Below are positions 1 through 64,000 of a DNA stretch of 64,000 nucleotides, piece after piece. Source of the stretch: Styela clava. Its lineage: Eukaryota; Chordata; Ascidiacea; Stolidobranchia; Styelidae. The notes beneath the pieces were generated by a model. That model saw only the letters and a list, made by a program, of their open reading frames with translations. It ran no database searches and was not told the origin of the DNA. A program made the position numbers and the translations under genes. Position 1 is the stretch's first letter. Each line of letters opens with the position of its first letter. The DNA lies in assembly GCF_964204865.1 (NCBI RefSeq), contig NC_135264.1:7160001-7224000 (forward strand), in the 5' to 3' direction.

Positions 1-19
1 ACGGAATGTATCAGCATGA

Positions 20-37
20 CAGAGTTTGGACCACCCT
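20..37. mobile_element. possible hAT-type element right end (partial)
   Basis: Read on the minus strand from 37 the sequence is CAGGGTGGTCCAAACTCTG, which resembles hAT termini (CAGxGGTxxxCAAACT). The rest of the element would lie left of the window, so neither the partner end nor a target duplication can be tested. Confidence 0.2.
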
Positions 38-510
38 GGTCTACCTTATCAAGAAACTCCCGACTTTGCTGACCAATATATCGTTGAAATGCGATCGTGG
101 AACCGCCACATAGTGTAAATAGTTCATTGGTCCAATTGTTGAAGAAAATAAAAAAATTTTCAAAATAAAAATGCGGCAACAAGGTGCAGCAACAAGGTAA
201 ATACTAGAAAGCAAAAACCACAACATTTTGAGAAAACGACTCATAGGCTCATTTCGTGTCCAATAAATAAGTTTCAGTGTTTCTTTTTAGTAAAGAAGGT
301 TAATATGATACTTGAAGACAAAAAATAAGCGAACATTTTGAAGTTTGAGTCGTCTGTTGAACTTGTAATATTTTAATAAATACCGATAAACTATATAAAA
401 TTCTGCTCTAAAATTTCTGTGATGCCCCTCCTTGCTTGGTACCCTAAGCACGTGCTTATATTGTTTAATGGTTAATCCGGCGCTGTCAGTACCTGTCATG
501 TTTGTTCAAT
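38..510. other. AT-rich non-coding stretch
   Basis: No convincing exon, RNA gene or repeat boundary is visible. The open frames on the minus strand here are short, lack splice context and have AT-driven composition. Confidence 0.4.
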
Positions 511-511
511 G

Positions 512-534
512 TATATATATATATATATATATAT
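512..534. repeat. (TA)n microsatellite
   Basis: Uninterrupted alternating TA dinucleotides, followed by TTTTATA. A simple low-complexity tract. Confidence 0.9.
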
Positions 535-635
535 TTTATACAATATGAATTTTTTCTTTTATTTTTTCAAATTTGGTATACTGTTCCTTGAACTGACACA
601 TATTAAATTTGTATTGCAAAAACTATGCAAGTTTT

Positions 636-917
636 ACGAAAAATCAACATTAAACCGTGCATACAGAAACTGTAGCCTACTCATTTAGAAACTGGCTATA
701 CACTATCAGCAGTACTCGACCTGTTGTGAAATCAGATTTTCCGCAAACATGAAAATTTATAAACAAATATATTGTTACTAAGAACTGTTCTATATCAAAA
801 GTTATCAACTAGAAATCAAGCTAAAAATATTTACCGTCTTTATTACCGCAGACAAAAAATCAACATTGAACCATGCATATACAGAAACTGTATTAATTTA
901 GAAACTGATTATACACT
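636..917 (+). repeat. imperfect duplicated segment
   Basis: The segment starting AAAATCAACATTAAACCGTG near 636 recurs near 857 with a few changes, about 221 bp apart. The intervening part (about 743-842) recurs again at 2,246-2,354 beyond the hAT element. These are copies of one unidentified AT-rich repeat that was already present when the hAT element inserted. Confidence 0.6.
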
Positions 918-922
918 TATAC

Positions 923-2174
923 CAGGGGTGTGCAACCTTTATTACAGGAGAGCCAGGTACAAGTAACTGGGTGAAGCCGCGGGCCGCACCTAGAAACTCT
1001 ACCTACGAAAGGCTCTGGATACGAAAAGTCCGAATTACGAAAATTTTTATCGTAAAAATATTGCTACGGCTATCGTAAGATTTTCTACATACGAAAGGCC
1101 GAAAACTTAAAAATATGTGCAGTGATATTTGTTTATCTTAGAAAAATTTAATGCAGTGCTTGAATAAGCAATGTCCAATTCGAATTTAAAAATCGAATAT
1201 CGCGACCTTCGAATATCGTTTTTCGTGTTTATAAGAATATCGAATATGGCGCACATATCCTAGCGCCGTCGTCCACGTTTTGATTTGAAATATTTTACAA
1301 TTATTGACCCGTTTTTTCCCCGCGGGCATAGCGAAATTTAGTGAGAAGACGATGATACAATAAAAAAATTTGAATTGCATGTGTGCGTGCTCATTATCGA
1401 AAATTACGTTCTCTCTCAGCGGTCAGCTTTTGCCGCCTCCTCCCACTCTCTGCGGTCTTCGTTTAGCGTAGCCTAGTCTACCCAACGCCAAAGATAAACA
1501 AACATACCGTTCGTAGTGTTTTTATTCGGTATTTCTCTGTTCTTTCTTTTTTCCATATGTACCTTCTTTATTTATGATGCAGTAATTTAAGTCTAACATG
1601 TATTTGTTGCGGGTTCTAACCATTATTATGATTTATACAAATGTTATGTCCATTTTGTAGGGGCTTAGACCGTTAGGGCATTTACAGGTGAAATGTATCC
1701 CTACTTACGGAATTTTCTACCTACGAAGGAATTTACGAAACGAATAAATTATGTAGATAGAGTTTATACTGTAGTTGCAAGCACAACTTTTTTATTGATC
1801 TTATGGCATTGTTAGGGGTTCTAGCAGAAATGTTGAGTTAAAATGCATAGATTTCTAATGAAAACAGCTATTCAAATTTATTATCACACCGACTTTAAAC
1901 GAATACAGTATAAAAAACCTGTTTTTATAACATTTTTTTGTTTGTTTTTGGAACAGGATTTTGCTAACTAGTTTTGCTAATATGACAGTAGCAGTCAAGT
2001 ACTGGTATTGACTTTGCGCCGCAAAGAGATTAGAATTGCTCGCACATACCAGATTAACTAAACTAAAAACTCGTTTCGCGAACACACTATTTAACATTGG
2101 CACTTCTCCGCGGTCCGCACAATTTTTCCTTGCGGGCCGCATTTGGTCCGCGGGCCGCAGTTTACACACTCCTG
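923..2174. mobile_element. non-autonomous hAT transposon with 8-bp target duplication
   Basis: The left end reads CAGGGGTGTGCAA and the right end, on the other strand, CAGGAGTGTGTAA, giving terminal inverted repeats of about 13 bp with two mismatches. Directly outside lie identical 8-bp direct repeats ACTTATAC (915-922 and 2,175-2,182), the target duplication size expected of hAT elements. Both subterminal regions are rich in GCGGGCCGC-like motifs. The 1,252-bp interior has no transposase-like frame, so it would need a transposase supplied in trans. A nested element may occupy about 990-1,774. Confidence 0.88.
990..1774. mobile_element. possible nested inverted-repeat element inside the hAT element
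   Basis: The left side carries GAAACTCTACCTACGAAAG and the right side, reverse-complemented, carries TAAACTCTATCTACATAATT. Both are followed inward by more TACGAAA-type motifs, so they form a diverged terminal inverted repeat. The junctions are not sharp and I see no clear target duplication. It may instead be part of the hAT interior. Confidence 0.35.
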
Positions 2175-2182
2175 ACTTATAC

Positions 2183-2312
2183 ATATTTTAAAAGGTCATT
2201 TTGATATCACTATGAACAATACTCAACCTCTTTTGATATCAGATATTTCGCACACATGAAAATTCATAAAGAAGTTTATTGTTACTAAGAACCGTTCTAT
2301 ATCAAAATTTAT
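2183..2312. other. flank of hAT element, repeat-derived
   Basis: From about 2,246 it matches the segment at 743-842 (ATGAAAATT, TTGTTACTAAGAAC, ATATTTACCGTCTT motifs). No gene is seen. Confidence 0.5.
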
Positions 2313-3080
2313 CAGCTAGAAATCAGGCTATAAATATTTACCGTCTTGATGACCGCAGGTCTTGTCAAAATTTTACTTGGCTGTTGAGTTATCAATGAAA
2401 CTAATGTTTCTATTCTATCACCCTACTATTCTTAAAATAAATATTTAAAGCCTCACCGTTAGCATTGCCCCCTGGTATGTATATCTGTCATCGCCAGTTT
2501 TTCCTTGGATCCGAACTATGGAAAAACAAAATAATTAGCAGTTACCGACTGATAATGTTATCTAGAGACTGTAAACATTAGAAAGAAATTTTAAAGCGAT
2601 TTTGCCATACTTCTCACACGTCTACATCACAATAGTAATAATGAAGTATTTGAATTTAGAAAGAGTTCAAGGATTAAAATATGTGGTACCGTGTCCGTCA
2701 GCTAAAAATCAGGCTATAAATATTTACCGTCTTGATGACCGCAGGTTTTGTCAAAATTTTACTTGGCTGTTGAGTTATCAATGAAACTAATGTTTCTATT
2801 CTTTCACCCTACTATTCTTAAAATAAATATTTAAAGCCTCACCGTTAGCTTTGCCCCCTGGTATGTATATCTGTCATCGCCAGTTTTTCCTTGGATCCGA
2901 ACTATGGAAGAACAAAATAATTAGCAGTTACCGACTGATAATGTTATCTAGAGACTGTAAACATTAGAAAGAAATTTTAAAGCGATTTTGCCATACTTCT
3001 CACACGTCTACATCACAATAGTAATAATGAAGTATTTGAATTTAGAAAGAGTTCAAGGATTAAAATATGTGGTACCGTGT
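2313..3080 (+). repeat. 386-bp tandem duplication (two copies)
   Basis: Copy 1 is 2,313-2,698 and copy 2 is 2,699-3,080. Both begin CAGCTAxAAATCAGGCTATA and end at GTGGTACCGTGT, 386 bp apart throughout, with only a few substitutions (for example GTTAGCATT versus GTTAGCTTT). The high identity indicates a recent event. No coding potential is evident. Confidence 0.9.
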
Positions 3081-3140
3081 TGGTTTGCAGAGATTGCATT
3101 ATACGCATTGAAAAAGCGAGTTATTTTTGAATATTAAACA

Positions 3141-3344
3141 CTAATACTGACTGTAAAGTTTTTTTCCCGGTAAGAATCTATATTTATTCACAACAATTCG
3201 ATAATATCGAAGATTTGCAAAATTCTTGGCAAAAGGGGGTAAAAGCGGCTTCATGAAATCACACGCAGTGTCTTCTGGTCCCCACATGTATCCGTGCGCC
3301 ATACACACGTACAGCAGAAGTAGAAGTTTTATCACTATTGTCAT
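3141..3344 (-). CDS. candidate first exon of a secreted protein, Reeler-like start
   Basis: The 67-residue frame starts with a hydrophobic leader (MTIVIKLLLLLYVCMAHG), typical of a signal peptide. It is followed by YMWGPEDTACDFMKPLLPP. The spacing of Gly-Pro, Ala-Cys and Met-x-Pro resembles the N-terminus of Reeler domains in extracellular proteins. That resemblance is from memory of the family, not a search. The frame then runs into lower-quality sequence and a stop, so a real gene would splice onward to lower coordinates, where I find no matching exon; the 386-bp duplication lies there. It may be a gene relic or a chance leader. Confidence 0.3.
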   Translation of the reverse strand: MTIVIKLLLLLYVCMAHGYMWGPEDTACDFMKPLLPPFAKNFANLRYYRIVVNKYRFLPGKKLYSQY

Positions 3345-3473
3345 CTCACTGGACTAATTGAGAACAAAGAAACATTTTAATAGGCGATGCAAGAATGGCA
3401 CCTAAATCTATATAATTGTCTTCAATCTGCACTTCGTTCCATAAACGATTGTCGACATTAGAAAGAAAAAAAT
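3345..3473. other. non-coding stretch
   Basis: AT-rich; nothing recognisable apart from being upstream of the candidate secreted-protein exon on the minus strand. Confidence 0.3.
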
Positions 3474-3703
3474 GGGTACTCCTGAACCAAGATAGCGGGC
3501 ACCGGAACGCAATATGTGTACCAGGTTAGGGTCCTGCCATATTTTCATTCCAATTTTCTTTATTTTAGTTCTATTCCAAGTTCGGTGACTAGCCAAGCGA
3601 CTCTCGTAGTATTTGTGCCTGAAATTATGGCCTAACACTAATCTGGTACGAATACTACGTTCCGGTGTCCGCCATCTTGGTTCACATATTACAGGAGTAC
3701 CCA
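3474..3703. mobile_element. short inverted-repeat element (MITE-like)
   Basis: The left end GGGTACTCCTGAACCAAGAT and the right end (reverse complement GGGTACTCCTG, then GAACCAAGATGGCGGACACC after a short insertion) are inverted copies. The match runs inward through CACCGGAACG and GTACCAGxTTAG. The element is about 230 bp with no coding capacity, and the middle contains an AT-rich loop region. Flanks are A-rich on both sides, so the target duplication is ambiguous. Confidence 0.7.
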
Positions 3704-4079
3704 CCGAAAAATGTATGATTCAAGTATTGTACAGCGAATTGATCGGCCTCGTGTAGTCATATAGTAGGGGCGGTTGAGCGAAAAATTTATTCATTCATCC
3801 AACATTAAAACTAACTATTATCCATTCAGTAAGAACAACAAAAATATCAATTTTGTTTGAAAATTAACCCCACCTCGTTGCTCAAAAAGAATCCGCGATA
3901 ATTCACTTTATACAAGGTAACGTACACCAACCTCTGATTCTAAACATTATATCTGATGCTTTACAGGCTGGAAATTCATTATTGCCAGAGGGCAAAACAC
4001 AAAAGCATTACCTAATATTAAAAAATTATAATATATACACATCTACTGTAGGCTACTTGTGGTATTGCGACGAATTTTG
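3704..4079. other. intergenic stretch
   Basis: It lies downstream of the last exon of the minus-strand gene candidate and should contain its 3' untranslated region. No AATAAA-type signal could be assigned with confidence. Confidence 0.35.
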
Positions 4080-5546
4080 TTATTTCTCCCGAGTTTTCGA
4101 CTTTCGTTTGTTGGCTCTCAACTTATTTCCACTTTCACAATTAAGCGATTGCGACTCCGATCCACTGAATCCCTGCAAGATATTATCTATGATGTCATTG
4201 ACATTGTAATTTGAAATAAGACATGTTTGATATTTGTATGAAATAATCAACAATAAATGCGATACCATTTCACGTCACGCTTGTCTGATTTCCCCGGCAG
4301 CACAATACTCAAAACCACATTTCAAAGTTATACTTCGATTTCAATTAACGCATTTGCTTTAACTTGAAACAGTTAATTTACAAATAAGTTGCTTAACTCG
4401 TTTTCATATACTTACGGTTGTGTATGAATAAAAAGCTAATTCGTTTCTTGCCATCTCCAAATCATAAACAAATTACCTTTAAAAATAATACAATCAATAC
4501 AAACGATGTATGTTGAATAGTCGGTTGCAATCGTGATCTCCGTGTCGCCATTTTCAATAGATTCAACTGTAACCGTACACACATGGATTATACAAACGGT
4601 TTTGTTACAACCATAGTGATCACAATCGAAGTAATTGATCACACTATATAGAAATATTGAATCAATCAGATTATAAAATGTTATTTTTCAACAGTGCCCT
4701 CGTTGACTAATGAATTGCTTAGTTTATTAGATATCAGATATTGCTTTTTTGCTAAAAATGGATTCCAGTGCATAGTTACTTTTTTTATAAATCGAAAATT
4801 CTAGTATCTCGTCCGTTGGCCCAATGCCACATTTTCACATATATACTTACTTCCACGCAAGGCTGTATTCACGAAAAAAGCTCATTCTTCAGCTACCATT
4901 ATCTGCTGCTTTCGAACATGTATATAATCGCCGTGATATCCTGATGAATTAATTCCCTTTGAAAATAACACAATACCTTCTTGCGCAGCTGCTGTGTCAT
5001 GGACGTGCGAATAAACTCGAGAGTCTCTATGATCTGCGTCTTCTGTAATTTTAGAAATAGTTCCAATTTACAACTAATAAATCAGATAGTGTTTAACAAC
5101 TGAGAACTCACGAATTCCTCGATATGTTGCTGTTTCCTTGATTTTGAAAAGTGCGACCACGAATTCTTTAGGCTCAGATCTATGTTTGAAAATATAAATA
5201 ACGTGTAATAGACTGCATTGTCAAAATAGAATTATGAAGCTGCTTTAGATTCATTTTATATTAAGCTTTTTAAAACAATGTTTCTCATCATCTACTCAAA
5301 AATAAAATAGCAGGTGAACATCCAATTTTGTTAATGTGTTTCTCACAATCCTTCACAGGTTACACTCAACATTTATTTATCTGCACAATCGATATGCTTT
5401 GGCGCCCTAAAAACAGAATGTTGCTGCCGCGGGAATGCGATGTCAAAATGCCCATTAAACTCAACAATATCATTATCATAGTAACTTACCCAGAATAATA
5501 ATAATTCTTAAAATGAAATTTCACGAATTCAGCCCGCGCCGCTTCG
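4080..5546 (-). CDS. candidate multi-exon protein-coding gene (unknown product)
   Basis: Five minus-strand exons fit GT-AG rules. In transcription order: 5,546-5,490 (acceptor AATTCAG, donor GG|GTAAGT; 18 codons, ends phase 2). A short unresolved exon between 5,489 and 5,180. Then 5,179-5,112 (donor TTC|GTGAGT); 5,042-4,977 (acceptor TTACAG, donor AAG|GTATTG); 4,566-4,501 (acceptor TTACAG, donor TTT|GTATTG); 4,172-4,080 (acceptor TTGCAG, stop TAA). The last four exons join in phase 0 with no internal stop. The 5,043-5,111 intron is only 69 bp. The encoded chain has a helix-prone stretch (HIEEFKTQIIETLEF), then Ser/Gln-rich and basic parts, ending in KRKSKTREK, which could be a nuclear signal. 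No start codon was found before the repeat block at 5,878. I do not recognise the family. Confidence 0.5.
5043..5111 (-). other. 69-bp intron of the candidate gene
   Basis: It starts GTGAGT and ends TTACAG on the minus strand. Both flanking exons stay open in the same frame. This is the best supported junction of the gene model. Confidence 0.5.
5181..5489 (-). other. intron region with an unresolved small exon
   Basis: The reading phases on both sides require an exon here that supplies 1 nt first and leaves 1 nt over. Two options fit: one after TTTTTAG near 5,413 with donor GTGCAG, or one after GCGGCAG near 5,430 with donor GTTGAG. Both keep an open frame; neither donor is strong. Confidence 0.3.
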
Positions 5547-5696
5547 CTGAATTATAATAACAAAACAGCTTTATTGACGAATATATTCTTTACGTGTCAA
5601 AATTTGTTTTGAGAAACTAAATTATACTATAACATAACAAGTATATAATTCACAATCACTCGTTTAATGAGCCTATAATTGATTATAATTAGAGAA
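5547..5696. promoter_or_regulatory. possible bidirectional intergenic region
   Basis: AT-rich spacer of 150 bp between the upstream-most minus-strand exon found and a plus-strand start codon. It could be a shared promoter, or an intron if the minus-strand gene extends further. No specific motif is claimed. Confidence 0.2.
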
Positions 5697-5801
5697 ATGG
5701 CAACAGTACGTAAAAATGTAGATGCTGAGCGCAAATGGTTTAATGACGCTGAAAATATTCAAAGGATCAGTCTTCGCGCACTGCTTGGAATTTCTGGGTG
5801 A
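5697..5801 (+). CDS. candidate first exon of a plus-strand gene (truncated)
   Basis: The ATG lies in a good context (GAAATGG). The frame gives 34 residues starting MATVRKNVDAERKWFNDAEN, charged and non-repetitive, with a stop overlapping a possible donor (TCTGG|GTGAAA). If it is an exon, splicing would have to continue to the right, but the foldback-like repeats start at 5,878, so the gene may be broken or have a long repeat-filled intron. I do not recognise the product. Confidence 0.35.
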   Translation: MATVRKNVDAERKWFNDAENIQRISLRALLGISG

Positions 5802-5877
5802 AAAAATGTGATTCATTGGCCATTCCTTTGGTTTTTAACTTTCCGAAATACGTGCTACCCGCCAATGACTTGCAACC

Positions 5878-5919
5878 TTTAATTTTGGCCCGCAAACGAC
5901 AAAAGTTTGCCGACCTCTG
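5878..5919 (-). repeat. junction motif J1 (hAT-like end)
   Basis: On the minus strand it reads CAGAGGTCGGCAAACTTTTG and then GTCGTTTGCGGGCCAAAATT, close to hAT terminal sequences. The same motif separates the repeat units across the window. A type (GGCCCGC, CTCTG): 5,878, 9,918, 14,521, about 22,283, about 24,912. B type (GGCACGC or GGCAAGC, CTCGG): 7,538, 9,041, 17,201, 18,103, 19,681, 21,286, 23,950. Left of 5,878 the sequence is unique. Confidence 0.7.
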
Positions 5920-7573
5920 GTTTACACTTTAGAGCCAGTGAAGTTATACAGTGATCCCAACACAAATCCTCGACCCACTGCCCTATCTCCCTCGACTTTC
6001 CTATTCTCGATCCTCTGCCCTGTTTCCCTCGCCCAACTGCTCCACCTCTCTCAACCTTCCTATCCTCGACCCACCGCCTTATCTCCCTCAACCTTCCTAT
6101 CCTCGACCCACTGTCCTATTTCCCCCAAACTTCCTATTCCCTTCAACCTCTTTATCCTCGACTCATTGACCTATCTCCCTCAACTTTTCTTTCCTCTATC
6201 CACTGCCTCTGCCTCGAATTTCCCACCCTCGACCCACTTTCCGACCTCCATCAACTTACTTATCTTCGACCTACGACGCTATACCACTCAGCCTCTAACC
6301 TAACGGCGCTACAAAGAACTCCACCATCTTGCAACCAACTTCCATGTGTTACACTGGTCGAGTATGCCAATAAGATGATTCAATCGTACGTCGACAAAAC
6401 ATGATTAACGGCATTCGTAAATGTAGGCTGGAAGCTCAATTGGTAATCAATAACCATAATGAGTGGCTTAAAAATGTGCTACTAATTAAGCTACTGGTGG
6501 CCTCTGGTTTGATGTGACCGTTTTTAAAAATTCGAAAGGTCATTCGATATCGACATGCATGAGTTCATTTTCAGAAACTCATTCAATGTCGCTTGTATTT
6601 CCGTTCAAGACCAAACGATGAGGAAATAATAAAATATTTGCACGCTTAGTCATTTTCAACGAATGTTCTGCCATATTCTGTTGTATATACAAATTTCTTT
6701 TACGTGACTGAGATGGCTGAAAAGTCAAAAACAGTCAAAAATATAAGTCGCTCAGTGTGTAATCCCTTCCAAACTATTTTAGAGCCATGAAATGTTTTGT
6801 CGTAGCTAGCGTTACCAACTGCCCTTTAATTCAGCGTATAGTCCCAAAATTGAGCTTATCTTATCTGCAACTTAATTAATAAAGTAGCAAAGGACGCAGT
6901 TAGTACGTTATCTTTGGCATCGCTTTTACTATAAAATGTTGAAAAAAAATACTTTATACCGACCAGAGGAGCACTATTGCTTATTTCGGATCAGCATCAT
7001 ATCTGCCACAAGACTCACGACATAGCCAATTATTGAGGGCATAAAACGGCCTGCTAAAATTTAGAAAACTGTTATTCTCAACAAAAAAACCCATCAGTAG
7101 CCCAATTAGTAAAACATTTTTAAACTGCGAATTGAGGTTATTGTTTAATATTTGAGATTCCAGCCTACATATACGAATTCTGTCAATCATGTTTTGTCGA
7201 AGTGCGATTGAATCATCTCATTGGCATACACGACCAGTATAACCCATGGAAGTTGGTCACAAGATAGTAAAGTTCAGTGTGGCGATCGGGTCGTAAATAA
7301 AGCGCCGTTAGATCAGTTACCGAATAGTATAGCACCGTAGGTAAAAGTAAGTTGTGGCAGATAGGGGAGTGGGTCTGAAGATAGCTAGGTTGAGGGAGAT
7401 AGGACAGTAAGTCGAAAGGAGAGAGTTTGATGGAGGTAAGGCGGTGGTTCGAGAATGTGAAAGTTGGGGAGAAAGAGCAGAGGGTCGAGGATGGGAAAGT
7501 TGAGGGAGGTCGGGCAGTGAGTAAGGTCGAGGACCTTTTGGCACGCAAACGACAAAAATTTGCCGACCTCGGG
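5920..7573 (+). mobile_element. foldback-like unit E1 (long form)
   Basis: Order: CT-rich minisatellite arm (about 5,975-6,300), inner arm with GTACGTCGACAAAACATGAT (about 6,301-6,510), unique middle (about 6,511-7,060), inner arm inverted (about 7,061-7,320), GA-rich arm (about 7,340-7,530), B-type junction motif. The two sides can pair into a long hairpin. No frame resembles a transposase; the open frames in the arms are translations of low-complexity repeats. Confidence 0.65.
6024..6134 (+). repeat. 37-bp CT-rich minisatellite (representative stretch)
   Basis: TATCCTCGACCCAC recurs at 6,061 and 6,098, exactly 37 bp apart. The unit is CTATCTCCCTCAACCTTC followed by CTATCCTCGACCCACYGCC. All CT-rich (+) and GA-rich (-) arms of the foldback-like units are built from diverged versions of this unit. 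Confidence 0.8.
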
Positions 7574-9046
7574 TTTAGACTTCAGAGCCAGTGAAGTACT
7601 TCCCTTTCTCCCTCAACCTTCCTATCCTCGACCCACCGCCCTATCTCTCTCAACCGTCTATCCTCGATCCACTGTCCTATTTCCCCCAAACTTCCTCTCC
7701 CCTTCAACCTCTTCATCCTTGACTCATTGCCATATCTCCCTCAACTTTTCTTTCCTCTATCCTCTGCACTATCCGCCTCAAATTTCCCACCCTCGACCCA
7801 CTTTCCGATCTCCATCAAGCTACTTACCTTCGACTTACGACGCAATACGACTCAGCCCCTAACCTAACGGCACTACAATCACGACTAGATCGTCAAAAAG
7901 AACTCCACCATCTTGCAACCAACTTCCATGTGTTATACTGGTCGAGTATGCCAATGAGATGATTCAAACGTACGTCGACAAAACATGATTGACGGCATTC
8001 GTAAATGTAGGCTGGAATCTCAATTGATAATCAATAACCATAATGAGTGGCTTAAAAATGGGCTACTACATAAGCTACTGATGGCGTCGGGTTTGAGGTG
8101 ATTGTTTGTTTTTAAAATTTTGAAATGCCATTCGATATCGCAAACCTGAGTTCATTTTCCGAAACTCATTCAATGTCGCTTGTATTTCCGTTCAAGGCAA
8201 AACGATGAGGAAATAATAAAATATTTGCATGCGTAGTCATTTTCAACGAATGTTCTGCCATATACTGTTGTATATACAAATTTCTTTTACGTGACTGAGA
8301 AGACTGAAAAGTCAAAAACAGTCAAAAATATAAGTCGCTCAGTGAGTGTAATCCCTTCCAAACTATTTTAGAGCCATGAAATGTTTTGTCGTAGCTAGCG
8401 TTACCAACTGCCCTTTGATTCAGCGTATAGTCCCAAAATTGAGCTTATCTTATCTGCAACTTGATGAAGTTGCAAAGGACGCACTAAACGGCCTGTTAAA
8501 ATTTAGAAATCTGTTATTCCCAATAAAAAACCATCAGTAGCCCAATTAGTAAAACATTTTTAAACTGCCAATTAAGGTTATTGTTTAATATTTGAGATTC
8601 CAGCCTACATATACGAATGCTGTCAATCATGTTTTGTCGACGTACGATTGAATCATCTCATTGGCATACACGACCAGTATAACCCATGGAAGTTGGTCGC
8701 AAGATAGTAGAGTTCAGTGTGGCGATCGGGTCGTGAATAAAGCGCCGTTAGGTTAGGAGCTGAGTGGTGTAGCGTCGTAGGTCAAAGATAAGTAACTTGA
8801 TGGAGATCGGAAAGTGGGACGAGGGTGGGAAATTCGAGGCAGATAGTGCAGTGGGTAGAGGAAAGAAAAGTTGAGGGAGATATGGCAATGAGTCGAGGAA
8901 AGAGGTTGAAGGGGATAGGAAGTTTGGGGGAAATAGGACAGTGGATCGAGGATAGGACGGTTGAAGAAGATAGAGCGGTGGGTCGAGAATAGGAAGGTTG
9001 AGGGAGAAAGGGCAGCACCTCACTGGCTCTGAAGTCTAAACCCGAG
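7574..9046. mobile_element. foldback-like unit E2, symmetric ends
   Basis: Starts GGTTTAGACTTCAGAGCCAG and ends with the inverted copy (CTGGCTCTGAAGTCTAAACC at about 9,023-9,042). Both outer arms are therefore the same arm in opposite orientation, unlike E1. The middle with GAAATGTTTTGTCGTAGCTA is at about 8,380. This is the clearest complete foldback structure in the window. Confidence 0.65.
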
Positions 9047-9080
9047 GTCGCCAAACTTTCGTCGTTTGCGTGCCAAAAGT

Positions 9081-9917
9081 ACTCCGTTAGACACTTAAAA
9101 CTGTCCTCGACCCACTGCCCTATCTCCATGACACACTGCCCGACCTCCCTCCACTTTCCTATCCTCGACCCTCTGCTCTTTCTCCCCAACTTTCACATTC
9201 TTGAACCAACGCTTTATCTCCCTCAATATTTTATCAAATATTTTATTATTTCCTCATCGTTTTGTCTTGAACGTTGAATGAGTTGAATGAGTTTCTGAAA
9301 TGAACTCAGGCATGTCGATATCGAATGACCTTTCGAAATTTTGAAAACAGTCACCTCAAACCCGAGGCCACCAGTAGCTTAATTAGTAGCACATTTTTAA
9401 GCCACTCATTATGGTTATTGATTACCAATTGAGATTCCAGCGTACATTTACGAATGCCGTCAATCATGTTTTGTCGACGTACGATTGAATCATCTCATTG
9501 GCATACTCGACCAGTATATCACATGGAGGTTGGTCGCAAGATAGTAGAGTTCTTTTTGACGATCTAGTCGTGATTGTAGCACCGTTAGGTTAGGGGCTGA
9601 GTGGTGTAGCGTCGTGTTGATGGAGGTCCGACGGTGGGTCGAGGGTGGGAAGTTTGCGGCAGATAGTGCAGTGGATGAAGGAAAGAAAAGTTGAAGGAGA
9701 TATGGCAGTGAGTCGATGATAAAGAGGTTGAAGGGGATGGGTAATAGGACAGTGGGTCGATTGTAGGACGGTTGAGGGAGATAGGGCGGTGGGTCGAGGA
9801 TAGGAAGGTTGAGCAGTTGGGCGAGGGCGACAGGGCAGAGGATCGAGAGGTAAGGGCAGTGGGTGGCGTATTTGTGATGGGATGAATGTTTAACGTCACT
9901 AGCTCTGAAGTCTAAAC
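9081..9917 (-). mobile_element. foldback-like unit E3, internally deleted, inverted
   Basis: CT arm to about 9,220, then an abrupt jump into the middle at AATATTTTATTATTTCCTC (about 9,236), the inner arm, and a GA arm to about 9,896. The first inner arm and most of the middle are missing. Orientation is opposite to E1. Confidence 0.55.
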
Positions 9918-9960
9918 CAGAGGTCGGCAAACTTTTGTCGTTTGCGGGCCAAAATTACTC

Positions 9961-11782
9961 CGTTAAAGACACTTAAAACTGTCCTCGACCCACTGCCCCA
10001 CCTCCATCTACTTACTTACCTATCTATACTCGACCTACTGCCCGACCTCCCTCAGCTTTCCTATCCTTGCCCCTCTACGCCACCTCCCTATCCTCGACCC
10101 ACTGCTCTATCTCCCCAACTTTCACGTCCTCGAACCAACGCTTTATCTCCCTCAACCTCTCTCTTTTCGACCTACTTTCCTATCTCCCTCAACCTACCTA
10201 TCCTCGGACCCACTGCCCTATCTGCCACAACTTACCTATCTTTGACCTACGGTGCCATACTATTCGATACCTGACCTAACGGCGCTTTATTCACGACCCG
10301 ATTGCCACACTGAACTTTACTATCTTGCGACCAACTTCCATGGGTTATACTGGTCGTGTATGCCAATGAGATGATTCAATCGTACGTCGACAAAACATGA
10401 TTGACAGCATTCGTATATGTAGGCTGGAATCTCAAATATTAAACAATAACCTTAATTGGCAGTTTAAAAATGTTTTACTAATTGGGCTACTGATGGTTTT
10501 TTGTTGAGAATAACGGTTTTCTAAATTTTAACAGGCCGTTTTATGCCCTTAATAATTGGCCATGTCGTCAGTCTCGTGACAAATATGATGCTGATCCGAA
10601 ATAAGCAATAGTGCTCTGGTAGTATTTTTCTTCAACATTTTATAGTAAAAGCGATGCCAAAGATAACGTACTAACTACGCGGCGCTTTATTTACGACCCG
10701 ATCGCCACACTGAATTTACCATCTTGTGACCAACTTCCATGGGTTATACTGGTCGTGTATGCCAATGAGATGATTCAATCGTACTTCGACAAAACATGAT
10801 TGACAGCGTTCGTATATGTAGGCTGGAATCTCAAATATTGAACAATAACCTTAATTGGCAGTTTAAAAATGTTTTACTAATCGGGCTACTGATGGTTTTT
10901 TTGTTGGGAATAACGGTTTTCTAAATTTTAACAGGCCGTTTTATGCCCTTAATAATTGGCCATGTCTTCAGTCTCGTGACAAATATGATGCTGATCCGAA
11001 ATAAGCAATAGTGCTCTGGTAGTATTTTTCTTCAACATTTTATAGTAAATGCGATGCCAAAGATAACGTACTAACTGCGTCCTTTGCAACTTCATTAAGT
11101 TGCAGATAAGATAAGCTCAATTTTAGGACTATACGCTGAACTAAAGGCAGTTGGTAACGCTAGCTACGACAAAACATTTCATGGCTCTAAAATAGTTTGG
11201 AAGGGATTACACTCACTGAGCGACTCATATTTTTGACTGTTTTTGACTTTTCAGCCTTCTCAGTCACGTAAAAGAAATTTGTATGTACAACAGAATATGG
11301 CAGAACATTCGTTGAAAATGACTAAGCGTGCAAATATTTTATTATTTCCTCAGTGTTTTGTCTTGAACGGAAATACAAGCGACATTGAATGAGTTTCTGA
11401 AAATGAACTCAGGCATGTCGATATCGAATGACCTTTCGAAATTTTAAAAACAGTCACCTCAAATCCGATGCCACCAGTAGCTTAATAAGTAGCACATTTT
11501 TAAGCCACTCATTATGGTTATTGATTACCAATTGAGATTCCAGCCTACATTTACGAATGCCGTCAATCATGTTTTGTCGACGTACGATTGAATCATCTCA
11601 TTGGCATACTCGACCAGTATAACACATGGAGGTTGGTCGCAAAATAGTAGAGTTCTTTTTGACGATCTAGTCGTGATTGTAGCGCTGTAGGTTAGGGGCT
11701 GAGTGGTGTAGCGTCGTGTTGATGGAGGTCCGACAATGGGTCGAGGGTGGGAAGTTTGCGGCAGATAGTGCAGTGGATGAAG
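9961..11782 (-). mobile_element. foldback-like unit E4, inverted, with 409-bp internal duplication
   Basis: CT arm about 9,985-10,270; inner arm and part of the middle present twice (from about 10,274 and from about 10,683, joined by ACTAACTACGCGGCGC); full middle; inner arm; GA arm cut off at about 11,782. The same duplication junction occurs in opposite orientation near 16,550. Confidence 0.55.
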
Positions 11783-12137
11783 GAATTTTATGCCCTTAAT
11801 AAATGGCCATGTCGCCAGTCTCGTGACAAATATGATGCTGATCCGAAATAAGCAATAGTGCTCTGGTAGTATTTTTCTTCATCATTTTATAGTAAATGCG
11901 ATGCCAAAGATAACGTACTAACTTCGTCCTTTGCAACTTCATCAAGTTGCAGATAAGATAAGCTCAATTTTGGGACTATACGCTGAATTAAAGGGCAGTT
12001 GGTAACGCTAGCTACGACAAAACATTTCATGGCTCTAAAATAGTTTGGAAGGGATTACACTCACTGAGCGACTTATATTTTTGACTGTTTTTGACTTTTC
12101 AGTCTTCTCAGTCACGTAAAAGAAATTTGTATATACA
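11783..12137 (-). mobile_element. foldback-like unit E5, middle fragment
   Basis: Only the middle is present (TTTTATGCCCTTAATAAATG to TTTGTATATACA). It is joined directly to the truncated GA arm of E4 on the left and to the 5S array side on the right. Confidence 0.55.
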
Positions 12138-12156
12138 TTTGTAATGTAACACAGAC
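12138..12156. other. filler at left boundary of 5S array I
   Basis: About 19 nt that match neither the foldback middle nor the 5S spacer. The spacer match begins at GACTACTACTTTATC (12,157). Confidence 0.5.
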
Positions 12157-12171
12157 GACTACTACTTTATC

Positions 12172-12290
12172 GCCTACAACCATACCACGTTGAATGCACC
12201 CGTTATCGTTCGATCTCGGAAGTTAAGCAATGTCAGTTGCATGTATGTACTTGCATGGGTGACCGGCTGGGAATACCGAGTGTCGTAGGC
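12172..12290 (+). rRNA. 5S rRNA I-1, degenerate
   Basis: 119 nt. GTTATCG class in the 5' half; the intermediate element region reads GTCAGTTGCATGTATGTACT instead of the normal GGGCTCGGTTAGTACT. Likely inactive edge copy. Confidence 0.7.
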
Positions 12291-12372
12291 TTTTCGTCGC
12301 CGTTTCATTCGATTTTGCTCTGTTTTCCAACAACTGCGAAATAAAAATAGCCGAATAGACTACTACTTTATC

Positions 12373-12443
12373 GCCGTTAAGCAATGTCGGGCTCGGTTAG
12401 TACTTGCATGGGTGACCGGCTGGGAATACCGAGTGTCGTAGGC
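12373..12443 (+). pseudogene. 5S rRNA I-2, 5' truncated
   Basis: GCC is joined directly to GTTAAGCAATG, removing about 47 nt (helices II-III). Boxes A and C remain, so it might still bind TFIIIA but cannot give a normal 5S RNA. Confidence 0.85.
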
Positions 12444-12525
12444 TTTTCGTCGCCGTTTCATTCGATTTTGCTCTGTTTTCCAACAACTGCGAAATACAAA
12501 TAGCCGAATAGACTACTACTTTATC

Positions 12526-12643
12526 GCCTACAACCATACCACGTTGAATGCACCCGATGTCGTTCGATCTCGGAAGTTAAGCAATGTCGGGCTCGGTTAG
12601 TACTTGCATGGTTGACCGGCTGGGAATACCGAGTGTCGTAGGC
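12526..12643 (+). rRNA. 5S rRNA I-3
   Basis: C34G and G87T; T4 terminator. Confidence 0.88.
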
Positions 12644-12725
12644 TTTTCGTCGCCGTTTCGTTCGATTTTGCTCTGTTTTCCAACAACTGCGAAATACAAA
12701 TAGCCGAATAGACTACTGCTTAATA

Positions 12726-12843
12726 GCCTACAACCATACCACGTTGAATGCACCCGATCTCGTTTGATCTCGGAAGTTAAGCAATGTCGGGCTCGGTTAG
12801 TACTTGCATGGGTGACCGGCTGGGAATACCAAGTGTCGTAGGC
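12726..12843 (+). rRNA. 5S rRNA I-4
   Basis: C40T and G106A; T4. Confidence 0.88.
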
Positions 12844-12925
12844 TTTTCGTCGCCGTTTCATTCGATTTTGCTCTGTTTTCCAACAACTGCGAAATACAAA
12901 TAGCCGAATAGACTACTAATTTATC

Positions 12926-13043
12926 GCCTACAACCATACCACGTTGAATGCACCCGATCTTGTTCGATCTCGGAAGTTAAGCAATGTCGGGCTTGGTTAG
13001 TACTTGCATGGGTGACCGGCTGGGAATACCGAGTGTCGTAGGC
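12926..13043 (+). rRNA. 5S rRNA I-5
   Basis: C36T and C69T (GATCTTG/CTTGG class); T4. Confidence 0.88.
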
Positions 13044-13125
13044 TTTTCGTCGCCGTTTCATTCGATTTTGCTCTGTTTTCTAACAACTGGGAAATACAAA
13101 TAGCCGAATAGACTACTACTTTATC

Positions 13126-13243
13126 GCCTACAACCATACCACGGTGAATGCACTCGATCTCGTTCGATCTCGGAAGTTAAGCAATGTCGTGCTTTGTTAG
13201 TACTTGCATGGGCGACCGGCTGGGAATACCGAGTGTGGTAGGC
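13126..13243 (+). rRNA. 5S rRNA I-6
   Basis: T19G, C29T and changes around 65-70; 3' stem GGTAGGC; long-T spacer (T8). Confidence 0.85.
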
Positions 13244-13329
13244 TTTTTTTTCGTCGCCGTTCCATTCGTTTTTGCTCTGTTTTCCAACAACTGCGAAATA
13301 CAAATAGCCGAATAGACTACTACTTTATC

Positions 13330-13447
13330 GCCTACAACCATACCACGTTGAATGCACCCGATCTCGTTCGATCTCGAAAGTTAAGCAATGTCGGGCTCGG
13401 TTAGTACTTGCATGGGTGACCGGCTGGGAATACCAAGTGTCGTAGGC
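13330..13447 (+). rRNA. 5S rRNA I-7
   Basis: G48A and G106A; T4. Confidence 0.88.
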
Positions 13448-13529
13448 TTTTCGTCGCCGTTTCATTCGATTTTGCTCTGTTTTTCAACAACTGCGAAATA
13501 CAAATAGCCGAATAGACTACTACTTCATC

Positions 13530-13647
13530 GCCTACAACCATACCACGTTGAATGCACCCGATCTCGTTCGATCTCGGAAGTTAAGCAATGTCGGGCTCGG
13601 TTAGTACTTGCATGGGTGACCGGCTGGGAATACCGAGTGTCGTAGCC
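13530..13647 (+). rRNA. 5S rRNA I-8
   Basis: 3' end GTAGCC breaks the closing stem; only T3 follows. Confidence 0.85.
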
Positions 13648-13729
13648 TTTACGTCGCCGTTTCATTCGATTTTGTTCTGTTTTCCAACAACTACGAAATA
13701 CAAATAGACGAATAGACTACTACTTTGTC

Positions 13730-13847
13730 GCCTACAACCATACCACGTTGAATGCACCCGATCTCGTCCGATCTCGGAAGTTAAGCAATGTCGGGCTTGG
13801 TTAGTACTTGCATGGGTGATCGGCTGGGAATACCGAGTGTCGTAGGC
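13730..13847 (+). rRNA. 5S rRNA I-9
   Basis: T39C, C69T, C91T; T4. Confidence 0.88.
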
Positions 13848-13929
13848 TTTTCGTCGCCGTTTCATTCGATTTTGCTCTGTTTTCTAACAACTGCGAAATA
13901 CAAATAGCCGAATAGACTACTACTTTATC

Positions 13930-14037
13930 GCCTACAACCATACCACGTTGAATGCACCCGATCTCGGAAGTTAAGCAATGTCGGGCTCGGTTAGTACTTG
14001 CATGGGTGACCGGCTGGGAATACCGAGTGTCGTAGAA
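13930..14037 (+). rRNA. 5S rRNA I-10, 10-nt deletion
   Basis: Deletion between the two GATCTCG repeats; 3' end GTAGAA, then T8. Probably a pseudogene. Confidence 0.7.
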
Positions 14038-14130
14038 TTTTTTTTCGTCGCCGAGTGTCGTTTCATTCGATTTTGCTCTGTTTTCTAACAACTGCGAAAT
14101 ACAAATAGCCGAATAGACTACTACTTTATC

Positions 14131-14238
14131 GCCTACAACCATACCACGTTGAATGCACCCGATCTCGGAAGTTAAGCAATGTCGGGCTCGGTTAGTACTT
14201 GCATGGGTGACCGGCTGGGAATATCGAGTGTCGTATGC
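14131..14238 (+). rRNA. 5S rRNA I-11, 10-nt deletion
   Basis: Same deletion as I-10; 3' end GTATGC; T4. Confidence 0.7.
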
Positions 14239-14320
14239 TTTTCGTCGCCGTTTCATTCGATTTTGCTCTGTTTTCCAACAACCGCGAAAAACAAATAGCC
14301 GAATAGACTACTACTTTATC

Positions 14321-14438
14321 GCCTACAACCATACCACGTTGAATGCACCCGATCTCGTCCGATCTCGGAAGTTAAGCAATGTCGGGCTCGGTTAGTACTT
14401 GCATGGGTGATCGGCTGTGAATACCGAGTGTCGTAGGC
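14321..14438 (+). rRNA. 5S rRNA I-12
   Basis: T39C, C91T, G98T. Last gene before the 12-kb insert; its spacer is complete. Confidence 0.88.
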
Positions 14439-14520
14439 TTTTCGTCGCCGTTTCATTCGATTTTGCTCTGTTTTCCAACAACTGCGAAATACAAATAGCC
14501 GAATAGACTACTACTTTATC

Positions 14521-14564
14521 GGAGTAATTTCGGCCCGCAAACGACAAAAGTTTGCCGATCTCTG
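14521..14564 (+). repeat. junction motif J5 at the left insert edge
   Basis: A-type junction motif truncated at GGAGTAATTT by the 5S spacer. It supplies the left half of the motif whose right half ends at 26,661. Confidence 0.7.
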
Positions 14565-15682
14565 GTTTAGACGTCAGAGCCAGTGAAGCTAAACAGTCAT
14601 CCCATCACAAATCCGCCACCCACTGCCCTTTTCTATTCTCGATCCTCTGCCCTGCCCTGCCCAACTGCTCCACCTCCCTCAACTTTCCTATCCTCGACCC
14701 ACCGCCCTATCTCCCTCAACCGTCCTATCCTCGATCCACTGTCCTATTTCCCATCCCCTTCAACCTCTTTATCCTCGACTCATTGCCATATCTCAGTCAA
14801 CTTTTCTTTCCTCTATCCACTGCACTATCTGCCTCAAATATCCCACCCTCGACCCACTTTCCGATCTCCATCAAGTTACTTACCTTCGATCTACGACGCT
14901 ATACCACTCGGCCCTAACCTAACGGCGCTACAATCACGACTAGATCGTCAAAAAGAACTCCACCATCTTGCAACCAACTTCCATGTGTTATACTGGTCGA
15001 GTATGCCAATGAGATGATTCAATCGTACGTCGACAAAACATGATTGACGGCATTCGTAAATGTAGGCTGGAATCTCAATTGGTAATCAATAACCATAATG
15101 AGTGGCTTAAAAATGTGCTACTAATTAAGCTACTGGTGGCATCGGGTTTGAGGTGACTGTTTTTAAAATTTCGAAAGGTCATTCGATATCGACATGCCTG
15201 AGTTCATTTTCAGAAACTCATTCAATGTCGCTTGTATTTCCGTTCAAGACAAAACACTGAGGAAATAATAAAATATTTGCACGCTTAGTCATTTTCAACG
15301 AATGTTCTGCCATATTCTGTTGTATATACAAATTTCTTTTACGTGACTGAGAAGGCTGAAGAGTCAAAAACAGTCAAAAATATAAGTCGCTCAGTGAGTG
15401 TAATCCCTAATCCCAAACTATTTTAGAGCCATGAAATGTTTTGTCGTAGCTAGCGTTACCAACTGCCCTTTAATTCAGCGTATAGTCCCAAAATTGAGCT
15501 TATCTTATCTGCAACTTAATGAAGTTGCAAAGGACGCAGTTAGTACGTTATCTTTGGCATCGCTTTTACTATAAAATGTTGAAAAAAAAAAACTTTATAC
15601 CGACCAGGGCACTATTGCTTATTTCGGATCAGCATCATATCTGTCACAATACTCAAGACATGCCAATTATTGAGGGCATAAA
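14565..15682 (+). mobile_element. foldback-like unit E6 (no right arm)
   Basis: CT arm about 14,620-14,920, inner arm to about 15,150, middle to about 15,680 (GAGGGCATAAAAC), then joined to a fresh short CT arm. The inverted right half is missing. Confidence 0.55.
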
Positions 15683-17190
15683 ACCGCCCTATCTCCCTCA
15701 ACCATCCTATCCTCGATCCACTGTCCTTTTTCGCCCAAACTTCCTATCCCCTTAAAAATGTGCTACTACATAAGCTACTGATGGCGTCGGGTTTGAGGTG
15801 ATTGTTTTAATTTTGAAATGCCATTCGATATCGACATACCTGAGTTCGTTTTCCGAAACTCATTTAATGTCGCTTTTATTTCCGTTCAAGGCAAAACGAT
15901 GAGGAAATAATAAAATATTTGCACGCGTACTCATTTTCAACGAATGTTCTGCCATATTCTGTTGTATATACAAATTTCTTTTACGTGACTGAGAGGGCTG
16001 AAAAATCAAAAACAGTCAAAAATATGAGTCGCTCAGTGAGTGTAATCCCTTCCAAACTATTTTAGAGCTAGCGTTACCAACTGCCCTTTAATTCAGCGTA
16101 TAGTCCCAAAATTGAGCTTATCTTATCTGCAACTTAATGAAGTTGCAAAGGACGCAGTTAGTACGTTATCTTTGGCATCGCATTTACTATAAACTGTTGA
16201 AGAAAAATACCACCAGAGCACTATTGCTTATTTCGGATCAGCATCATATTTGTCACGAGACTGACGACATGGCCAATTATTAAGGGCATAAAACGGCCTG
16301 TTAAAATTTAGAAAATCGTTATTCCCAACAAAAAAACCATCAGTAGCCCAATTAGTAAAACATTTTTAAACTGCCAATTAAGGTTATTGTTTAATATTTG
16401 AGATTCCAGTCTACATATACGAATGCTGTCAATCATGTTTTGTCGAAGTACGATTGAATCATCTCATTGGCATACACGACCAGTATAACCCATGGAAGTT
16501 GGTCACAAGATAGTAAAGTTCAGTGTGGCGATCGGGTCGTGAATAAAGCGCCGCGTAGTTAGTACGTTATCTTTGGCATCGCTTTTACTATAAAAAGTTG
16601 AAGAAAAATACTACCAGAGCACTATTGCTTATTTCGGATCAGCATCATATTTGTCACGAGACTGACGACATGGCCAATTATTAAGGGCATAAAACGGCCT
16701 GTTAAAATTTAGAAAACCGTTATTCCCAACAAAGAACCATCAGTATCACAATTAGTAAAACATTTTTAAGCTGCCAATTAGGGTTATTGTTTAATATTTG
16801 AGATTTCAGCCTACATATACGAATGCTGTCAATCATGTTTTGTCGAAGTACGATTGAATCATCTCATCGGCATACACGACCAGTATAACCCAGTAAAGTT
16901 CAGTGTGGCGATCGGGTCGTGAAAAAAGCGCCGTTAGGTCAGGTATCGAATAGTATGGCACCGTAGGTCAAAGATAGGTAAGTTGTTGCAGATAAGGCAG
17001 TGGGTCCGAGGATAGGTAGGTTGAGGGAGATGGTACAGTAAGGCGAAAAAAGAGAGGTTGAGGGAGATAAAGCGGTGGTTTGAGAATGTGAAAGTTGGGG
17101 AGAAAGAGCAGAGGGTCGAGGATAGGAAAGTTGAGGGAGGTCGGCCAGTGTGTCATGGAGATAGGGCAGTGGGTCGAGGACAGTTTTAAG
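15683..17190 (+). mobile_element. foldback-like unit E7 with internal duplication
   Basis: Short CT arm (15,683-15,752), truncated inner arm, middle, inverted inner arm. A second middle/inner-arm segment starts near 16,550 (GCGCCGCGTAGTTAGTACG). GA arm about 16,960-17,190. Matches E4 in opposite orientation. Confidence 0.55.
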
Positions 17191-17241
17191 TGTTCAACGG
17201 AGTACTTTTGGCACGCAAACGACAAAAGTTTGCCGACCTCG

Positions 17242-18081
17242 GGTTTTGACTTCAGAGCCAGTGAAGTTACTGCCCTATCTCCCTCAACCGTCCAATCCTC
17301 GATCCATTGTCCTATTTTGCCCAATCTTCCTATCCCCTTCGACCTCTTTATCCTCGACTCATTACCATATCTCCCTCAACTTTTCTTTCCTCTATCCACT
17401 GGACTATCTGCCTCAAATTTCCCACCCTCGACCCACTTTCCGATCTCCATCAAGTTACTTACCTTCGAACTACGACGCTATACCACTCAGCCCCTAACCT
17501 AACGGCGCTACAATCACGACTAGATCGTCAAAAAGAACTCCACCGTCCTGCAACCAACTTCCATGTGTTATACTGGTCGAGTATGCCAATGAGATGATTC
17601 AAACGTACGTCGACAAAACATGATTGACGGCATTCGTAAATGTAGGCTGGAATCTCAATTGGTAATCAATAACCATAATGAGTGGCTTAAAAAGGTTATT
17701 GTTTAATATTTAAGATTCCAGCCTACATATACGAATGCTGTCAATCATGTTTTGTCGAAGTACGATTGAATCATCCCATTGGCATACACGACCAGTATAA
17801 CCCATGGAAGTTGGTCACAAGATAGTAAAGTTCAGTGTGGCGATCGGGTCGTGAATAAAGCGCCGTTAGGTCAGGTACCGAATAGTTTAGCACCGTAGGC
17901 CAAAGTAAGTTGTGGCAGATAGGGGAGTGGGTCTGAGGATAGCTAGGTTGAGGGAGATAGGACAGTAAGTCGAAAAGAGAGAGGTTGAGGGAGATAAAGC
18001 GGAGGTTCGAGAATGTGAAAGTTGGGGAGAAAGAGCAGAGGGTCTAGGAGAGTTGAGGAAGGTCGGGCAGTGTGTCGAGAA
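17242..18081 (+). mobile_element. foldback-like unit E8 (short form)
   Basis: The inner arm is joined directly to its inverted partner (GGCTTAAAAAGGTTATTG at about 17,688), so the whole middle is absent. CT and GA arms are present on either side. Confidence 0.6.
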
Positions 18082-18142
18082 CAGTTTTAAGTGTTTAACG
18101 GGGTACTTTTGGCACGCAAACGAAAAAAGTTTGCCGACCTCG

Positions 18143-19659
18143 GGTTTAGACTTCAGAGCCTTTCTCCCTCAACCTTCCTACCCTCGACCCACCGCCCTAT
18201 CTCCCTCAACCGTCCTATCCTCGACCCACCGCCCTATCTCTCCCTCAACCGTCTTATCCTCGACCCACTGTCCTATTTCCCATCCTCTCCAACCTCTTAA
18301 TCCTCGACTCATTGCCATATCTCCTTCAACTTTTCTTCCCTTCATCCACTGCACTATCTGCCGCAAACTTCCCACCCTCGACCCGCTGTCGGACCTCCAT
18401 CAACACGACGCTACACCACTCAGCCCCTAACCTAACGGCGCTACAATCACGACTAGATCGTCAAAAAGAACTCCACCATCTTGCAACCAACTTCCATGTG
18501 TTATACTGGTCGAGTATGCCAATGAGATGATTCAATCTTACGTCGACAAAACATGATTGACGGCATTCGTAAATGTAGGCTGGAATCTCAATTGGTAATC
18601 AATAACCATAATGAGTGGCTTAAAAATGTGCTACTAATTAAGCTACTGGTGGCATCGGGTTTGAGGTGACTGTTTTTCAAATTTCGAAAGGTCATTCGAT
18701 ATCGACATGCCTGAGTTCATTTTCCGAAACTCATTCAATGTCGCTTGTATTTCCGTTCAAGACAAAACACTGAGGAAATAATAAAATATTTGCACGCTTA
18801 GTCATTTTCAACGAATGTTCTGCCGTATTCTGTTGTATATACAAATTTCTTTTACGTGACTGAGAGGGCTGAAAAATCAAAAACAGTCAAAAATATGAGT
18901 CGCTCAGTGAGTGTAATCCCTTCCAAACTATTTTAGAGCCATGAAATGTTTTGTTGTAGCTAGCGTTACCAACTGCCCTTTAATTCAGCGCATAGTCCCA
19001 AAATTGAGCTTATCTTATCTGCAACTTAATGAAGTTGCAAAGGGCGCAGTTAGTACGTTATCTTTGGCATCGCATTTACTATAAAATGTTGAAGAAAAAT
19101 ATTACCAGAGCACTATTGCTTATTTCGGATCAGCATCATATTTGTCACGAGACTGACGACATGGCCAATTATTAAGGGCATAAAACGGCCTGTTAAAATT
19201 TAGAAAACCGTTATTCCCAACAAAAAACCATCAGTAGCCCAATTAGTAAAACATTTTTAAACTGTCAATTAGGGTTATTGTTTAATATTTGAGATTTCAG
19301 CCTACATATACGAATGCTGTCAATCATGTTTTGTCGAAGTACGATTGAATCATCTCATTGGCATACACGACCAGTATAACCCATGGAAGTTGGTCACGAG
19401 ATAGTAAAGTTCAGTGTGGCGATCGGGTCGTGAATAAAGCGCCGTTAGGTCAGGTACCGAATAGTTTAGCACCGTAGGCCAAAGTAAGTTGTGGCAGATA
19501 GGGGAGTGGGTCTGAGGATAGCTAGGTTGAGGGAGATAGGACAGTAAGTCGAAAAGAGAGAGGTTGAGGGAGATAAAGCGGTGGTTCGAGAATGTGAAAG
19601 TTGGGGAGAAAGAGCAGAGGGTCTGGGAAGGTTGAGGAAGGTCGGGCAGTGTGTCGAGG
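18143..19659 (+). mobile_element. foldback-like unit E9 (long form)
   Basis: Complete order of arms; middle motif GAAATGTTTTGTTGTAGCTA at about 18,942. Ends in a B-type junction motif. Confidence 0.6.
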
Positions 19660-19720
19660 ACAGTTTTAAGTGTTTAACGGAGTACTTTTGGCACGCAAAC
19701 GACAAAAGTTGCCGACCTCG

Positions 19721-21264
19721 GGTTTAGACTTCAGAGCCAGTGAAGTTACTGCCCTTTCTCCCTCAACCTTCCTACCCTCGACCCACCGCCCTATCTCCCT
19801 CAACCGTCCTATCCTCGACCCACCGCCCTATCCTCGACCCACTGTCATATTTCCCATCCCCTTCAACCTCTTAATCCTCGACTCATTGCCATATCTCCTT
19901 CAACTTTTCTTTCCTTCATCCACTGCACTATCTGCCGCAAACTTCCCACCCACGACCCACTGTCGGACCTCCATCAACACGACGCTACACCACTCAGCCC
20001 CTAACCTAACGGCGCTACAATCACGACTAGATCGTCAAAAAGAACTCTACTATTTTGCGACCAACCTCCATGTGTTATACTGGTCGAGTATGCCAATGAG
20101 ATGATTCAATCGTACGTCGACAAAACATGATTGACGGCATTCGTAAATGTAGGCTGGAATCTCAATTGGTAATTAATAACCATAATGAGTGGCTTAAAAA
20201 TGTGCTACTAATTAAGCTACTGGTGGCATCGGGTTTGGGGTGACTGTTTTTAAAATTTCGAAAGGTCATTCGATATCGACATGCCTGAGTTCATTTTCAG
20301 AAACTCATTCAATGTCGCTTGTATTTCCGTTCAAGACAAAACACTGAGGAAATAATAAAATATTTGTACGCTTAGTCATTTTCAACGAATGTTCTGCCGT
20401 ATTCTGTTGCATATACAAATTTCTTTTACGTGACTGAGAGGGCTGAAAAATTAAAAAAGGTCAAAAATATGAGTCGCTCAGTGAGTGTAATCCCTTCCAA
20501 ACTATTTTAGAGCCATGAAATGTTTTGTCGTAGCTAGCGTTACCAACTGCCCTTTAATTCAGCGTATAGTCCCAAAATTGAGCTTATCTTATCTGCAACT
20601 TAATGAAGTTGCAAAGGACGCAGTTAGTACGTTATCTTTGGCATCGCATTTACTATAAAATGTTGAAGAAAAATACTACCAGAGCACTATTGCTTATTTC
20701 GGATCAGCATCATATTTGTCACGAGACTGACGACATGGCCAATTATTAAGGGTATAAAACGGCCTGTTAAAATTTAGAAAACCGTTATTCCCAACAAAAA
20801 ACCATCAGTAGCCAAATTAGTAAAACATTTTTAAACTGTCAATTAGGGTTATTGTTTAATATTTGAGATTTCAGCCTACATATACGAATGCTGTCAATCA
20901 TGTTTTGTCGAAGTACGATTGAATCATCTCATTGGCATACACGACCAGTATAACCCATGGAAGTTGGTCGCAAGATAGTAAAGTTCAGTGTGGCGATCGG
21001 GTCGTGAAAAAAGCGCCGTTAGATCAGGTATCGAATAGTATGGCACCGTAGGTCAAAGATAGGTAAGTTGTGGCAGATAAGGCAGTGGGTCCGAGGATAG
21101 GTAGGTTGAGGGAGATAGGACAGTAAGTCGAAAAGAGAGAGGTTGAGGGAGATAAAGCGGTGGTTCGAGAATGTGAAAGTTGGGGAGAAAGAGCAGAGGG
21201 TCGAGGATAGGAAAGTTGAGGGAGGTCGGGCAGTGTGTCATGGAGATAGAGCAGTGGGTCGAGG
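19721..21264 (+). mobile_element. foldback-like unit E10 (long form)
   Basis: Close copy of E9 with its own substitutions; middle motif at about 20,517. E9 and E10 are adjacent long units. Confidence 0.6.
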
Positions 21265-21327
21265 ACAGTTTTAAGTGTTTAACGGAGTACTTTTGGCAAG
21301 CAAACGACAAAAGTTTGCCGACCTCGG

Positions 21328-22257
21328 GTTTTGACTTCAGAGCCAGTGAAGTTACTGCCCTATCTCCCTCAACCGTCCAATCCTCGATCCACTGTCCTAT
21401 TTTGCCCAAACTTCCTATCCCTTTCGACCTCTTTATCCTCGACTCATTGCCATATCTCCCTCAACTTTTCTTTCCTTTATCCACTGGACTATCTGCCTCA
21501 AATTTCCCACCCTCGACCGACTTTCCGATCTCCATCAAGTTACTTCCCTTCGACCTACGACGCTATACCACTCAGCCCCTAACCTAACGGCGCTACAATC
21601 ACGACTAGATCGTCAAAAAGAACTCAACCTTCTTGCAACCAACTTCCATGTGTTATACTGGTCGAGTATGCCAATGAGATGATTCAAACGTACGTCGACA
21701 AAACATGATTGACGGCATTCGTAAATGTAGGCTGGAATCTCAATTGGTAATCAATAACCATTTAATATTTGAGATTCCAGCCTACATATACGAATGCTGT
21801 CAATCATGTTTTGTCGACGTACGATTGAATCATCTCATTGGCATACACGACCAGTATAACCCATGGCAGTTGGTCGCAAGATAGTAAAGTTCAGTGTGGC
21901 GATCGGGTCGTGAATAAAGCGCCGTTAGATCAGGTATCGAATAGTATGGCACCGTAGGTCAAAGATAGGTAAGTTGTGGCAGATAAGGCAGTGGGTCCAA
22001 GGATAGGTAGATTGAGGGAGGTAGGACAGTAGGTCGAAAAGAGAGAGGTTGAGGGAGATAAAGCGGTAGTTCGAGGATGTGAAAGTTGGGGAGATAGAGC
22101 AGTGGGTTGAGGATAGGTAGGTGGCGTAGTGGGCCGAGGATAGGATGTTTGAGGGAGCTAGGGCAGTTGGTTGAGGATAGGAAAGTTGAAGGAGGTCGGG
22201 CAGTAGGTCGAGTATAGATAGGTAAGTAAGTAGATGGAGGTAGGGCAGTGGGTCGAG
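21328..22257 (+). mobile_element. foldback-like unit E11 (short form)
   Basis: Middle deleted: ATCAATAACCATTTAATATTTGAG at about 21,752. The deletion endpoint differs slightly from E8 and E13. Followed by an A-type junction motif. Confidence 0.6.
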
Positions 22258-22328
22258 GACGGTTTTAAGTGTTCTTTCTTTAACGGAGTAATTTTGGCCC
22301 GCAAACGACAAAAGTTTGCCGACCTCTG
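22258..22328 (+). repeat. junction motif J10 (intact comparator for the insert edges)
   Basis: Contains uninterrupted GTTCTTTCTTTAACGGAG and then TAATTTTGGCCCGC. It shows that the sequence ending at 26,661 and the one starting at 14,521 are neighbours in a normal repeat. Confidence 0.75.
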
Positions 22329-23927
22329 GTTTAGACGTCAGAACCAGTGAAGTTAAACAGTCATCCCATCACAAATCCGCCACCCACTGCCCTTTCCTAT
22401 TCTCGATCCTCTGCCCTGTCTCCCTCTCCCAACTGCTCCACCTCCCTCAACCCACCGCCCTATCTCCCTCAACCGTCCTATCCTCGATCCACTGTCCTAT
22501 TTCCCATCCCCTTCAACCTTTTTATCCTCGACTCATTGCCATATCTCCTTCAACTTTTCTTTCCTTCATTCACTGCACTATCTGCCTCAAACTTTTCACC
22601 CTCGCTCCACTGTCGGACCTCCATCAACTTACTTACCTTCGACCCACGACGCTACACCACTCAGCCCCTAACCTAACGGCGCTACAATCACGACTAGGTC
22701 GTCAAAACGAACTCTACTATCTTGCGACCAACCTCCATGTGTTATACTGGTCGAGTATGCCAATGAGATGATTCAATCGTACGTCGACAAAACATGATTG
22801 ACGGCATTCGTAAATGTAGGCTGGAATCTCAATTGGTAATCAATAAACATAATGAGTGGCTTAAAAATGTGCTACTAATTGAGCTACTGGTGGCATCGGG
22901 TTTGAGGTGACTGTTTTTAAAATTTCGAAAGGTCATTCGACATCGACATGCCTGAGTTCATTTTCAGAAACTCATTCAATGTCGCTTGTATTTCCGTTCA
23001 AGACAAAACACTGAGGAAATAATAAAATATTTGCACGCTTAGTCATTTTCAACGAATGTTCTGCCATATTCTGTTGTTCATACAAATTTCTTTTACGTGA
23101 CTGAGAAGGCTGAAAAGTCAAAAACAGTCAAAAATATGAGTCGCTCAGTGAGTGTAATCCCTTCCAAACTATTTCAGAGCCATGAAATGTTTTGTCGTAG
23201 CTAGCGTTACCAACTGCCCTTTAATTCAGCGTATAGTCCCAAAATTGAGCTTATCTTATCTGCAACTTAATGAAGTTGCAAAGGACGCAGTTAGTACGTT
23301 ATCTTTGGCATCGCATTTACTATAAAATGTTGAAGAAAAATACTACCAGAGCACTATTGCTTATTTCGGATCAGCATCATATTTGTCACGAGACTGACGA
23401 CATGGCCAATTATTAAGGGCATAAAACGGCTTGTTAAAATTTAGAAAACCGTTATTCCCAACAAAAAAACCATCAGTAGCACAATTAGTAAAACATTTTT
23501 AAACTGCCAATTAAGGTTATTGTTTAATATTTGAGATTTCAGCCTACATATACGAATGCTGTCAATCATGTTTTGTCGAAGTACGATTGAATCATCTCAT
23601 TGGCATACACGACCAGTATAACCCATGGAAGTTGGTCACAAGATAGTAAAGTTCAGTGTGGCGATCGGGTCGTGAAAAAAGCGCCGTTAGGTCAGGTACC
23701 GAATAGTATAGCACCGTAGGTCAAAGATAGGTAAGTTGTGGCAGATAAGGCAGTGGGTCCGAGGATAGGTAGGTTGAGGGAGATAGGACAGTAAGTCGAA
23801 AAGAGAGAGGTTGAGGGAGATAAAGCGGTGGTTCGAGAATTTGAAAGTTGGGGAGAAAGAGCAGAGGGTCGAGGATAGGAGAGTTGAGGGAGGTCGGGTA
23901 GTGTGTCATGGAGATAGGGCAGTGGGT
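22329..23927 (+). mobile_element. foldback-like unit E12 (long form)
   Basis: CT arm about 22,380-22,670, inner arm to about 22,915, middle to about 23,455, inverted inner arm to about 23,700, GA arm to about 23,927. A good reference copy for the family. Confidence 0.65.
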
Positions 23928-23997
23928 CGAGGACAGTTTTAAGTGTTTAACGGAGTACTTTTGGCAAGCAAACGACAAAAGTTTGCCGACCTCGGGT

Positions 23998-24890
23998 TTG
24001 ACTTCAGAGCCAGTGAAGTTACTGCCCTATCTCCCTCAACCGTCCAATCCTCGATCCACTGTCCTATTTTTCCCAAACTTCCTATCCCCTTCGACCCCTT
24101 TATCCTCGACTCATTGCCATATCTCTCTCAACTTTTCTTTCCTCTATCCACTGGACTATCTGCCTCAAATTTCCCACCCTCGACCCACTTTCCGATCTCC
24201 ATCAAGTTACTTCCCTTCGACCTACGACGCTATACCACTCAGCCCCTAACCTAACGGCGCTACAATCACGACTAGATCGTCAAAAAGAACTCCACCATCT
24301 TGCAACCAACTTCCATGTGTTATACTGGTCGAGTATGCCAATGAGATGATTCAAACGTACGTCGACAAAACATGATTGACGGCATTCGTAAATGTAGGCT
24401 GGAATCTCAATTGGTAATCAATAACCATAATGAGTGGCTTAAAAAGGTTATTGTTCAATATTTAAGATTCCAGCCTACATATACGAATGCTGTCAATCAT
24501 GTTTTGTCGACGTACGATTGAATCATCTCATTGGCATACACGACCAGTATAACCCATGGCAGTTGGTCGCAAGATTGTAAAGTTCAGTGTGGCGATCGGG
24601 TCGTGAATAAAGCGCCGTTAGATCAGGTATCGAATAGTATGGCACCGTAGGTCAAAGATAGGTAAGTTGTGGCAGATAGGGCAGTGGGTCCGAGGATAGG
24701 TAGGTTGAGGGAGATAGGACAGTAGGTTAAAAAGAGAGAGGTTGAGGGAGATAAAGCGGTGGTTCGAGGACGTGAAAGTTGGGGAGATAGGGAGGTGGCG
24801 TAGAGGGGCAAGGATAGGAAAGCTGAGGGAGGTCGGGCAGTAGGTCGAGTATAGATAGGTAAGTAAGTAGATGGAGGTGGGGCAGTGGGT
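23998..24890 (+). mobile_element. foldback-like unit E13 (short form)
   Basis: Middle deleted at GGCTTAAAAAGGTTATTG (about 24,437), the same endpoint as E8. A-type junction motif follows. Confidence 0.6.
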
Positions 24891-24960
24891 CGAGGACAGT
24901 TTTAAGTGTCTTTAACGGAGTAATTTTGGCCCGCAAACGACAAAAGTTTGCCGACCTCTG

Positions 24961-26661
24961 GTTTAGACTTCAGAGCTAGTGACGTTAAACATTCATCCCA
25001 TCACAAATCCGCCACCCACTGCCCTTTCCTATTCTCGATCCTCTGCCCTGTCGCCCTCGCCCAACTGCTCAAACTTCCTATCCTCGACCCACCGCCCTAT
25101 CTCCCTCAACCGTCTTATCCTCGACCCACTGTCCTATTTCCCATCCCCTTCAACCTCGACTCATTGCCATATCTCCTTCAACTTTGCTTTCCTTCGTCCA
25201 CTGCACTATTTGCCGCAAACTTCCCACCCTCGACCCACTGTCGGACCTCCATCAACACGACGCTACACCACTCAGCCCCTATCCTAACGGCGCTACAATC
25301 ACGACTAGATCGTCAAAAAGAACTCTACTATCTTGCGACCAACCTCCATGTGTTATACTGGTCGAGTATGCCAATGAGATGATTCAATCGTACGTCGACA
25401 AAACGTGATTGACGGCATTCGTAAATGTAGGCTGGAATCTCAATTGGTAATCAATAACCATAATGAGTGGCTTAAAAATGTGCTACTAATTAAGCTACTG
25501 GTGGCATCGGGTTTGAGGTGACTGTTTTTAAAATTTCGAAAGGTCATTCGATATCGACATGCCTGAGTTCATTTTCAGAAACTCATTCAATGTCGCTTGT
25601 ATTTCCGTTCAAGACAAAACACTGAGGAAATAATAAAATATTTGCACGCTTAGTCATTTTCAACGAATGTTCTGCCATATTCTGTTGTACATACAAATTT
25701 CTTTTTCGTGACTGAGGAGACTGAAAAGTCAAAAACAGTCAAAAATATAAGTCGCTCAGTGAGTGTAATCCCTTCCAAACTATTTTAGAGCCATGAAATG
25801 TTTTGTCGTAGCTAGCGTTGCCAACTTCCCTTTAATTCAGCGCATAGTCCCAAAATTGAGCTTATCTTATTTGCAACTTGATGAAGTTGAAAAGGACGCA
25901 GTTATTACGTAATCTTTGGCATCGCTTTTACTATTGAATGTTGAAGAAAAATACTTATACGGACCAGAACACTATTGCTTATTTCGGATCAGCATCATAT
26001 TTGTCACGAGACTGACGACATGGCCAATTATTAAGGGCATAAAACGTCCTGTTAAAATTTAGAAATCTGTTATTCCCAACAAAAAACCATCAGTAGCCTA
26101 ATTAGTAAAACATTTTTCAACTGCCAATTAAGGTTATTGTTTAATATTTGAGATTCCAGCCTACATATACGAATGCTGTCAATCATGTTTTGTCGACGTA
26201 CGATTGAATCATCTCATTGGCATACACGACCAGTATAACCCATGGCAGTTGGTCGCAAGATAGTAAAGTTCAGTGTGGCGATCGGGTCGTGAATAAAGCG
26301 CCGTTAGATCAGGTATCGAATAGTATGGCACCGTAGGTCAAAGATAGGTAAGTTGTGGCAGATAAGGCGGTGGGTCCAAGGATAGGTAGGTTGGGGGAGA
26401 TAGGACAGTAGGTCGAAAAGAGAGAGGTTGAGGGAGATAAAGCGGTAGTTCGAGGATGTGAAAGTTGGGGAGATAGAGCAGTGGGTTGAGGATAGGTAGG
26501 TGGCGTAGTGGGCCGAGGATAGGATGTTTGAGGGAGCTAGGGCAGTTGGTTGAGGATAGGAAAGTTGAAGGAGGTCGGGAAGTAGGTCGAGTATAGATAG
26601 GTAAGTAAGTAGATGAGGTAGGGCAGTGGGTCGAGGACGGTTTTAAGTGTTCTTTCTTTAA
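24961..26661 (+). mobile_element. foldback-like unit E14 (long form, cut at right insert edge)
   Basis: Complete arms and middle; ends in GTTCTTTCTTTAA, where the A-type junction motif is cut and the 5S gene begins after TG. Confidence 0.6.
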
Positions 26662-26663
26662 TG

Positions 26664-26781
26664 GCCTACAACCATACCACGTTGAATACACCCGATCTCG
26701 TTCGATCTCGGAAGTTAAGCAATGTCGGGCTCGGTTAGTACTTGCATGGGTGACCGGCTGGGAATACCGAGTGTCGTAGGC
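26664..26781 (+). rRNA. 5S rRNA II-1
   Basis: First gene right of the insert, preceded by TTTAATG instead of TTTATC; G25A; T4. Its own upstream box has been displaced 12 kb away. Confidence 0.9.
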
Positions 26782-26863
26782 TTTTCGTCGCCGTTTCATT
26801 CGATTTTGCTCTGTTTTCTAACAATTGCGAAATACAAATAGCCGAATAGACTACTACTTTATC

Positions 26864-26980
26864 GCCTACAACCATACCACGTTGAATGCACCCGATCTCG
26901 TCGATCTCGAAAGTTAAGCAATGTCGGGTTCGGTTAGTACTTGCATGGGTGACCGGCTGGGAATACCGAGTGTCGTGAGC
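26864..26980 (+). rRNA. 5S rRNA II-2, 1-nt deletion class
   Basis: CTCGTCG deletion, GGTTCGG, 3' end GTGAGC. Confidence 0.82.
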
Positions 26981-27062
26981 TTTTCGTCGTCGTTTCATTC
27001 GATTTTGCTGTGTTTTCTAACAACTGCGAAATACAAATAGCCGAATAGACTACTACTTTATC

Positions 27063-27180
27063 GCCTACAACCATACCACGTTGAATGCACCCGATCTTGT
27101 TTGATCTCGGAAGTTAAGCAATGTCGGGCTTGGTTAGTACTTGCATGGGTGACCGGCTGGGAATACCGAGTGTCGTAGGC
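27063..27180 (+). rRNA. 5S rRNA II-3
   Basis: C36T, C40T, C69T. Confidence 0.9.
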
Positions 27181-27262
27181 TTTTCGTCGCATTTTCATTC
27201 GATTTTGCTCTGTTTTCTAACAACTGCGAAATACAAATAGCCGAATATACTACTACTTTATC

Positions 27263-27380
27263 GCCTACAACCATACCACGGTGAATGCACCCGATCTCGT
27301 TCGATCTCGGAAGTTAAGCAATGTCGTGCTCGATTAGTACTTGCATGGGTGACCGGCTGGGAATACCGAGTGTCGTAGGC
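27263..27380 (+). rRNA. 5S rRNA II-4
   Basis: T19G; GTGCTCGATT around 65-73. Confidence 0.88.
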
Positions 27381-27462
27381 TTTTCGTCGCCGTTTCAATC
27401 GATTTTGCTCTGTTTTCTAACAACTGCAAAATACAAATAGCCGAATAGACTACTACTTTATT

Positions 27463-27580
27463 GCCTACAACCATACCACGTTGAATGCACCCGATCTCGT
27501 TCGATCTCGGAAGTTAAGCAATGTCGGGCTCGGTTAGTACTTGCATGGGTGGCCGGCTGGGAATACCGAGTGTCGTAGGC
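27463..27580 (+). rRNA. 5S rRNA II-5
   Basis: A90G-type change (GGTGGCCGG); T8 spacer. Confidence 0.9.
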
Positions 27581-27666
27581 TTTTTTTTCGTCGCCGTTCC
27601 ATTCGTTTTTTCTCTGTTTTCTAACAACTGCAAAATACAAATAGCAGAACAGACTACTACTTTATC

Positions 27667-27784
27667 GACTACAACCATACCACGTTGAATGCACCCGATC
27701 TCGTTCGATCTCGGAAGTTAAGCAATGTCGGGCTCGGTTAGTACTTGCATGGGTGACCGGCTGGGAATACCGAGTGTCGTAGGC
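27667..27784 (+). rRNA. 5S rRNA II-6, GACTAC
   Basis: C2A opens the closing stem; otherwise consensus. Confidence 0.88.
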
Positions 27785-27866
27785 TTTTCGTCGCCGTTTC
27801 ATTCAATTTTGCTCTGTTTTCCAACAACTGCGAAATACAAATAGCCGAATAGACTACTACTTTATC

Positions 27867-27984
27867 GCCTACAATCATACCACGTTGAATGCACCCGATC
27901 TCGTTCGAACTCGGAAGTTAAGCAATGTCGGGCTCGGTTAGAACTTGCATGGGTGAACGGCTGGGAATACCGAGTGTCGTAGGC
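27867..27984 (+). rRNA. 5S rRNA II-7
   Basis: C9T, T43A, T76A, C91A. HOR A marker. Confidence 0.87.
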
Positions 27985-28066
27985 TTTTCGTCGCCGTTTC
28001 ATTCGATTTTGCTCTGTTTTCCAACAACTGCGAAATACAAATAGCCGAATAGACTACTACTTTATC

Positions 28067-28184
28067 GCCTACAACCATACCACGTTGAATGCACCCGATC
28101 TCGTTCGATCTCGGAAGTTAAGCAATGTCGGGCTCGGTTAGTACTTGCATGGGTGACCGGCTGGGAATACCGAGTGTCGTAGGC
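28067..28184 (+). rRNA. 5S rRNA II-8
   Basis: Consensus; T4. Confidence 0.95.
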
Positions 28185-28266
28185 TTTTCGTCGCCGTTTC
28201 ATTCGATTTTGCTCTGTTTTCCAACAACTGCGAAATACAAATAGCCGAATAGACTACTACTTTATC

Positions 28267-28374
28267 GCCTACAACCATTCCACGTTGAATGCACCCAATC
28301 TCGGAAGTTAAGCAATGTCGGGCTCGGTTAGTACTTGCATGGGTGACCGGCTGGGAATACCGAGTGTCGTAGGC
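28267..28374 (+). rRNA. 5S rRNA II-9, 10-nt deletion
   Basis: A13T, G31A plus the deletion. Confidence 0.72.
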
Positions 28375-28456
28375 TTTTCGTCGCCGTTTCATTCGATTTT
28401 GCTCTGTTTTCTAACAATTGCGAAATACAAATAGCCGAATAGACTACTACTTTATC

Positions 28457-28573
28457 GCCTACAACCATACCACGTTGAATGCACCAGATCTCGTCGATCT
28501 CGGAAGTTAAGCAATGTCGGGTTCGGTTAGTACTTGCATGGGTGACCGGCTGGGAATACCGAGTGTCGTAAGC
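28457..28573 (+). rRNA. 5S rRNA II-10, 1-nt deletion class
   Basis: CACCAGATC; GTAAGC end. Confidence 0.82.
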
Positions 28574-28655
28574 TTTTCGTCGTCGTTTCATTCGATTTTG
28601 CCGTGTTTTCTAACAACTGCGAAATACAAATAGCCGAATAGACTACTACTTTTTC

Positions 28656-28773
28656 GTCTACAACCATACCACGTTGAATGCACCCGATCTTGTTCGATCT
28701 CGGAAGTTAAGCAATGTCGGGCTTGGTTAGTACTTGCATGGGTGACCGGCTGGGAATACCGAGTGTCGTAGGC
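28656..28773 (+). rRNA. 5S rRNA II-11
   Basis: 5' end GTCTAC; C36T, C69T. Confidence 0.88.
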
Positions 28774-28855
28774 TTTTCGTCGCCGTTTCATTCGATTTTG
28801 CTCTGTTCTCTAACAACTGCGAAATACAAATAGCCGAATAGACTACTACTTTATT

Positions 28856-28973
28856 GCCTACAACCATACCACGTTGAATGCACTCGATCTCGTTCGATCT
28901 CGGAAGTTAAGCAATGTCGGGCTCGGTTAGTACTTGCATGGGTGACCGGCTGGGAATACTGAGTGTCGTAGGC
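28856..28973 (+). rRNA. 5S rRNA II-12
   Basis: C29T, C105T. Confidence 0.9.
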
Positions 28974-29055
28974 TTTTCGTCGCCGTTTCATTCGAGTTTG
29001 CTCTGTTTTCTAACAACTGCGAAATACAAATAGCCGAATAGACTACTACTTTATT

Positions 29056-29173
29056 GCCTACAACCATACCATGTTGAATGCACCCGATCTCGTTCGATCT
29101 CGGAAGTTAAGCAATGTCGGGCTCGGTTAGTACTTGCATGGGTGACCGGCTGGGAATACCGAGTGTCGTAGGC
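29056..29173 (+). rRNA. 5S rRNA II-13
   Basis: C17T; T8 spacer. Confidence 0.9.
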
Positions 29174-29259
29174 TTTTTTTTCGTCGCCGTTCCATTCGTT
29201 TTTTCTCTGTTTTCTAACAACTGCAAAATATAAATAGCAGAACAGACTACTACTTTATC

Positions 29260-29377
29260 GACTACAACCATACCACGTTGAATCCACCCGATCTCGTTCG
29301 ATCTCGGAAGTTAAGCAATGTCGGGCTCGGTTAGTACTTGCATGGGTGACCGGCTGGGAATACCGAGTGTCGTAGGC
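29260..29377 (+). rRNA. 5S rRNA II-14, GACTAC, weak terminator
   Basis: C2A, G25C; followed by TTTATG; upstream box TATAAATAG. Confidence 0.87.
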
Positions 29378-29459
29378 TTTATGTCGCCGCTTCATTCGAT
29401 TTTGCTCTGTTTTCCAACAACTGCAAAATATAAATAGCAGAATAGACTACTACTTTATC

Positions 29460-29577
29460 GACTACAACCATACCACGTTGAATCCACCCGATCTCGTTCG
29501 ATCTCGGAAGTTAAGCAATGTCGGGCTCGGTTAGTACTTGCATGGGTGACCGGCTGGGAATACCGAGTGTCGTAGGC
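29460..29577 (+). rRNA. 5S rRNA II-15, GACTAC
   Basis: C2A, G25C; T4 restored; upstream TATAAATAG. Confidence 0.87.
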
Positions 29578-29659
29578 TTTTCGTCGCCGCTTCATTCGAT
29601 TTTGCTCTGTTTTCCAACAACTGCGAAATACAAATAGCCGAATAGACTACTACTTTATC

Positions 29660-29777
29660 GCCTACAACCATACCACGTTGAATGCACCCGATCTCGTTTG
29701 ATCTCGGAAGTTAAGCAATGTCGGGCTCGGTTAGTACTTGCATGGGTGACCGGCTGGGAATACCGAGTGTCGTAGGC
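29660..29777 (+). rRNA. 5S rRNA II-16
   Basis: C40T. Confidence 0.93.
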
Positions 29778-29859
29778 TTTTCGTCGCCGTTTCATTCAAT
29801 TTTGCTCTGTTTTCCAACAACTGCGAAATACAAATAGCCGAATAGACTACTACTTTATC

Positions 29860-29977
29860 GCCTACAATCATACCACGTTGAATGCACCCGATCTCGTTCG
29901 AACTCGGAAGTTAAGCAATGTCGGGATCGGTTAGTACTTGCATGGGTGAACGGCTGGGAATACCGAGTGTCGTAGGC
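29860..29977 (+). rRNA. 5S rRNA II-17
   Basis: C9T, T43A, C67A, C91A; HOR A partner of II-7. Confidence 0.87.
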
Positions 29978-30059
29978 TTTTCGTCGCCGTTTCATTCGAT
30001 TTTGCTCTGTTTTCCAACAACTGCGAAATACAAATAGCCGAATAGACTACTACTTTATC

Positions 30060-30177
30060 GCCTACAACCATACCACGTTGAATGCACCCGATCTCGTTCG
30101 ATCTCGGAAGTTAAGCAATGTCGGGCTCGGTTAGTACTTGCATGGGTGACCGGCTGGGAATACCGAGTGTCGTAGGC
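30060..30177 (+). rRNA. 5S rRNA II-18
   Basis: Consensus. Confidence 0.95.
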
Positions 30178-30259
30178 TTTTCGTCGCCGTTTCATTCGAT
30201 TTTGCTCTGTTTTCCAACAACTGCGAAATACAAATAGCCGAATAGACTACTACTTTATC

Positions 30260-30367
30260 GCCTACAACCATTCCACGTTGAATGCACCCAATCTCGGAAG
30301 TTAAGCAATGTCGGGCTCGGTTAGTACTTGCATGGGTGACCGGCTGGGAATACCGAGTGTCGTAGGC
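30260..30367 (+). rRNA. 5S rRNA II-19, 10-nt deletion
   Basis: Partner of II-9. Confidence 0.72.
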
Positions 30368-30449
30368 TTTTCGTCGCCGTTTCATTCGATTTTGCTCTGT
30401 TTTCTAACAACTGCGAAATACAAATAGCCGAATAGACTACTACTTTATC

Positions 30450-30566
30450 GCCTACAACCATACCACGTTGAATGCACCAGATCTCGTCGATCTCGGAAGT
30501 TAAGCAATGTCGGGTTCGGTTAGTACTTGCATGGGTGACCGGCTGGGAATACCGAGTGTCGTAAGC
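30450..30566 (+). rRNA. 5S rRNA II-20, 1-nt deletion class
   Basis: Partner of II-10. Confidence 0.82.
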
Positions 30567-30648
30567 TTTTCGTCGTCGTTTCATTCGATTTTGCCGTGTT
30601 TTCTAACAACTGCGAAATACAAATAGCCGAATAGACTACTACTTTATC

Positions 30649-30766
30649 GCCTACAACCATACCACGTTGAATGCACCCGATCTTGTTCGATCTCGGAAGT
30701 TAAGCAATGTCGGGCTTGGTTAGTACTTGCATGGGTGACCGGCTGGGAATACCGAGTGTCGTAGGC
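30649..30766 (+). rRNA. 5S rRNA II-21
   Basis: C36T, C69T; GCCTAC intact, unlike II-11. Confidence 0.9.
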
Positions 30767-30848
30767 TTTTCGTCGCCGTTTCATTCGATTTTGCTCTGTT
30801 CTCTAACAACTGCGAAATACAAATAGCCGAATAGACTACTACTTTATT

Positions 30849-30966
30849 GCCTACAACCATACCACGTTGAATGCACTCGATCTCGTTCGATCTCGGAAGT
30901 TAAGCAATGTCGGGCTCGGTTAGTACTTGCATGGGTGACCGGCTGGGAATACTGAGTGTCGTAGGC
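30849..30966 (+). rRNA. 5S rRNA II-22
   Basis: C29T, C105T. Confidence 0.9.
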
Positions 30967-31048
30967 TTTTCGTCGCCGTTTCATTCGAGTTTGCTCTGTT
31001 TTCTAACAACTGCGAAATACAAATAGCCGAATAGACTACTACTTTATT

Positions 31049-31166
31049 GCCTACAACCATACCATGTTGAATGCACCCGATCTCGTTCGATCTCGGAAGT
31101 TAAGCAATGTCGGGCTCGGTTAGTACTTGCATGGGTGACCGGCTGGGAATACCGAGTGTCGTAGGC
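31049..31166 (+). rRNA. 5S rRNA II-23
   Basis: C17T; T8. Confidence 0.9.
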
Positions 31167-31252
31167 TTTTTTTTCGTCGCCGTTCCATTCGTTTTTTCTC
31201 TGTTTTCTAACAACTGCAAAATATAAATAGCAGAACAGACTACTACTTTATC

Positions 31253-31370
31253 GACTACAACCATACCACGTTGAATCCACCCGATCTCGTTCGATCTCGG
31301 AAGTTAAGCAATGTCGGGCTCGGTTAGTACTTGCATGGGTGACCGGCTGGGAATACCGAGTGTCGTAGGC
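31253..31370 (+). rRNA. 5S rRNA II-24, GACTAC, weak terminator
   Basis: C2A, G25C; TTTATG. Confidence 0.87.
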
Positions 31371-31452
31371 TTTATGTCGCCGCTTCATTCGATTTTGCTC
31401 TGTTTTCCAACAACTGCGAAATACAAATAGCCGAATAGACTACTACTTTATC

Positions 31453-31570
31453 GCCTACAACCATACCACGTTGAATGCACCCAATCTCGTTCGATCTCGG
31501 AAGTTAAGCAATGTCGGGCTCGGTTAGTACTTGCATGGGTGACCGGCTGGGAATACCGAGTGTCGTAGGC
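31453..31570 (+). rRNA. 5S rRNA II-25
   Basis: G31A. Confidence 0.93.
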
Positions 31571-31652
31571 TTTTCGTCGCCGTTTCATTCGATTTTGCTC
31601 TGTTTTCCAACAACTGCGAAATACAAATAACCGAATAGACTACTACTTTATC

Positions 31653-31770
31653 GCCTACAACCATACCACGTTGAATGCACCCGTTATCGTTCGATCTCGG
31701 AAGTTAAGCAATGTCGGGCTCGGTTAGTACTTGCTTGGGTGACCGGCTGGGAATACCGAGTGTCGTAGGC
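31653..31770 (+). rRNA. 5S rRNA II-26, GTTATCG
   Basis: A32T, C34A, A83T (box C change). HOR C monomer 1. Confidence 0.88.
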
Positions 31771-31852
31771 TTTTCGTCGCCGTTTCATTCGATTTTGCTC
31801 TGTTTTCCAACAACTGCGAAATACAAATAGCCGAATAGACTACTCCTTTATC

Positions 31853-31970
31853 GCCTACAACCATACCACGTTGAATGCACCCGATCTCGTTCGATCTCGG
31901 AAGTTAAGCAATGTCGAGCTCGGTTAGTACTTGCATGGGTGACCGGCTGGGAATACCGAGTGTCGTAGGC
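31853..31970 (+). rRNA. 5S rRNA II-27
   Basis: G65A. HOR C monomer 2. Confidence 0.92.
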
Positions 31971-32052
31971 TTTTCGTCGCCGTTTCATTCGATTTTGCTC
32001 TGTTTTCCAACAACTGCGAAATACAAATAGCCGAATAGACTACTGTTTTATC

Positions 32053-32170
32053 GCCTACAACCATACCACGTTGAATGCACCCGATCTCGTTCGATCTCGG
32101 AAGTTAAGCAATGTCGGGCTCGGTTAGTACTTGCATGAGTGACCGGCTGGGAATACCGAGTGTCGTAGGC
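32053..32170 (+). rRNA. 5S rRNA II-28
   Basis: G86A in box C; T5. HOR C monomer 3. Confidence 0.9.
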
Positions 32171-32252
32171 TTTTTGTCGCCGTTTCATTCGATTTTGCTC
32201 TGTTTTCCAACAACTGCGATATACAAATAGCCGAATAGACTACTACTTTATT

Positions 32253-32360
32253 GCCTACAACCATACCACGTTGAATGCACCCGATCTCGTAAGTTAAGCA
32301 ATGTCGGGCTCGGTTAGTACCTGCATGGGTGACCGGCTGGGAATACCGAGTGTCGTAGGT
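32253..32360 (+). rRNA. 5S rRNA II-29, 10-nt deletion
   Basis: GATCTCGTAAG; T79C; last base C to T, then T8. Confidence 0.7.
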
Positions 32361-32446
32361 TTTTTTTTCGTCGCCGTTCCATTCGTTTTTGCTCTGTTTT
32401 CCAACAACTGCGAAATACAAATAGCCGAATGGACTACTACTTTTTC

Positions 32447-32564
32447 GCCTACAACCATACCACGTTGAATGCACCCGATCTCGTTCGATCTCGGAAGTTA
32501 AGCAATGTCGGGCTCGGTTAGTACTTGCATGGGTGACCGGTTGGGAATACCGAGTGTCGTAGGC
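32447..32564 (+). rRNA. 5S rRNA II-30
   Basis: C95T. Confidence 0.93.
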
Positions 32565-32646
32565 TTTTCGTCGCCGTTTCATTCGATTTTGCTCTGTTTT
32601 CCAACAACTGCGAAATACAAATAGCCGAATAGACTACTACTTTATC

Positions 32647-32764
32647 GCCTACAACCATACCACGTTGGATGCACCCGATCTCGTTCGATCTCGGAAGTTA
32701 AGCAATGTCGGGCTCGGTTAGTACTTGCATGGGTGACCGGCTGGGAATACCGAGTGTCGTAGGC
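32647..32764 (+). rRNA. 5S rRNA II-31
   Basis: A22G. HOR C monomer 6. Confidence 0.93.
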
Positions 32765-32846
32765 TTTTCGTCGCCATTTCATTCGATTTTGCTCTGTTTT
32801 CCAACAACTGCGAAATACAAATAACCGAATAGACTACTACTTTATC

Positions 32847-32964
32847 GCCTACAACCATACCACGTTGAATGCACCCGTTATCGTTCGATCTCGGAAGTTA
32901 AGCAATGTCGGGCTCGGTTAGTACTTGCTTGGGTGACCGGCTGGGAATACCGAGTGTCGTAGGC
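32847..32964 (+). rRNA. 5S rRNA II-32, GTTATCG
   Basis: A83T; fused to a T8 spacer, a crossover between HOR C and HOR A types. Confidence 0.88.
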
Positions 32965-33050
32965 TTTTTTTTCGTCGCCGTTCCATTCGTTTTTTCTCTG
33001 TTTTCTAACAACTGCAAAATATAAATAGCAGAACAGACTACTACTTTATC

Positions 33051-33168
33051 GACTACAACCATACCACGTTGAATCCACCCGATCTCGTTCGATCTCGGAA
33101 GTTAAGCAATGTCGGGCTCGGTTAGTACTTGCATGGGTGACCGGCTGGGAATACCGAGTGTCGTAGGC
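33051..33168 (+). rRNA. 5S rRNA II-33, GACTAC, weak terminator
   Basis: C2A, G25C; TTTATG; upstream TATAAATAG. Confidence 0.87.
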
Positions 33169-33250
33169 TTTATGTCGCCGCTTCATTCGATTTTGCTCTG
33201 TTTTCCAACAACTGCGAAATACAAATAGCCGAATAGACTACTACTTTATC

Positions 33251-33368
33251 GCCTACAACCATACCACGTTGAATGCACCCAATCTCGTTCGATCTCGGAA
33301 GTTAAGCAATGTCGGGCTCGGTTAGTACTTGCATGGGTGACCGGCTGGGAATACCGAGTGTCGTAGGC
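33251..33368 (+). rRNA. 5S rRNA II-34
   Basis: G31A. Confidence 0.93.
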
Positions 33369-33450
33369 TTTTCGTCGCCGTTTCATTCGATTTTGCTCTG
33401 TTTTCCAACAACTGCGAAATACAAATAACCGAATAGACTACTACTTTATC

Positions 33451-33568
33451 GCCTACAACCATACCACGTTGAATGCACCCGTTATCGTTCGATCTCGGAA
33501 GTTAAGCAATGTCGGGCTCGGTTAGTACTTGCTTGGGTGACCGGCTGGGAATACCGAGTGTCGTAGGC
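33451..33568 (+). rRNA. 5S rRNA II-35, GTTATCG
   Basis: A83T. Confidence 0.88.
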
Positions 33569-33650
33569 TTTTCGTCGCCGTTTCATTCGATTTTGCTCTG
33601 TTTTCCAACAACTGCGAAATACAAATAGCCGAATAGACTACTCCTTTATC

Positions 33651-33768
33651 GCCTACAACCATACCACGTTGAATGCACCCGATCTCGTTCGATCTCGGAA
33701 GTTAAGCAATGTCGAGCTCGGTTAGTACTTGCATGGGTGACCGGCTGGGAATACCGAGTGTCGTAGGC
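33651..33768 (+). rRNA. 5S rRNA II-36
   Basis: G65A. Confidence 0.92.
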
Positions 33769-33850
33769 TTTTCGTCGCCGTTTCATTCGATTTTGCTCTG
33801 TTTTCCAACAACTGCGAAATACAAATAGCCGAATAGACTACTGTTTTATC

Positions 33851-33968
33851 GCCTACAACCATACCACGTTGAATGCACCCGATCTCGTTCGATCTCGGAA
33901 GTTAAGCAATGTCGGGCTCGGTTAGTACTTGCATGAGTGACCGGCTGGGAATACCGAGTGTCGTAGGC
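33851..33968 (+). rRNA. 5S rRNA II-37
   Basis: G86A; T5. Confidence 0.9.
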
Positions 33969-34050
33969 TTTTTGTCGCCGTTTCATTCGATTTTGCTCTG
34001 TTTTCCAACAACTGCGATATACAAATAGCCGAATAGACTACTACTTTATT

Positions 34051-34158
34051 GCCTACAACCATACCACGTTGAATGCACCCGATCTCGTAAGTTAAGCAAT
34101 GTCGGGCTCGGTTAGTACCTGCATGGGTGACCGGCTGGGAATACCGAGTGTCGTAGGC
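34051..34158 (+). rRNA. 5S rRNA II-38, 10-nt deletion
   Basis: T79C; T8. Confidence 0.7.
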
Positions 34159-34244
34159 TTTTTTTTCGTCGCCGTTCCATTCGTTTTTGCTCTGTTTTCC
34201 AACAACTGCGAAATACAAATAGCCGAATGGACTACTACTTTTTC

Positions 34245-34362
34245 GCCTACAACCATACCACGTTGAATGCACCCGATCTCGTTCGATCTCGGAAGTTAAG
34301 CAATGTCGGGCTCGGTTAGTACTTGCATGGGTGACCGGTTGGGAATACCGAGTGTCGTAGGC
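34245..34362 (+). rRNA. 5S rRNA II-39
   Basis: C95T. Confidence 0.93.
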
Positions 34363-34444
34363 TTTTCGTCGCCGTTTCATTCGATTTTGCTCTGTTTTCC
34401 AACAACTGCGAAATACAAATAGCCGAATAGACTACTACTTTATC

Positions 34445-34562
34445 GCCTACAACCATACCACGTTGGATGCACCCGATCTCGTTCGATCTCGGAAGTTAAG
34501 CAATGTCGGGCTCGGTTAGTACTTGCATGGGTGACCGGCTGGGAATACCGAGTGTCGTAGGC
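34445..34562 (+). rRNA. 5S rRNA II-40
   Basis: A22G. Confidence 0.93.
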
Positions 34563-34644
34563 TTTTCGTCGCCGTTTCATTCGATTTTGCTCTGTTTTCC
34601 AACAACTGCGAAATACAAATAACCGAATAGACTACTACTTTATC

Positions 34645-34762
34645 GCCTACAACCATACCACGTTGAATGCACCCGTTATCGTTCGATCTCGGAAGTTAAG
34701 CAATGTCGGGCTCGGTTAGTACTTGCTTGGGTGACCGGCTGGGAATACCGAGTGTCGTAGGC
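34645..34762 (+). rRNA. 5S rRNA II-41, GTTATCG
   Basis: A83T. Confidence 0.88.
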
Positions 34763-34844
34763 TTTTCGTCGCCGTTTCATTCGATTTTGCTCTGTTTTCC
34801 AACAACTGCGAAATACAAATAGCCGAATAGACTACTCCTTTATC

Positions 34845-34962
34845 GCCTACAACCATACCACGTTGAATGCACCCGATCTCGTTCGATCTCGGAAGTTAAG
34901 CAATGTCGAGCTCGGTTAGTACTTGCATGGGTGACCGGCTGGGAATACCGAGTGTCGTAGGC
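34845..34962 (+). rRNA. 5S rRNA II-42
   Basis: G65A. Confidence 0.92.
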
Positions 34963-35044
34963 TTTTCGTCGCCGTTTCATTCGATTTTGCTCTGTTTTCC
35001 AACAACTGCGAAATACAAATAGCCGAATAGACTACTGTTTTATC

Positions 35045-35162
35045 GCCTACAACCATACCACGTTGAATGCACCCGATCTCGTTCGATCTCGGAAGTTAAG
35101 CAATGTCGGGCTCGGTTAGTACTTGCATGAGTGACCGGCTGGGAATACCGAGGGTCGTAGGC
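35045..35162 (+). rRNA. 5S rRNA II-43
   Basis: G86A, T109G; T5. Confidence 0.9.
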
Positions 35163-35244
35163 TTTTTGTCGCCGTTTCATTCGATTTTGCTCTGTTTTCC
35201 AACAACTGCGATATACAAATAGCCGAATAGACTACTACTTTATT

Positions 35245-35352
35245 GCCTAGAACCATACCACGTTGAATGCACCCGATCTCGTAAGTTAAGCAATGTCGGG
35301 CTCGGTTAGTACCTGCATGGGTGACCGGCTGGGAATACCGAGTGTCGTAGGC
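35245..35352 (+). rRNA. 5S rRNA II-44, 10-nt deletion
   Basis: 5' end GCCTAG; T79C; T8. Confidence 0.68.
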
Positions 35353-35438
35353 TTTTTTTTCGTCGCCGTTCCATTCGTTTTTGCTCTGTTTTCCAACAAC
35401 TGCGAAATACAAATAGCCGAATGGACTACTACTTTTTC

Positions 35439-35556
35439 GCCTACAACCATACCACGTTGAATGCACCCGATCTCGTTCGATCTCGGAAGTTAAGCAATGT
35501 CGGGCTCGGTTAGTACTTGCATGGGTGACCGGCTGGGAATACCGAGTGTCGTAGGC
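35439..35556 (+). rRNA. 5S rRNA II-45
   Basis: Consensus. Confidence 0.95.
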
Positions 35557-35638
35557 TTTTCGTCGCCGTTTCATTCGATTTTGCTCTGTTTTCCAACAAC
35601 TGCGAAATACAAATAGCCGAATAGACTACTACTTTATC

Positions 35639-35746
35639 GCCTACAACCATTCCACGTTGAATGCACCCAATCTCGGAAGTTAAGCAATGTCGGGCTCGGT
35701 TAGTACTTGCATGGGTGACCGGCTGGGAATACCGAGTGTCGTAGGC
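35639..35746 (+). rRNA. 5S rRNA II-46, 10-nt deletion
   Basis: A13T, G31A: the II-9 type, here replacing the A22G monomer of HOR C. Confidence 0.72.
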
Positions 35747-35828
35747 TTTTCGTCGCCGTTTCATTCGATTTTGCTCTGTTTTCCAACAACTGCGAAATAC
35801 AAATAACCGAATAGACTACTACTTTATC

Positions 35829-35946
35829 GCCTACAACCATACCACGTTGAATGCACCCGTTATCGTTCGATCTCGGAAGTTAAGCAATGTCGGGCTCGGT
35901 TAGTACTTGCTTGGGTGACCGGCTGGGAATACCGAGTGTCGTAGGC
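35829..35946 (+). rRNA. 5S rRNA II-47, GTTATCG
   Basis: A83T. Confidence 0.88.
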
Positions 35947-36028
35947 TTTTCGTCGCCGTTTCATTCGATTTTGCTCTGTTTTCCAACAACTGCGAAACAC
36001 AAATAGCCGAATAGACTACTCCTTTATC

Positions 36029-36146
36029 GCCTACAACCATACCACGTTGAATGCACCCGATCTCGTTCGATCTCGGAAGTTAAGCAATGTCGAGCTCGGT
36101 TAGTACTTGCATGGGTGACCGGCTGGGAATACCGAGTGTCGTAGGC
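36029..36146 (+). rRNA. 5S rRNA II-48
   Basis: G65A; upstream box changed to ACACAAATAG. Confidence 0.92.
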
Positions 36147-36228
36147 TTTTCGTCGCCGTTTCATTCGATTTTGCTCTGTTTTCCAACAACTGCGAAATAC
36201 AAATAGCCGAATAGACTACTGTTTTATC

Positions 36229-36346
36229 GCCTACAACCATACCACGTTGAATGCACCCGATCTCGTTCGATCTCGGAAGTTAAGCAATGTCGGGCTCGGT
36301 TAGTACTTGCATGAGTGACCGGCTGGGAATACCGAGTGTCGTAGGC
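36229..36346 (+). rRNA. 5S rRNA II-49
   Basis: G86A; T5. Confidence 0.9.
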
Positions 36347-36428
36347 TTTTTGTCGCCGTTTCATTCGATTTTGCTCTGTTTTCCAACAACTGCGATATAC
36401 AAATAGCCGAATAGACTACTACTTTATT

Positions 36429-36536
36429 GCCTACAACCATACCACGTTGAATGCACCCGATCTCGTAAGTTAAGCAATGTCGGGCTCGGTTAGTACCTGC
36501 ATGGGTGACCGGCTGGGAATACCGAGTGTCGTAGGC
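36429..36536 (+). rRNA. 5S rRNA II-50, 10-nt deletion
   Basis: T79C; T8. Confidence 0.7.
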
Positions 36537-36622
36537 TTTTTTTTCGTCGCCGTTCCATTCGTTTTTGCTCTGTTTTCCAACAACTGCGAAATACAAATAG
36601 CCGAATGGACTACTACTTTTTC

Positions 36623-36740
36623 GCCTACAACCATACCACGTTGAATGCACCCGATCTCGTTCGATCTCGGAAGTTAAGCAATGTCGGGCTCGGTTAGTAC
36701 TTGCATGGGTGACCGGCTGGGAATACCGAGTGTCGTAGGC
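36623..36740 (+). rRNA. 5S rRNA II-51
   Basis: Consensus. Confidence 0.95.
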
Positions 36741-36822
36741 TTTTCGTCGCCGTTTCATTCGATTTTGCTCTGTTTTCCAACAACTGCGAAATACAAATAG
36801 CCGAATAGACTACTACTTTATC

Positions 36823-36940
36823 GCCTACAACCATACCACGTTGGATGCACCCGATCTCGTTCGATCTCGGAAGTTAAGCAATGTCGGGCTCGGTTAGTAC
36901 TTGCATGGGTGACCGGCTGGGAATACCGAGTGTCGTAGGC
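36823..36940 (+). rRNA. 5S rRNA II-52
   Basis: A22G. Confidence 0.93.
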
Positions 36941-37022
36941 TTTTCGTCGCCGTTTCATTCGATTTTGCTCTGTTTTCCAACAACTGCGAAATACAAATAA
37001 CCGAATAGACTACTACTTTATC

Positions 37023-37140
37023 GCCTACAACCATACCACGTTGAATGCACCCGTTATCGTTCGATCTCGGAAGTTAAGCAATGTCGGGCTCGGTTAGTAC
37101 TTGCTTGGGTGACCGGCTGGGAATACCGAGTGTCGTAGGC
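37023..37140 (+). rRNA. 5S rRNA II-53, GTTATCG
   Basis: A83T. Confidence 0.88.
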
Positions 37141-37222
37141 TTTTCGTCGCCGTTTCATTCGATTTTGCTCTGTTTTCCAACAACTGCGAAATACAAATAG
37201 CCGAATAGACTACTCCTTTATC

Positions 37223-37340
37223 GCCTACAACCATACCACGTTGAATGCACCCGATCTCGTTCGATCTCGGGAGTTAAGCAATGTCGAGCTCGGTTAGTAC
37301 TTGCATGGGTGACCGGCTGGGAATACCGAGTGTCGTAGGC
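37223..37340 (+). rRNA. 5S rRNA II-54
   Basis: A49G, G65A. Confidence 0.9.
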
Positions 37341-37422
37341 TTTTCGTCGCCGTTTCATTCGATTTTGCTCTGTTTTCCAACAAATGCGAAATACAAATAG
37401 CCGAATAGACTACTGTTTTATC

Positions 37423-37540
37423 GCCTACAACCATACCACGTTGAATGCACCCGATCTCGTTCGATCTCGGAAGTTAAGCAATGTCGGGCTCGGTTAGTAC
37501 TTGCATGAGTGACCGGCTGGGAATACCGAGTGTCGTAGGC
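37423..37540 (+). rRNA. 5S rRNA II-55
   Basis: G86A; T5. Confidence 0.9.
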
Positions 37541-37622
37541 TTTTTGTCGCCGTTTCATTCGATTTTGCTCTGTTTTCCAACAACTGCGATATACAAATAG
37601 CCGAATAGACTACTACTTTATT

Positions 37623-37730
37623 GCCTACAACCATACCACGTTGAATGCACCCGATCTCGTAAGTTAAGCAATGTCGGGCTCGGTTAGTACCTGCATGGGT
37701 GACCGGCTGGGAATACCGAGTGTCGTAGGC
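37623..37730 (+). rRNA. 5S rRNA II-56, 10-nt deletion
   Basis: T79C; T8. Confidence 0.7.
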
Positions 37731-37816
37731 TTTTTTTTCGTCGCCGTTCCATTCGTTTTTGCTCTGTTTTCCAACAACTGCGAAATACAAATAGCCGAAT
37801 GGACTACTATTTTTTC

Positions 37817-37934
37817 GCCTACAACCATACCACGTTGAATGCACCCGATCTCGTTCGATCTCGGAAGTTAAGCAATGTCGGGCTCGGTTAGTACTTGCAT
37901 GGGTGACCGGCTGGGAATACCGAGTGTCGTAGGC
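37817..37934 (+). rRNA. 5S rRNA II-57
   Basis: Consensus. Confidence 0.95.
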
Positions 37935-38016
37935 TTTTCGTCGCCGTTTCATTCGATTTTGCTCTGTTTTCCAACAACTGCGAAATACAAATAGCCGAAT
38001 AGACTACTACTTTATC

Positions 38017-38134
38017 GCCTACAACCATACCACGTTGGATGCACCCGATCTCGTTCGATCTCGGAAGTTAAGCAATGTCGGGCTCGGTTAGTACTTGCTT
38101 GGGTGACCGGCTGGGAATACCGAGTGTCGTAGGC
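38017..38134 (+). rRNA. 5S rRNA II-58
   Basis: A22G with A83T: combines markers of HOR C monomers 6 and 1, so a crossover copy. Confidence 0.9.
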
Positions 38135-38216
38135 TTTTCGTCGCCGTTTCATTCGATTTTGCTCTGTTTTCTAACAATTGCAAAATACAAATAGCCGAAT
38201 AGACTACTACTTTATC

Positions 38217-38333
38217 GCCTACAACCATACCACGTTGAATGCACCCGATCTCGTCGATCTCGGAAGTTAAGAAATGTCGGGTTCGGTTAGTACTTGCGTG
38301 GGTGACCGGCTGGGAATACCGAGTGTCGTAAGC
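38217..38333 (+). rRNA. 5S rRNA II-59, 1-nt deletion class
   Basis: C57A, C67T, A83G; GTAAGC. Confidence 0.8.
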
Positions 38334-38415
38334 TTTTCGTCGTCGTTTCATTCGATTTTGCTGTATTTTCTAACAACTGCGAAATACAAATAGCCGAATA
38401 GACTACTACTTTATC

Positions 38416-38533
38416 GCCTACAACCATACCACGTTGAATGCACCCTATCTTGTTCGATCTCGGAAGTTAAGCAATGTCGGGCTTGGTTAGTACTTGCATG
38501 GGTGACCGGCTGGGAATACCGAGTGTCGTAGGC
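38416..38533 (+). rRNA. 5S rRNA II-60
   Basis: G31T, C36T, C69T; T5. Confidence 0.88.
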
Positions 38534-38615
38534 TTTTTGTCGTCGTTTCATTCGATTTTGCTCTGTTTTCTAACAACTGCGAAATACAAATAGCCGAATA
38601 GACTACTACTTTATC

Positions 38616-38733
38616 GCCTACAACCATACCACGGTGAATGCACCCGATCTCGTTCGATCTCGGAAGTTGAGCAATGTCGGGCTCGGTTAGTACTTGCATG
38701 GGTGACCGGCTGGGAATACCGAGTGTCGTAGGC
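38616..38733 (+). rRNA. 5S rRNA II-61
   Basis: T19G, A54G (box A). Confidence 0.88.
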
Positions 38734-38815
38734 TTTTCGTCGCCGTTTCATCCGATTTTGCTCTGTTTTCTAACAACTGCGAAATACAAATAGCCGAATA
38801 GACTACTACTTTATT

Positions 38816-38933
38816 GCCTACAACCATACCACGTTGAATGCACCCGATCTCGTTCGATCTCTGAAGTTAAGCAATGTCGGGCTCGGTTAGTACTTGCATG
38901 GGTGACCGGCTGGGAATACCGAGTGTCGTAGGC
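38816..38933 (+). rRNA. 5S rRNA II-62
   Basis: G47T; T8. Confidence 0.9.
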
Positions 38934-39019
38934 TTTTTTTTCGTCGCCGTTCCATTCGTTTTTTCTCTGTTTTCTAACAACTGCAAAATACAAATAGCAG
39001 AACAGACTACTACTTTATC

Positions 39020-39137
39020 GACTACAACCATACCACGTTGAATGCACCCGATCTCGTTCGATCTCGGAAGTTAAGCAATGTTGGGCTCGGTTAGTACTTG
39101 CATGGGTGACCGGCTGGGAATACCGAGTGTCGTAGGC
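39020..39137 (+). rRNA. 5S rRNA II-63, GACTAC
   Basis: C2A, C63T; terminator TTTTCTTTCG. Confidence 0.87.
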
Positions 39138-39223
39138 TTTTCTTTCGTCGCCGTTCCATTCGTTTTTTCTCTGTTTTTTAACAACTGCAAAATACAAATA
39201 GCAGAACAGACTACTACTTTATC

Positions 39224-39341
39224 GACTACAACCATACCACGTTGAATGCACCCGATCTCGTTCGATCTCGGAAGTTGAGCAATGTCGGGCTCGGTTAGTA
39301 CTTGCATGGGTGACCGGCTGGGAATACCGAGTGTCGTAGGC
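39224..39341 (+). rRNA. 5S rRNA II-64, GACTAC
   Basis: C2A, A54G. Confidence 0.87.
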
Positions 39342-39423
39342 TTTTCGTCGCCGCTTCAATCGATTTTGCTCTGTTTTCCAACAACTGCGAAATACAAATA
39401 GCCGAATAGACTACTACTTTATC

Positions 39424-39541
39424 GCCTACAACCATACCACGGTGAATGCACCCGATCTCGTTCGATCTCGGAAGTTAAGCAATGTCGGGCTCGGTTAGTA
39501 CTTGCATGGGTGACCGGCTGGGAATACCGAGTGTCGTAGGC
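39424..39541 (+). rRNA. 5S rRNA II-65
   Basis: T19G; spacer starts TTTTCCACGCC. Confidence 0.92.
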
Positions 39542-39623
39542 TTTTCCACGCCGTTTCATTCGATTTTGCTCTGTTTTCCAACAACTGCGAAATACAAATA
39601 GCCGAATAGACTACTGCTTTATC

Positions 39624-39741
39624 GCCTACAACCATACCACGTTGAATGCACCCGATCTCGTTCGATCTCGGAAGTTAAGCAATGTCGGGCTCGGTTAGTA
39701 CTTGCATGGGTGACCGGCTGGGAATACCGAGTGTCGTAGGC
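39624..39741 (+). rRNA. 5S rRNA II-66
   Basis: Consensus; trimer monomer 1. Confidence 0.95.
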
Positions 39742-39823
39742 TTTTCGTCGCCGTTTCATTCGATTTTGCTCTGTTTTCCAACAACTACGATATACAAATA
39801 GCCGAATAGACTACTACTTTATC

Positions 39824-39931
39824 GCCTACAACCATACCACGTTGAATGCACCCGATCTCGTAAGTTAAGCAATGTCGGGCTCGGTTAGTACTTGCATGGG
39901 TGACCGGCTGGGAATACCGAGTGTCGTAGGC
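39824..39931 (+). rRNA. 5S rRNA II-67, 10-nt deletion
   Basis: GATCTCGTAAG; T79 unchanged; T8. Confidence 0.72.
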
Positions 39932-40017
39932 TTTTTTTTCGTCGCCGTTCCATTCGTTTTTGCTCTGTTTTCCAACAACTGCGAAATACAAATAGCCGAA
40001 TAGACTACTACTTTATC

Positions 40018-40135
40018 GCCTACAACCATACCACGTTGAATGCACCCGATCTCGTTCGATCTCGGAAGTTAAGCAATGTCGGGCTCGGTTAGTACTTGCA
40101 TGGGTGACCGGCTGGGAATACCGAGTGTCGTAGGC
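40018..40135 (+). rRNA. 5S rRNA II-68
   Basis: Consensus. Confidence 0.95.
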
Positions 40136-40217
40136 TTTTCGTCGCCGTTTCATTCGATTTTGCTCTGTTTTCCAACAACTGCGAAATACAAATAGCCGAA
40201 TAGACTACTGCTTTATC

Positions 40218-40335
40218 GCCTACAACCATACCACGTTGAATGCACCCGATCTCGTTCGATCTCGGAAGTTAAGCAATGTCGGGCTCGGTTAGTACTTGCA
40301 TGGGTGACCGGCTGGGAATACCGAGTGTCGTAGGC
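40218..40335 (+). rRNA. 5S rRNA II-69
   Basis: Consensus; T5. Confidence 0.95.
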
Positions 40336-40417
40336 TTTTTGTCGCCGTTTCATTCGATTTTGCTCTGTTTTCCAACAACTACGATATACAAATAGCCGAA
40401 TAGACTACTACTTTATC

Positions 40418-40525
40418 GCCTACAACCATACCACGTTGAATGCACCCGATCTCGTAAGTTAAGCAATGTCGGGCTCGGTTAGTACTTGCATGGGTGACCG
40501 GCTGGGAATACCGAGTGTCGTATGC
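40418..40525 (+). rRNA. 5S rRNA II-70, 10-nt deletion
   Basis: 3' end GTATGC; T8. Confidence 0.7.
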
Positions 40526-40611
40526 TTTTTTTTCGTCGCCGTTCCATTCGTTTTTGCTCTGTTTTCCAACAACTGCGAAATACAAATAGCCGAATAGACT
40601 ACTACTTTATC

Positions 40612-40729
40612 GCCTACAACCATACCACGTTGAATGCACCCGATCTCGTTCGATCTCGGAAGTTAAGCAATGTCGGGCTCGGTTAGTACTTTCATGGGTG
40701 ACCGGCTGGGAATACCGAGTGTCGTAGGC
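40612..40729 (+). rRNA. 5S rRNA II-71
   Basis: G81T in box C. Confidence 0.92.
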
Positions 40730-40811
40730 TTTTCGTCGCCCTTTCATTCGATTTTGCTCTGTTTTCCAACAACTGCGAAATACAAATAGCCGAATAGACT
40801 ACTACTTTATC

Positions 40812-40929
40812 GCCTACAACCATACCACGTTGAATGCACCCGATCTCGTTCGATCTCGGAAGTTAAGCAATGTCGGGCTCGGTTAGTACTTGCTTGGGTG
40901 ACCGGCTGGGAATACCGAGTGCCGTAGGC
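40812..40929 (+). rRNA. 5S rRNA II-72
   Basis: A83T, T111C. Confidence 0.92.
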
Positions 40930-41011
40930 TTTTCGTCGCCGTTTCATTCGATTTTGCTCTGTTTTCTAACAATTGCGAAATACAAATAGCCGAATAGACT
41001 ACTACTTTATC

Positions 41012-41128
41012 GCCTACAACCATACCACCTTGAATGCACCCGATCTCGTCGATCTCGGAAGTTAAGCATAGTCGGGTTCGGTTAGTACTTGCATGGGTGA
41101 CCGGCTGGGAATACGGAGTGTCGTAAGC
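41012..41128 (+). rRNA. 5S rRNA II-73, 1-nt deletion class
   Basis: CACCTTG; box A reads GCATAGTCG; ATACGGAG; GTAAGC. Confidence 0.78.
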
Positions 41129-41210
41129 TTTTCGTCGTCGTTTCATTCGATTTTGCTGTGTTTTCTAACAACTGCGAAATACAAATAGCCGAATAGACTA
41201 CTACTTTATC

Positions 41211-41328
41211 GCCTACAACCATACCACGTTGAATGCACCCCATCTTGTTCGATCTCGGAAGTTAAGCAATGTCGGGCTTGGTTAGTACTTGCATGGGTGA
41301 TCGGCTGGGAATACCGAGTGTCGTAGGC
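41211..41328 (+). rRNA. 5S rRNA II-74
   Basis: G31C, C36T, C69T, C91T; T5. Confidence 0.88.
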
Positions 41329-41410
41329 TTTTTGTCGCCGTTTCATTCGATTTTGCTCTGTTTTCTAACAACTGCGAAATACAAATAGCCGAATAGACTA
41401 CTACTTTATC

Positions 41411-41528
41411 GCCTACAACCATACCACGGTGAATGCACCTGATCTCGTTCGATCTCGGAAGTTAAGCAATGTCGGGCTCGGTTAGTACTTGCATGTGTGA
41501 CCGGCTGGGAATACCGAGTGTCGTAGGC
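41411..41528 (+). rRNA. 5S rRNA II-75
   Basis: T19G, C30T, G86T. Confidence 0.88.
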
Positions 41529-41610
41529 TTTTCGTCGCCGTTTCATTCGATTTTGCTCTGTTTTCTAACAACTGCGAAATACAAATAGCCGAATAGACTA
41601 CTACTTTATT

Positions 41611-41728
41611 GCCTACAACCATACCACGTTGAATGCACCCGATCTCGTTCGATCTCGGAAGTTAAGCAATGTCGGGCTCGGTTAGTACTTGCATGGGTGA
41701 CCGGCTGGGAATACCGAGTGTCGTAGGC
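41611..41728 (+). rRNA. 5S rRNA II-76
   Basis: Consensus; T8. Confidence 0.95.
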
Positions 41729-41814
41729 TTTTTTTTCGTCGCCGTTCCATTCGTTTTTTCTCGGTTTTCTAACAACTGCAAAATACAAATAGCAGAACAG
41801 ACTACTACTTTATC

Positions 41815-41931
41815 GACTACAACCATACCACGTTGAATGCACCCGATCTCGTTCGATCTCGGAAGTTAAGCAATGTCGGGCTCGGTTAGTACTTGCATGG
41901 GTGACCGGTGGGAATACCGAGTGTCGTAGGC
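41815..41931 (+). rRNA. 5S rRNA II-77, GACTAC, no T-run
   Basis: C2A; 1-nt loss at 93-96 (ACCGGTGGG); followed by TCTTCG, so no T4 terminator. Confidence 0.8.
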
Positions 41932-42013
41932 TCTTCGTCGCCGCTTCATTCGATTTTGCTCTGTTTTCCAACAACTGCGAAATACAAATAGCCGAATAGA
42001 CTACTACTTTATC

Positions 42014-42131
42014 GCCTACAACCATACCACGTTGAATGCACCCGATCTCGTTCGATCTCGGAAGTTAAGCAATGTCGGGCTCGGTTAATACTTGCATGGG
42101 TGACCGGCTGGGAATACCGAGTGTCGTAGGC
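42014..42131 (+). rRNA. 5S rRNA II-78
   Basis: G75A. Confidence 0.92.
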
Positions 42132-42213
42132 TTTTCGTCGCCGTTTCATTCGATTTTGCTCTGTTTTCCAACAACTGCAAAATACAAATAGACGAATAGA
42201 CTACTACTTTATC

Positions 42214-42331
42214 GCCTACAACCATACCACGTTGAATGCACCCGATCTCGTTCGATCTCTGAAGTTAAGCAATGTCGGGCTCGGTTAGTAGTTGCATGGG
42301 TGACCGGCTGGGAATACCGAGTGTCGTAGGC
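42214..42331 (+). rRNA. 5S rRNA II-79
   Basis: G47T, C78G. Confidence 0.9.
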
Positions 42332-42413
42332 TTTTCGTCGCCGTTTTATTCGATTTTGCTCTGTTTTCCAACAACTGCGAAATACAAATAGCCGAATAGA
42401 CTACTACTTTATC

Positions 42414-42531
42414 GCCTACAACCATACCACGTTGAATGCACCCGATCTCGTTCGATCTCGGAAGTTAAGCAATGTCGGGCTCGGTTAGTACTTGCATGGG
42501 TGACCGGCTGGGAATACCGAGTGTCGTAGGC
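42414..42531 (+). rRNA. 5S rRNA II-80
   Basis: Consensus. Confidence 0.95.
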
Positions 42532-42613
42532 TTTTCGTCGCCGTTTCATTCGATTTTGCTCTGTTTTCCAACAACTGCGAAATACAAATAGCAGAATAGA
42601 CTACTACTTTATC

Positions 42614-42730
42614 GCCTACAACCATACCACGTTGAATGCACCCGATTTCGTCGATCTCGGAAGTTAAGCAATGTCGGGTTCGGTTAGTTCTTGCATGGGT
42701 GACAGGCTGGGAATACCGAGTGTCGTAAGC
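42614..42730 (+). rRNA. 5S rRNA II-81, 1-nt deletion class
   Basis: C34T, A77T, C92A; GTAAGC. Confidence 0.8.
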
Positions 42731-42812
42731 TTTTCGTCGTCGTTTCATTCGATTTTCCTGTGTTTTCTAACAACTGCGAAATACAAATAGCAGAATAGAC
42801 TACTACTTTATC

Positions 42813-42930
42813 GCCTACAACCATACCACGTTGAATGCTCCCGATCTTGTTCGATCTCGGAAGTTAAGCAATGTCGGGCTTGGTTAGTACTTGCATGGGT
42901 GACCGGCTGGGAATACCGAGTGTCGTAGGC
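42813..42930 (+). rRNA. 5S rRNA II-82
   Basis: A27T, C36T, C69T. Confidence 0.9.
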
Positions 42931-43012
42931 TTTTCGTCGCCGTTTCATTCGATTTTGCTCTGTTTTCTAACAACTGCGAAATACAAATAGCCGAATAGAC
43001 TACTACTTTATC

Positions 43013-43130
43013 GCCTACAACCATACCACGGTGAATGCACCCGATCTCGTTCGATCTCGGAAGTTAAGCAATGTCGGGCTCGGTTAGTACTTGCATGGGT
43101 GACCGGCTGGGAATACCGAGTGTCGTAGGC
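43013..43130 (+). rRNA. 5S rRNA II-83
   Basis: T19G. Confidence 0.93.
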
Positions 43131-43212
43131 TTTTCGTCGCCGTTTCATTCGATTTTGCTCTGTTTTCCAACAACTGCGAAATACAAATAGCCGAATAGAC
43201 TACTACTTTATT

Positions 43213-43330
43213 GCCTACAACCATACCACGTTGAATGCACCCGATCTCGTTCGATCCCGGAAGTTAAGCAATGTCGGGCTCGGTTAGTACTTGCATGGGT
43301 GACCGGCTGGGAATACCGAGTGTCGTAGGC
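43213..43330 (+). rRNA. 5S rRNA II-84
   Basis: T45C; T8. Confidence 0.93.
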
Positions 43331-43416
43331 TTTTTTTTCGTCGCCGTTCCATTCGTTTTTTCTCTGTTTTCTAACAACTGCAAAATACAAATAGCAGAAC
43401 AGGCTACTACTTTATC

Positions 43417-43534
43417 GACTACAACCATACCACGTTGAATGCACCCGATCTCGTTCGATCTCGGAAGTTAAGCAATGTCGGGCTCGGTTAGTACTCGCAT
43501 GGGTGACCGGCTGGGAATACCGAGTGTCGTAGGC
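43417..43534 (+). rRNA. 5S rRNA II-85, GACTAC
   Basis: C2A, T80C. Confidence 0.88.
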
Positions 43535-43616
43535 TTTTCGTCGCCTCTTCATTCGATTTTGCTCTGTTTTCCAACAACTGCAAAATACAAATAGCCGAAT
43601 AGACTACTACTTTATC

Positions 43617-43734
43617 GCCTACAACCATACCACGTTGAATGCACCCGATCTCGTTCGATCTCGGAAGTTAAGCAATGTCGGGCTCGGTTAGTACTTGCAT
43701 GGGTGACCGGCTGGGCATACCGAGTGTCGTAGGC
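43617..43734 (+). rRNA. 5S rRNA II-86
   Basis: A100C. Confidence 0.93.
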
Positions 43735-43816
43735 TTTTCGTCGCCGTTTCATTCGATTTTGCTCTGTTTTCCAACAACTGCGAAATACAAATAGCCGAAT
43801 AGACTACTACTTTATC

Positions 43817-43934
43817 GCCTACAACCATACCACGTTGAATGCACCCGATCTCGTTCGATCTCGGAAGTTAAGCAATGTCGGGCTCGGTTAGTACTTGCAT
43901 GGGTGACCGGCTGGGAATACCGAGTGTCGTAGGC
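43817..43934 (+). rRNA. 5S rRNA II-87
   Basis: Consensus. Confidence 0.95.
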
Positions 43935-44016
43935 TTTTCGTCGCCGTTTCATTCGATTTTGCTCTGTTTTCCAACAACTGCGAAATACAAATAGCAGAAT
44001 AGACTACTACTTTATC

Positions 44017-44133
44017 GCCTACAACCATACCACGTTGAATGCACCCGATCCCGTCGATCTCGGAAGTTAAGCAATGTCGGGTTCGGTTAGTACTTGCATG
44101 GGTGACAGGCTGGGAATACCGAGTGTCGTAAGC
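44017..44133 (+). rRNA. 5S rRNA II-88, 1-nt deletion class
   Basis: GATCCCGTCG; C92A; GTAAGC. Confidence 0.8.
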
Positions 44134-44215
44134 TTTTCGTCGTCGTTTCATTCGATTTTCCTGTGTTTTCTAACAACTGCGAAATACAAATAGCAGAATA
44201 GACTACTACTTTATC

Positions 44216-44333
44216 GCCTACAACCATACCACGTTAAATGCTCCCGATCTTGTTCGATCTCGGAAGTTAAGCAATGTCGGGCTTGGTTAGTACTTGCATG
44301 GGTGACCGGCTGGGAATACCGAGTGTCGTAGGC
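44216..44333 (+). rRNA. 5S rRNA II-89
   Basis: G21A, A27T, C36T, C69T. Confidence 0.88.
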
Positions 44334-44415
44334 TTTTCGTCGCCGTTTCATTCGATTTTGCTCTGTTTTCTAACAACTGCGAAATACAAATAGCCGAATA
44401 GACTACTACTTTATC

Positions 44416-44533
44416 GCCTACAACCATACCACGGTGAATGCACCCGATTTCGTTCGATCTCGGAAGTTAAGCAATGTCGGGCTCGGTTAGTACTTGCATG
44501 GGTGACCGGCTGTGAATACCGAGTGTCGTAGGC
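44416..44533 (+). rRNA. 5S rRNA II-90
   Basis: T19G, C34T, G98T. Confidence 0.9.
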
Positions 44534-44615
44534 TTTTCGTCGCCGTTTCATTCGATTTTGCTCTGTTTTCCAACAACTGCGAAATACAAGTAGCCGAATA
44601 GACTACTACTTTATT

Positions 44616-44733
44616 GCCTACAACCATACCACGTTGAATGCACCCGATCTCGTTCGATCCCGGAAGTTAAGCAATGTCGGGCTCGGTTAGTACTTGCATG
44701 GGTGACCGGCTGGGAATACCGAGTGTCGTAGGC
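44616..44733 (+). rRNA. 5S rRNA II-91
   Basis: T45C; T8; upstream box ACAAGTAG. Confidence 0.92.
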
Positions 44734-44819
44734 TTTTTTTTCGTCGCCGTTCCATTCGTTTTTTCTCTGTTTTCTAACAACTGCAAAATACAAATAGCAG
44801 AACAGGCTACTACTTTATC

Positions 44820-44937
44820 GACTACAACCATACCACGTTGAATGCACCCGATCTCGTTCGATCTCGGAAGTTAAGCAATGTCGGGCTCGGTTAGTACTCG
44901 CATGGGTGACCGGCTGGGAATACCGAGTGTCGTAGGC
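44820..44937 (+). rRNA. 5S rRNA II-92, GACTAC
   Basis: C2A, T80C. Confidence 0.88.
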
Positions 44938-45019
44938 TTTTCGTCGCCTCTTCATTCGATTTTGCTCTGTTTTCCAACAACTGCAAAATACAAATAGCCG
45001 AATAGACTACTACTTTATC

Positions 45020-45137
45020 GCCTACAATCATACCACGTTGAATGCACCCGATCTCGTTCGATCTCGGAAGTTAAGTAATGTCGGGCTCGGTTAGTACTTG
45101 CATGGGTGACCGGCTGGGAATACCGAGTGTCGTAGGC
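45020..45137 (+). rRNA. 5S rRNA II-93
   Basis: C9T, C57T. Confidence 0.9.
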
Positions 45138-45219
45138 TTTTCGTCGCCGTTTCATTCGATTTTGCTCTGTTTTCTAACAATTGCAAAATACAAATAGCCG
45201 AATAGACTACTACTTTATC

Positions 45220-45336
45220 GCCTACAACCATACCACCTTGAATGCACCCGATCTCGTCGATCTCGGAAGTTAAGCATAGTCGGGTTCGGTTAGTACTTGC
45301 ATGGGTGACCGGCTGGGAATACGGAGTGTCGTAAGC
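45220..45336 (+). rRNA. 5S rRNA II-94, 1-nt deletion class
   Basis: Partner of II-73 at offset 4,208. Confidence 0.78.
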
Positions 45337-45418
45337 TTTTCGTCGTCGTTTCATTCGATTTTGCTGTGTTTTCTAACAACTGCGAAATACAAATAGCCGA
45401 ATAGACTACTACTTTATC

Positions 45419-45536
45419 GCCTACAACCATACCACGTTGAATGCACCCGATCTTGTTCGATCTCGGAAGTTAAGCAATGTCGGGCTTGGTTAGTACTTGC
45501 ATGGGTGATCGGCTGGGAATACCGAGTGTCGTAGGC
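45419..45536 (+). rRNA. 5S rRNA II-95
   Basis: C36T, C69T, C91T; T5. Confidence 0.88.
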
Positions 45537-45618
45537 TTTTTGTCGCCGTTTCATTCGATTTTGCTCTGTTTTCTAACAACTGCGAAATACAAATAGCCGA
45601 ATAGACTACTACTTTATC

Positions 45619-45736
45619 GCCTACAACCATACCACGGTGAATGCACCTGATCTCGTTCGATCTCGGAAGTTAAGCAATGTCGGGCTCGGTTAGTACTTGC
45701 ATGTGTGATCGGCTGGGAATACCGAGTGTCGTAGGC
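45619..45736 (+). rRNA. 5S rRNA II-96
   Basis: T19G, C30T, G86T, C91T; T5. Confidence 0.87.
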
Positions 45737-45818
45737 TTTTTGTCGCCGTTTCATTCGATTTTGCTCTGTTTTCTAACAACTGCGAAATACAAATAGCCGA
45801 ATAGACTACTACTTTATT

Positions 45819-45936
45819 GCCTACAACCATACCACGTTGAATGCACCCGATCTCGTTCGATCTCGGAAGTTAAGCAATGTCGGGCTCGGTTAGTACTTGC
45901 ATGGGTGACCGGCTGGGAATACCGAGTGTCGTAGGC
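45819..45936 (+). rRNA. 5S rRNA II-97
   Basis: Consensus; T8. Confidence 0.95.
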
Positions 45937-46022
45937 TTTTTTTTCGTCGCCGTTCCATTCGTTTTTTCTCTGTTTTCTAACAACTGCAAAATACAAATAG
46001 CAGAACAGACTACTACTTTATC

Positions 46023-46140
46023 GACTACAACCATACCACGTTGAATGCACCCGATCTCGTTCGATCTCGGAAGTTAAGCAATGTCGGGCTCGGTTAGTAC
46101 TTGCATGGGTGACCGGCTGGGAATACCGAGTGTCGTAGGC
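46023..46140 (+). rRNA. 5S rRNA II-98, GACTAC
   Basis: C2A; terminator TTTTCTTTCG. The extra monomer of HOR D. Confidence 0.88.
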
Positions 46141-46226
46141 TTTTCTTTCGTCGCCGTTCCATTCGTTTTTTCTCTGTTTTCTAACAACTGCAAAATACAA
46201 ATAACAGAACAGACTACTACTTTATC

Positions 46227-46343
46227 GACTACAACCATACCACGTTGAATGCACCCGATATCGTTCGATCTCGGAAGTTAAGCAATGTCGGGCTCGGTTA
46301 GTACTTGCATGGGTGACCGGTGGGAATACCGAGTGTCGTAGGC
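46227..46343 (+). rRNA. 5S rRNA II-99, GACTAC, no T-run
   Basis: GATATCG; 1-nt loss as in II-77; followed by TCTTCG. Confidence 0.8.
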
Positions 46344-46425
46344 TCTTCGTCGCCGCTTCATTCGATTTTGCTCTGTTTTCCAACAACTGCGAAATACAAA
46401 TAGCCGAATAGACTACTACTTTATC

Positions 46426-46543
46426 GCCTACAACCATACCACGTTGAATGCACCCGATCTCGTTCGATCTCGGAAGTTAAGCAATGTCGGGCTCGGTTAA
46501 TACTTGCATGGGTGACCGGCTGGGAATACCGAGTGTCGTAGGC
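46426..46543 (+). rRNA. 5S rRNA II-100
   Basis: G75A. Confidence 0.92.
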
Positions 46544-46625
46544 TTTTCGTCGCCGTTTCATTCGATTTTGCTCTGTTTTCCAACAACTGCAAAATACAAA
46601 TAGACGAATAGACTACTACTTTATC

Positions 46626-46743
46626 GCCTACAACCATACCACGTTGAATGCACCCGATCTCGTTCGATCTCTGAAGTTAAGCAATGTCGGGCTCGGTTAG
46701 TAGTTGCATGGGTGACCGGCTGGGAATACCGAGTGTCGTAGGC
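46626..46743 (+). rRNA. 5S rRNA II-101
   Basis: G47T, C78G. Confidence 0.9.
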
Positions 46744-46825
46744 TTTTCGTCGCCGTTTCATTCGATTTTGCTCTGTTTTCCAACAACTGCGAAATACAAA
46801 TAGCCGAATAGACTACTACTTTATC

Positions 46826-46943
46826 GCCTACAACCATACCACGTTGAATGCACCCGATCTCGTTCGATCTCGGAAGTTAAGCAATGTCGGGCTCGGTTAG
46901 TACTTGCATGGGTGACCGGCTGGGAATACCGAGTGTCGTAGGC
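46826..46943 (+). rRNA. 5S rRNA II-102
   Basis: Consensus. Confidence 0.95.
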
Positions 46944-47025
46944 TTTTCGTCGCCGTTTCATTCGATTTTGCTCTGTTTTCCAACAACTGCGAAATACAAA
47001 TAGCAGAATAGACTACTACTTTATC

Positions 47026-47142
47026 GCCTACAACCATACCACGTTGAATGCACCCGATTTCGTCGATCTCGGAAGTTAAGCAATGTCGGGTTCGGTTAGT
47101 TCTTGCATGGGTGACAGGCTGGGAATACCGAGTGTCGTAAGC
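47026..47142 (+). rRNA. 5S rRNA II-103, 1-nt deletion class
   Basis: Partner of II-81. Confidence 0.8.
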
Positions 47143-47224
47143 TTTTCGTCGTCGTTTCATTCGATTTTCCTGTGTTTTCTAACAACTGCGAAATACAAAT
47201 AGCAGAATAGACTACTACTTTATC

Positions 47225-47342
47225 GCCTACAACCATACCACGTTGAATGCTCCCGATCTTGTTCGATCTCGGAAGTTAAGCAATGTCGGGCTTGGTTAGT
47301 ACTTGCATGGGTGACCGGCTGGGAATACCGAGTGTCGTAGGC
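47225..47342 (+). rRNA. 5S rRNA II-104
   Basis: A27T, C36T, C69T. Confidence 0.9.
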
Positions 47343-47424
47343 TTTTCGTCGCCGTTTCATTCGATTTTGCTCTGTTTTCTAACAACTGCGAAATACAAAT
47401 AGCCGAATAGACTACTACTTTATC

Positions 47425-47542
47425 GCCTACAACCATACCACGGTGAATGCACCCGATCTCGTTCGATCTCGGAAGTTAAGCAATGTCGGGCTCGGTTAGT
47501 ACTTGCATGGGTGACCGGCTGGGAATACCGAGTGTCGTAGGC
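47425..47542 (+). rRNA. 5S rRNA II-105
   Basis: T19G. Confidence 0.93.
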
Positions 47543-47624
47543 TTTTCGTCGCCGTTTCATTCGATTTTGCTCTGTTTTCCAACAACTGCGAAATACAAAT
47601 AGCCGAATAGACTACTACTTTATT

Positions 47625-47742
47625 GCCTACAACCATACCACGTTGAATGCACCCGATCTCGTTCGATCCCGGAAGTTAAGCAATGTCGGGCTCGGTTAGT
47701 ACTTGCATGGGTGACCGGCTGGGAATACCGAGTGTCGTAGGC
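47625..47742 (+). rRNA. 5S rRNA II-106
   Basis: T45C; T8. Confidence 0.93.
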
Positions 47743-47828
47743 TTTTTTTTCGTCGCCGTTCCATTCGTTTTTTCTCTGTTTTCTAACAACTGCAAAATAC
47801 AAATAGCAGAACAGGCTACTACTTTATC

Positions 47829-47946
47829 GACTACAACCATACCACGTTGAATGCACCCGATCTCGTTCGATCTCGGAAGTTAAGCAATGTCGGGCTCGGT
47901 TAGTACTCGCATGGGTGACCGGCTGGGAATACCGAGTGTCGTAGGC
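47829..47946 (+). rRNA. 5S rRNA II-107, GACTAC
   Basis: C2A, T80C. Confidence 0.88.
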
Positions 47947-48028
47947 TTTTCGTCGCCTCTTCATTCGATTTTGCTCTGTTTTCCAACAACTGCAAAATAC
48001 AAATAGCCGAATAGACTACTACTTTATC

Positions 48029-48146
48029 GCCTACAACCATACCACGTTGAATGCACCCGATCTCGTTCGATCTCGGAAGTTAAGCAATGTCGGGCTCGGT
48101 TAGTACTTGCATGGGTGACCGGCTGGGCATACCGAGTGTCGTAGGC
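48029..48146 (+). rRNA. 5S rRNA II-108
   Basis: A100C. Confidence 0.93.
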
Positions 48147-48228
48147 TTTTCGTCGCCGTTTCATTCGATTTTGCTCTGTTTTCCAACAACTGCGAAATAC
48201 AAATAGCCGAATAGACTACTACTTTATC

Positions 48229-48346
48229 GCCTACAACCATACCACGTTGAATGCACCCGATCTCGTTCGATCTCGGAAGTTAAGCAATGTCGGGCTCGGT
48301 TAGTACTTGCATGGGTGACCGGCTGGGAATACCGAGTGTCGTAGGC
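48229..48346 (+). rRNA. 5S rRNA II-109
   Basis: Consensus. Confidence 0.95.
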
Positions 48347-48428
48347 TTTTCGTCGCCGTTTCATTCGATTTTGCTCTGTTTTCCAACAACTGCGAAATAC
48401 AAATAGCAGAATAGACTACTACTTTATC

Positions 48429-48545
48429 GCCTACAACCATACCACGTTGAATGCACCCGATCCCGTCGATCTCGGAAGTTAAGCAATGTCGGGTTCGGTT
48501 AGTACTTGCATGGGTGACAGGCTGGGAATACCGAGTGTCGTAAGC
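48429..48545 (+). rRNA. 5S rRNA II-110, 1-nt deletion class
   Basis: GATCCCGTCG; C92A; GTAAGC. Confidence 0.8.
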
Positions 48546-48627
48546 TTTTCGTCGTCGTTTCATTCGATTTTCCTGTGTTTTCTAACAACTGCGAAATACA
48601 AATAGCAGAATAGACTACTACTTTATC

Positions 48628-48745
48628 GCCTACAACCATACCACGTTAAATGCTCCCGATCTTGTTCGATCTCGGAAGTTAAGCAATGTCGGGCTTGGTT
48701 AGTACTTGCATGGGTGACCGGCTGGGAATACCGAGTGTCGTAGGC
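48628..48745 (+). rRNA. 5S rRNA II-111
   Basis: G21A, A27T, C36T, C69T. Confidence 0.88.
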
Positions 48746-48827
48746 TTTTCGTCGCCGTTTCATTCGATTTTGCTCTGTTTTCTAACAACTGCGAAATACA
48801 AATAGCCGAATAGACTACTACTTTATC

Positions 48828-48945
48828 GCCTACAACCATACCACGGTGAATGCACCCGATCTCGTTCGATCTCGGAAGTTAAGCAATGTCGGGCTCGGTT
48901 AGTACTTGCATGGGTGACCGGCTGTGAATACCGAGTGTCGTAGGC
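48828..48945 (+). rRNA. 5S rRNA II-112
   Basis: T19G, G98T. Confidence 0.9.
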
Positions 48946-49027
48946 TTTTCGTCGCCGTTTCATTCGATTTTGCTCTGTTTTCCAACAACTGCGAAATACA
49001 AATAGCCGAATAGACTACTACTTTATT

Positions 49028-49145
49028 GCCTACAACCATACCACGTTGAATGCACCCGATCTCGTTCGATCCCGGAAGTTAAACAATGTCGGGCTCGGTT
49101 AGTACTTGCATGGGTGACCGGCTGGGAATACCGAGTGTCGTAGGC
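49028..49145 (+). rRNA. 5S rRNA II-113
   Basis: T45C, G56A (box A); T8. Confidence 0.9.
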
Positions 49146-49231
49146 TTTTTTTTCGTCGCCGTTCCATTCGTTTTTTCTCTGTTTTCTAACAACTGCAAAA
49201 TACAAATAGCAGAACAGGCTACTACTTTATC

Positions 49232-49349
49232 GACTACAACCATACCACGTTGAATGCACCCGATCTCGTTCGATCTCGGAAGTTAAGCAATGTCGGGCTC
49301 GGTTAGTACTCGCATGGGTGACCGGCTGGAAATACCGAGTGTCGTAGGC
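49232..49349 (+). rRNA. 5S rRNA II-114, GACTAC
   Basis: C2A, T80C, G99A. Confidence 0.87.
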
Positions 49350-49431
49350 TTTTCGTCGCCTCTTCATTCGATTTTGCTCTGTTTTCCAACAACTGCAAAA
49401 TACAAATAGCCGAATAGACTACTACTTTATC

Positions 49432-49549
49432 GCCTACAATCATACCACGTTGAATGCACCCGATCTCGTTCGATCTCGGAAGTTAAGTAATGTCGGGCTC
49501 GGTTAGTACTTGCATGGGTGACCGGCTGGGAATACCGAGTGTCGTAGGC
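49432..49549 (+). rRNA. 5S rRNA II-115
   Basis: C9T, C57T. Confidence 0.9.
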
Positions 49550-49631
49550 TTTTCGTCGCCGTTTCATTCGATTTTGCTCTGTTTTCTAACAACTGCGAAA
49601 TACAAATAGCCGAATAGACTACTACTTTATC

Positions 49632-49749
49632 GCCTACAACCATACCACGGTAATTGCACCCGATCTCGTTCGATCTCGGAAGTTAAGCAATGTCGGGCTC
49701 GGTTAGTACTTGCATGGGTGACCGTCTGGGAATACCGAGTGTCGTAGGC
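49632..49749 (+). rRNA. 5S rRNA II-116
   Basis: CACGGTAATTGC at 16-26; G94T. Confidence 0.88.
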
Positions 49750-49831
49750 TTTTCGTCGCCGTTTCATTCGATTTTGCTCTGTTTTCCAACAACTGCGAAA
49801 TACAAATAGCCGAATAGACTACTACTTTATT

Positions 49832-49949
49832 GCCTACAACCATACCACGTTGAATGCACCCGATCTCGTTCGATCCCGGAAGTTAAGCAATGTCGGGCTC
49901 GGTTAGTACTTGCATGGGTGACCGGCTGGGAATACCGAGTGTCGTAGGC
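49832..49949 (+). rRNA. 5S rRNA II-117
   Basis: T45C; T8. Confidence 0.93.
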
Positions 49950-50035
49950 TTTTTTTTCGTCGCCGTTCCATTCGTTTTTTCTCTGTTTTCTAACAACTGC
50001 AAAATACAAATAGCAGAACAGGCTACTACTTTATC

Positions 50036-50153
50036 GACTACAACCATACCACGTTGAATGCACCCGATCTCGTTCGATCTCGGAAGTTAAGCAATGTCGG
50101 GCTCGGTTAGTACTTGCATGGATGACCGGCTGGGAATACCGAGTGTCGTAGGC
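50036..50153 (+). rRNA. 5S rRNA II-118, GACTAC
   Basis: C2A, G87A. Confidence 0.88.
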
Positions 50154-50235
50154 TTTTCGTCGCCTCTTCATTCGATTTTGCTCTGTTTTCCAACAACTGC
50201 AAAATACAAATAGCCGAATAGACTTCTACTTTATT

Positions 50236-50353
50236 GCCTACTACCATACCACGTTGAATGCACCCGATCTCGTTCGATCTCGGAAGTTAAGCAATGTCGG
50301 GCTCGGTTAGTACTTGCATGGGTGACCGGCTGGGCATACCGAGTGTCGTAGGC
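50236..50353 (+). rRNA. 5S rRNA II-119
   Basis: A7T (CTACTACC), A100C. Confidence 0.9.
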
Positions 50354-50435
50354 TTTTCGTCGCCGTTTCATTCGATTTTGCTCTGTTTTCCAACAACTGC
50401 GAAATACAAATAGCCGAATAGACTACTACTTTATC

Positions 50436-50553
50436 GCCTACAACCATACCACGTTGAATGCACCCGATCTCGTTCGATCTCGGAAGTTAAGCAATGTCGG
50501 GCTCGGTTAGTACTTGCATGGGTGACCGGCTGGGAATACCGAGTGTCGTAGGC
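50436..50553 (+). rRNA. 5S rRNA II-120
   Basis: Consensus. Confidence 0.95.
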
Positions 50554-50635
50554 TTTTCGTCGCCGTTTCATTCGATTTTGCTCTGTTTTCCAACAACTGC
50601 GAAATACAAATAGCAGAATAGACTACTACTTTATC

Positions 50636-50752
50636 GCCTACAACCATACCACGTTGAATGCACCCGATCCCGTCGATCTCGGAAGTTAAGCAATGTCGGG
50701 TTCGGTTAGTACTTGCATGGGTGACAGGCTGGGAATACCGAGTGTCGTAAGC
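50636..50752 (+). rRNA. 5S rRNA II-121, 1-nt deletion class
   Basis: Partner of II-110 at offset 2,207. Confidence 0.8.
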
Positions 50753-50834
50753 TTTTCGTCGTCGTTTCATTCGATTTTCCTGTGTTTTCTAACAACTGCG
50801 AAATACAAATAGCAGAATAGACTACTACTTTATC

Positions 50835-50952
50835 GCCTACAACCATACCACGTTAAATGCTCCCGATCTTGTTCGATCTCGGAAGTTAAGCAATGTCGGG
50901 CTTGGTTAGTACTTGCATGGGTGACCGGCTGGGAATACCGAGTGTCGTAGGC
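50835..50952 (+). rRNA. 5S rRNA II-122
   Basis: G21A, A27T, C36T, C69T. Confidence 0.88.
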
Positions 50953-51034
50953 TTTTCGTCGCCGTTTCATTCGATTTTGCTCTGTTTTCTAACAACTGCG
51001 AAATACAAATAGCCGAATAGACTACTACTTTATC

Positions 51035-51152
51035 GCCTACAACCATACCACGGTGAATGCACCCGATCTCGTTCGATCTCGGAAGTTAAGCAATGTCGGG
51101 CTCGGTTAGTACTTGCATGGGTGACCGGCTGTGAATACCGAGTGTCGTAGGC
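51035..51152 (+). rRNA. 5S rRNA II-123
   Basis: T19G, G98T. Confidence 0.9.
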
Positions 51153-51234
51153 TTTTCGTCGCCGTTTCATTCGATTTTGCTCTGTTTTCCAACAACTGCG
51201 AAATACAAATAGTCGAATAGACTACTACTTTATT

Positions 51235-51352
51235 GCCTACAACCATACCAAGTTGAATGCACCCGATCTCGTTCGATCCCGGAAGTTAAGCAATGTCGGG
51301 CTCGGTTAGTACTTGCATGGGTGACCGGCTGGGAATACCGAGTGTCGTAGGC
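51235..51352 (+). rRNA. 5S rRNA II-124
   Basis: C17A, T45C; T8. Confidence 0.9.
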
Positions 51353-51438
51353 TTTTTTTTCGTCGCCGTTCCATTCGTTTTTTCTCTGTTTTCTAACAAC
51401 TGCAAAATACAAATAGCAGAACAGGCTACTACTTTATC

Positions 51439-51556
51439 GACTACAACCATACCACGTTGAATGCACCCGATCTCGTTCGATCTCGGAAGTTAAGCAATGT
51501 CGGGCTCGGTTAGTACTCGCATGGGTGACCGGCTGGGAATACCGAGTGTCGTAGGC
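51439..51556 (+). rRNA. 5S rRNA II-125, GACTAC
   Basis: C2A, T80C. Confidence 0.88.
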
Positions 51557-51638
51557 TTTTCGTCGCCTCTTCATTCGATTTTGCTCTGTTTTCCAACAAC
51601 TGCAAAATACAAATAGCCGAATAGACTACTACTTTATC

Positions 51639-51756
51639 GCCTACAATCATACCACGTTGAATGCACCCGATCTCGTTCGATCTCGGAAGTTAAGTAATGT
51701 CGGGCTCGGTTAGTACTTGCATGGGTGACCGGCTGGGAATACCGAGTGTCGTAGGC
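51639..51756 (+). rRNA. 5S rRNA II-126
   Basis: C9T, C57T. Confidence 0.9.
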
Positions 51757-51838
51757 TTTTCGTCGCCGTTTCATTCGATTTTGCTCTGTTTTCTAACAAC
51801 TGCGAAATACAAATAGCCGAATAGACTACTACTTTATC

Positions 51839-51956
51839 GCCTACAACCATACCACGGTAATTGCACCCGATCTCGTTCGATCTCGGAAGTTAAGCAATGT
51901 CGGGCTCGGTTAGTACTTGCATGGGTGACCGTCTGGGAATACCGAGTGTCGTAGGC
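51839..51956 (+). rRNA. 5S rRNA II-127
   Basis: CACGGTAATTGC; G94T. Confidence 0.88.
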
Positions 51957-52038
51957 TTTTCGTCGCCGTTTCATTCGATTTTGCTCTGTTTTCCAACAAC
52001 TGCGAAATACAAATAGCCGAATAGACTACTACTTTATT

Positions 52039-52156
52039 GCCTACAACCATACCACGTTGAATGCACCCGATCTCGTTCGATCCCGGAAGTTAAGCAATGT
52101 CGGGCTCGGTTAGTACTTGCATGGGTGACCGGCTGGGAATACCGAGTGTCGTAGGC
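52039..52156 (+). rRNA. 5S rRNA II-128
   Basis: T45C; T8. Confidence 0.93.
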
Positions 52157-52242
52157 TTTTTTTTCGTCGCCGTTCCATTCGTTTTTTCTCTGTTTTCTAA
52201 CAACTGCAAAATACAAATAGCAGAACAGGCTACTACTTTATC

Positions 52243-52360
52243 GACTACAACCATACCACGTTGAATGCACCCGATCTCGTTCGATCTCGGAAGTTAAGCA
52301 ATGTCGGGCTCGGTTAGTACTTGCATGGATGACCGGCTGGGAATACCGAGTGTCGTAGGC
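52243..52360 (+). rRNA. 5S rRNA II-129, GACTAC
   Basis: C2A, G87A. Confidence 0.88.
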
Positions 52361-52442
52361 TTTTCGTCGCCTCTTCATTCGATTTTGCTCTGTTTTCCAA
52401 CAACTGCAAAATACAAATAGCCGAATAGACTTCTACTTTATT

Positions 52443-52560
52443 GCCTACTACCATACCACGTTGAATGCACCCGATCTCGTTCGATCTCGGAAGTTAAGCA
52501 ATGTCGGGCTCGGTTAGTACTTGCATGGGTGACCGGCTGGGAATACCGAGTGTCGCAGGC
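52443..52560 (+). rRNA. 5S rRNA II-130
   Basis: A7T; T114C (GCAGGC end). Confidence 0.9.
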
Positions 52561-52642
52561 TTTTCGTCGCCGTTTCATTCGATTTTGCTCTGTTTTCCAA
52601 CAACTGCGAAATACAAATAGCCGAATAGACTACTACTTTATC

Positions 52643-52760
52643 GCCTACAACCATACCACGTTGAATGCACCCGATCTCGTTCGATCTCGGAAGTTAAGCA
52701 ATGTCGGGCTCGGTTAGTACTTGCATGGGTGACCGGCTGGGAATACCGAGTGTCGTAGGC
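52643..52760 (+). rRNA. 5S rRNA II-131
   Basis: Consensus. Confidence 0.95.
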
Positions 52761-52842
52761 TTTTCGTCGCCGTTTCATTCGATTTTGCTCTGTTTTCCAA
52801 CAACTGCGAAATACAAATAGCCGAATAGACTACTACTTTATC

Positions 52843-52960
52843 GCCTACAACCATACCACGTTGAATGCACCCGATCTCGTTCGATCTCGGAAGTTAAGCA
52901 ATGTCGGGCTCGGTTAGTACTTGCATGGGTGACCGGCTGGGAATACCGAGTGTCGTAGGC
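52843..52960 (+). rRNA. 5S rRNA II-132
   Basis: Consensus; T5. Confidence 0.95.
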
Positions 52961-53042
52961 TTTTTGTCGCCGTTTCATTCGATTTTGCTCTGTTTTCCAA
53001 CAACTGCAAAATACAAATAGCCGAATAGACTACTACTTTATC

Positions 53043-53160
53043 GCCTACAACCATACCGCGTTGAATGCACCCGATCTCGTTCGATCTCGGATGTTAAGCA
53101 ATATCGGGCTCGGTTAGTACTTGCATGGATGACCGGCTGGGAATACCGAGTGTCGTAGGC
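53043..53160 (+). rRNA. 5S rRNA II-133
   Basis: A16G, A50T-type change (GGATGTTAAG), G61A, G87A. Confidence 0.87.
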
Positions 53161-53242
53161 TTTTCGTCGCCGTTTCATTCGATTTTGCTCTGTTTTCCAA
53201 CAACTGCGAAATACAAATAGCCGAATAGACTACTACTTTATC

Positions 53243-53350
53243 GCCTACAACCATACCACGTTGAATGCACCCGATCTCGGAAGTTAAGCAATGTCGGGCT
53301 CGGTTAGTACTTGCGTGGGTGACCGGCTGGGAATACCGAGTGTCGTAGGC
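53243..53350 (+). rRNA. 5S rRNA II-134, 10-nt deletion
   Basis: A83G; terminator TTTTGG. Confidence 0.72.
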
Positions 53351-53432
53351 TTTTGGTCGCCGTTTCATTCGATTTTGCTCTGTTTTCCAACAACTGCGAA
53401 ATACAAATAGTCGAATAGACTACTACTTTAAC

Positions 53433-53550
53433 GCCTACAACCATACCACGTTGAATGCACCCGTTATCGTTCGATCTCGGAAGTTAAGCAATGTCGGGCT
53501 CGGTTAGTACTTGCATGGGTGACCGGCTGAGAATACCGAGTGTCGTAGGC
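53433..53550 (+). rRNA. 5S rRNA II-135, GTTATCG
   Basis: G98A. Confidence 0.9.
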
Positions 53551-53632
53551 TTTTCGTCGCCGTTTCATTCGATTTTGCTCTGTTTTCCAACAACTGCGAA
53601 ATACAAATAGCCGAATAGACTACTACTTTATC

Positions 53633-53740
53633 GCCTACAACCATACCACGTTGAATGCACTCGATCTCGGAAGTTAAGCAATGTCGGGCTCGGTTAGTAC
53701 TTGCATGGGTGACCGGCTGGGAATACCGAGTGTCGTAGGC
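53633..53740 (+). rRNA. 5S rRNA II-136, 10-nt deletion
   Basis: C29T; spacer one base shorter (TTTTGTCGCC). Confidence 0.72.
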
Positions 53741-53821
53741 TTTTGTCGCCGTTTCATTCGATTTTGCTCTGTTTTCCAACAACTGCGAAATACAAATAGC
53801 CGAATAGACTACTACTTTATC

Positions 53822-53939
53822 GCCTACAACCATACCAAGTTGAATGCACCCGTTATCGTTCGATCTCGGAAGTTAAGCAATGTCAGGCTCGGTAAGTACT
53901 TGCATGGGTGACCGGCTGGGAATACCAAGTGTCGTAGGC
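53822..53939 (+). rRNA. 5S rRNA II-137, GTTATCG
   Basis: C17A, G64A, T73A, G106A. Confidence 0.87.
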
Positions 53940-54021
53940 TTTTCGTCGCCGTTTCATTCGATTTTGCTCTGTTTTCCAACAACTGCGAAATACAAATAGC
54001 CGAATAGACTACTACTTTATT

Positions 54022-54139
54022 GCCTACAACCATATCACGGTGAATGCACCCGATCTCGTTCGATCTCGGAAGTTAAGCATTGTCGGGCTCGGTTAGTACT
54101 TGCATGGGTGACCGGCTGGGAATACCGAGTGTCGTAGGC
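54022..54139 (+). rRNA. 5S rRNA II-138
   Basis: C14T, T19G, A59T. Confidence 0.88.
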
Positions 54140-54221
54140 TTTTCGTCGCCGTTTCATTCGATTTTGCTCTGTTTTCCAACAACTGCGAAATACAAATAGC
54201 CGAATAGACTACTACTTTATT

Positions 54222-54339
54222 GCCTACAACCATACTACGTTGAATGCACCCGATCTCGTTCGATCCCGGAAGTTAAGCAATGTCGGGCTCGGTTAGTACT
54301 TGCATGGGTGACCGGCTGGGAATACCGAGTGTCGTAGGC
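54222..54339 (+). rRNA. 5S rRNA II-139
   Basis: C15T, T45C; T8. Confidence 0.9.
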
Positions 54340-54426
54340 TTTTTTTTCGTCGCCGTTCCATTCGTTTTTTCTCTGTTTTCTAACAACTGCAAAATACAAA
54401 TAGCAGAACAGGCTACTTACTTTATC

Positions 54427-54544
54427 GACTACAACCATACCACGTTGAATGCACCCGATCTCGTTCGATCTCGGAAGTTAAGCAATGTCGGGCTCGGTTA
54501 GTACTTGCATGGGTGACCGGCTGGGAATACCGAGTGTCGTAGGC
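54427..54544 (+). rRNA. 5S rRNA II-140, GACTAC
   Basis: C2A; upstream spacer has one extra T (CTACTTACTTT). Confidence 0.88.
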
Positions 54545-54626
54545 TTTTCGTCGCCTCTCCATTCGATTTTGCTTTGTTTTCCAACAACTGCAAAATACAA
54601 ATAGCCGAATAGACTTCTACTTTATC

Positions 54627-54744
54627 GCCTACAACCATACCACGTTGAATGCACCCGATCTCGTTCGATCCCGGAAGTTAAGCAATGTCGGGCTCGGTTA
54701 GTACTTGCATGGGTGGCCGGCTGGGAATACCGAGTGTCGTAGGC
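54627..54744 (+). rRNA. 5S rRNA II-141
   Basis: T45C, A90G. Confidence 0.92.
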
Positions 54745-54826
54745 TTTTCGTCGCCGTTTCATTCGATTTTGCTCTGTTTTCCAACAACTGCGAAATACAA
54801 ATAGCCGAATAGACTACTACTTTATC

Positions 54827-54944
54827 GCCTACAACCATACCACGTTGAATGCACCCGATCTCGTTCGATCTCGGAAGTTAAGCAATGTCGGGCTCGGTTA
54901 GTACTTGCATGGGTGACCGGCTGGGAATACCGAGTGTCGTAGGC
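54827..54944 (+). rRNA. 5S rRNA II-142
   Basis: Consensus; the following spacer has a 4-bp AGAC duplication. Confidence 0.95.
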
Positions 54945-55030
54945 TTTTCGTCGCCGTTTCATTCGATTTTGCTTTGTTTTCCAACAACTGCGAAATACAA
55001 ATAGCCGAATAGACAGACTACTACTTTATC

Positions 55031-55148
55031 GCCTACAACCATACCACGTTGAATGCACCCGATCTCGTTCGATCTCGGAAGTTAAGCAATGTCGGGCTCG
55101 GTGAGTACTTGCATGGGTGACCGGCTGGGAATACCGAGTGTCGTAGGC
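55031..55148 (+). rRNA. 5S rRNA II-143
   Basis: T73G; TTTTGG. Confidence 0.92.
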
Positions 55149-55230
55149 TTTTGGTCGCCGTTTCATTCGATTTTGCTCTGTTTTCCAACAACTGCAAAAT
55201 ACAAATAGCCGAATAGACTACTACTTTATC

Positions 55231-55348
55231 GCCTACAACCATACCACGTTGAATGCACCCGTTATCGTTCGATCTCGGAAGTTAAGCAATGTCGGGCTCG
55301 GTTAGTACTTGCATGGGTGACCGGCTGGGAATACCGAGTGTCGTAGGC
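55231..55348 (+). rRNA. 5S rRNA II-144, GTTATCG
   Basis: Otherwise consensus. Confidence 0.92.
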
Positions 55349-55398
55349 TTTTCGTCGCCGTTTCATTCGATTTTGCTCTGTTTTCCAACAACTGCGAA

Positions 55399-55408
55399 AT
55401 ACAAATAG
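55399..55408 (+). promoter_or_regulatory. TATA-like upstream box of 5S (representative, gene II-145)
   Basis: ATACAAATAG at -32 to -23 from the 5S start, kept in nearly all units. Upstream of II-14, II-15, II-24, II-33 and II-185 it reads ATATAAATAG, a better TATA match. Its role is inferred from the -30 boxes of other animal 5S genes. Confidence 0.5.
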
Positions 55409-55479
55409 CCGAATAGACTACTACTTTATCGCCTACAACCATACCACGTTGAATGCACCCGATCTCGTTCGATCTCGGA

Positions 55480-55494
55480 AGTTAAGCAATGTCG
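55480..55494 (+). promoter_or_regulatory. 5S internal box A (representative)
   Basis: AGTTAAGCAATGTCG at gene positions 50-64, matching the known location of box A in the 5S internal control region bound by TFIIIA/TFIIIC. Confidence 0.8.
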
Positions 55495-55509
55495 GGCTCG
55501 GTTAGTACT

Positions 55510-55527
55510 TGCATGGGTGACCGGCTG
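55510..55527 (+). promoter_or_regulatory. 5S internal box C (representative)
   Basis: TGCATGGGTGACCGGCTG at positions 80-97, close to the vertebrate box C. Confidence 0.85.
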
Positions 55528-55548
55528 GGAATACCGAGTGTCGTAGGC

Positions 55549-55552
55549 TTTT
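55549..55552 (+). terminator. Pol III terminator (representative T4)
   Basis: TTTT directly after GTAGGC. Most copies have T4, some T5 or T8; II-14, II-24 and II-33 have TTTATG and II-77 and II-99 have CTCTTCG. Confidence 0.8.
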
Positions 55553-55630
55553 CGTCGCCGTTTCATTCGATTTTGCTCTGTTTTCCAACAACTGCGAAAT
55601 ACAAATAGCCGAATAGACTACTACTTTATC

Positions 55631-55748
55631 GCCTACAACCATACCGCGTTGAATGCACCCGATCTCTTTCGATCTCGGAAGTTAAGCAATGTCGGGCTCG
55701 GTTAGTACTTGCATGGGTGACCGGCTGGGAATACCGAGTGTCGTAGGC
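55631..55748 (+). rRNA. 5S rRNA II-146
   Basis: A16G, G37T; TTTTGG. Confidence 0.9.
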
Positions 55749-55830
55749 TTTTGGTCGCCGTTTCATTCGATTTTGCTCTGTTTTCCAACAACTGCAAAAT
55801 ACAAATAGCCGAATAGACTACTACTTTATC

Positions 55831-55948
55831 GCCTACAACCATACCACGTTGAATGCACCCGTTATCGTTCGATCTCGGAAGTTAAGCAATGTCGGGCTCG
55901 GTTAGTACTTGCATGGGTGACCGGCTGGGAATACCGAGTGTCGTAGGC
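55831..55948 (+). rRNA. 5S rRNA II-147, GTTATCG
   Basis: Otherwise consensus. Confidence 0.92.
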
Positions 55949-56030
55949 TTTTCGTCGCCGTTTCATTCGATTTTGCTCTGTTTTCCAACAACTGCGAAAT
56001 ACAAATAGCCGAATAGACTACTACTTTATC

Positions 56031-56148
56031 GCCTACAACCATACCACGTTGAATGCACCCGATCTCGTTCGATCCCGGAAGTTAAGCAATGTCGGGCTCG
56101 GTTAGTACTTGCATGGGTGACCGGCTGGGAATACCGAGTGTCGTAGGC
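56031..56148 (+). rRNA. 5S rRNA II-148
   Basis: T45C. Confidence 0.94.
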
Positions 56149-56230
56149 TTTTCGTCGCCGTTTCATTCGATTTTGCTCTGTTTTCCAACAACTGCGAAAT
56201 ACAAATAGCCGAATAGACTACTACTTTATC

Positions 56231-56347
56231 GCCTACAACCATACCACGTTGAATGCACCCGATCTCGTTCGATCTCGGAAGTTAAGCAATGTCGGGCTCG
56301 GTTAGTACTTGCATGGGGACCGGCTGGGAATACCGAGTGTCGTGGGC
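56231..56347 (+). rRNA. 5S rRNA II-149
   Basis: 1-nt loss in box C (CATGGGGACC); A115G; T5. Confidence 0.85.
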
Positions 56348-56429
56348 TTTTTGTCGCCGTTTCATTCGATTTTGCTCTGTTTTCCAACAACTGCGAAATA
56401 CAAATAGCCGAATAGACTACTACTTTATC

Positions 56430-56547
56430 GCTTACAACCATACCGCGTTGAATGCACCCGATCTCTTTCGATCTCGGAAGTTAAGCAATGTCGGGCTCGG
56501 TTAGTACTTGCATGGGTGACCGGCTGGGAATACCGAGTGTCGTAGGC
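56430..56547 (+). rRNA. 5S rRNA II-150
   Basis: 5' end GCTTAC; A16G, G37T. Confidence 0.88.
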
Positions 56548-56629
56548 TTTTCGTCGCCGTTTCATTCGATTTTGCTCTGTTTTCCAACAACTGCGAAATA
56601 CAAATAGCCGAATAGACTACTACTTTATC

Positions 56630-56747
56630 GCCTACAACCATACCACGTTGAATGCACCCGATCTCATTCGATCTCGGAAGTTAAGCAATGTCGGGCTCGG
56701 TTAGTACTTGCATGGGTGACCGGCTGGGAATACCGAGTGTCGTAGGC
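56630..56747 (+). rRNA. 5S rRNA II-151
   Basis: G37A-type change (CTCATTCG). Confidence 0.93.
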
Positions 56748-56829
56748 TTTTCGTCGCCGTTTCATTCGATTTTGCTCTGTTTTCCAACAACTGCGAAATA
56801 CAAATAGCCGAATAGACTAATACTTTATC

Positions 56830-56947
56830 GCCTACAACCATACCACGTTGAATGCACCCGTTATCGTTCGATCTCGGAAGTTAAGCAATGTCGGGCTCGG
56901 TTAGTACTTGCATGGGTGACCGGCTGGGAATACCGAGTGTCGTGGGC
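56830..56947 (+). rRNA. 5S rRNA II-152, GTTATCG
   Basis: A115G; T5. Confidence 0.9.
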
Positions 56948-57029
56948 TTTTTGTCGCCGTTTCATTCGATTTTGCTCTGTTTTCCAACAACTGCGAAATA
57001 CAAATAGCCGAATAGACTACTACTTTATC

Positions 57030-57147
57030 GCCTACAACCATACCGCGTTGAATGCACCCGATCTCTTTCGATCTCGGAAGTTAAGCAATGTCGGGCTCGG
57101 TTAGAACTTGCATGGGTGACCGGCTGGGAATACCGAGTGTCATAGGC
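57030..57147 (+). rRNA. 5S rRNA II-153
   Basis: A16G, G37T, T76A, G113A. Confidence 0.87.
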
Positions 57148-57229
57148 TTTTGGTCGCCGTTTCATTCGATTTTGCTCTGTTTTCCAACAACTGCAAAATA
57201 CAAATAGCCGAATAGACTACTACTTTATC

Positions 57230-57347
57230 GCCTACAACCATACCACGTTGAATGCACCCGATCTCTTTCGATCTCGGAAGTTAAGCAATGTCGGGCTCGG
57301 TTAGTACTTGCATGGGTGACCGGCTGGGAATACCGAGTGTCGTAGGC
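57230..57347 (+). rRNA. 5S rRNA II-154
   Basis: G37T; T5. First gene of HOR F. Confidence 0.93.
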
Positions 57348-57429
57348 TTTTTGTCGCCGTTTCATTCGATTTTGCTCTGTTTTCCAACAACTGCGAAATA
57401 CAAATAGCCGAATAGACTACTACTTTATC

Positions 57430-57547
57430 GCCTACAACCATACCACGTTGAATGCACCCGCTATCGTTCGATCTCGGAAGTTAAGCAATGTCGGGCTAGG
57501 TTAGTACTTGCGTGGGTGACCGGCTGGGAATACCGAGTGTCGTAGGC
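57430..57547 (+). rRNA. 5S rRNA II-155
   Basis: GCTATCG, C69A, A83G. Confidence 0.88.
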
Positions 57548-57629
57548 TTTTCGTCGCCGTTTCATTCGATTTTCCTCTGTTTTCCAACAACTGCGAAATA
57601 CAAATAGCCGAATAGACTACTACTTTATC

Positions 57630-57737
57630 GCCTACAACCATACCACGTTGAATGCACTCGATCTCGGAAGTTAAGCAATGTCGGGCTCGGTTAGTACTTG
57701 CATGGGTGACCGGCTGGGAATACCGAGTGTCGTAGGC
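57630..57737 (+). rRNA. 5S rRNA II-156, 10-nt deletion
   Basis: C29T; T5. Confidence 0.72.
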
Positions 57738-57819
57738 TTTTTGTCGCCGTTTCATTCGATTTTGCTCTGTTTTCCAACAACTGCGAAATACAAATAGCCG
57801 AATAGACTACTACTTTATC

Positions 57820-57937
57820 GCCTACAACCATACCACGTTGAATGCACCCGTTATCGTTCGATCTCGGAAGTTAAGCAATGTCAGGCTCGGTTAGTACTTG
57901 CATGGGTGACCGGCTGGGAATACCGAGTGTCGTAGGC
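57820..57937 (+). rRNA. 5S rRNA II-157, GTTATCG
   Basis: G64A. Confidence 0.9.
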
Positions 57938-58019
57938 TTTTCGTCGCCGTTTCGTTCGATTTTGCTCTGTTTTCCAACAACTGCGAAATACAAATAGCCT
58001 AATAGACTACTTCTTTATC

Positions 58020-58137
58020 GCCTACAACCATACCACGTTGAATGCACCCGATCTCGTTCGATCTCGGAAGTTAAGCAATGTCGGGCTCGGTTAGTACTTG
58101 CATGGGTGACCGGCTGGGAATACCGAGTGTCGTAGGC
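58020..58137 (+). rRNA. 5S rRNA II-158
   Basis: Consensus; upstream spacer AGCCTAATAG. Confidence 0.95.
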
Positions 58138-58219
58138 TTTTCGTCGCCGTTTCATTCGATTTTGCTCTGTTTTCCAACAACTGCGAAATACAAATAGCCG
58201 AATAGACTACTACTTTATC

Positions 58220-58337
58220 GCCTACAACCATACCACGTTGAATGCACCCGTTCTCGTTCGATCTCGAAAGTTAAGCAATGTCGGGCTCGGTTAGTACTTG
58301 CATGGGTGACCGGCTGGGAATACCGAGTGTCGTAGTC
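58220..58337 (+). rRNA. 5S rRNA II-159
   Basis: A32T, G48A; 3' end GTAGTC. Confidence 0.88.
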
Positions 58338-58419
58338 TTTTCGTCGCCGTTTCATTCGATTTTGCCCTGTTTTTCAACAACTGCGAAATACAAATAGACG
58401 AATAGACTAGTACTTTATC

Positions 58420-58537
58420 GCCTACAACCATACCACGTTGAATGCACCCGATCTCGTTCGATCTCGGAAGTTAAGCAATGTCGGGCTCGGTTAGTACTTG
58501 CATGGGTGACCGGCTGGGAATACCGAGTGTCGTAGGC
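58420..58537 (+). rRNA. 5S rRNA II-160
   Basis: Consensus. Confidence 0.95.
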
Positions 58538-58619
58538 TTTTCGTCGCCGTTTCGTTCGATTTTGCTCTGTTTTCCAACAACTGCGAAATACAAATAGCCG
58601 AATAGACTACTACTTTATC

Positions 58620-58736
58620 GCCTACAACCATACCACGTTGAATGCACCCGATCTCGTCGATCTCGGAAGTTAAGCAATGTCGGGTTCGGTTAGTACTTGC
58701 ATGGGTGACCGGCTGGGAATGCCGAGTGTCGTAAGC
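58620..58736 (+). rRNA. 5S rRNA II-161, 1-nt deletion class
   Basis: C67T, A103G; GTAAGC. Confidence 0.82.
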
Positions 58737-58818
58737 TTTTCGTCGTCGTTTCATTCGATTTTGCTGTGTTTTCTAACAACTGCGAAATACAAATAGCCGA
58801 ATAGACTACTACTTCATC

Positions 58819-58936
58819 GCCTACAACCATACCACGTTTAATGCTCCCGATCTTGTTCGATCTCGGAAGTTAAGCAATGTCGGGCTTGGTTAGTACTTGC
58901 ATGGGTGACCGGCTGGGAATACCGAGTGTCGTAGGC
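58819..58936 (+). rRNA. 5S rRNA II-162
   Basis: G21T, A27T, C36T, C69T. Confidence 0.88.
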
Positions 58937-59018
58937 TTTTCGTCGCCGTTTCATTCGATTTTGCTCTGTTTTCCAACAACTGCGAAATGCAAATAGCCGA
59001 ATAGACTACTACTTTATC

Positions 59019-59136
59019 GCCTACAACCATACCACGGTGAATGCACCCGATCTCGTTCGATTTCGGAAGTTAAGCAATGTCGGGCTCGGTTAGTACTTGC
59101 ATGGGTGACCGGCTGGGAATACCGAGTGTCGTAGGC
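59019..59136 (+). rRNA. 5S rRNA II-163
   Basis: T19G, C44T; upstream box ATGCAAATAG. Confidence 0.9.
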
Positions 59137-59218
59137 TTTTCGTCGCCGTTTCATTCGATTTTGCTCTGTTTTCCAACAACTGCGAAATACAAATAGCCGA
59201 ATAGACTACTACTTTATC

Positions 59219-59336
59219 GCCTACAACCATACCGCGTTGATTGCACCCGATCTCGTTCGATCTCGGAAGTTAAGCAATGTCGGGCTCGGTTAGTACTTGC
59301 ATGGGTGACCGGCTGGGAATACCGAGTGTCGTAGGC
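59219..59336 (+). rRNA. 5S rRNA II-164
   Basis: A16G, A23T. Confidence 0.92.
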
Positions 59337-59418
59337 TTTTCGTCGCCGTTTCATTCGATTTTGCTCTGTTTTCCAACAACTGCGAAATACAAATAGCCGA
59401 ATAGACTACTACTTTATC

Positions 59419-59536
59419 GCCTACAACCATACCACGTTGAATGCACCCGATCTCGTTCGATCTCGGAAGTTAAGCAATGTCGGGCTCGGTTAGTACTTGC
59501 ATGGGTGACCGGCTGGGAATACCGAGTGTCGTAGGC
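59419..59536 (+). rRNA. 5S rRNA II-165
   Basis: Consensus; T5, spacer GTCGGCG. Confidence 0.95.
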
Positions 59537-59618
59537 TTTTTGTCGGCGTTTCATTCGATTTTGCTCTGTTTTCCAACAACTGCGAAATACAAATAGCCGA
59601 ATAGACTACTACTTTATC

Positions 59619-59736
59619 GCCTACAACCATACCACGTTGAATGCACCCGATCTCTTTCGATCTCGGAAGTTAAGCAATGTCGGGCTCGGTTAGTACTTGC
59701 ATGGGTGACCGGCTGGGAATACCGAGTGTCGTAGGC
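59619..59736 (+). rRNA. 5S rRNA II-166
   Basis: G37T; T5. Confidence 0.93.
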
Positions 59737-59818
59737 TTTTTGTCGCCGTTTCATTCGATTTTGCTCTGTTTTCCAACAACTGCGAAATACAAATAGCCGA
59801 ATAGACTACTACTTTATC

Positions 59819-59936
59819 GCCTACAACCATACCACGTTGAATGCACCCGCTATCGTTCGATCTCGGAAGTTAAGCAATGTCGGGCTAGGTTAGTACTTGC
59901 GTGGGTGACCGGCTGGGAATACCGAGTGTCGTAGGC
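59819..59936 (+). rRNA. 5S rRNA II-167
   Basis: GCTATCG, C69A, A83G. Confidence 0.88.
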
Positions 59937-60018
59937 TTTTCGTCGCCGTTTCATTCGATTTTCCTCTGTTTTCCAACAACTGCGAAATACAAATAGCCGA
60001 ATAGACTACTACTTTATC

Positions 60019-60126
60019 GCCTACAACCATACCACGTTGAATGCACTCGATCTCGGAAGTTAAGCAATGTCGGGCTCGGTTAGTACTTGCATGGGTGACC
60101 GGCTGGGAATACCGAGTGTCGTAGGC
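60019..60126 (+). rRNA. 5S rRNA II-168, 10-nt deletion
   Basis: C29T; T5. Confidence 0.72.
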
Positions 60127-60208
60127 TTTTTGTCGCCGTTTCATTCGATTTTGCTCTGTTTTCCAACAACTGCGAAATACAAATAGCCGAATAGACTACT
60201 ACTTTATC

Positions 60209-60326
60209 GCCTACAACCATACCACGTTGAATGCACCCGTTATCGTTCGATCTCGGAAGTTAAGCAATGTCAGGCTCGGTTAGTACTTGCATGGGTGACC
60301 GGCTGGGAATACCGAGTGTCGTAGGC
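60209..60326 (+). rRNA. 5S rRNA II-169, GTTATCG
   Basis: G64A. Confidence 0.9.
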
Positions 60327-60408
60327 TTTTCGTCGCCGTTTCGTTCGATTTTGCTCTGTTTTCCAACAACTGCGAAATACAAATAGCCTAATAGACTACT
60401 TCTTTATC

Positions 60409-60526
60409 GCCTACAACCATACCACGTTGAATGCACCCGATCTCGTTCGATCTCGGAAGTTAAGCAATGTCGGGCTCGGTTAGTACTTGCATGGGTGACC
60501 GGCTGGGAATACCGAGTGTCGTAGGC
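60409..60526 (+). rRNA. 5S rRNA II-170
   Basis: Consensus. Confidence 0.95.
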
Positions 60527-60608
60527 TTTTCGTCGCCGTTTCATTCGATTTTGCTCTGTTTTCCAACAACTGCGAAATACAAATAGCCGAATAGACTACT
60601 ACTTTATC

Positions 60609-60726
60609 GCCTACAACCATACCACGTTGAATGCACCCGTTCTCGTTCGATCTCGAAAGTTAAGCAATGTCGGGCTCGGTTAGTACTTGCATGGGTGACC
60701 GGCTGGGAATACCGAGTGTCGTAGTC
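60609..60726 (+). rRNA. 5S rRNA II-171
   Basis: A32T, G48A; 3' end GTAGTC. Confidence 0.88.
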
Positions 60727-60808
60727 TTTTCGTCGCCGTTTCATTCGATTTTGCCCTGTTTTTCAACAACTGCGAAATACAAATAGACGAATAGACTAGT
60801 ACTTTATC

Positions 60809-60926
60809 GCCTACAACCATACCACGTTGAATGCACCCGATCTCGTTCGATCTCGGAAGTTAAGCAATGTCGGGCTCGGTTAGTACTTGCATGGGTGACC
60901 GGCTGGGAATACCGAGTGTCGTAGGC
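60809..60926 (+). rRNA. 5S rRNA II-172
   Basis: Consensus. Confidence 0.95.
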
Positions 60927-61008
60927 TTTTCGTCGCCGTTTCGTTCGATTTTGCTCTGTTTTCCAACAACTGCGAAATACAAATAGCCGAATAGACTACT
61001 ACTTTATC

Positions 61009-61125
61009 GCCTACAACCATACCACGTTGAATGCACCCGATCTCGTCGATCTCGGAAGTTAAGCAATGTCGGGTTCGGTTAGTACTTGCATGGGTGACCG
61101 GCTGGGAATGCCGAGTGTCGTAAGC
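61009..61125 (+). rRNA. 5S rRNA II-173, 1-nt deletion class
   Basis: Partner of II-161 at offset 2,389. Confidence 0.82.
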
Positions 61126-61207
61126 TTTTCGTCGTCGTTTCATTCGATTTTGCTGTGTTTTCTAACAACTGCGAAATACAAATAGCCGAATAGACTACTA
61201 CTTCATC

Positions 61208-61325
61208 GCCTACAACCATACCACGTTTAATGCTCCCGATCTTGTTCGATCTCGGAAGTTAAGCAATGTCGGGCTTGGTTAGTACTTGCATGGGTGACCG
61301 GCTGGGAATACCGAGTGTCGTAGGC
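61208..61325 (+). rRNA. 5S rRNA II-174
   Basis: G21T, A27T, C36T, C69T. Confidence 0.88.
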
Positions 61326-61407
61326 TTTTCGTCGCCGTTTCATTCGATTTTGCTCTGTTTTCCAACAACTGCGAAATGCAAATAGCCGAATAGACTACTA
61401 CTTTATC

Positions 61408-61525
61408 GCCTACAACCATACCACGGTGAATGCACCCGATCTCGTTCGATTTCGGAAGTTAAGCAATGTCGGGCTCGGTTAGTACTTGCATGGGTGACCG
61501 GCTGGGAATACCGAGTGTCGTAGGC
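61408..61525 (+). rRNA. 5S rRNA II-175
   Basis: T19G, C44T. Confidence 0.9.
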
Positions 61526-61607
61526 TTTTCGTCGCCGTTTCATTCGATTTTGCTCTGTTTTCCAACAACTGCGAAATACAAATAGCCGAATAGACTACTA
61601 CTTTATC

Positions 61608-61725
61608 GCCTACAACCATACCGCGTTGATTGCACCCGATCTCGTTCGATCTCGGAAGTTAAGCAATGTCGGGCTCGGTTAGTACTTGCATGGGTGACCG
61701 GCTGGGAATACCGAGTGTCGTAGGC
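61608..61725 (+). rRNA. 5S rRNA II-176
   Basis: A16G, A23T. Confidence 0.92.
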
Positions 61726-61807
61726 TTTTCGTCGCCGTTTCATTCGATTTTGCTCTGTTTTCCAACAACTGCGAAATACAAATAGCCGAATAGACTACTA
61801 CTTTATC

Positions 61808-61925
61808 GCCTACAACCATACCACGTTGAATGCACCCGATCTCGTTCGATCTCGGAAGTTAAGCAATGTCGGGCTCGGTTAGTACTTGCATGGGTGACCG
61901 GCTGGGAATACCGAGTGTCGTAGGC
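61808..61925 (+). rRNA. 5S rRNA II-177
   Basis: Consensus; T5, GTCGGCG spacer. Confidence 0.95.
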
Positions 61926-62007
61926 TTTTTGTCGGCGTTTCATTCGATTTTGCTCTGTTTTCCAACAACTGCGAAATACAAATAGCCGAATAGACTACTA
62001 CTTTATC

Positions 62008-62125
62008 GCCTACAACCATACCACGTTGAATGCACCCGATCTCGTTCGATCTCGGAAGTTAAGCAATGTCGGGCTCGGTTAGTACTTGCATGGGTGACCG
62101 GCTGGGAATACCGAGTGTCGTAGGC
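62008..62125 (+). rRNA. 5S rRNA II-178
   Basis: Consensus gene, but its spacer (TTTTCCTCTG) is that of the missing GCTATCG monomer: a crossover copy. Confidence 0.94.
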
Positions 62126-62207
62126 TTTTCGTCGCCGTTTCATTCGATTTTCCTCTGTTTTCCAACAACTGCGAAATACAAATAGCCGAATAGACTACTA
62201 CTTTATC

Positions 62208-62315
62208 GCCTACAACCATACCACGTTGAATGCACTCGATCTCGGAAGTTAAGCAATGTCGGGCTCGGTTAGTACTTGCATGGGTGACCGGCTGGGAATA
62301 CCGAGTGTCGTAGGC
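62208..62315 (+). rRNA. 5S rRNA II-179, 10-nt deletion
   Basis: C29T; T5. Confidence 0.72.
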
Positions 62316-62397
62316 TTTTTGTCGCCGTTTCATTCGATTTTGCTCTGTTTTCCAACAACTGCGAAATACAAATAGCCGAATAGACTACTACTTTATC

Positions 62398-62515
62398 GCC
62401 TACAACCATACCCCGTTGAATGCACCCGTTATCGTTCGATCTCGGAAGTTAAGCAATGTCAGGCTCGGTTAGTACTTGCATGGGTGACCGGCTGGGAATA
62501 CCGAGTGTCGTAGGC
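62398..62515 (+). rRNA. 5S rRNA II-180, GTTATCG
   Basis: A16C, G64A. Confidence 0.88.
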
Positions 62516-62597
62516 TTTTCGTCGCCGTTTCATTCGATTTTGCTCTGTTTTCCAACAACTGCGAAATACAAATAGCCTAATAGACTACTTCTTTATC

Positions 62598-62715
62598 GCC
62601 TACAACCATACCACGTTGAATGCACCCGATCTCGTTCGATCTCGGAAGTTAAGCAATGTCGGGCTCGGTTAGTACTTGCATGGGTGACCGGCTGGGAATA
62701 CCGAGTGTCGTAGGC
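62598..62715 (+). rRNA. 5S rRNA II-181
   Basis: Consensus. Confidence 0.95.
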
Positions 62716-62797
62716 TTTTCGTCGCCGTTTCATTCGATTTTGCTCTGTTTTCCAACAACTGCGAAATACAAATAGCCGAATAGACTAGTACTTTATC

Positions 62798-62915
62798 GCC
62801 TACAACCATACCACGTTGAATGCACCCGATCTCGTTCGATCTCGGAAGTTAAGCAATGTCGGGCTCGGTTAGTACTTGCATGGGTGACCGGCTGGGAATA
62901 CCGAGTGTCGTAGGC
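62798..62915 (+). rRNA. 5S rRNA II-182
   Basis: Consensus; upstream GACTAGTAC as in II-172. Confidence 0.95.
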
Positions 62916-62997
62916 TTTTCGTCGCCGTTTCATTCGATTTTGCTCTGTTTTCCAACAACTGCGAAATACAAATAGCCGAATAGACTACTACTTTATC

Positions 62998-63115
62998 GCC
63001 TACAACCATACCACGTTCAATGCACCCGATCTCGTTCGATCTCGGAAGTTAGGCAATGTCGGGCTCGGTTAGTACTTGCATAGGTGACCGGCTGGGAATA
63101 CCGAGTGTCGTAGGT
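62998..63115 (+). rRNA. 5S rRNA II-183
   Basis: G21C, A55G (box A), G85A (box C); last base C to T. Confidence 0.87.
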
Positions 63116-63197
63116 TTTTCGTCGCCGTTTCGTTCGATTTTGCTCTGTTTTCCAACAACTGCGAAATACAAATAGCCGAATAGACTACTACTTTATC

Positions 63198-63314
63198 GCC
63201 TACAACCATACCACGTTGAATGCACCCGATCTCGTCGATCTCGGAAGTTAAGCAATGTCGGGTTCGGTTAGTACTTGCATGGGTGACCGGCTGAGAATAC
63301 CGAGTGTCGTAAGC
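63198..63314 (+). rRNA. 5S rRNA II-184, 1-nt deletion class
   Basis: C67T, G98A; GTAAGC. Confidence 0.82.
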
Positions 63315-63396
63315 TTTTCGTCGTCGTTTCATTCGATTTTGCTGTGTTTTCTAACAACTGCGAAATATAAATAGCCGAATAGACTACTACTTCATC

Positions 63397-63514
63397 GCCT
63401 ACAACCATACCACGTTGAATGCTCCCGATCTTGTTCGATCTCGGAAGTTAAGCAATGTCGGGCTTGGTTAGAACTTGCATGGGTGACCGGCTGGGAATAC
63501 CGAGTGTCGTAGGC
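63397..63514 (+). rRNA. 5S rRNA II-185
   Basis: A27T, C36T, C69T, T76A; upstream TATAAATAG. Confidence 0.88.
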
Positions 63515-63596
63515 TTTTCGTCGCCGTTTCATTCGATTTTGCTCTGTTTTCCAACAACTGCGAAATACAAATAGCCGAATAGACTACTACTTTATC

Positions 63597-63714
63597 GCCT
63601 ACAACCATACCACGGTGAATGCCCCCGATCTCGTTCGATTTCGGAAGTTAAGCAATGTCGGGCTCGGTGAGTACTTGCATGGGTGACCGGCTGGGAATAC
63701 CGAGTGTCGTAGGC
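63597..63714 (+). rRNA. 5S rRNA II-186
   Basis: T19G, A27C, C44T, T73G. Confidence 0.88.
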
Positions 63715-63796
63715 TTTTCGTCGCCGTTTCATTCGATTTTGCTCTGTTTTCCAACAACTGCGAAATACAAATAGCCGAATAGACTACTACTTTATT

Positions 63797-63913
63797 GCCT
63801 ACAACCATACCACGTTGAATGCACCCGATCTCGTCGATCTCGGAAGTTAAGCAATGTCGGGTTTGGTTAGTACTTGCATGGGTGACCGGCTGGGAATACC
63901 GAGTGTCGTAAGC
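63797..63913 (+). rRNA. 5S rRNA II-187, 1-nt deletion class
   Basis: C67T and C69T together; GTAAGC. Confidence 0.82.
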
Positions 63914-63995
63914 TTTTCGTCGTCGTTTCATTCGATTTTGCTGTGTTTTCTAACAACTGCGAAATACAAATAGCCGAATAGACTACTACTTCATC

Positions 63996-64000
63996 GCCTA
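63996..64000 (+). rRNA. 5S rRNA II-188 (cut by window edge)
   Basis: Only GCCTA is inside the window; the array continues to the right. Confidence 0.8.

Follow-up and report, generated by a model that had tools for sequence, protein, structure and literature searches.

The window is a 64,000-nucleotide stretch of Styela clava DNA (C19:7,160,001-7,224,000), and genome searches were made in the 376.6-Mb assembly. A tandem array of 5S rRNA genes in the window is divided, between TTTATC and GCCTAC, by a block of ~1.7-kb tandem repeats at 14,521-26,663. The features are as follows.

5880-12137, no single strand: second satellite block (block A), left of array I, with units in both orientations.
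12157-14520, plus strand: 5S array I, 12 units with gene starts at 12,172-14,321, the first two units damaged (Rfam RF00001).
14514-14530, plus strand: left junction CTTTATCGGAGTAATTT between 5S spacer and satellite, from direct reading, with four exact genome copies.
14521-26663, plus strand: satellite insert of eight head-to-tail units, starting at about 14,521, 17,193, 18,094, 19,673, 21,278, 22,285, 23,946, and 24,913.
22271-22290, plus strand: internal native junction, variant J1, GTTCTTTCTTTAACGGAGTA, whose halves resemble both edges of the insert.
24910-24926, plus strand: internal native junction, variant J2, GTGTCTTTAACGGAGTAATTT.
26650-26669, plus strand: right junction TTCTTTCTTTAATGGCCTAC between satellite and 5S gene start, from direct reading, with four exact genome copies.
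26664-64000, plus strand: 5S array II, 187 units within the window, the first carrying G25A, C156T, and C162T.

Block A joins array I ~15 bp upstream of a gene start, across ~16-19 bases of filler. This is the one other satellite/5S join in the window that was studied; it differs from the insert junctions, and a genome search allowing up to three mismatches matched it at a single place. The reading in which array I was inserted into satellite was rejected, as the satellite phases that flank array I (12,137 in block A and 14,521) are not neighbours. Also rejected was the idea that block A, at its left end (5,880), supplies a third edge of independent origin close to the phase of the insert edges, since the same flank meets satellite on C17 and C2 and is thus part of a larger repeat.

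The satellite and its edges

An earlier, sequence-only reading of the window had described a 12.14-kb repeat block. The block is present, and it is more exactly eight units of a genome-wide satellite whose junctions with 5S DNA recur at three more places. The full unit is ~1.6-1.75 kb long, and some units of the insert are internally deleted or duplicated. Joints between units in the block mostly read GTTTTAAGTGT(...)TTTAACGGAGTA. The units contain long imperfect inverted arms (77-82% complementary among the 25 longest of 71 pairs), which are rich in a 37-bp C-rich minisatellite. Near the unit head, ~45 bp inside the edge and reading away from it, is a sequence that we take to resemble a hAT transposon terminus. 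As expected of a satellite, the block has no coding capacity of its own, with longest stop-to-stop frames of ~150-160 aa. A Pfam scan of six ORFs, three of them from the block, gave no match above the cut-off, and one of the three block ORFs had two weak sub-threshold hits. A reverse-transcriptase ORF, as in Mutsu-type elements, was found neither among the block frames nor by Pfam in the three block ORFs.

A genome search with 100 bases of the unit scored 40 matches from 1,073 candidates, located on C2, C3, C5, C13, C17, and C19. The pieces at the matched places were satellite arrays, in the head-to-tail, many-site arrangement typical of a satellite, with the exception of one isolated fragment of ~0.4 kb at 15.89 Mb on C19. 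This fragment is less than a whole period, which indicates that linear pieces of the satellite disperse too. Scans of viral contigs gave no matches to the 5S pattern or to the repeat pattern.

Positions 14,500-14,570, 22,260-22,330, and 26,620-26,680 were read directly, and the sequences agree with the earlier description. At the left edge, GACTACTACTTTATC is followed by GGAGTAATTTCGGCCCGC, with the 5S spacer ending in TTTATC at 14,520 and the block starting with GGAGTAATTT at 14,521. At the right edge, GTTCTTTCTTTAA plus TG is followed by GCCTACAACC, which begins at the 5S gene start (26,664), and a complete 5S gene (Rfam match 26,664-26,782) lies to the right of the block. The edge readings and the Rfam match confirm that the insertion is exactly at the 5S +1 position and that no 5S base was lost there, as had been claimed. 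By arithmetic, an insertion would fall within 1 bp of a 5S gene start with a chance of ~3/200. The two edges had also been described as directly joined in the native junction of the repeat. They are adjacent, but the native junction at ~22,271-22,290 reads GTTCTTTCTTTAA-C-GGAGTAATTTTGG, so that a single C stands between them. The block edges are thus neighbours in the repeat, as in a circle opened at one point, and compared with the native joint a C is missing and the right joint carries TG.

One insertion at four places on C19

The exact left junction was found at four places in the genome, C19:7,174,514+, 7,312,970+, 7,847,411-, and 7,851,805-. With one mismatch there were 48 more places, all of them native joints (47 reading CTTTAACGG and one CTTTACCGG). 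The right junction was likewise found at four places, even at two mismatches (C19:7,186,650+, 7,349,347+, 7,845,033-, and 7,849,427-), and an exact gapped pattern of satellite right end and 5S start, covering both 5S gene types, returned the same four only. All four junction pairs are located on C19 in 5S DNA, on both strands. The genome search for other 5S/repeat junctions that the sequence-only reading had proposed therefore yielded three further places, all on C19. Copies of the repeat ending at the same bases, which that reading had named as evidence against itself, do in this sense exist three times, by duplication and not as a natural end.

The four inserts are 12,143, 36,384, 2,382, and 2,382 bp long. 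Between the two 2,382-bp inserts there are 4 base differences, and the patterns used detect an internal joint in neither. All four copies have the same 5S flanks, with G98T in the left unit, C104T and T170A in the next unit to the left, and G25A, C156T, and C162T in the right unit; in 5S units farther out, the flank variants are partly common to the copies. Between copies 1 and 2, the left flank has 8 differences in 660 bases and the right flank 27 in 1,600. The marker variants common to the flanking 5S units of all four copies lead to one event, a single insertion that was later duplicated, inverted, and resized along with the 5S array. The size of the event had been put at 12.14 kb. This is not supported, since its other copies are 2.38 and 36.4 kb long and the size has therefore changed afterwards.

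G25A is present in 1 of the 199 5S units of the window. An uninterrupted ancestor was sought in the unit order of arrays I and II in the window, where no place had the markers on both sides, and an empty site was sought among 11 other G25A units, none of which carried the flank haplotype (0/11).

At the far end of the cluster (~8,446,347), satellite meets minus-strand 5S DNA. The satellite unit there is 99.0% identical to the last unit in the window, and the join corresponds to the four-copy junction minus ~255 bp, inverted, after which the second and third 5S units are of the same types as at that junction. Beyond this point the satellite continues, with an interruption, to ~8.497 Mb. At this far edge the insertion probably has a fifth copy, in eroded form. 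Between the plus- and minus-strand 5S arrays, the middle of the cluster was read at its two ends.

Unit heads and junction variant J1

We compared 96 unit heads from fetched satellite pieces, a non-random sample in that the pieces were picked for unit similarity; the satellite lying past the far cluster edge contributes 70 kb to it. A broad pattern placed the native joint within 60 bp upstream of 87 of the 96 heads, or 88 counting a one-base variant. None of the 96 begins at the edge base of the block, as solo copies of a transposon with the same ends would. Six of the other eight break 2-8 bases inside the edge base, at three distinct joints, some of them copied (one non-satellite flank in three copies, one minisatellite-arm join in two, and another such join once); the non-satellite flank and the last minisatellite-arm join recur in the left block of the window. 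These six heads indicate that the junction spot is not neutral. The sample supports a repeat that has no natural end exactly at the edge base elsewhere, which makes a one-point cut of a circle, or an in-phase cut of a tandem array, the better reading. The earlier preference for a circle or tandem segment over linear transposition is upheld to this extent, by the 0/96 count and by the likeness of the edges to halves of J1, and is weakened by the six heads that break just inside the edge.

The right edge carries an extra TTCTTTC, which is the mark of joint variant J1. J1 is a native junction, with 33 exact places on C2, C3, C5, and C19, of which 28 are outside the inserts, and 66 places at up to two mismatches. 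Identity of the copy 1 right edge with the remaining edges and with the J1 inside insert 1 is 97.7-99.0%, compared with 91.5-95.0% for the other six joints of insert 1. When right halves of ~513 bp were compared with three edges, J1 joints scored 95.7-99.0% and other joints 90.1-96.0%, with slight overlap, in a joint-half comparison that covered three of the five J1 joints inside insert 2. For left halves of 700 bp, copies 2 and 4 gave 96.8-98.3% with J1, 95.8-96.2% with J2, and at most 93.8% with the rest, while copy 1 gave 94.6-95.1% with J1, 94.6% with J2, and at most 92.9% with the rest. Within its own insert, copy 1 scored equally, 94.6%, with J1 and with J2. The scores overlap, so the assignment to J1 is not sharp everywhere, and on these similarities the block edges appear to be halves of a single native variant, J1.

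Measured edge to edge, the J1-to-J1 intervals are 7,764 and 4,379 bp in the 12,143-bp insert, 7,327, 7,321, 7,327, 7,320, 3,386, and 3,703 bp in the 36,384-bp insert, and 2,382 bp in the short inserts; that the inserts are sums of such intervals is a consequence of their J1 edges and no independent proof of them. Across the copies, the edge phase is fixed and the insert length is variable. The longest insert contains a 14.6-kb duplication, with 66 differences over 14,643 aligned bases between its halves. It is conceivable, though we think it a long shot, both that J1 acts as an attachment-like site at which circles enter and leave by very short homology and that the insert at the 5S site is still growing and shrinking by J1 periods via free circles, and not only by unequal crossing-over.

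Routes into the 5S array

An inserted satellite piece whose two borders fall at the same point of a repeat lacking natural ends points to the opening of a circle or to template switching. Just before the 5S gene start, the sequence CTTTATCG matches the satellite sequence CTTTAACG at 7 of 8 bases. Of random 5S/repeat position pairs, 0.2% reach 7/8 or better across the joint, as do 0.25% of those with the 5S side at the gene start, in an 8-base window that was selected after the joint was seen. In a 12-base window the match is 8/12, which 1.7% of random pairs reach. A clean crossover at the right joint predicts CTTTAACGCC, and the actual sequence is CTTTAATGGCC, with TG in place of C, so that a small repair change must be added to the explanation.

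We propose that the genome-wide ~1.7-kb satellite entered the 5S array once. The donor would have been satellite DNA, opened at J1 and most likely in the form of an extrachromosomal circle, and joining may have taken place at the short partial match between CTTTAACG in the satellite and CTTTATCG before the 5S gene start. Later exchange of satellite units would have altered the insert length with the edges fixed, giving inserts of 2.4, 12.1, and 36.4 kb, and duplication and inversion of the 5S array would have spread the marked site to four, probably five, places. We infer the circular donor, and likewise the original length of the insert and the order in which its size would have changed. We hold this explanation as a whole with modest confidence and favour it over template switching.

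In template switching, repair near the 5S start would jump into satellite at CTTTA-CG, copy whole units, and return at the same match, with no circle involved. This would account for the same satellite phase at both edges and for the 7/8 match, and candidate J1 template arrays are present on C2, C3, C5, and C19, but one short match would have to be used twice. Nothing observed here separates circle integration from template switching, and we regard the latter as a rather unlikely, if serious, alternative.

We consider it improbable that the insert began as a discrete mobile element with natural ends GGAGTAA...CTTTAA, which inserted in linear form and was later duplicated in tandem. Two copies do hold a single 2,382-bp unit in which the internal junction is absent by the patterns used, and ATCG at the left edge and ATGG at the right, equal at three of four bases, could be a worn 4-bp target duplication, although the homeology accounts for them too. 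The hAT-like sequence near the unit head would fit such an element, but it lies ~45 bp inside the edge and in the opposite direction. No unit head among the 96 starts at the edge base, 87 run through the native junction, and the three scanned block ORFs gave no Pfam match above the cut-off. What keeps some probability with a discrete element is that other satellite joints, three distinct ones, break 2-8 bases inside the edge base. An assembly artefact could be suspected in so repetitive a region, but the same joints occur four times with different insert lengths and diverged flanks, which makes it very improbable.

Least probable of all are independent insertions drawn to the 5S transcription start by Pol III chromatin or a fragile site, for although the site is exactly at the gene start and the unrelated left join of array I is also close to one, the common 5S flank variants contradict independence for these four copies, the array I join occurs only once in the genome, and the second 5S locus (C14) has no junction of satellite right end and 5S start by the exact gapped pattern. 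The preference for open Pol III chromatin suggested earlier is therefore unsupported, as one event cannot show a preference and the gapped pattern finds no sites other than its four copies.

Reintegration of extrachromosomal satellite circles is a general model, and the S. clava insert resembles it in its repeat-adjacent edges and in keeping all target bases. It differs in that the insert is joined to the 5S spacer where the two sequences match briefly and partially.

Several known 5S systems share parts of this arrangement, as far as the available portions of the two papers describe them. In Tribolium freemani, 5S rDNA is associated with satellite DNA and Jockey-like elements (PMC11202950). 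The likeness is that 5S genes and satellite are mixed in one locus; there, however, the satellite is the 5S spacer, whereas here one insertion splits regular arrays and was copied along with them. The 5S arrays of pike (Esox) have higher-order organisation and inverted blocks (PMC5437419), as do those described here, but in that account the duplications occur without a satellite insertion as marker. Mutsu retrotransposons of zebrafish also insert in 5S DNA; they are ~5,500 bp long with two ORFs (PMC11202950), in contrast to the three scanned block ORFs and their lack of any Pfam match above the cut-off.

Satellite dispersal and rearrangement of rDNA arrays are known biology, and the insert is a clear natural marker, not a new kind of element. 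In a 5S array that is otherwise uniform, a base-exact insertion present four times, and probably a fifth time in eroded form, over ~0.7-1.3 Mb and on both strands serves as a natural tag. This tag reveals the duplication and inversion of array segments as well as the change in satellite length between fixed edges, and such tags let assemblies measure array turnover and the route by which satellites enter.

Layout of the C19 5S cluster

On contig C19, the 5S rRNA cluster at 7.17-8.45 Mb looks like a giant inverted pair. As far as it was read on either side of the turning point, arrays lie on the plus strand up to 7,509,500 and on the minus strand from 7,536,001. The start of the window's flank (window 1-532) is matched at 95% identity by C19:8,497,662-8,498,179, which sits past the satellite, the genome-wide ~1.7-kb tandem repeat, at the opposite end of the cluster.

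Higher-order duplications of 5S units were also noted within array II (window 26,664-64,000), with two examples. A run of 13 consecutive units (41,815) has its second copy 22 units further (46,227), and a run of 12 units (57,230) recurs 12 units further (59,619), in each case with at most one difference per unit.

5S sequences on C14 and C8

A second 5S locus is found on another contig.

C14:1.61-1.82 Mb (L042, the genome piece read there): 5S units of about 1.3 kb, gene start GCCTACGACC

These units differ from those of C19, which are 200 bp. In the single 1.5-kb piece read from this locus there were two Rfam 5S matches, one of which lacks 11 model positions, while the other runs off the end of the piece. 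A 5S pattern covering both loci gave 4,258 matches, the first 100 of which were listed. Away from both loci, a truncated 5S fragment with its spacer is dispersed at C8:1,360,985 (piece L043), and a tRNA match lies about 0.1 kb from it.

Other repeats and the satellite head

Window 923-2174: element with ends CAGGGGTGTGCAAC and, as reverse complement, CAGGAGTGTGTAAAC
Window 2,312-3,080: a 386-bp unit present twice in tandem, the copies being 98% alike
Window 5,847-5,891; C17 (pieces L025, L026); C2 (pieces L016 and L017 together): flank AATACGTGCTACCCGCCAATGACTTGCAAC with satellite head

The element at 923-2174, which we take to be hAT-like, is bordered on both sides by a perfect 8-bp duplication, ACTTATAC. 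The non-satellite flank AATACGTGCTACCCGCCAATGACTTGCAAC adjoins the satellite head, the start of the repeat unit, on several chromosomes, and may be part of the element that gave rise to that head.
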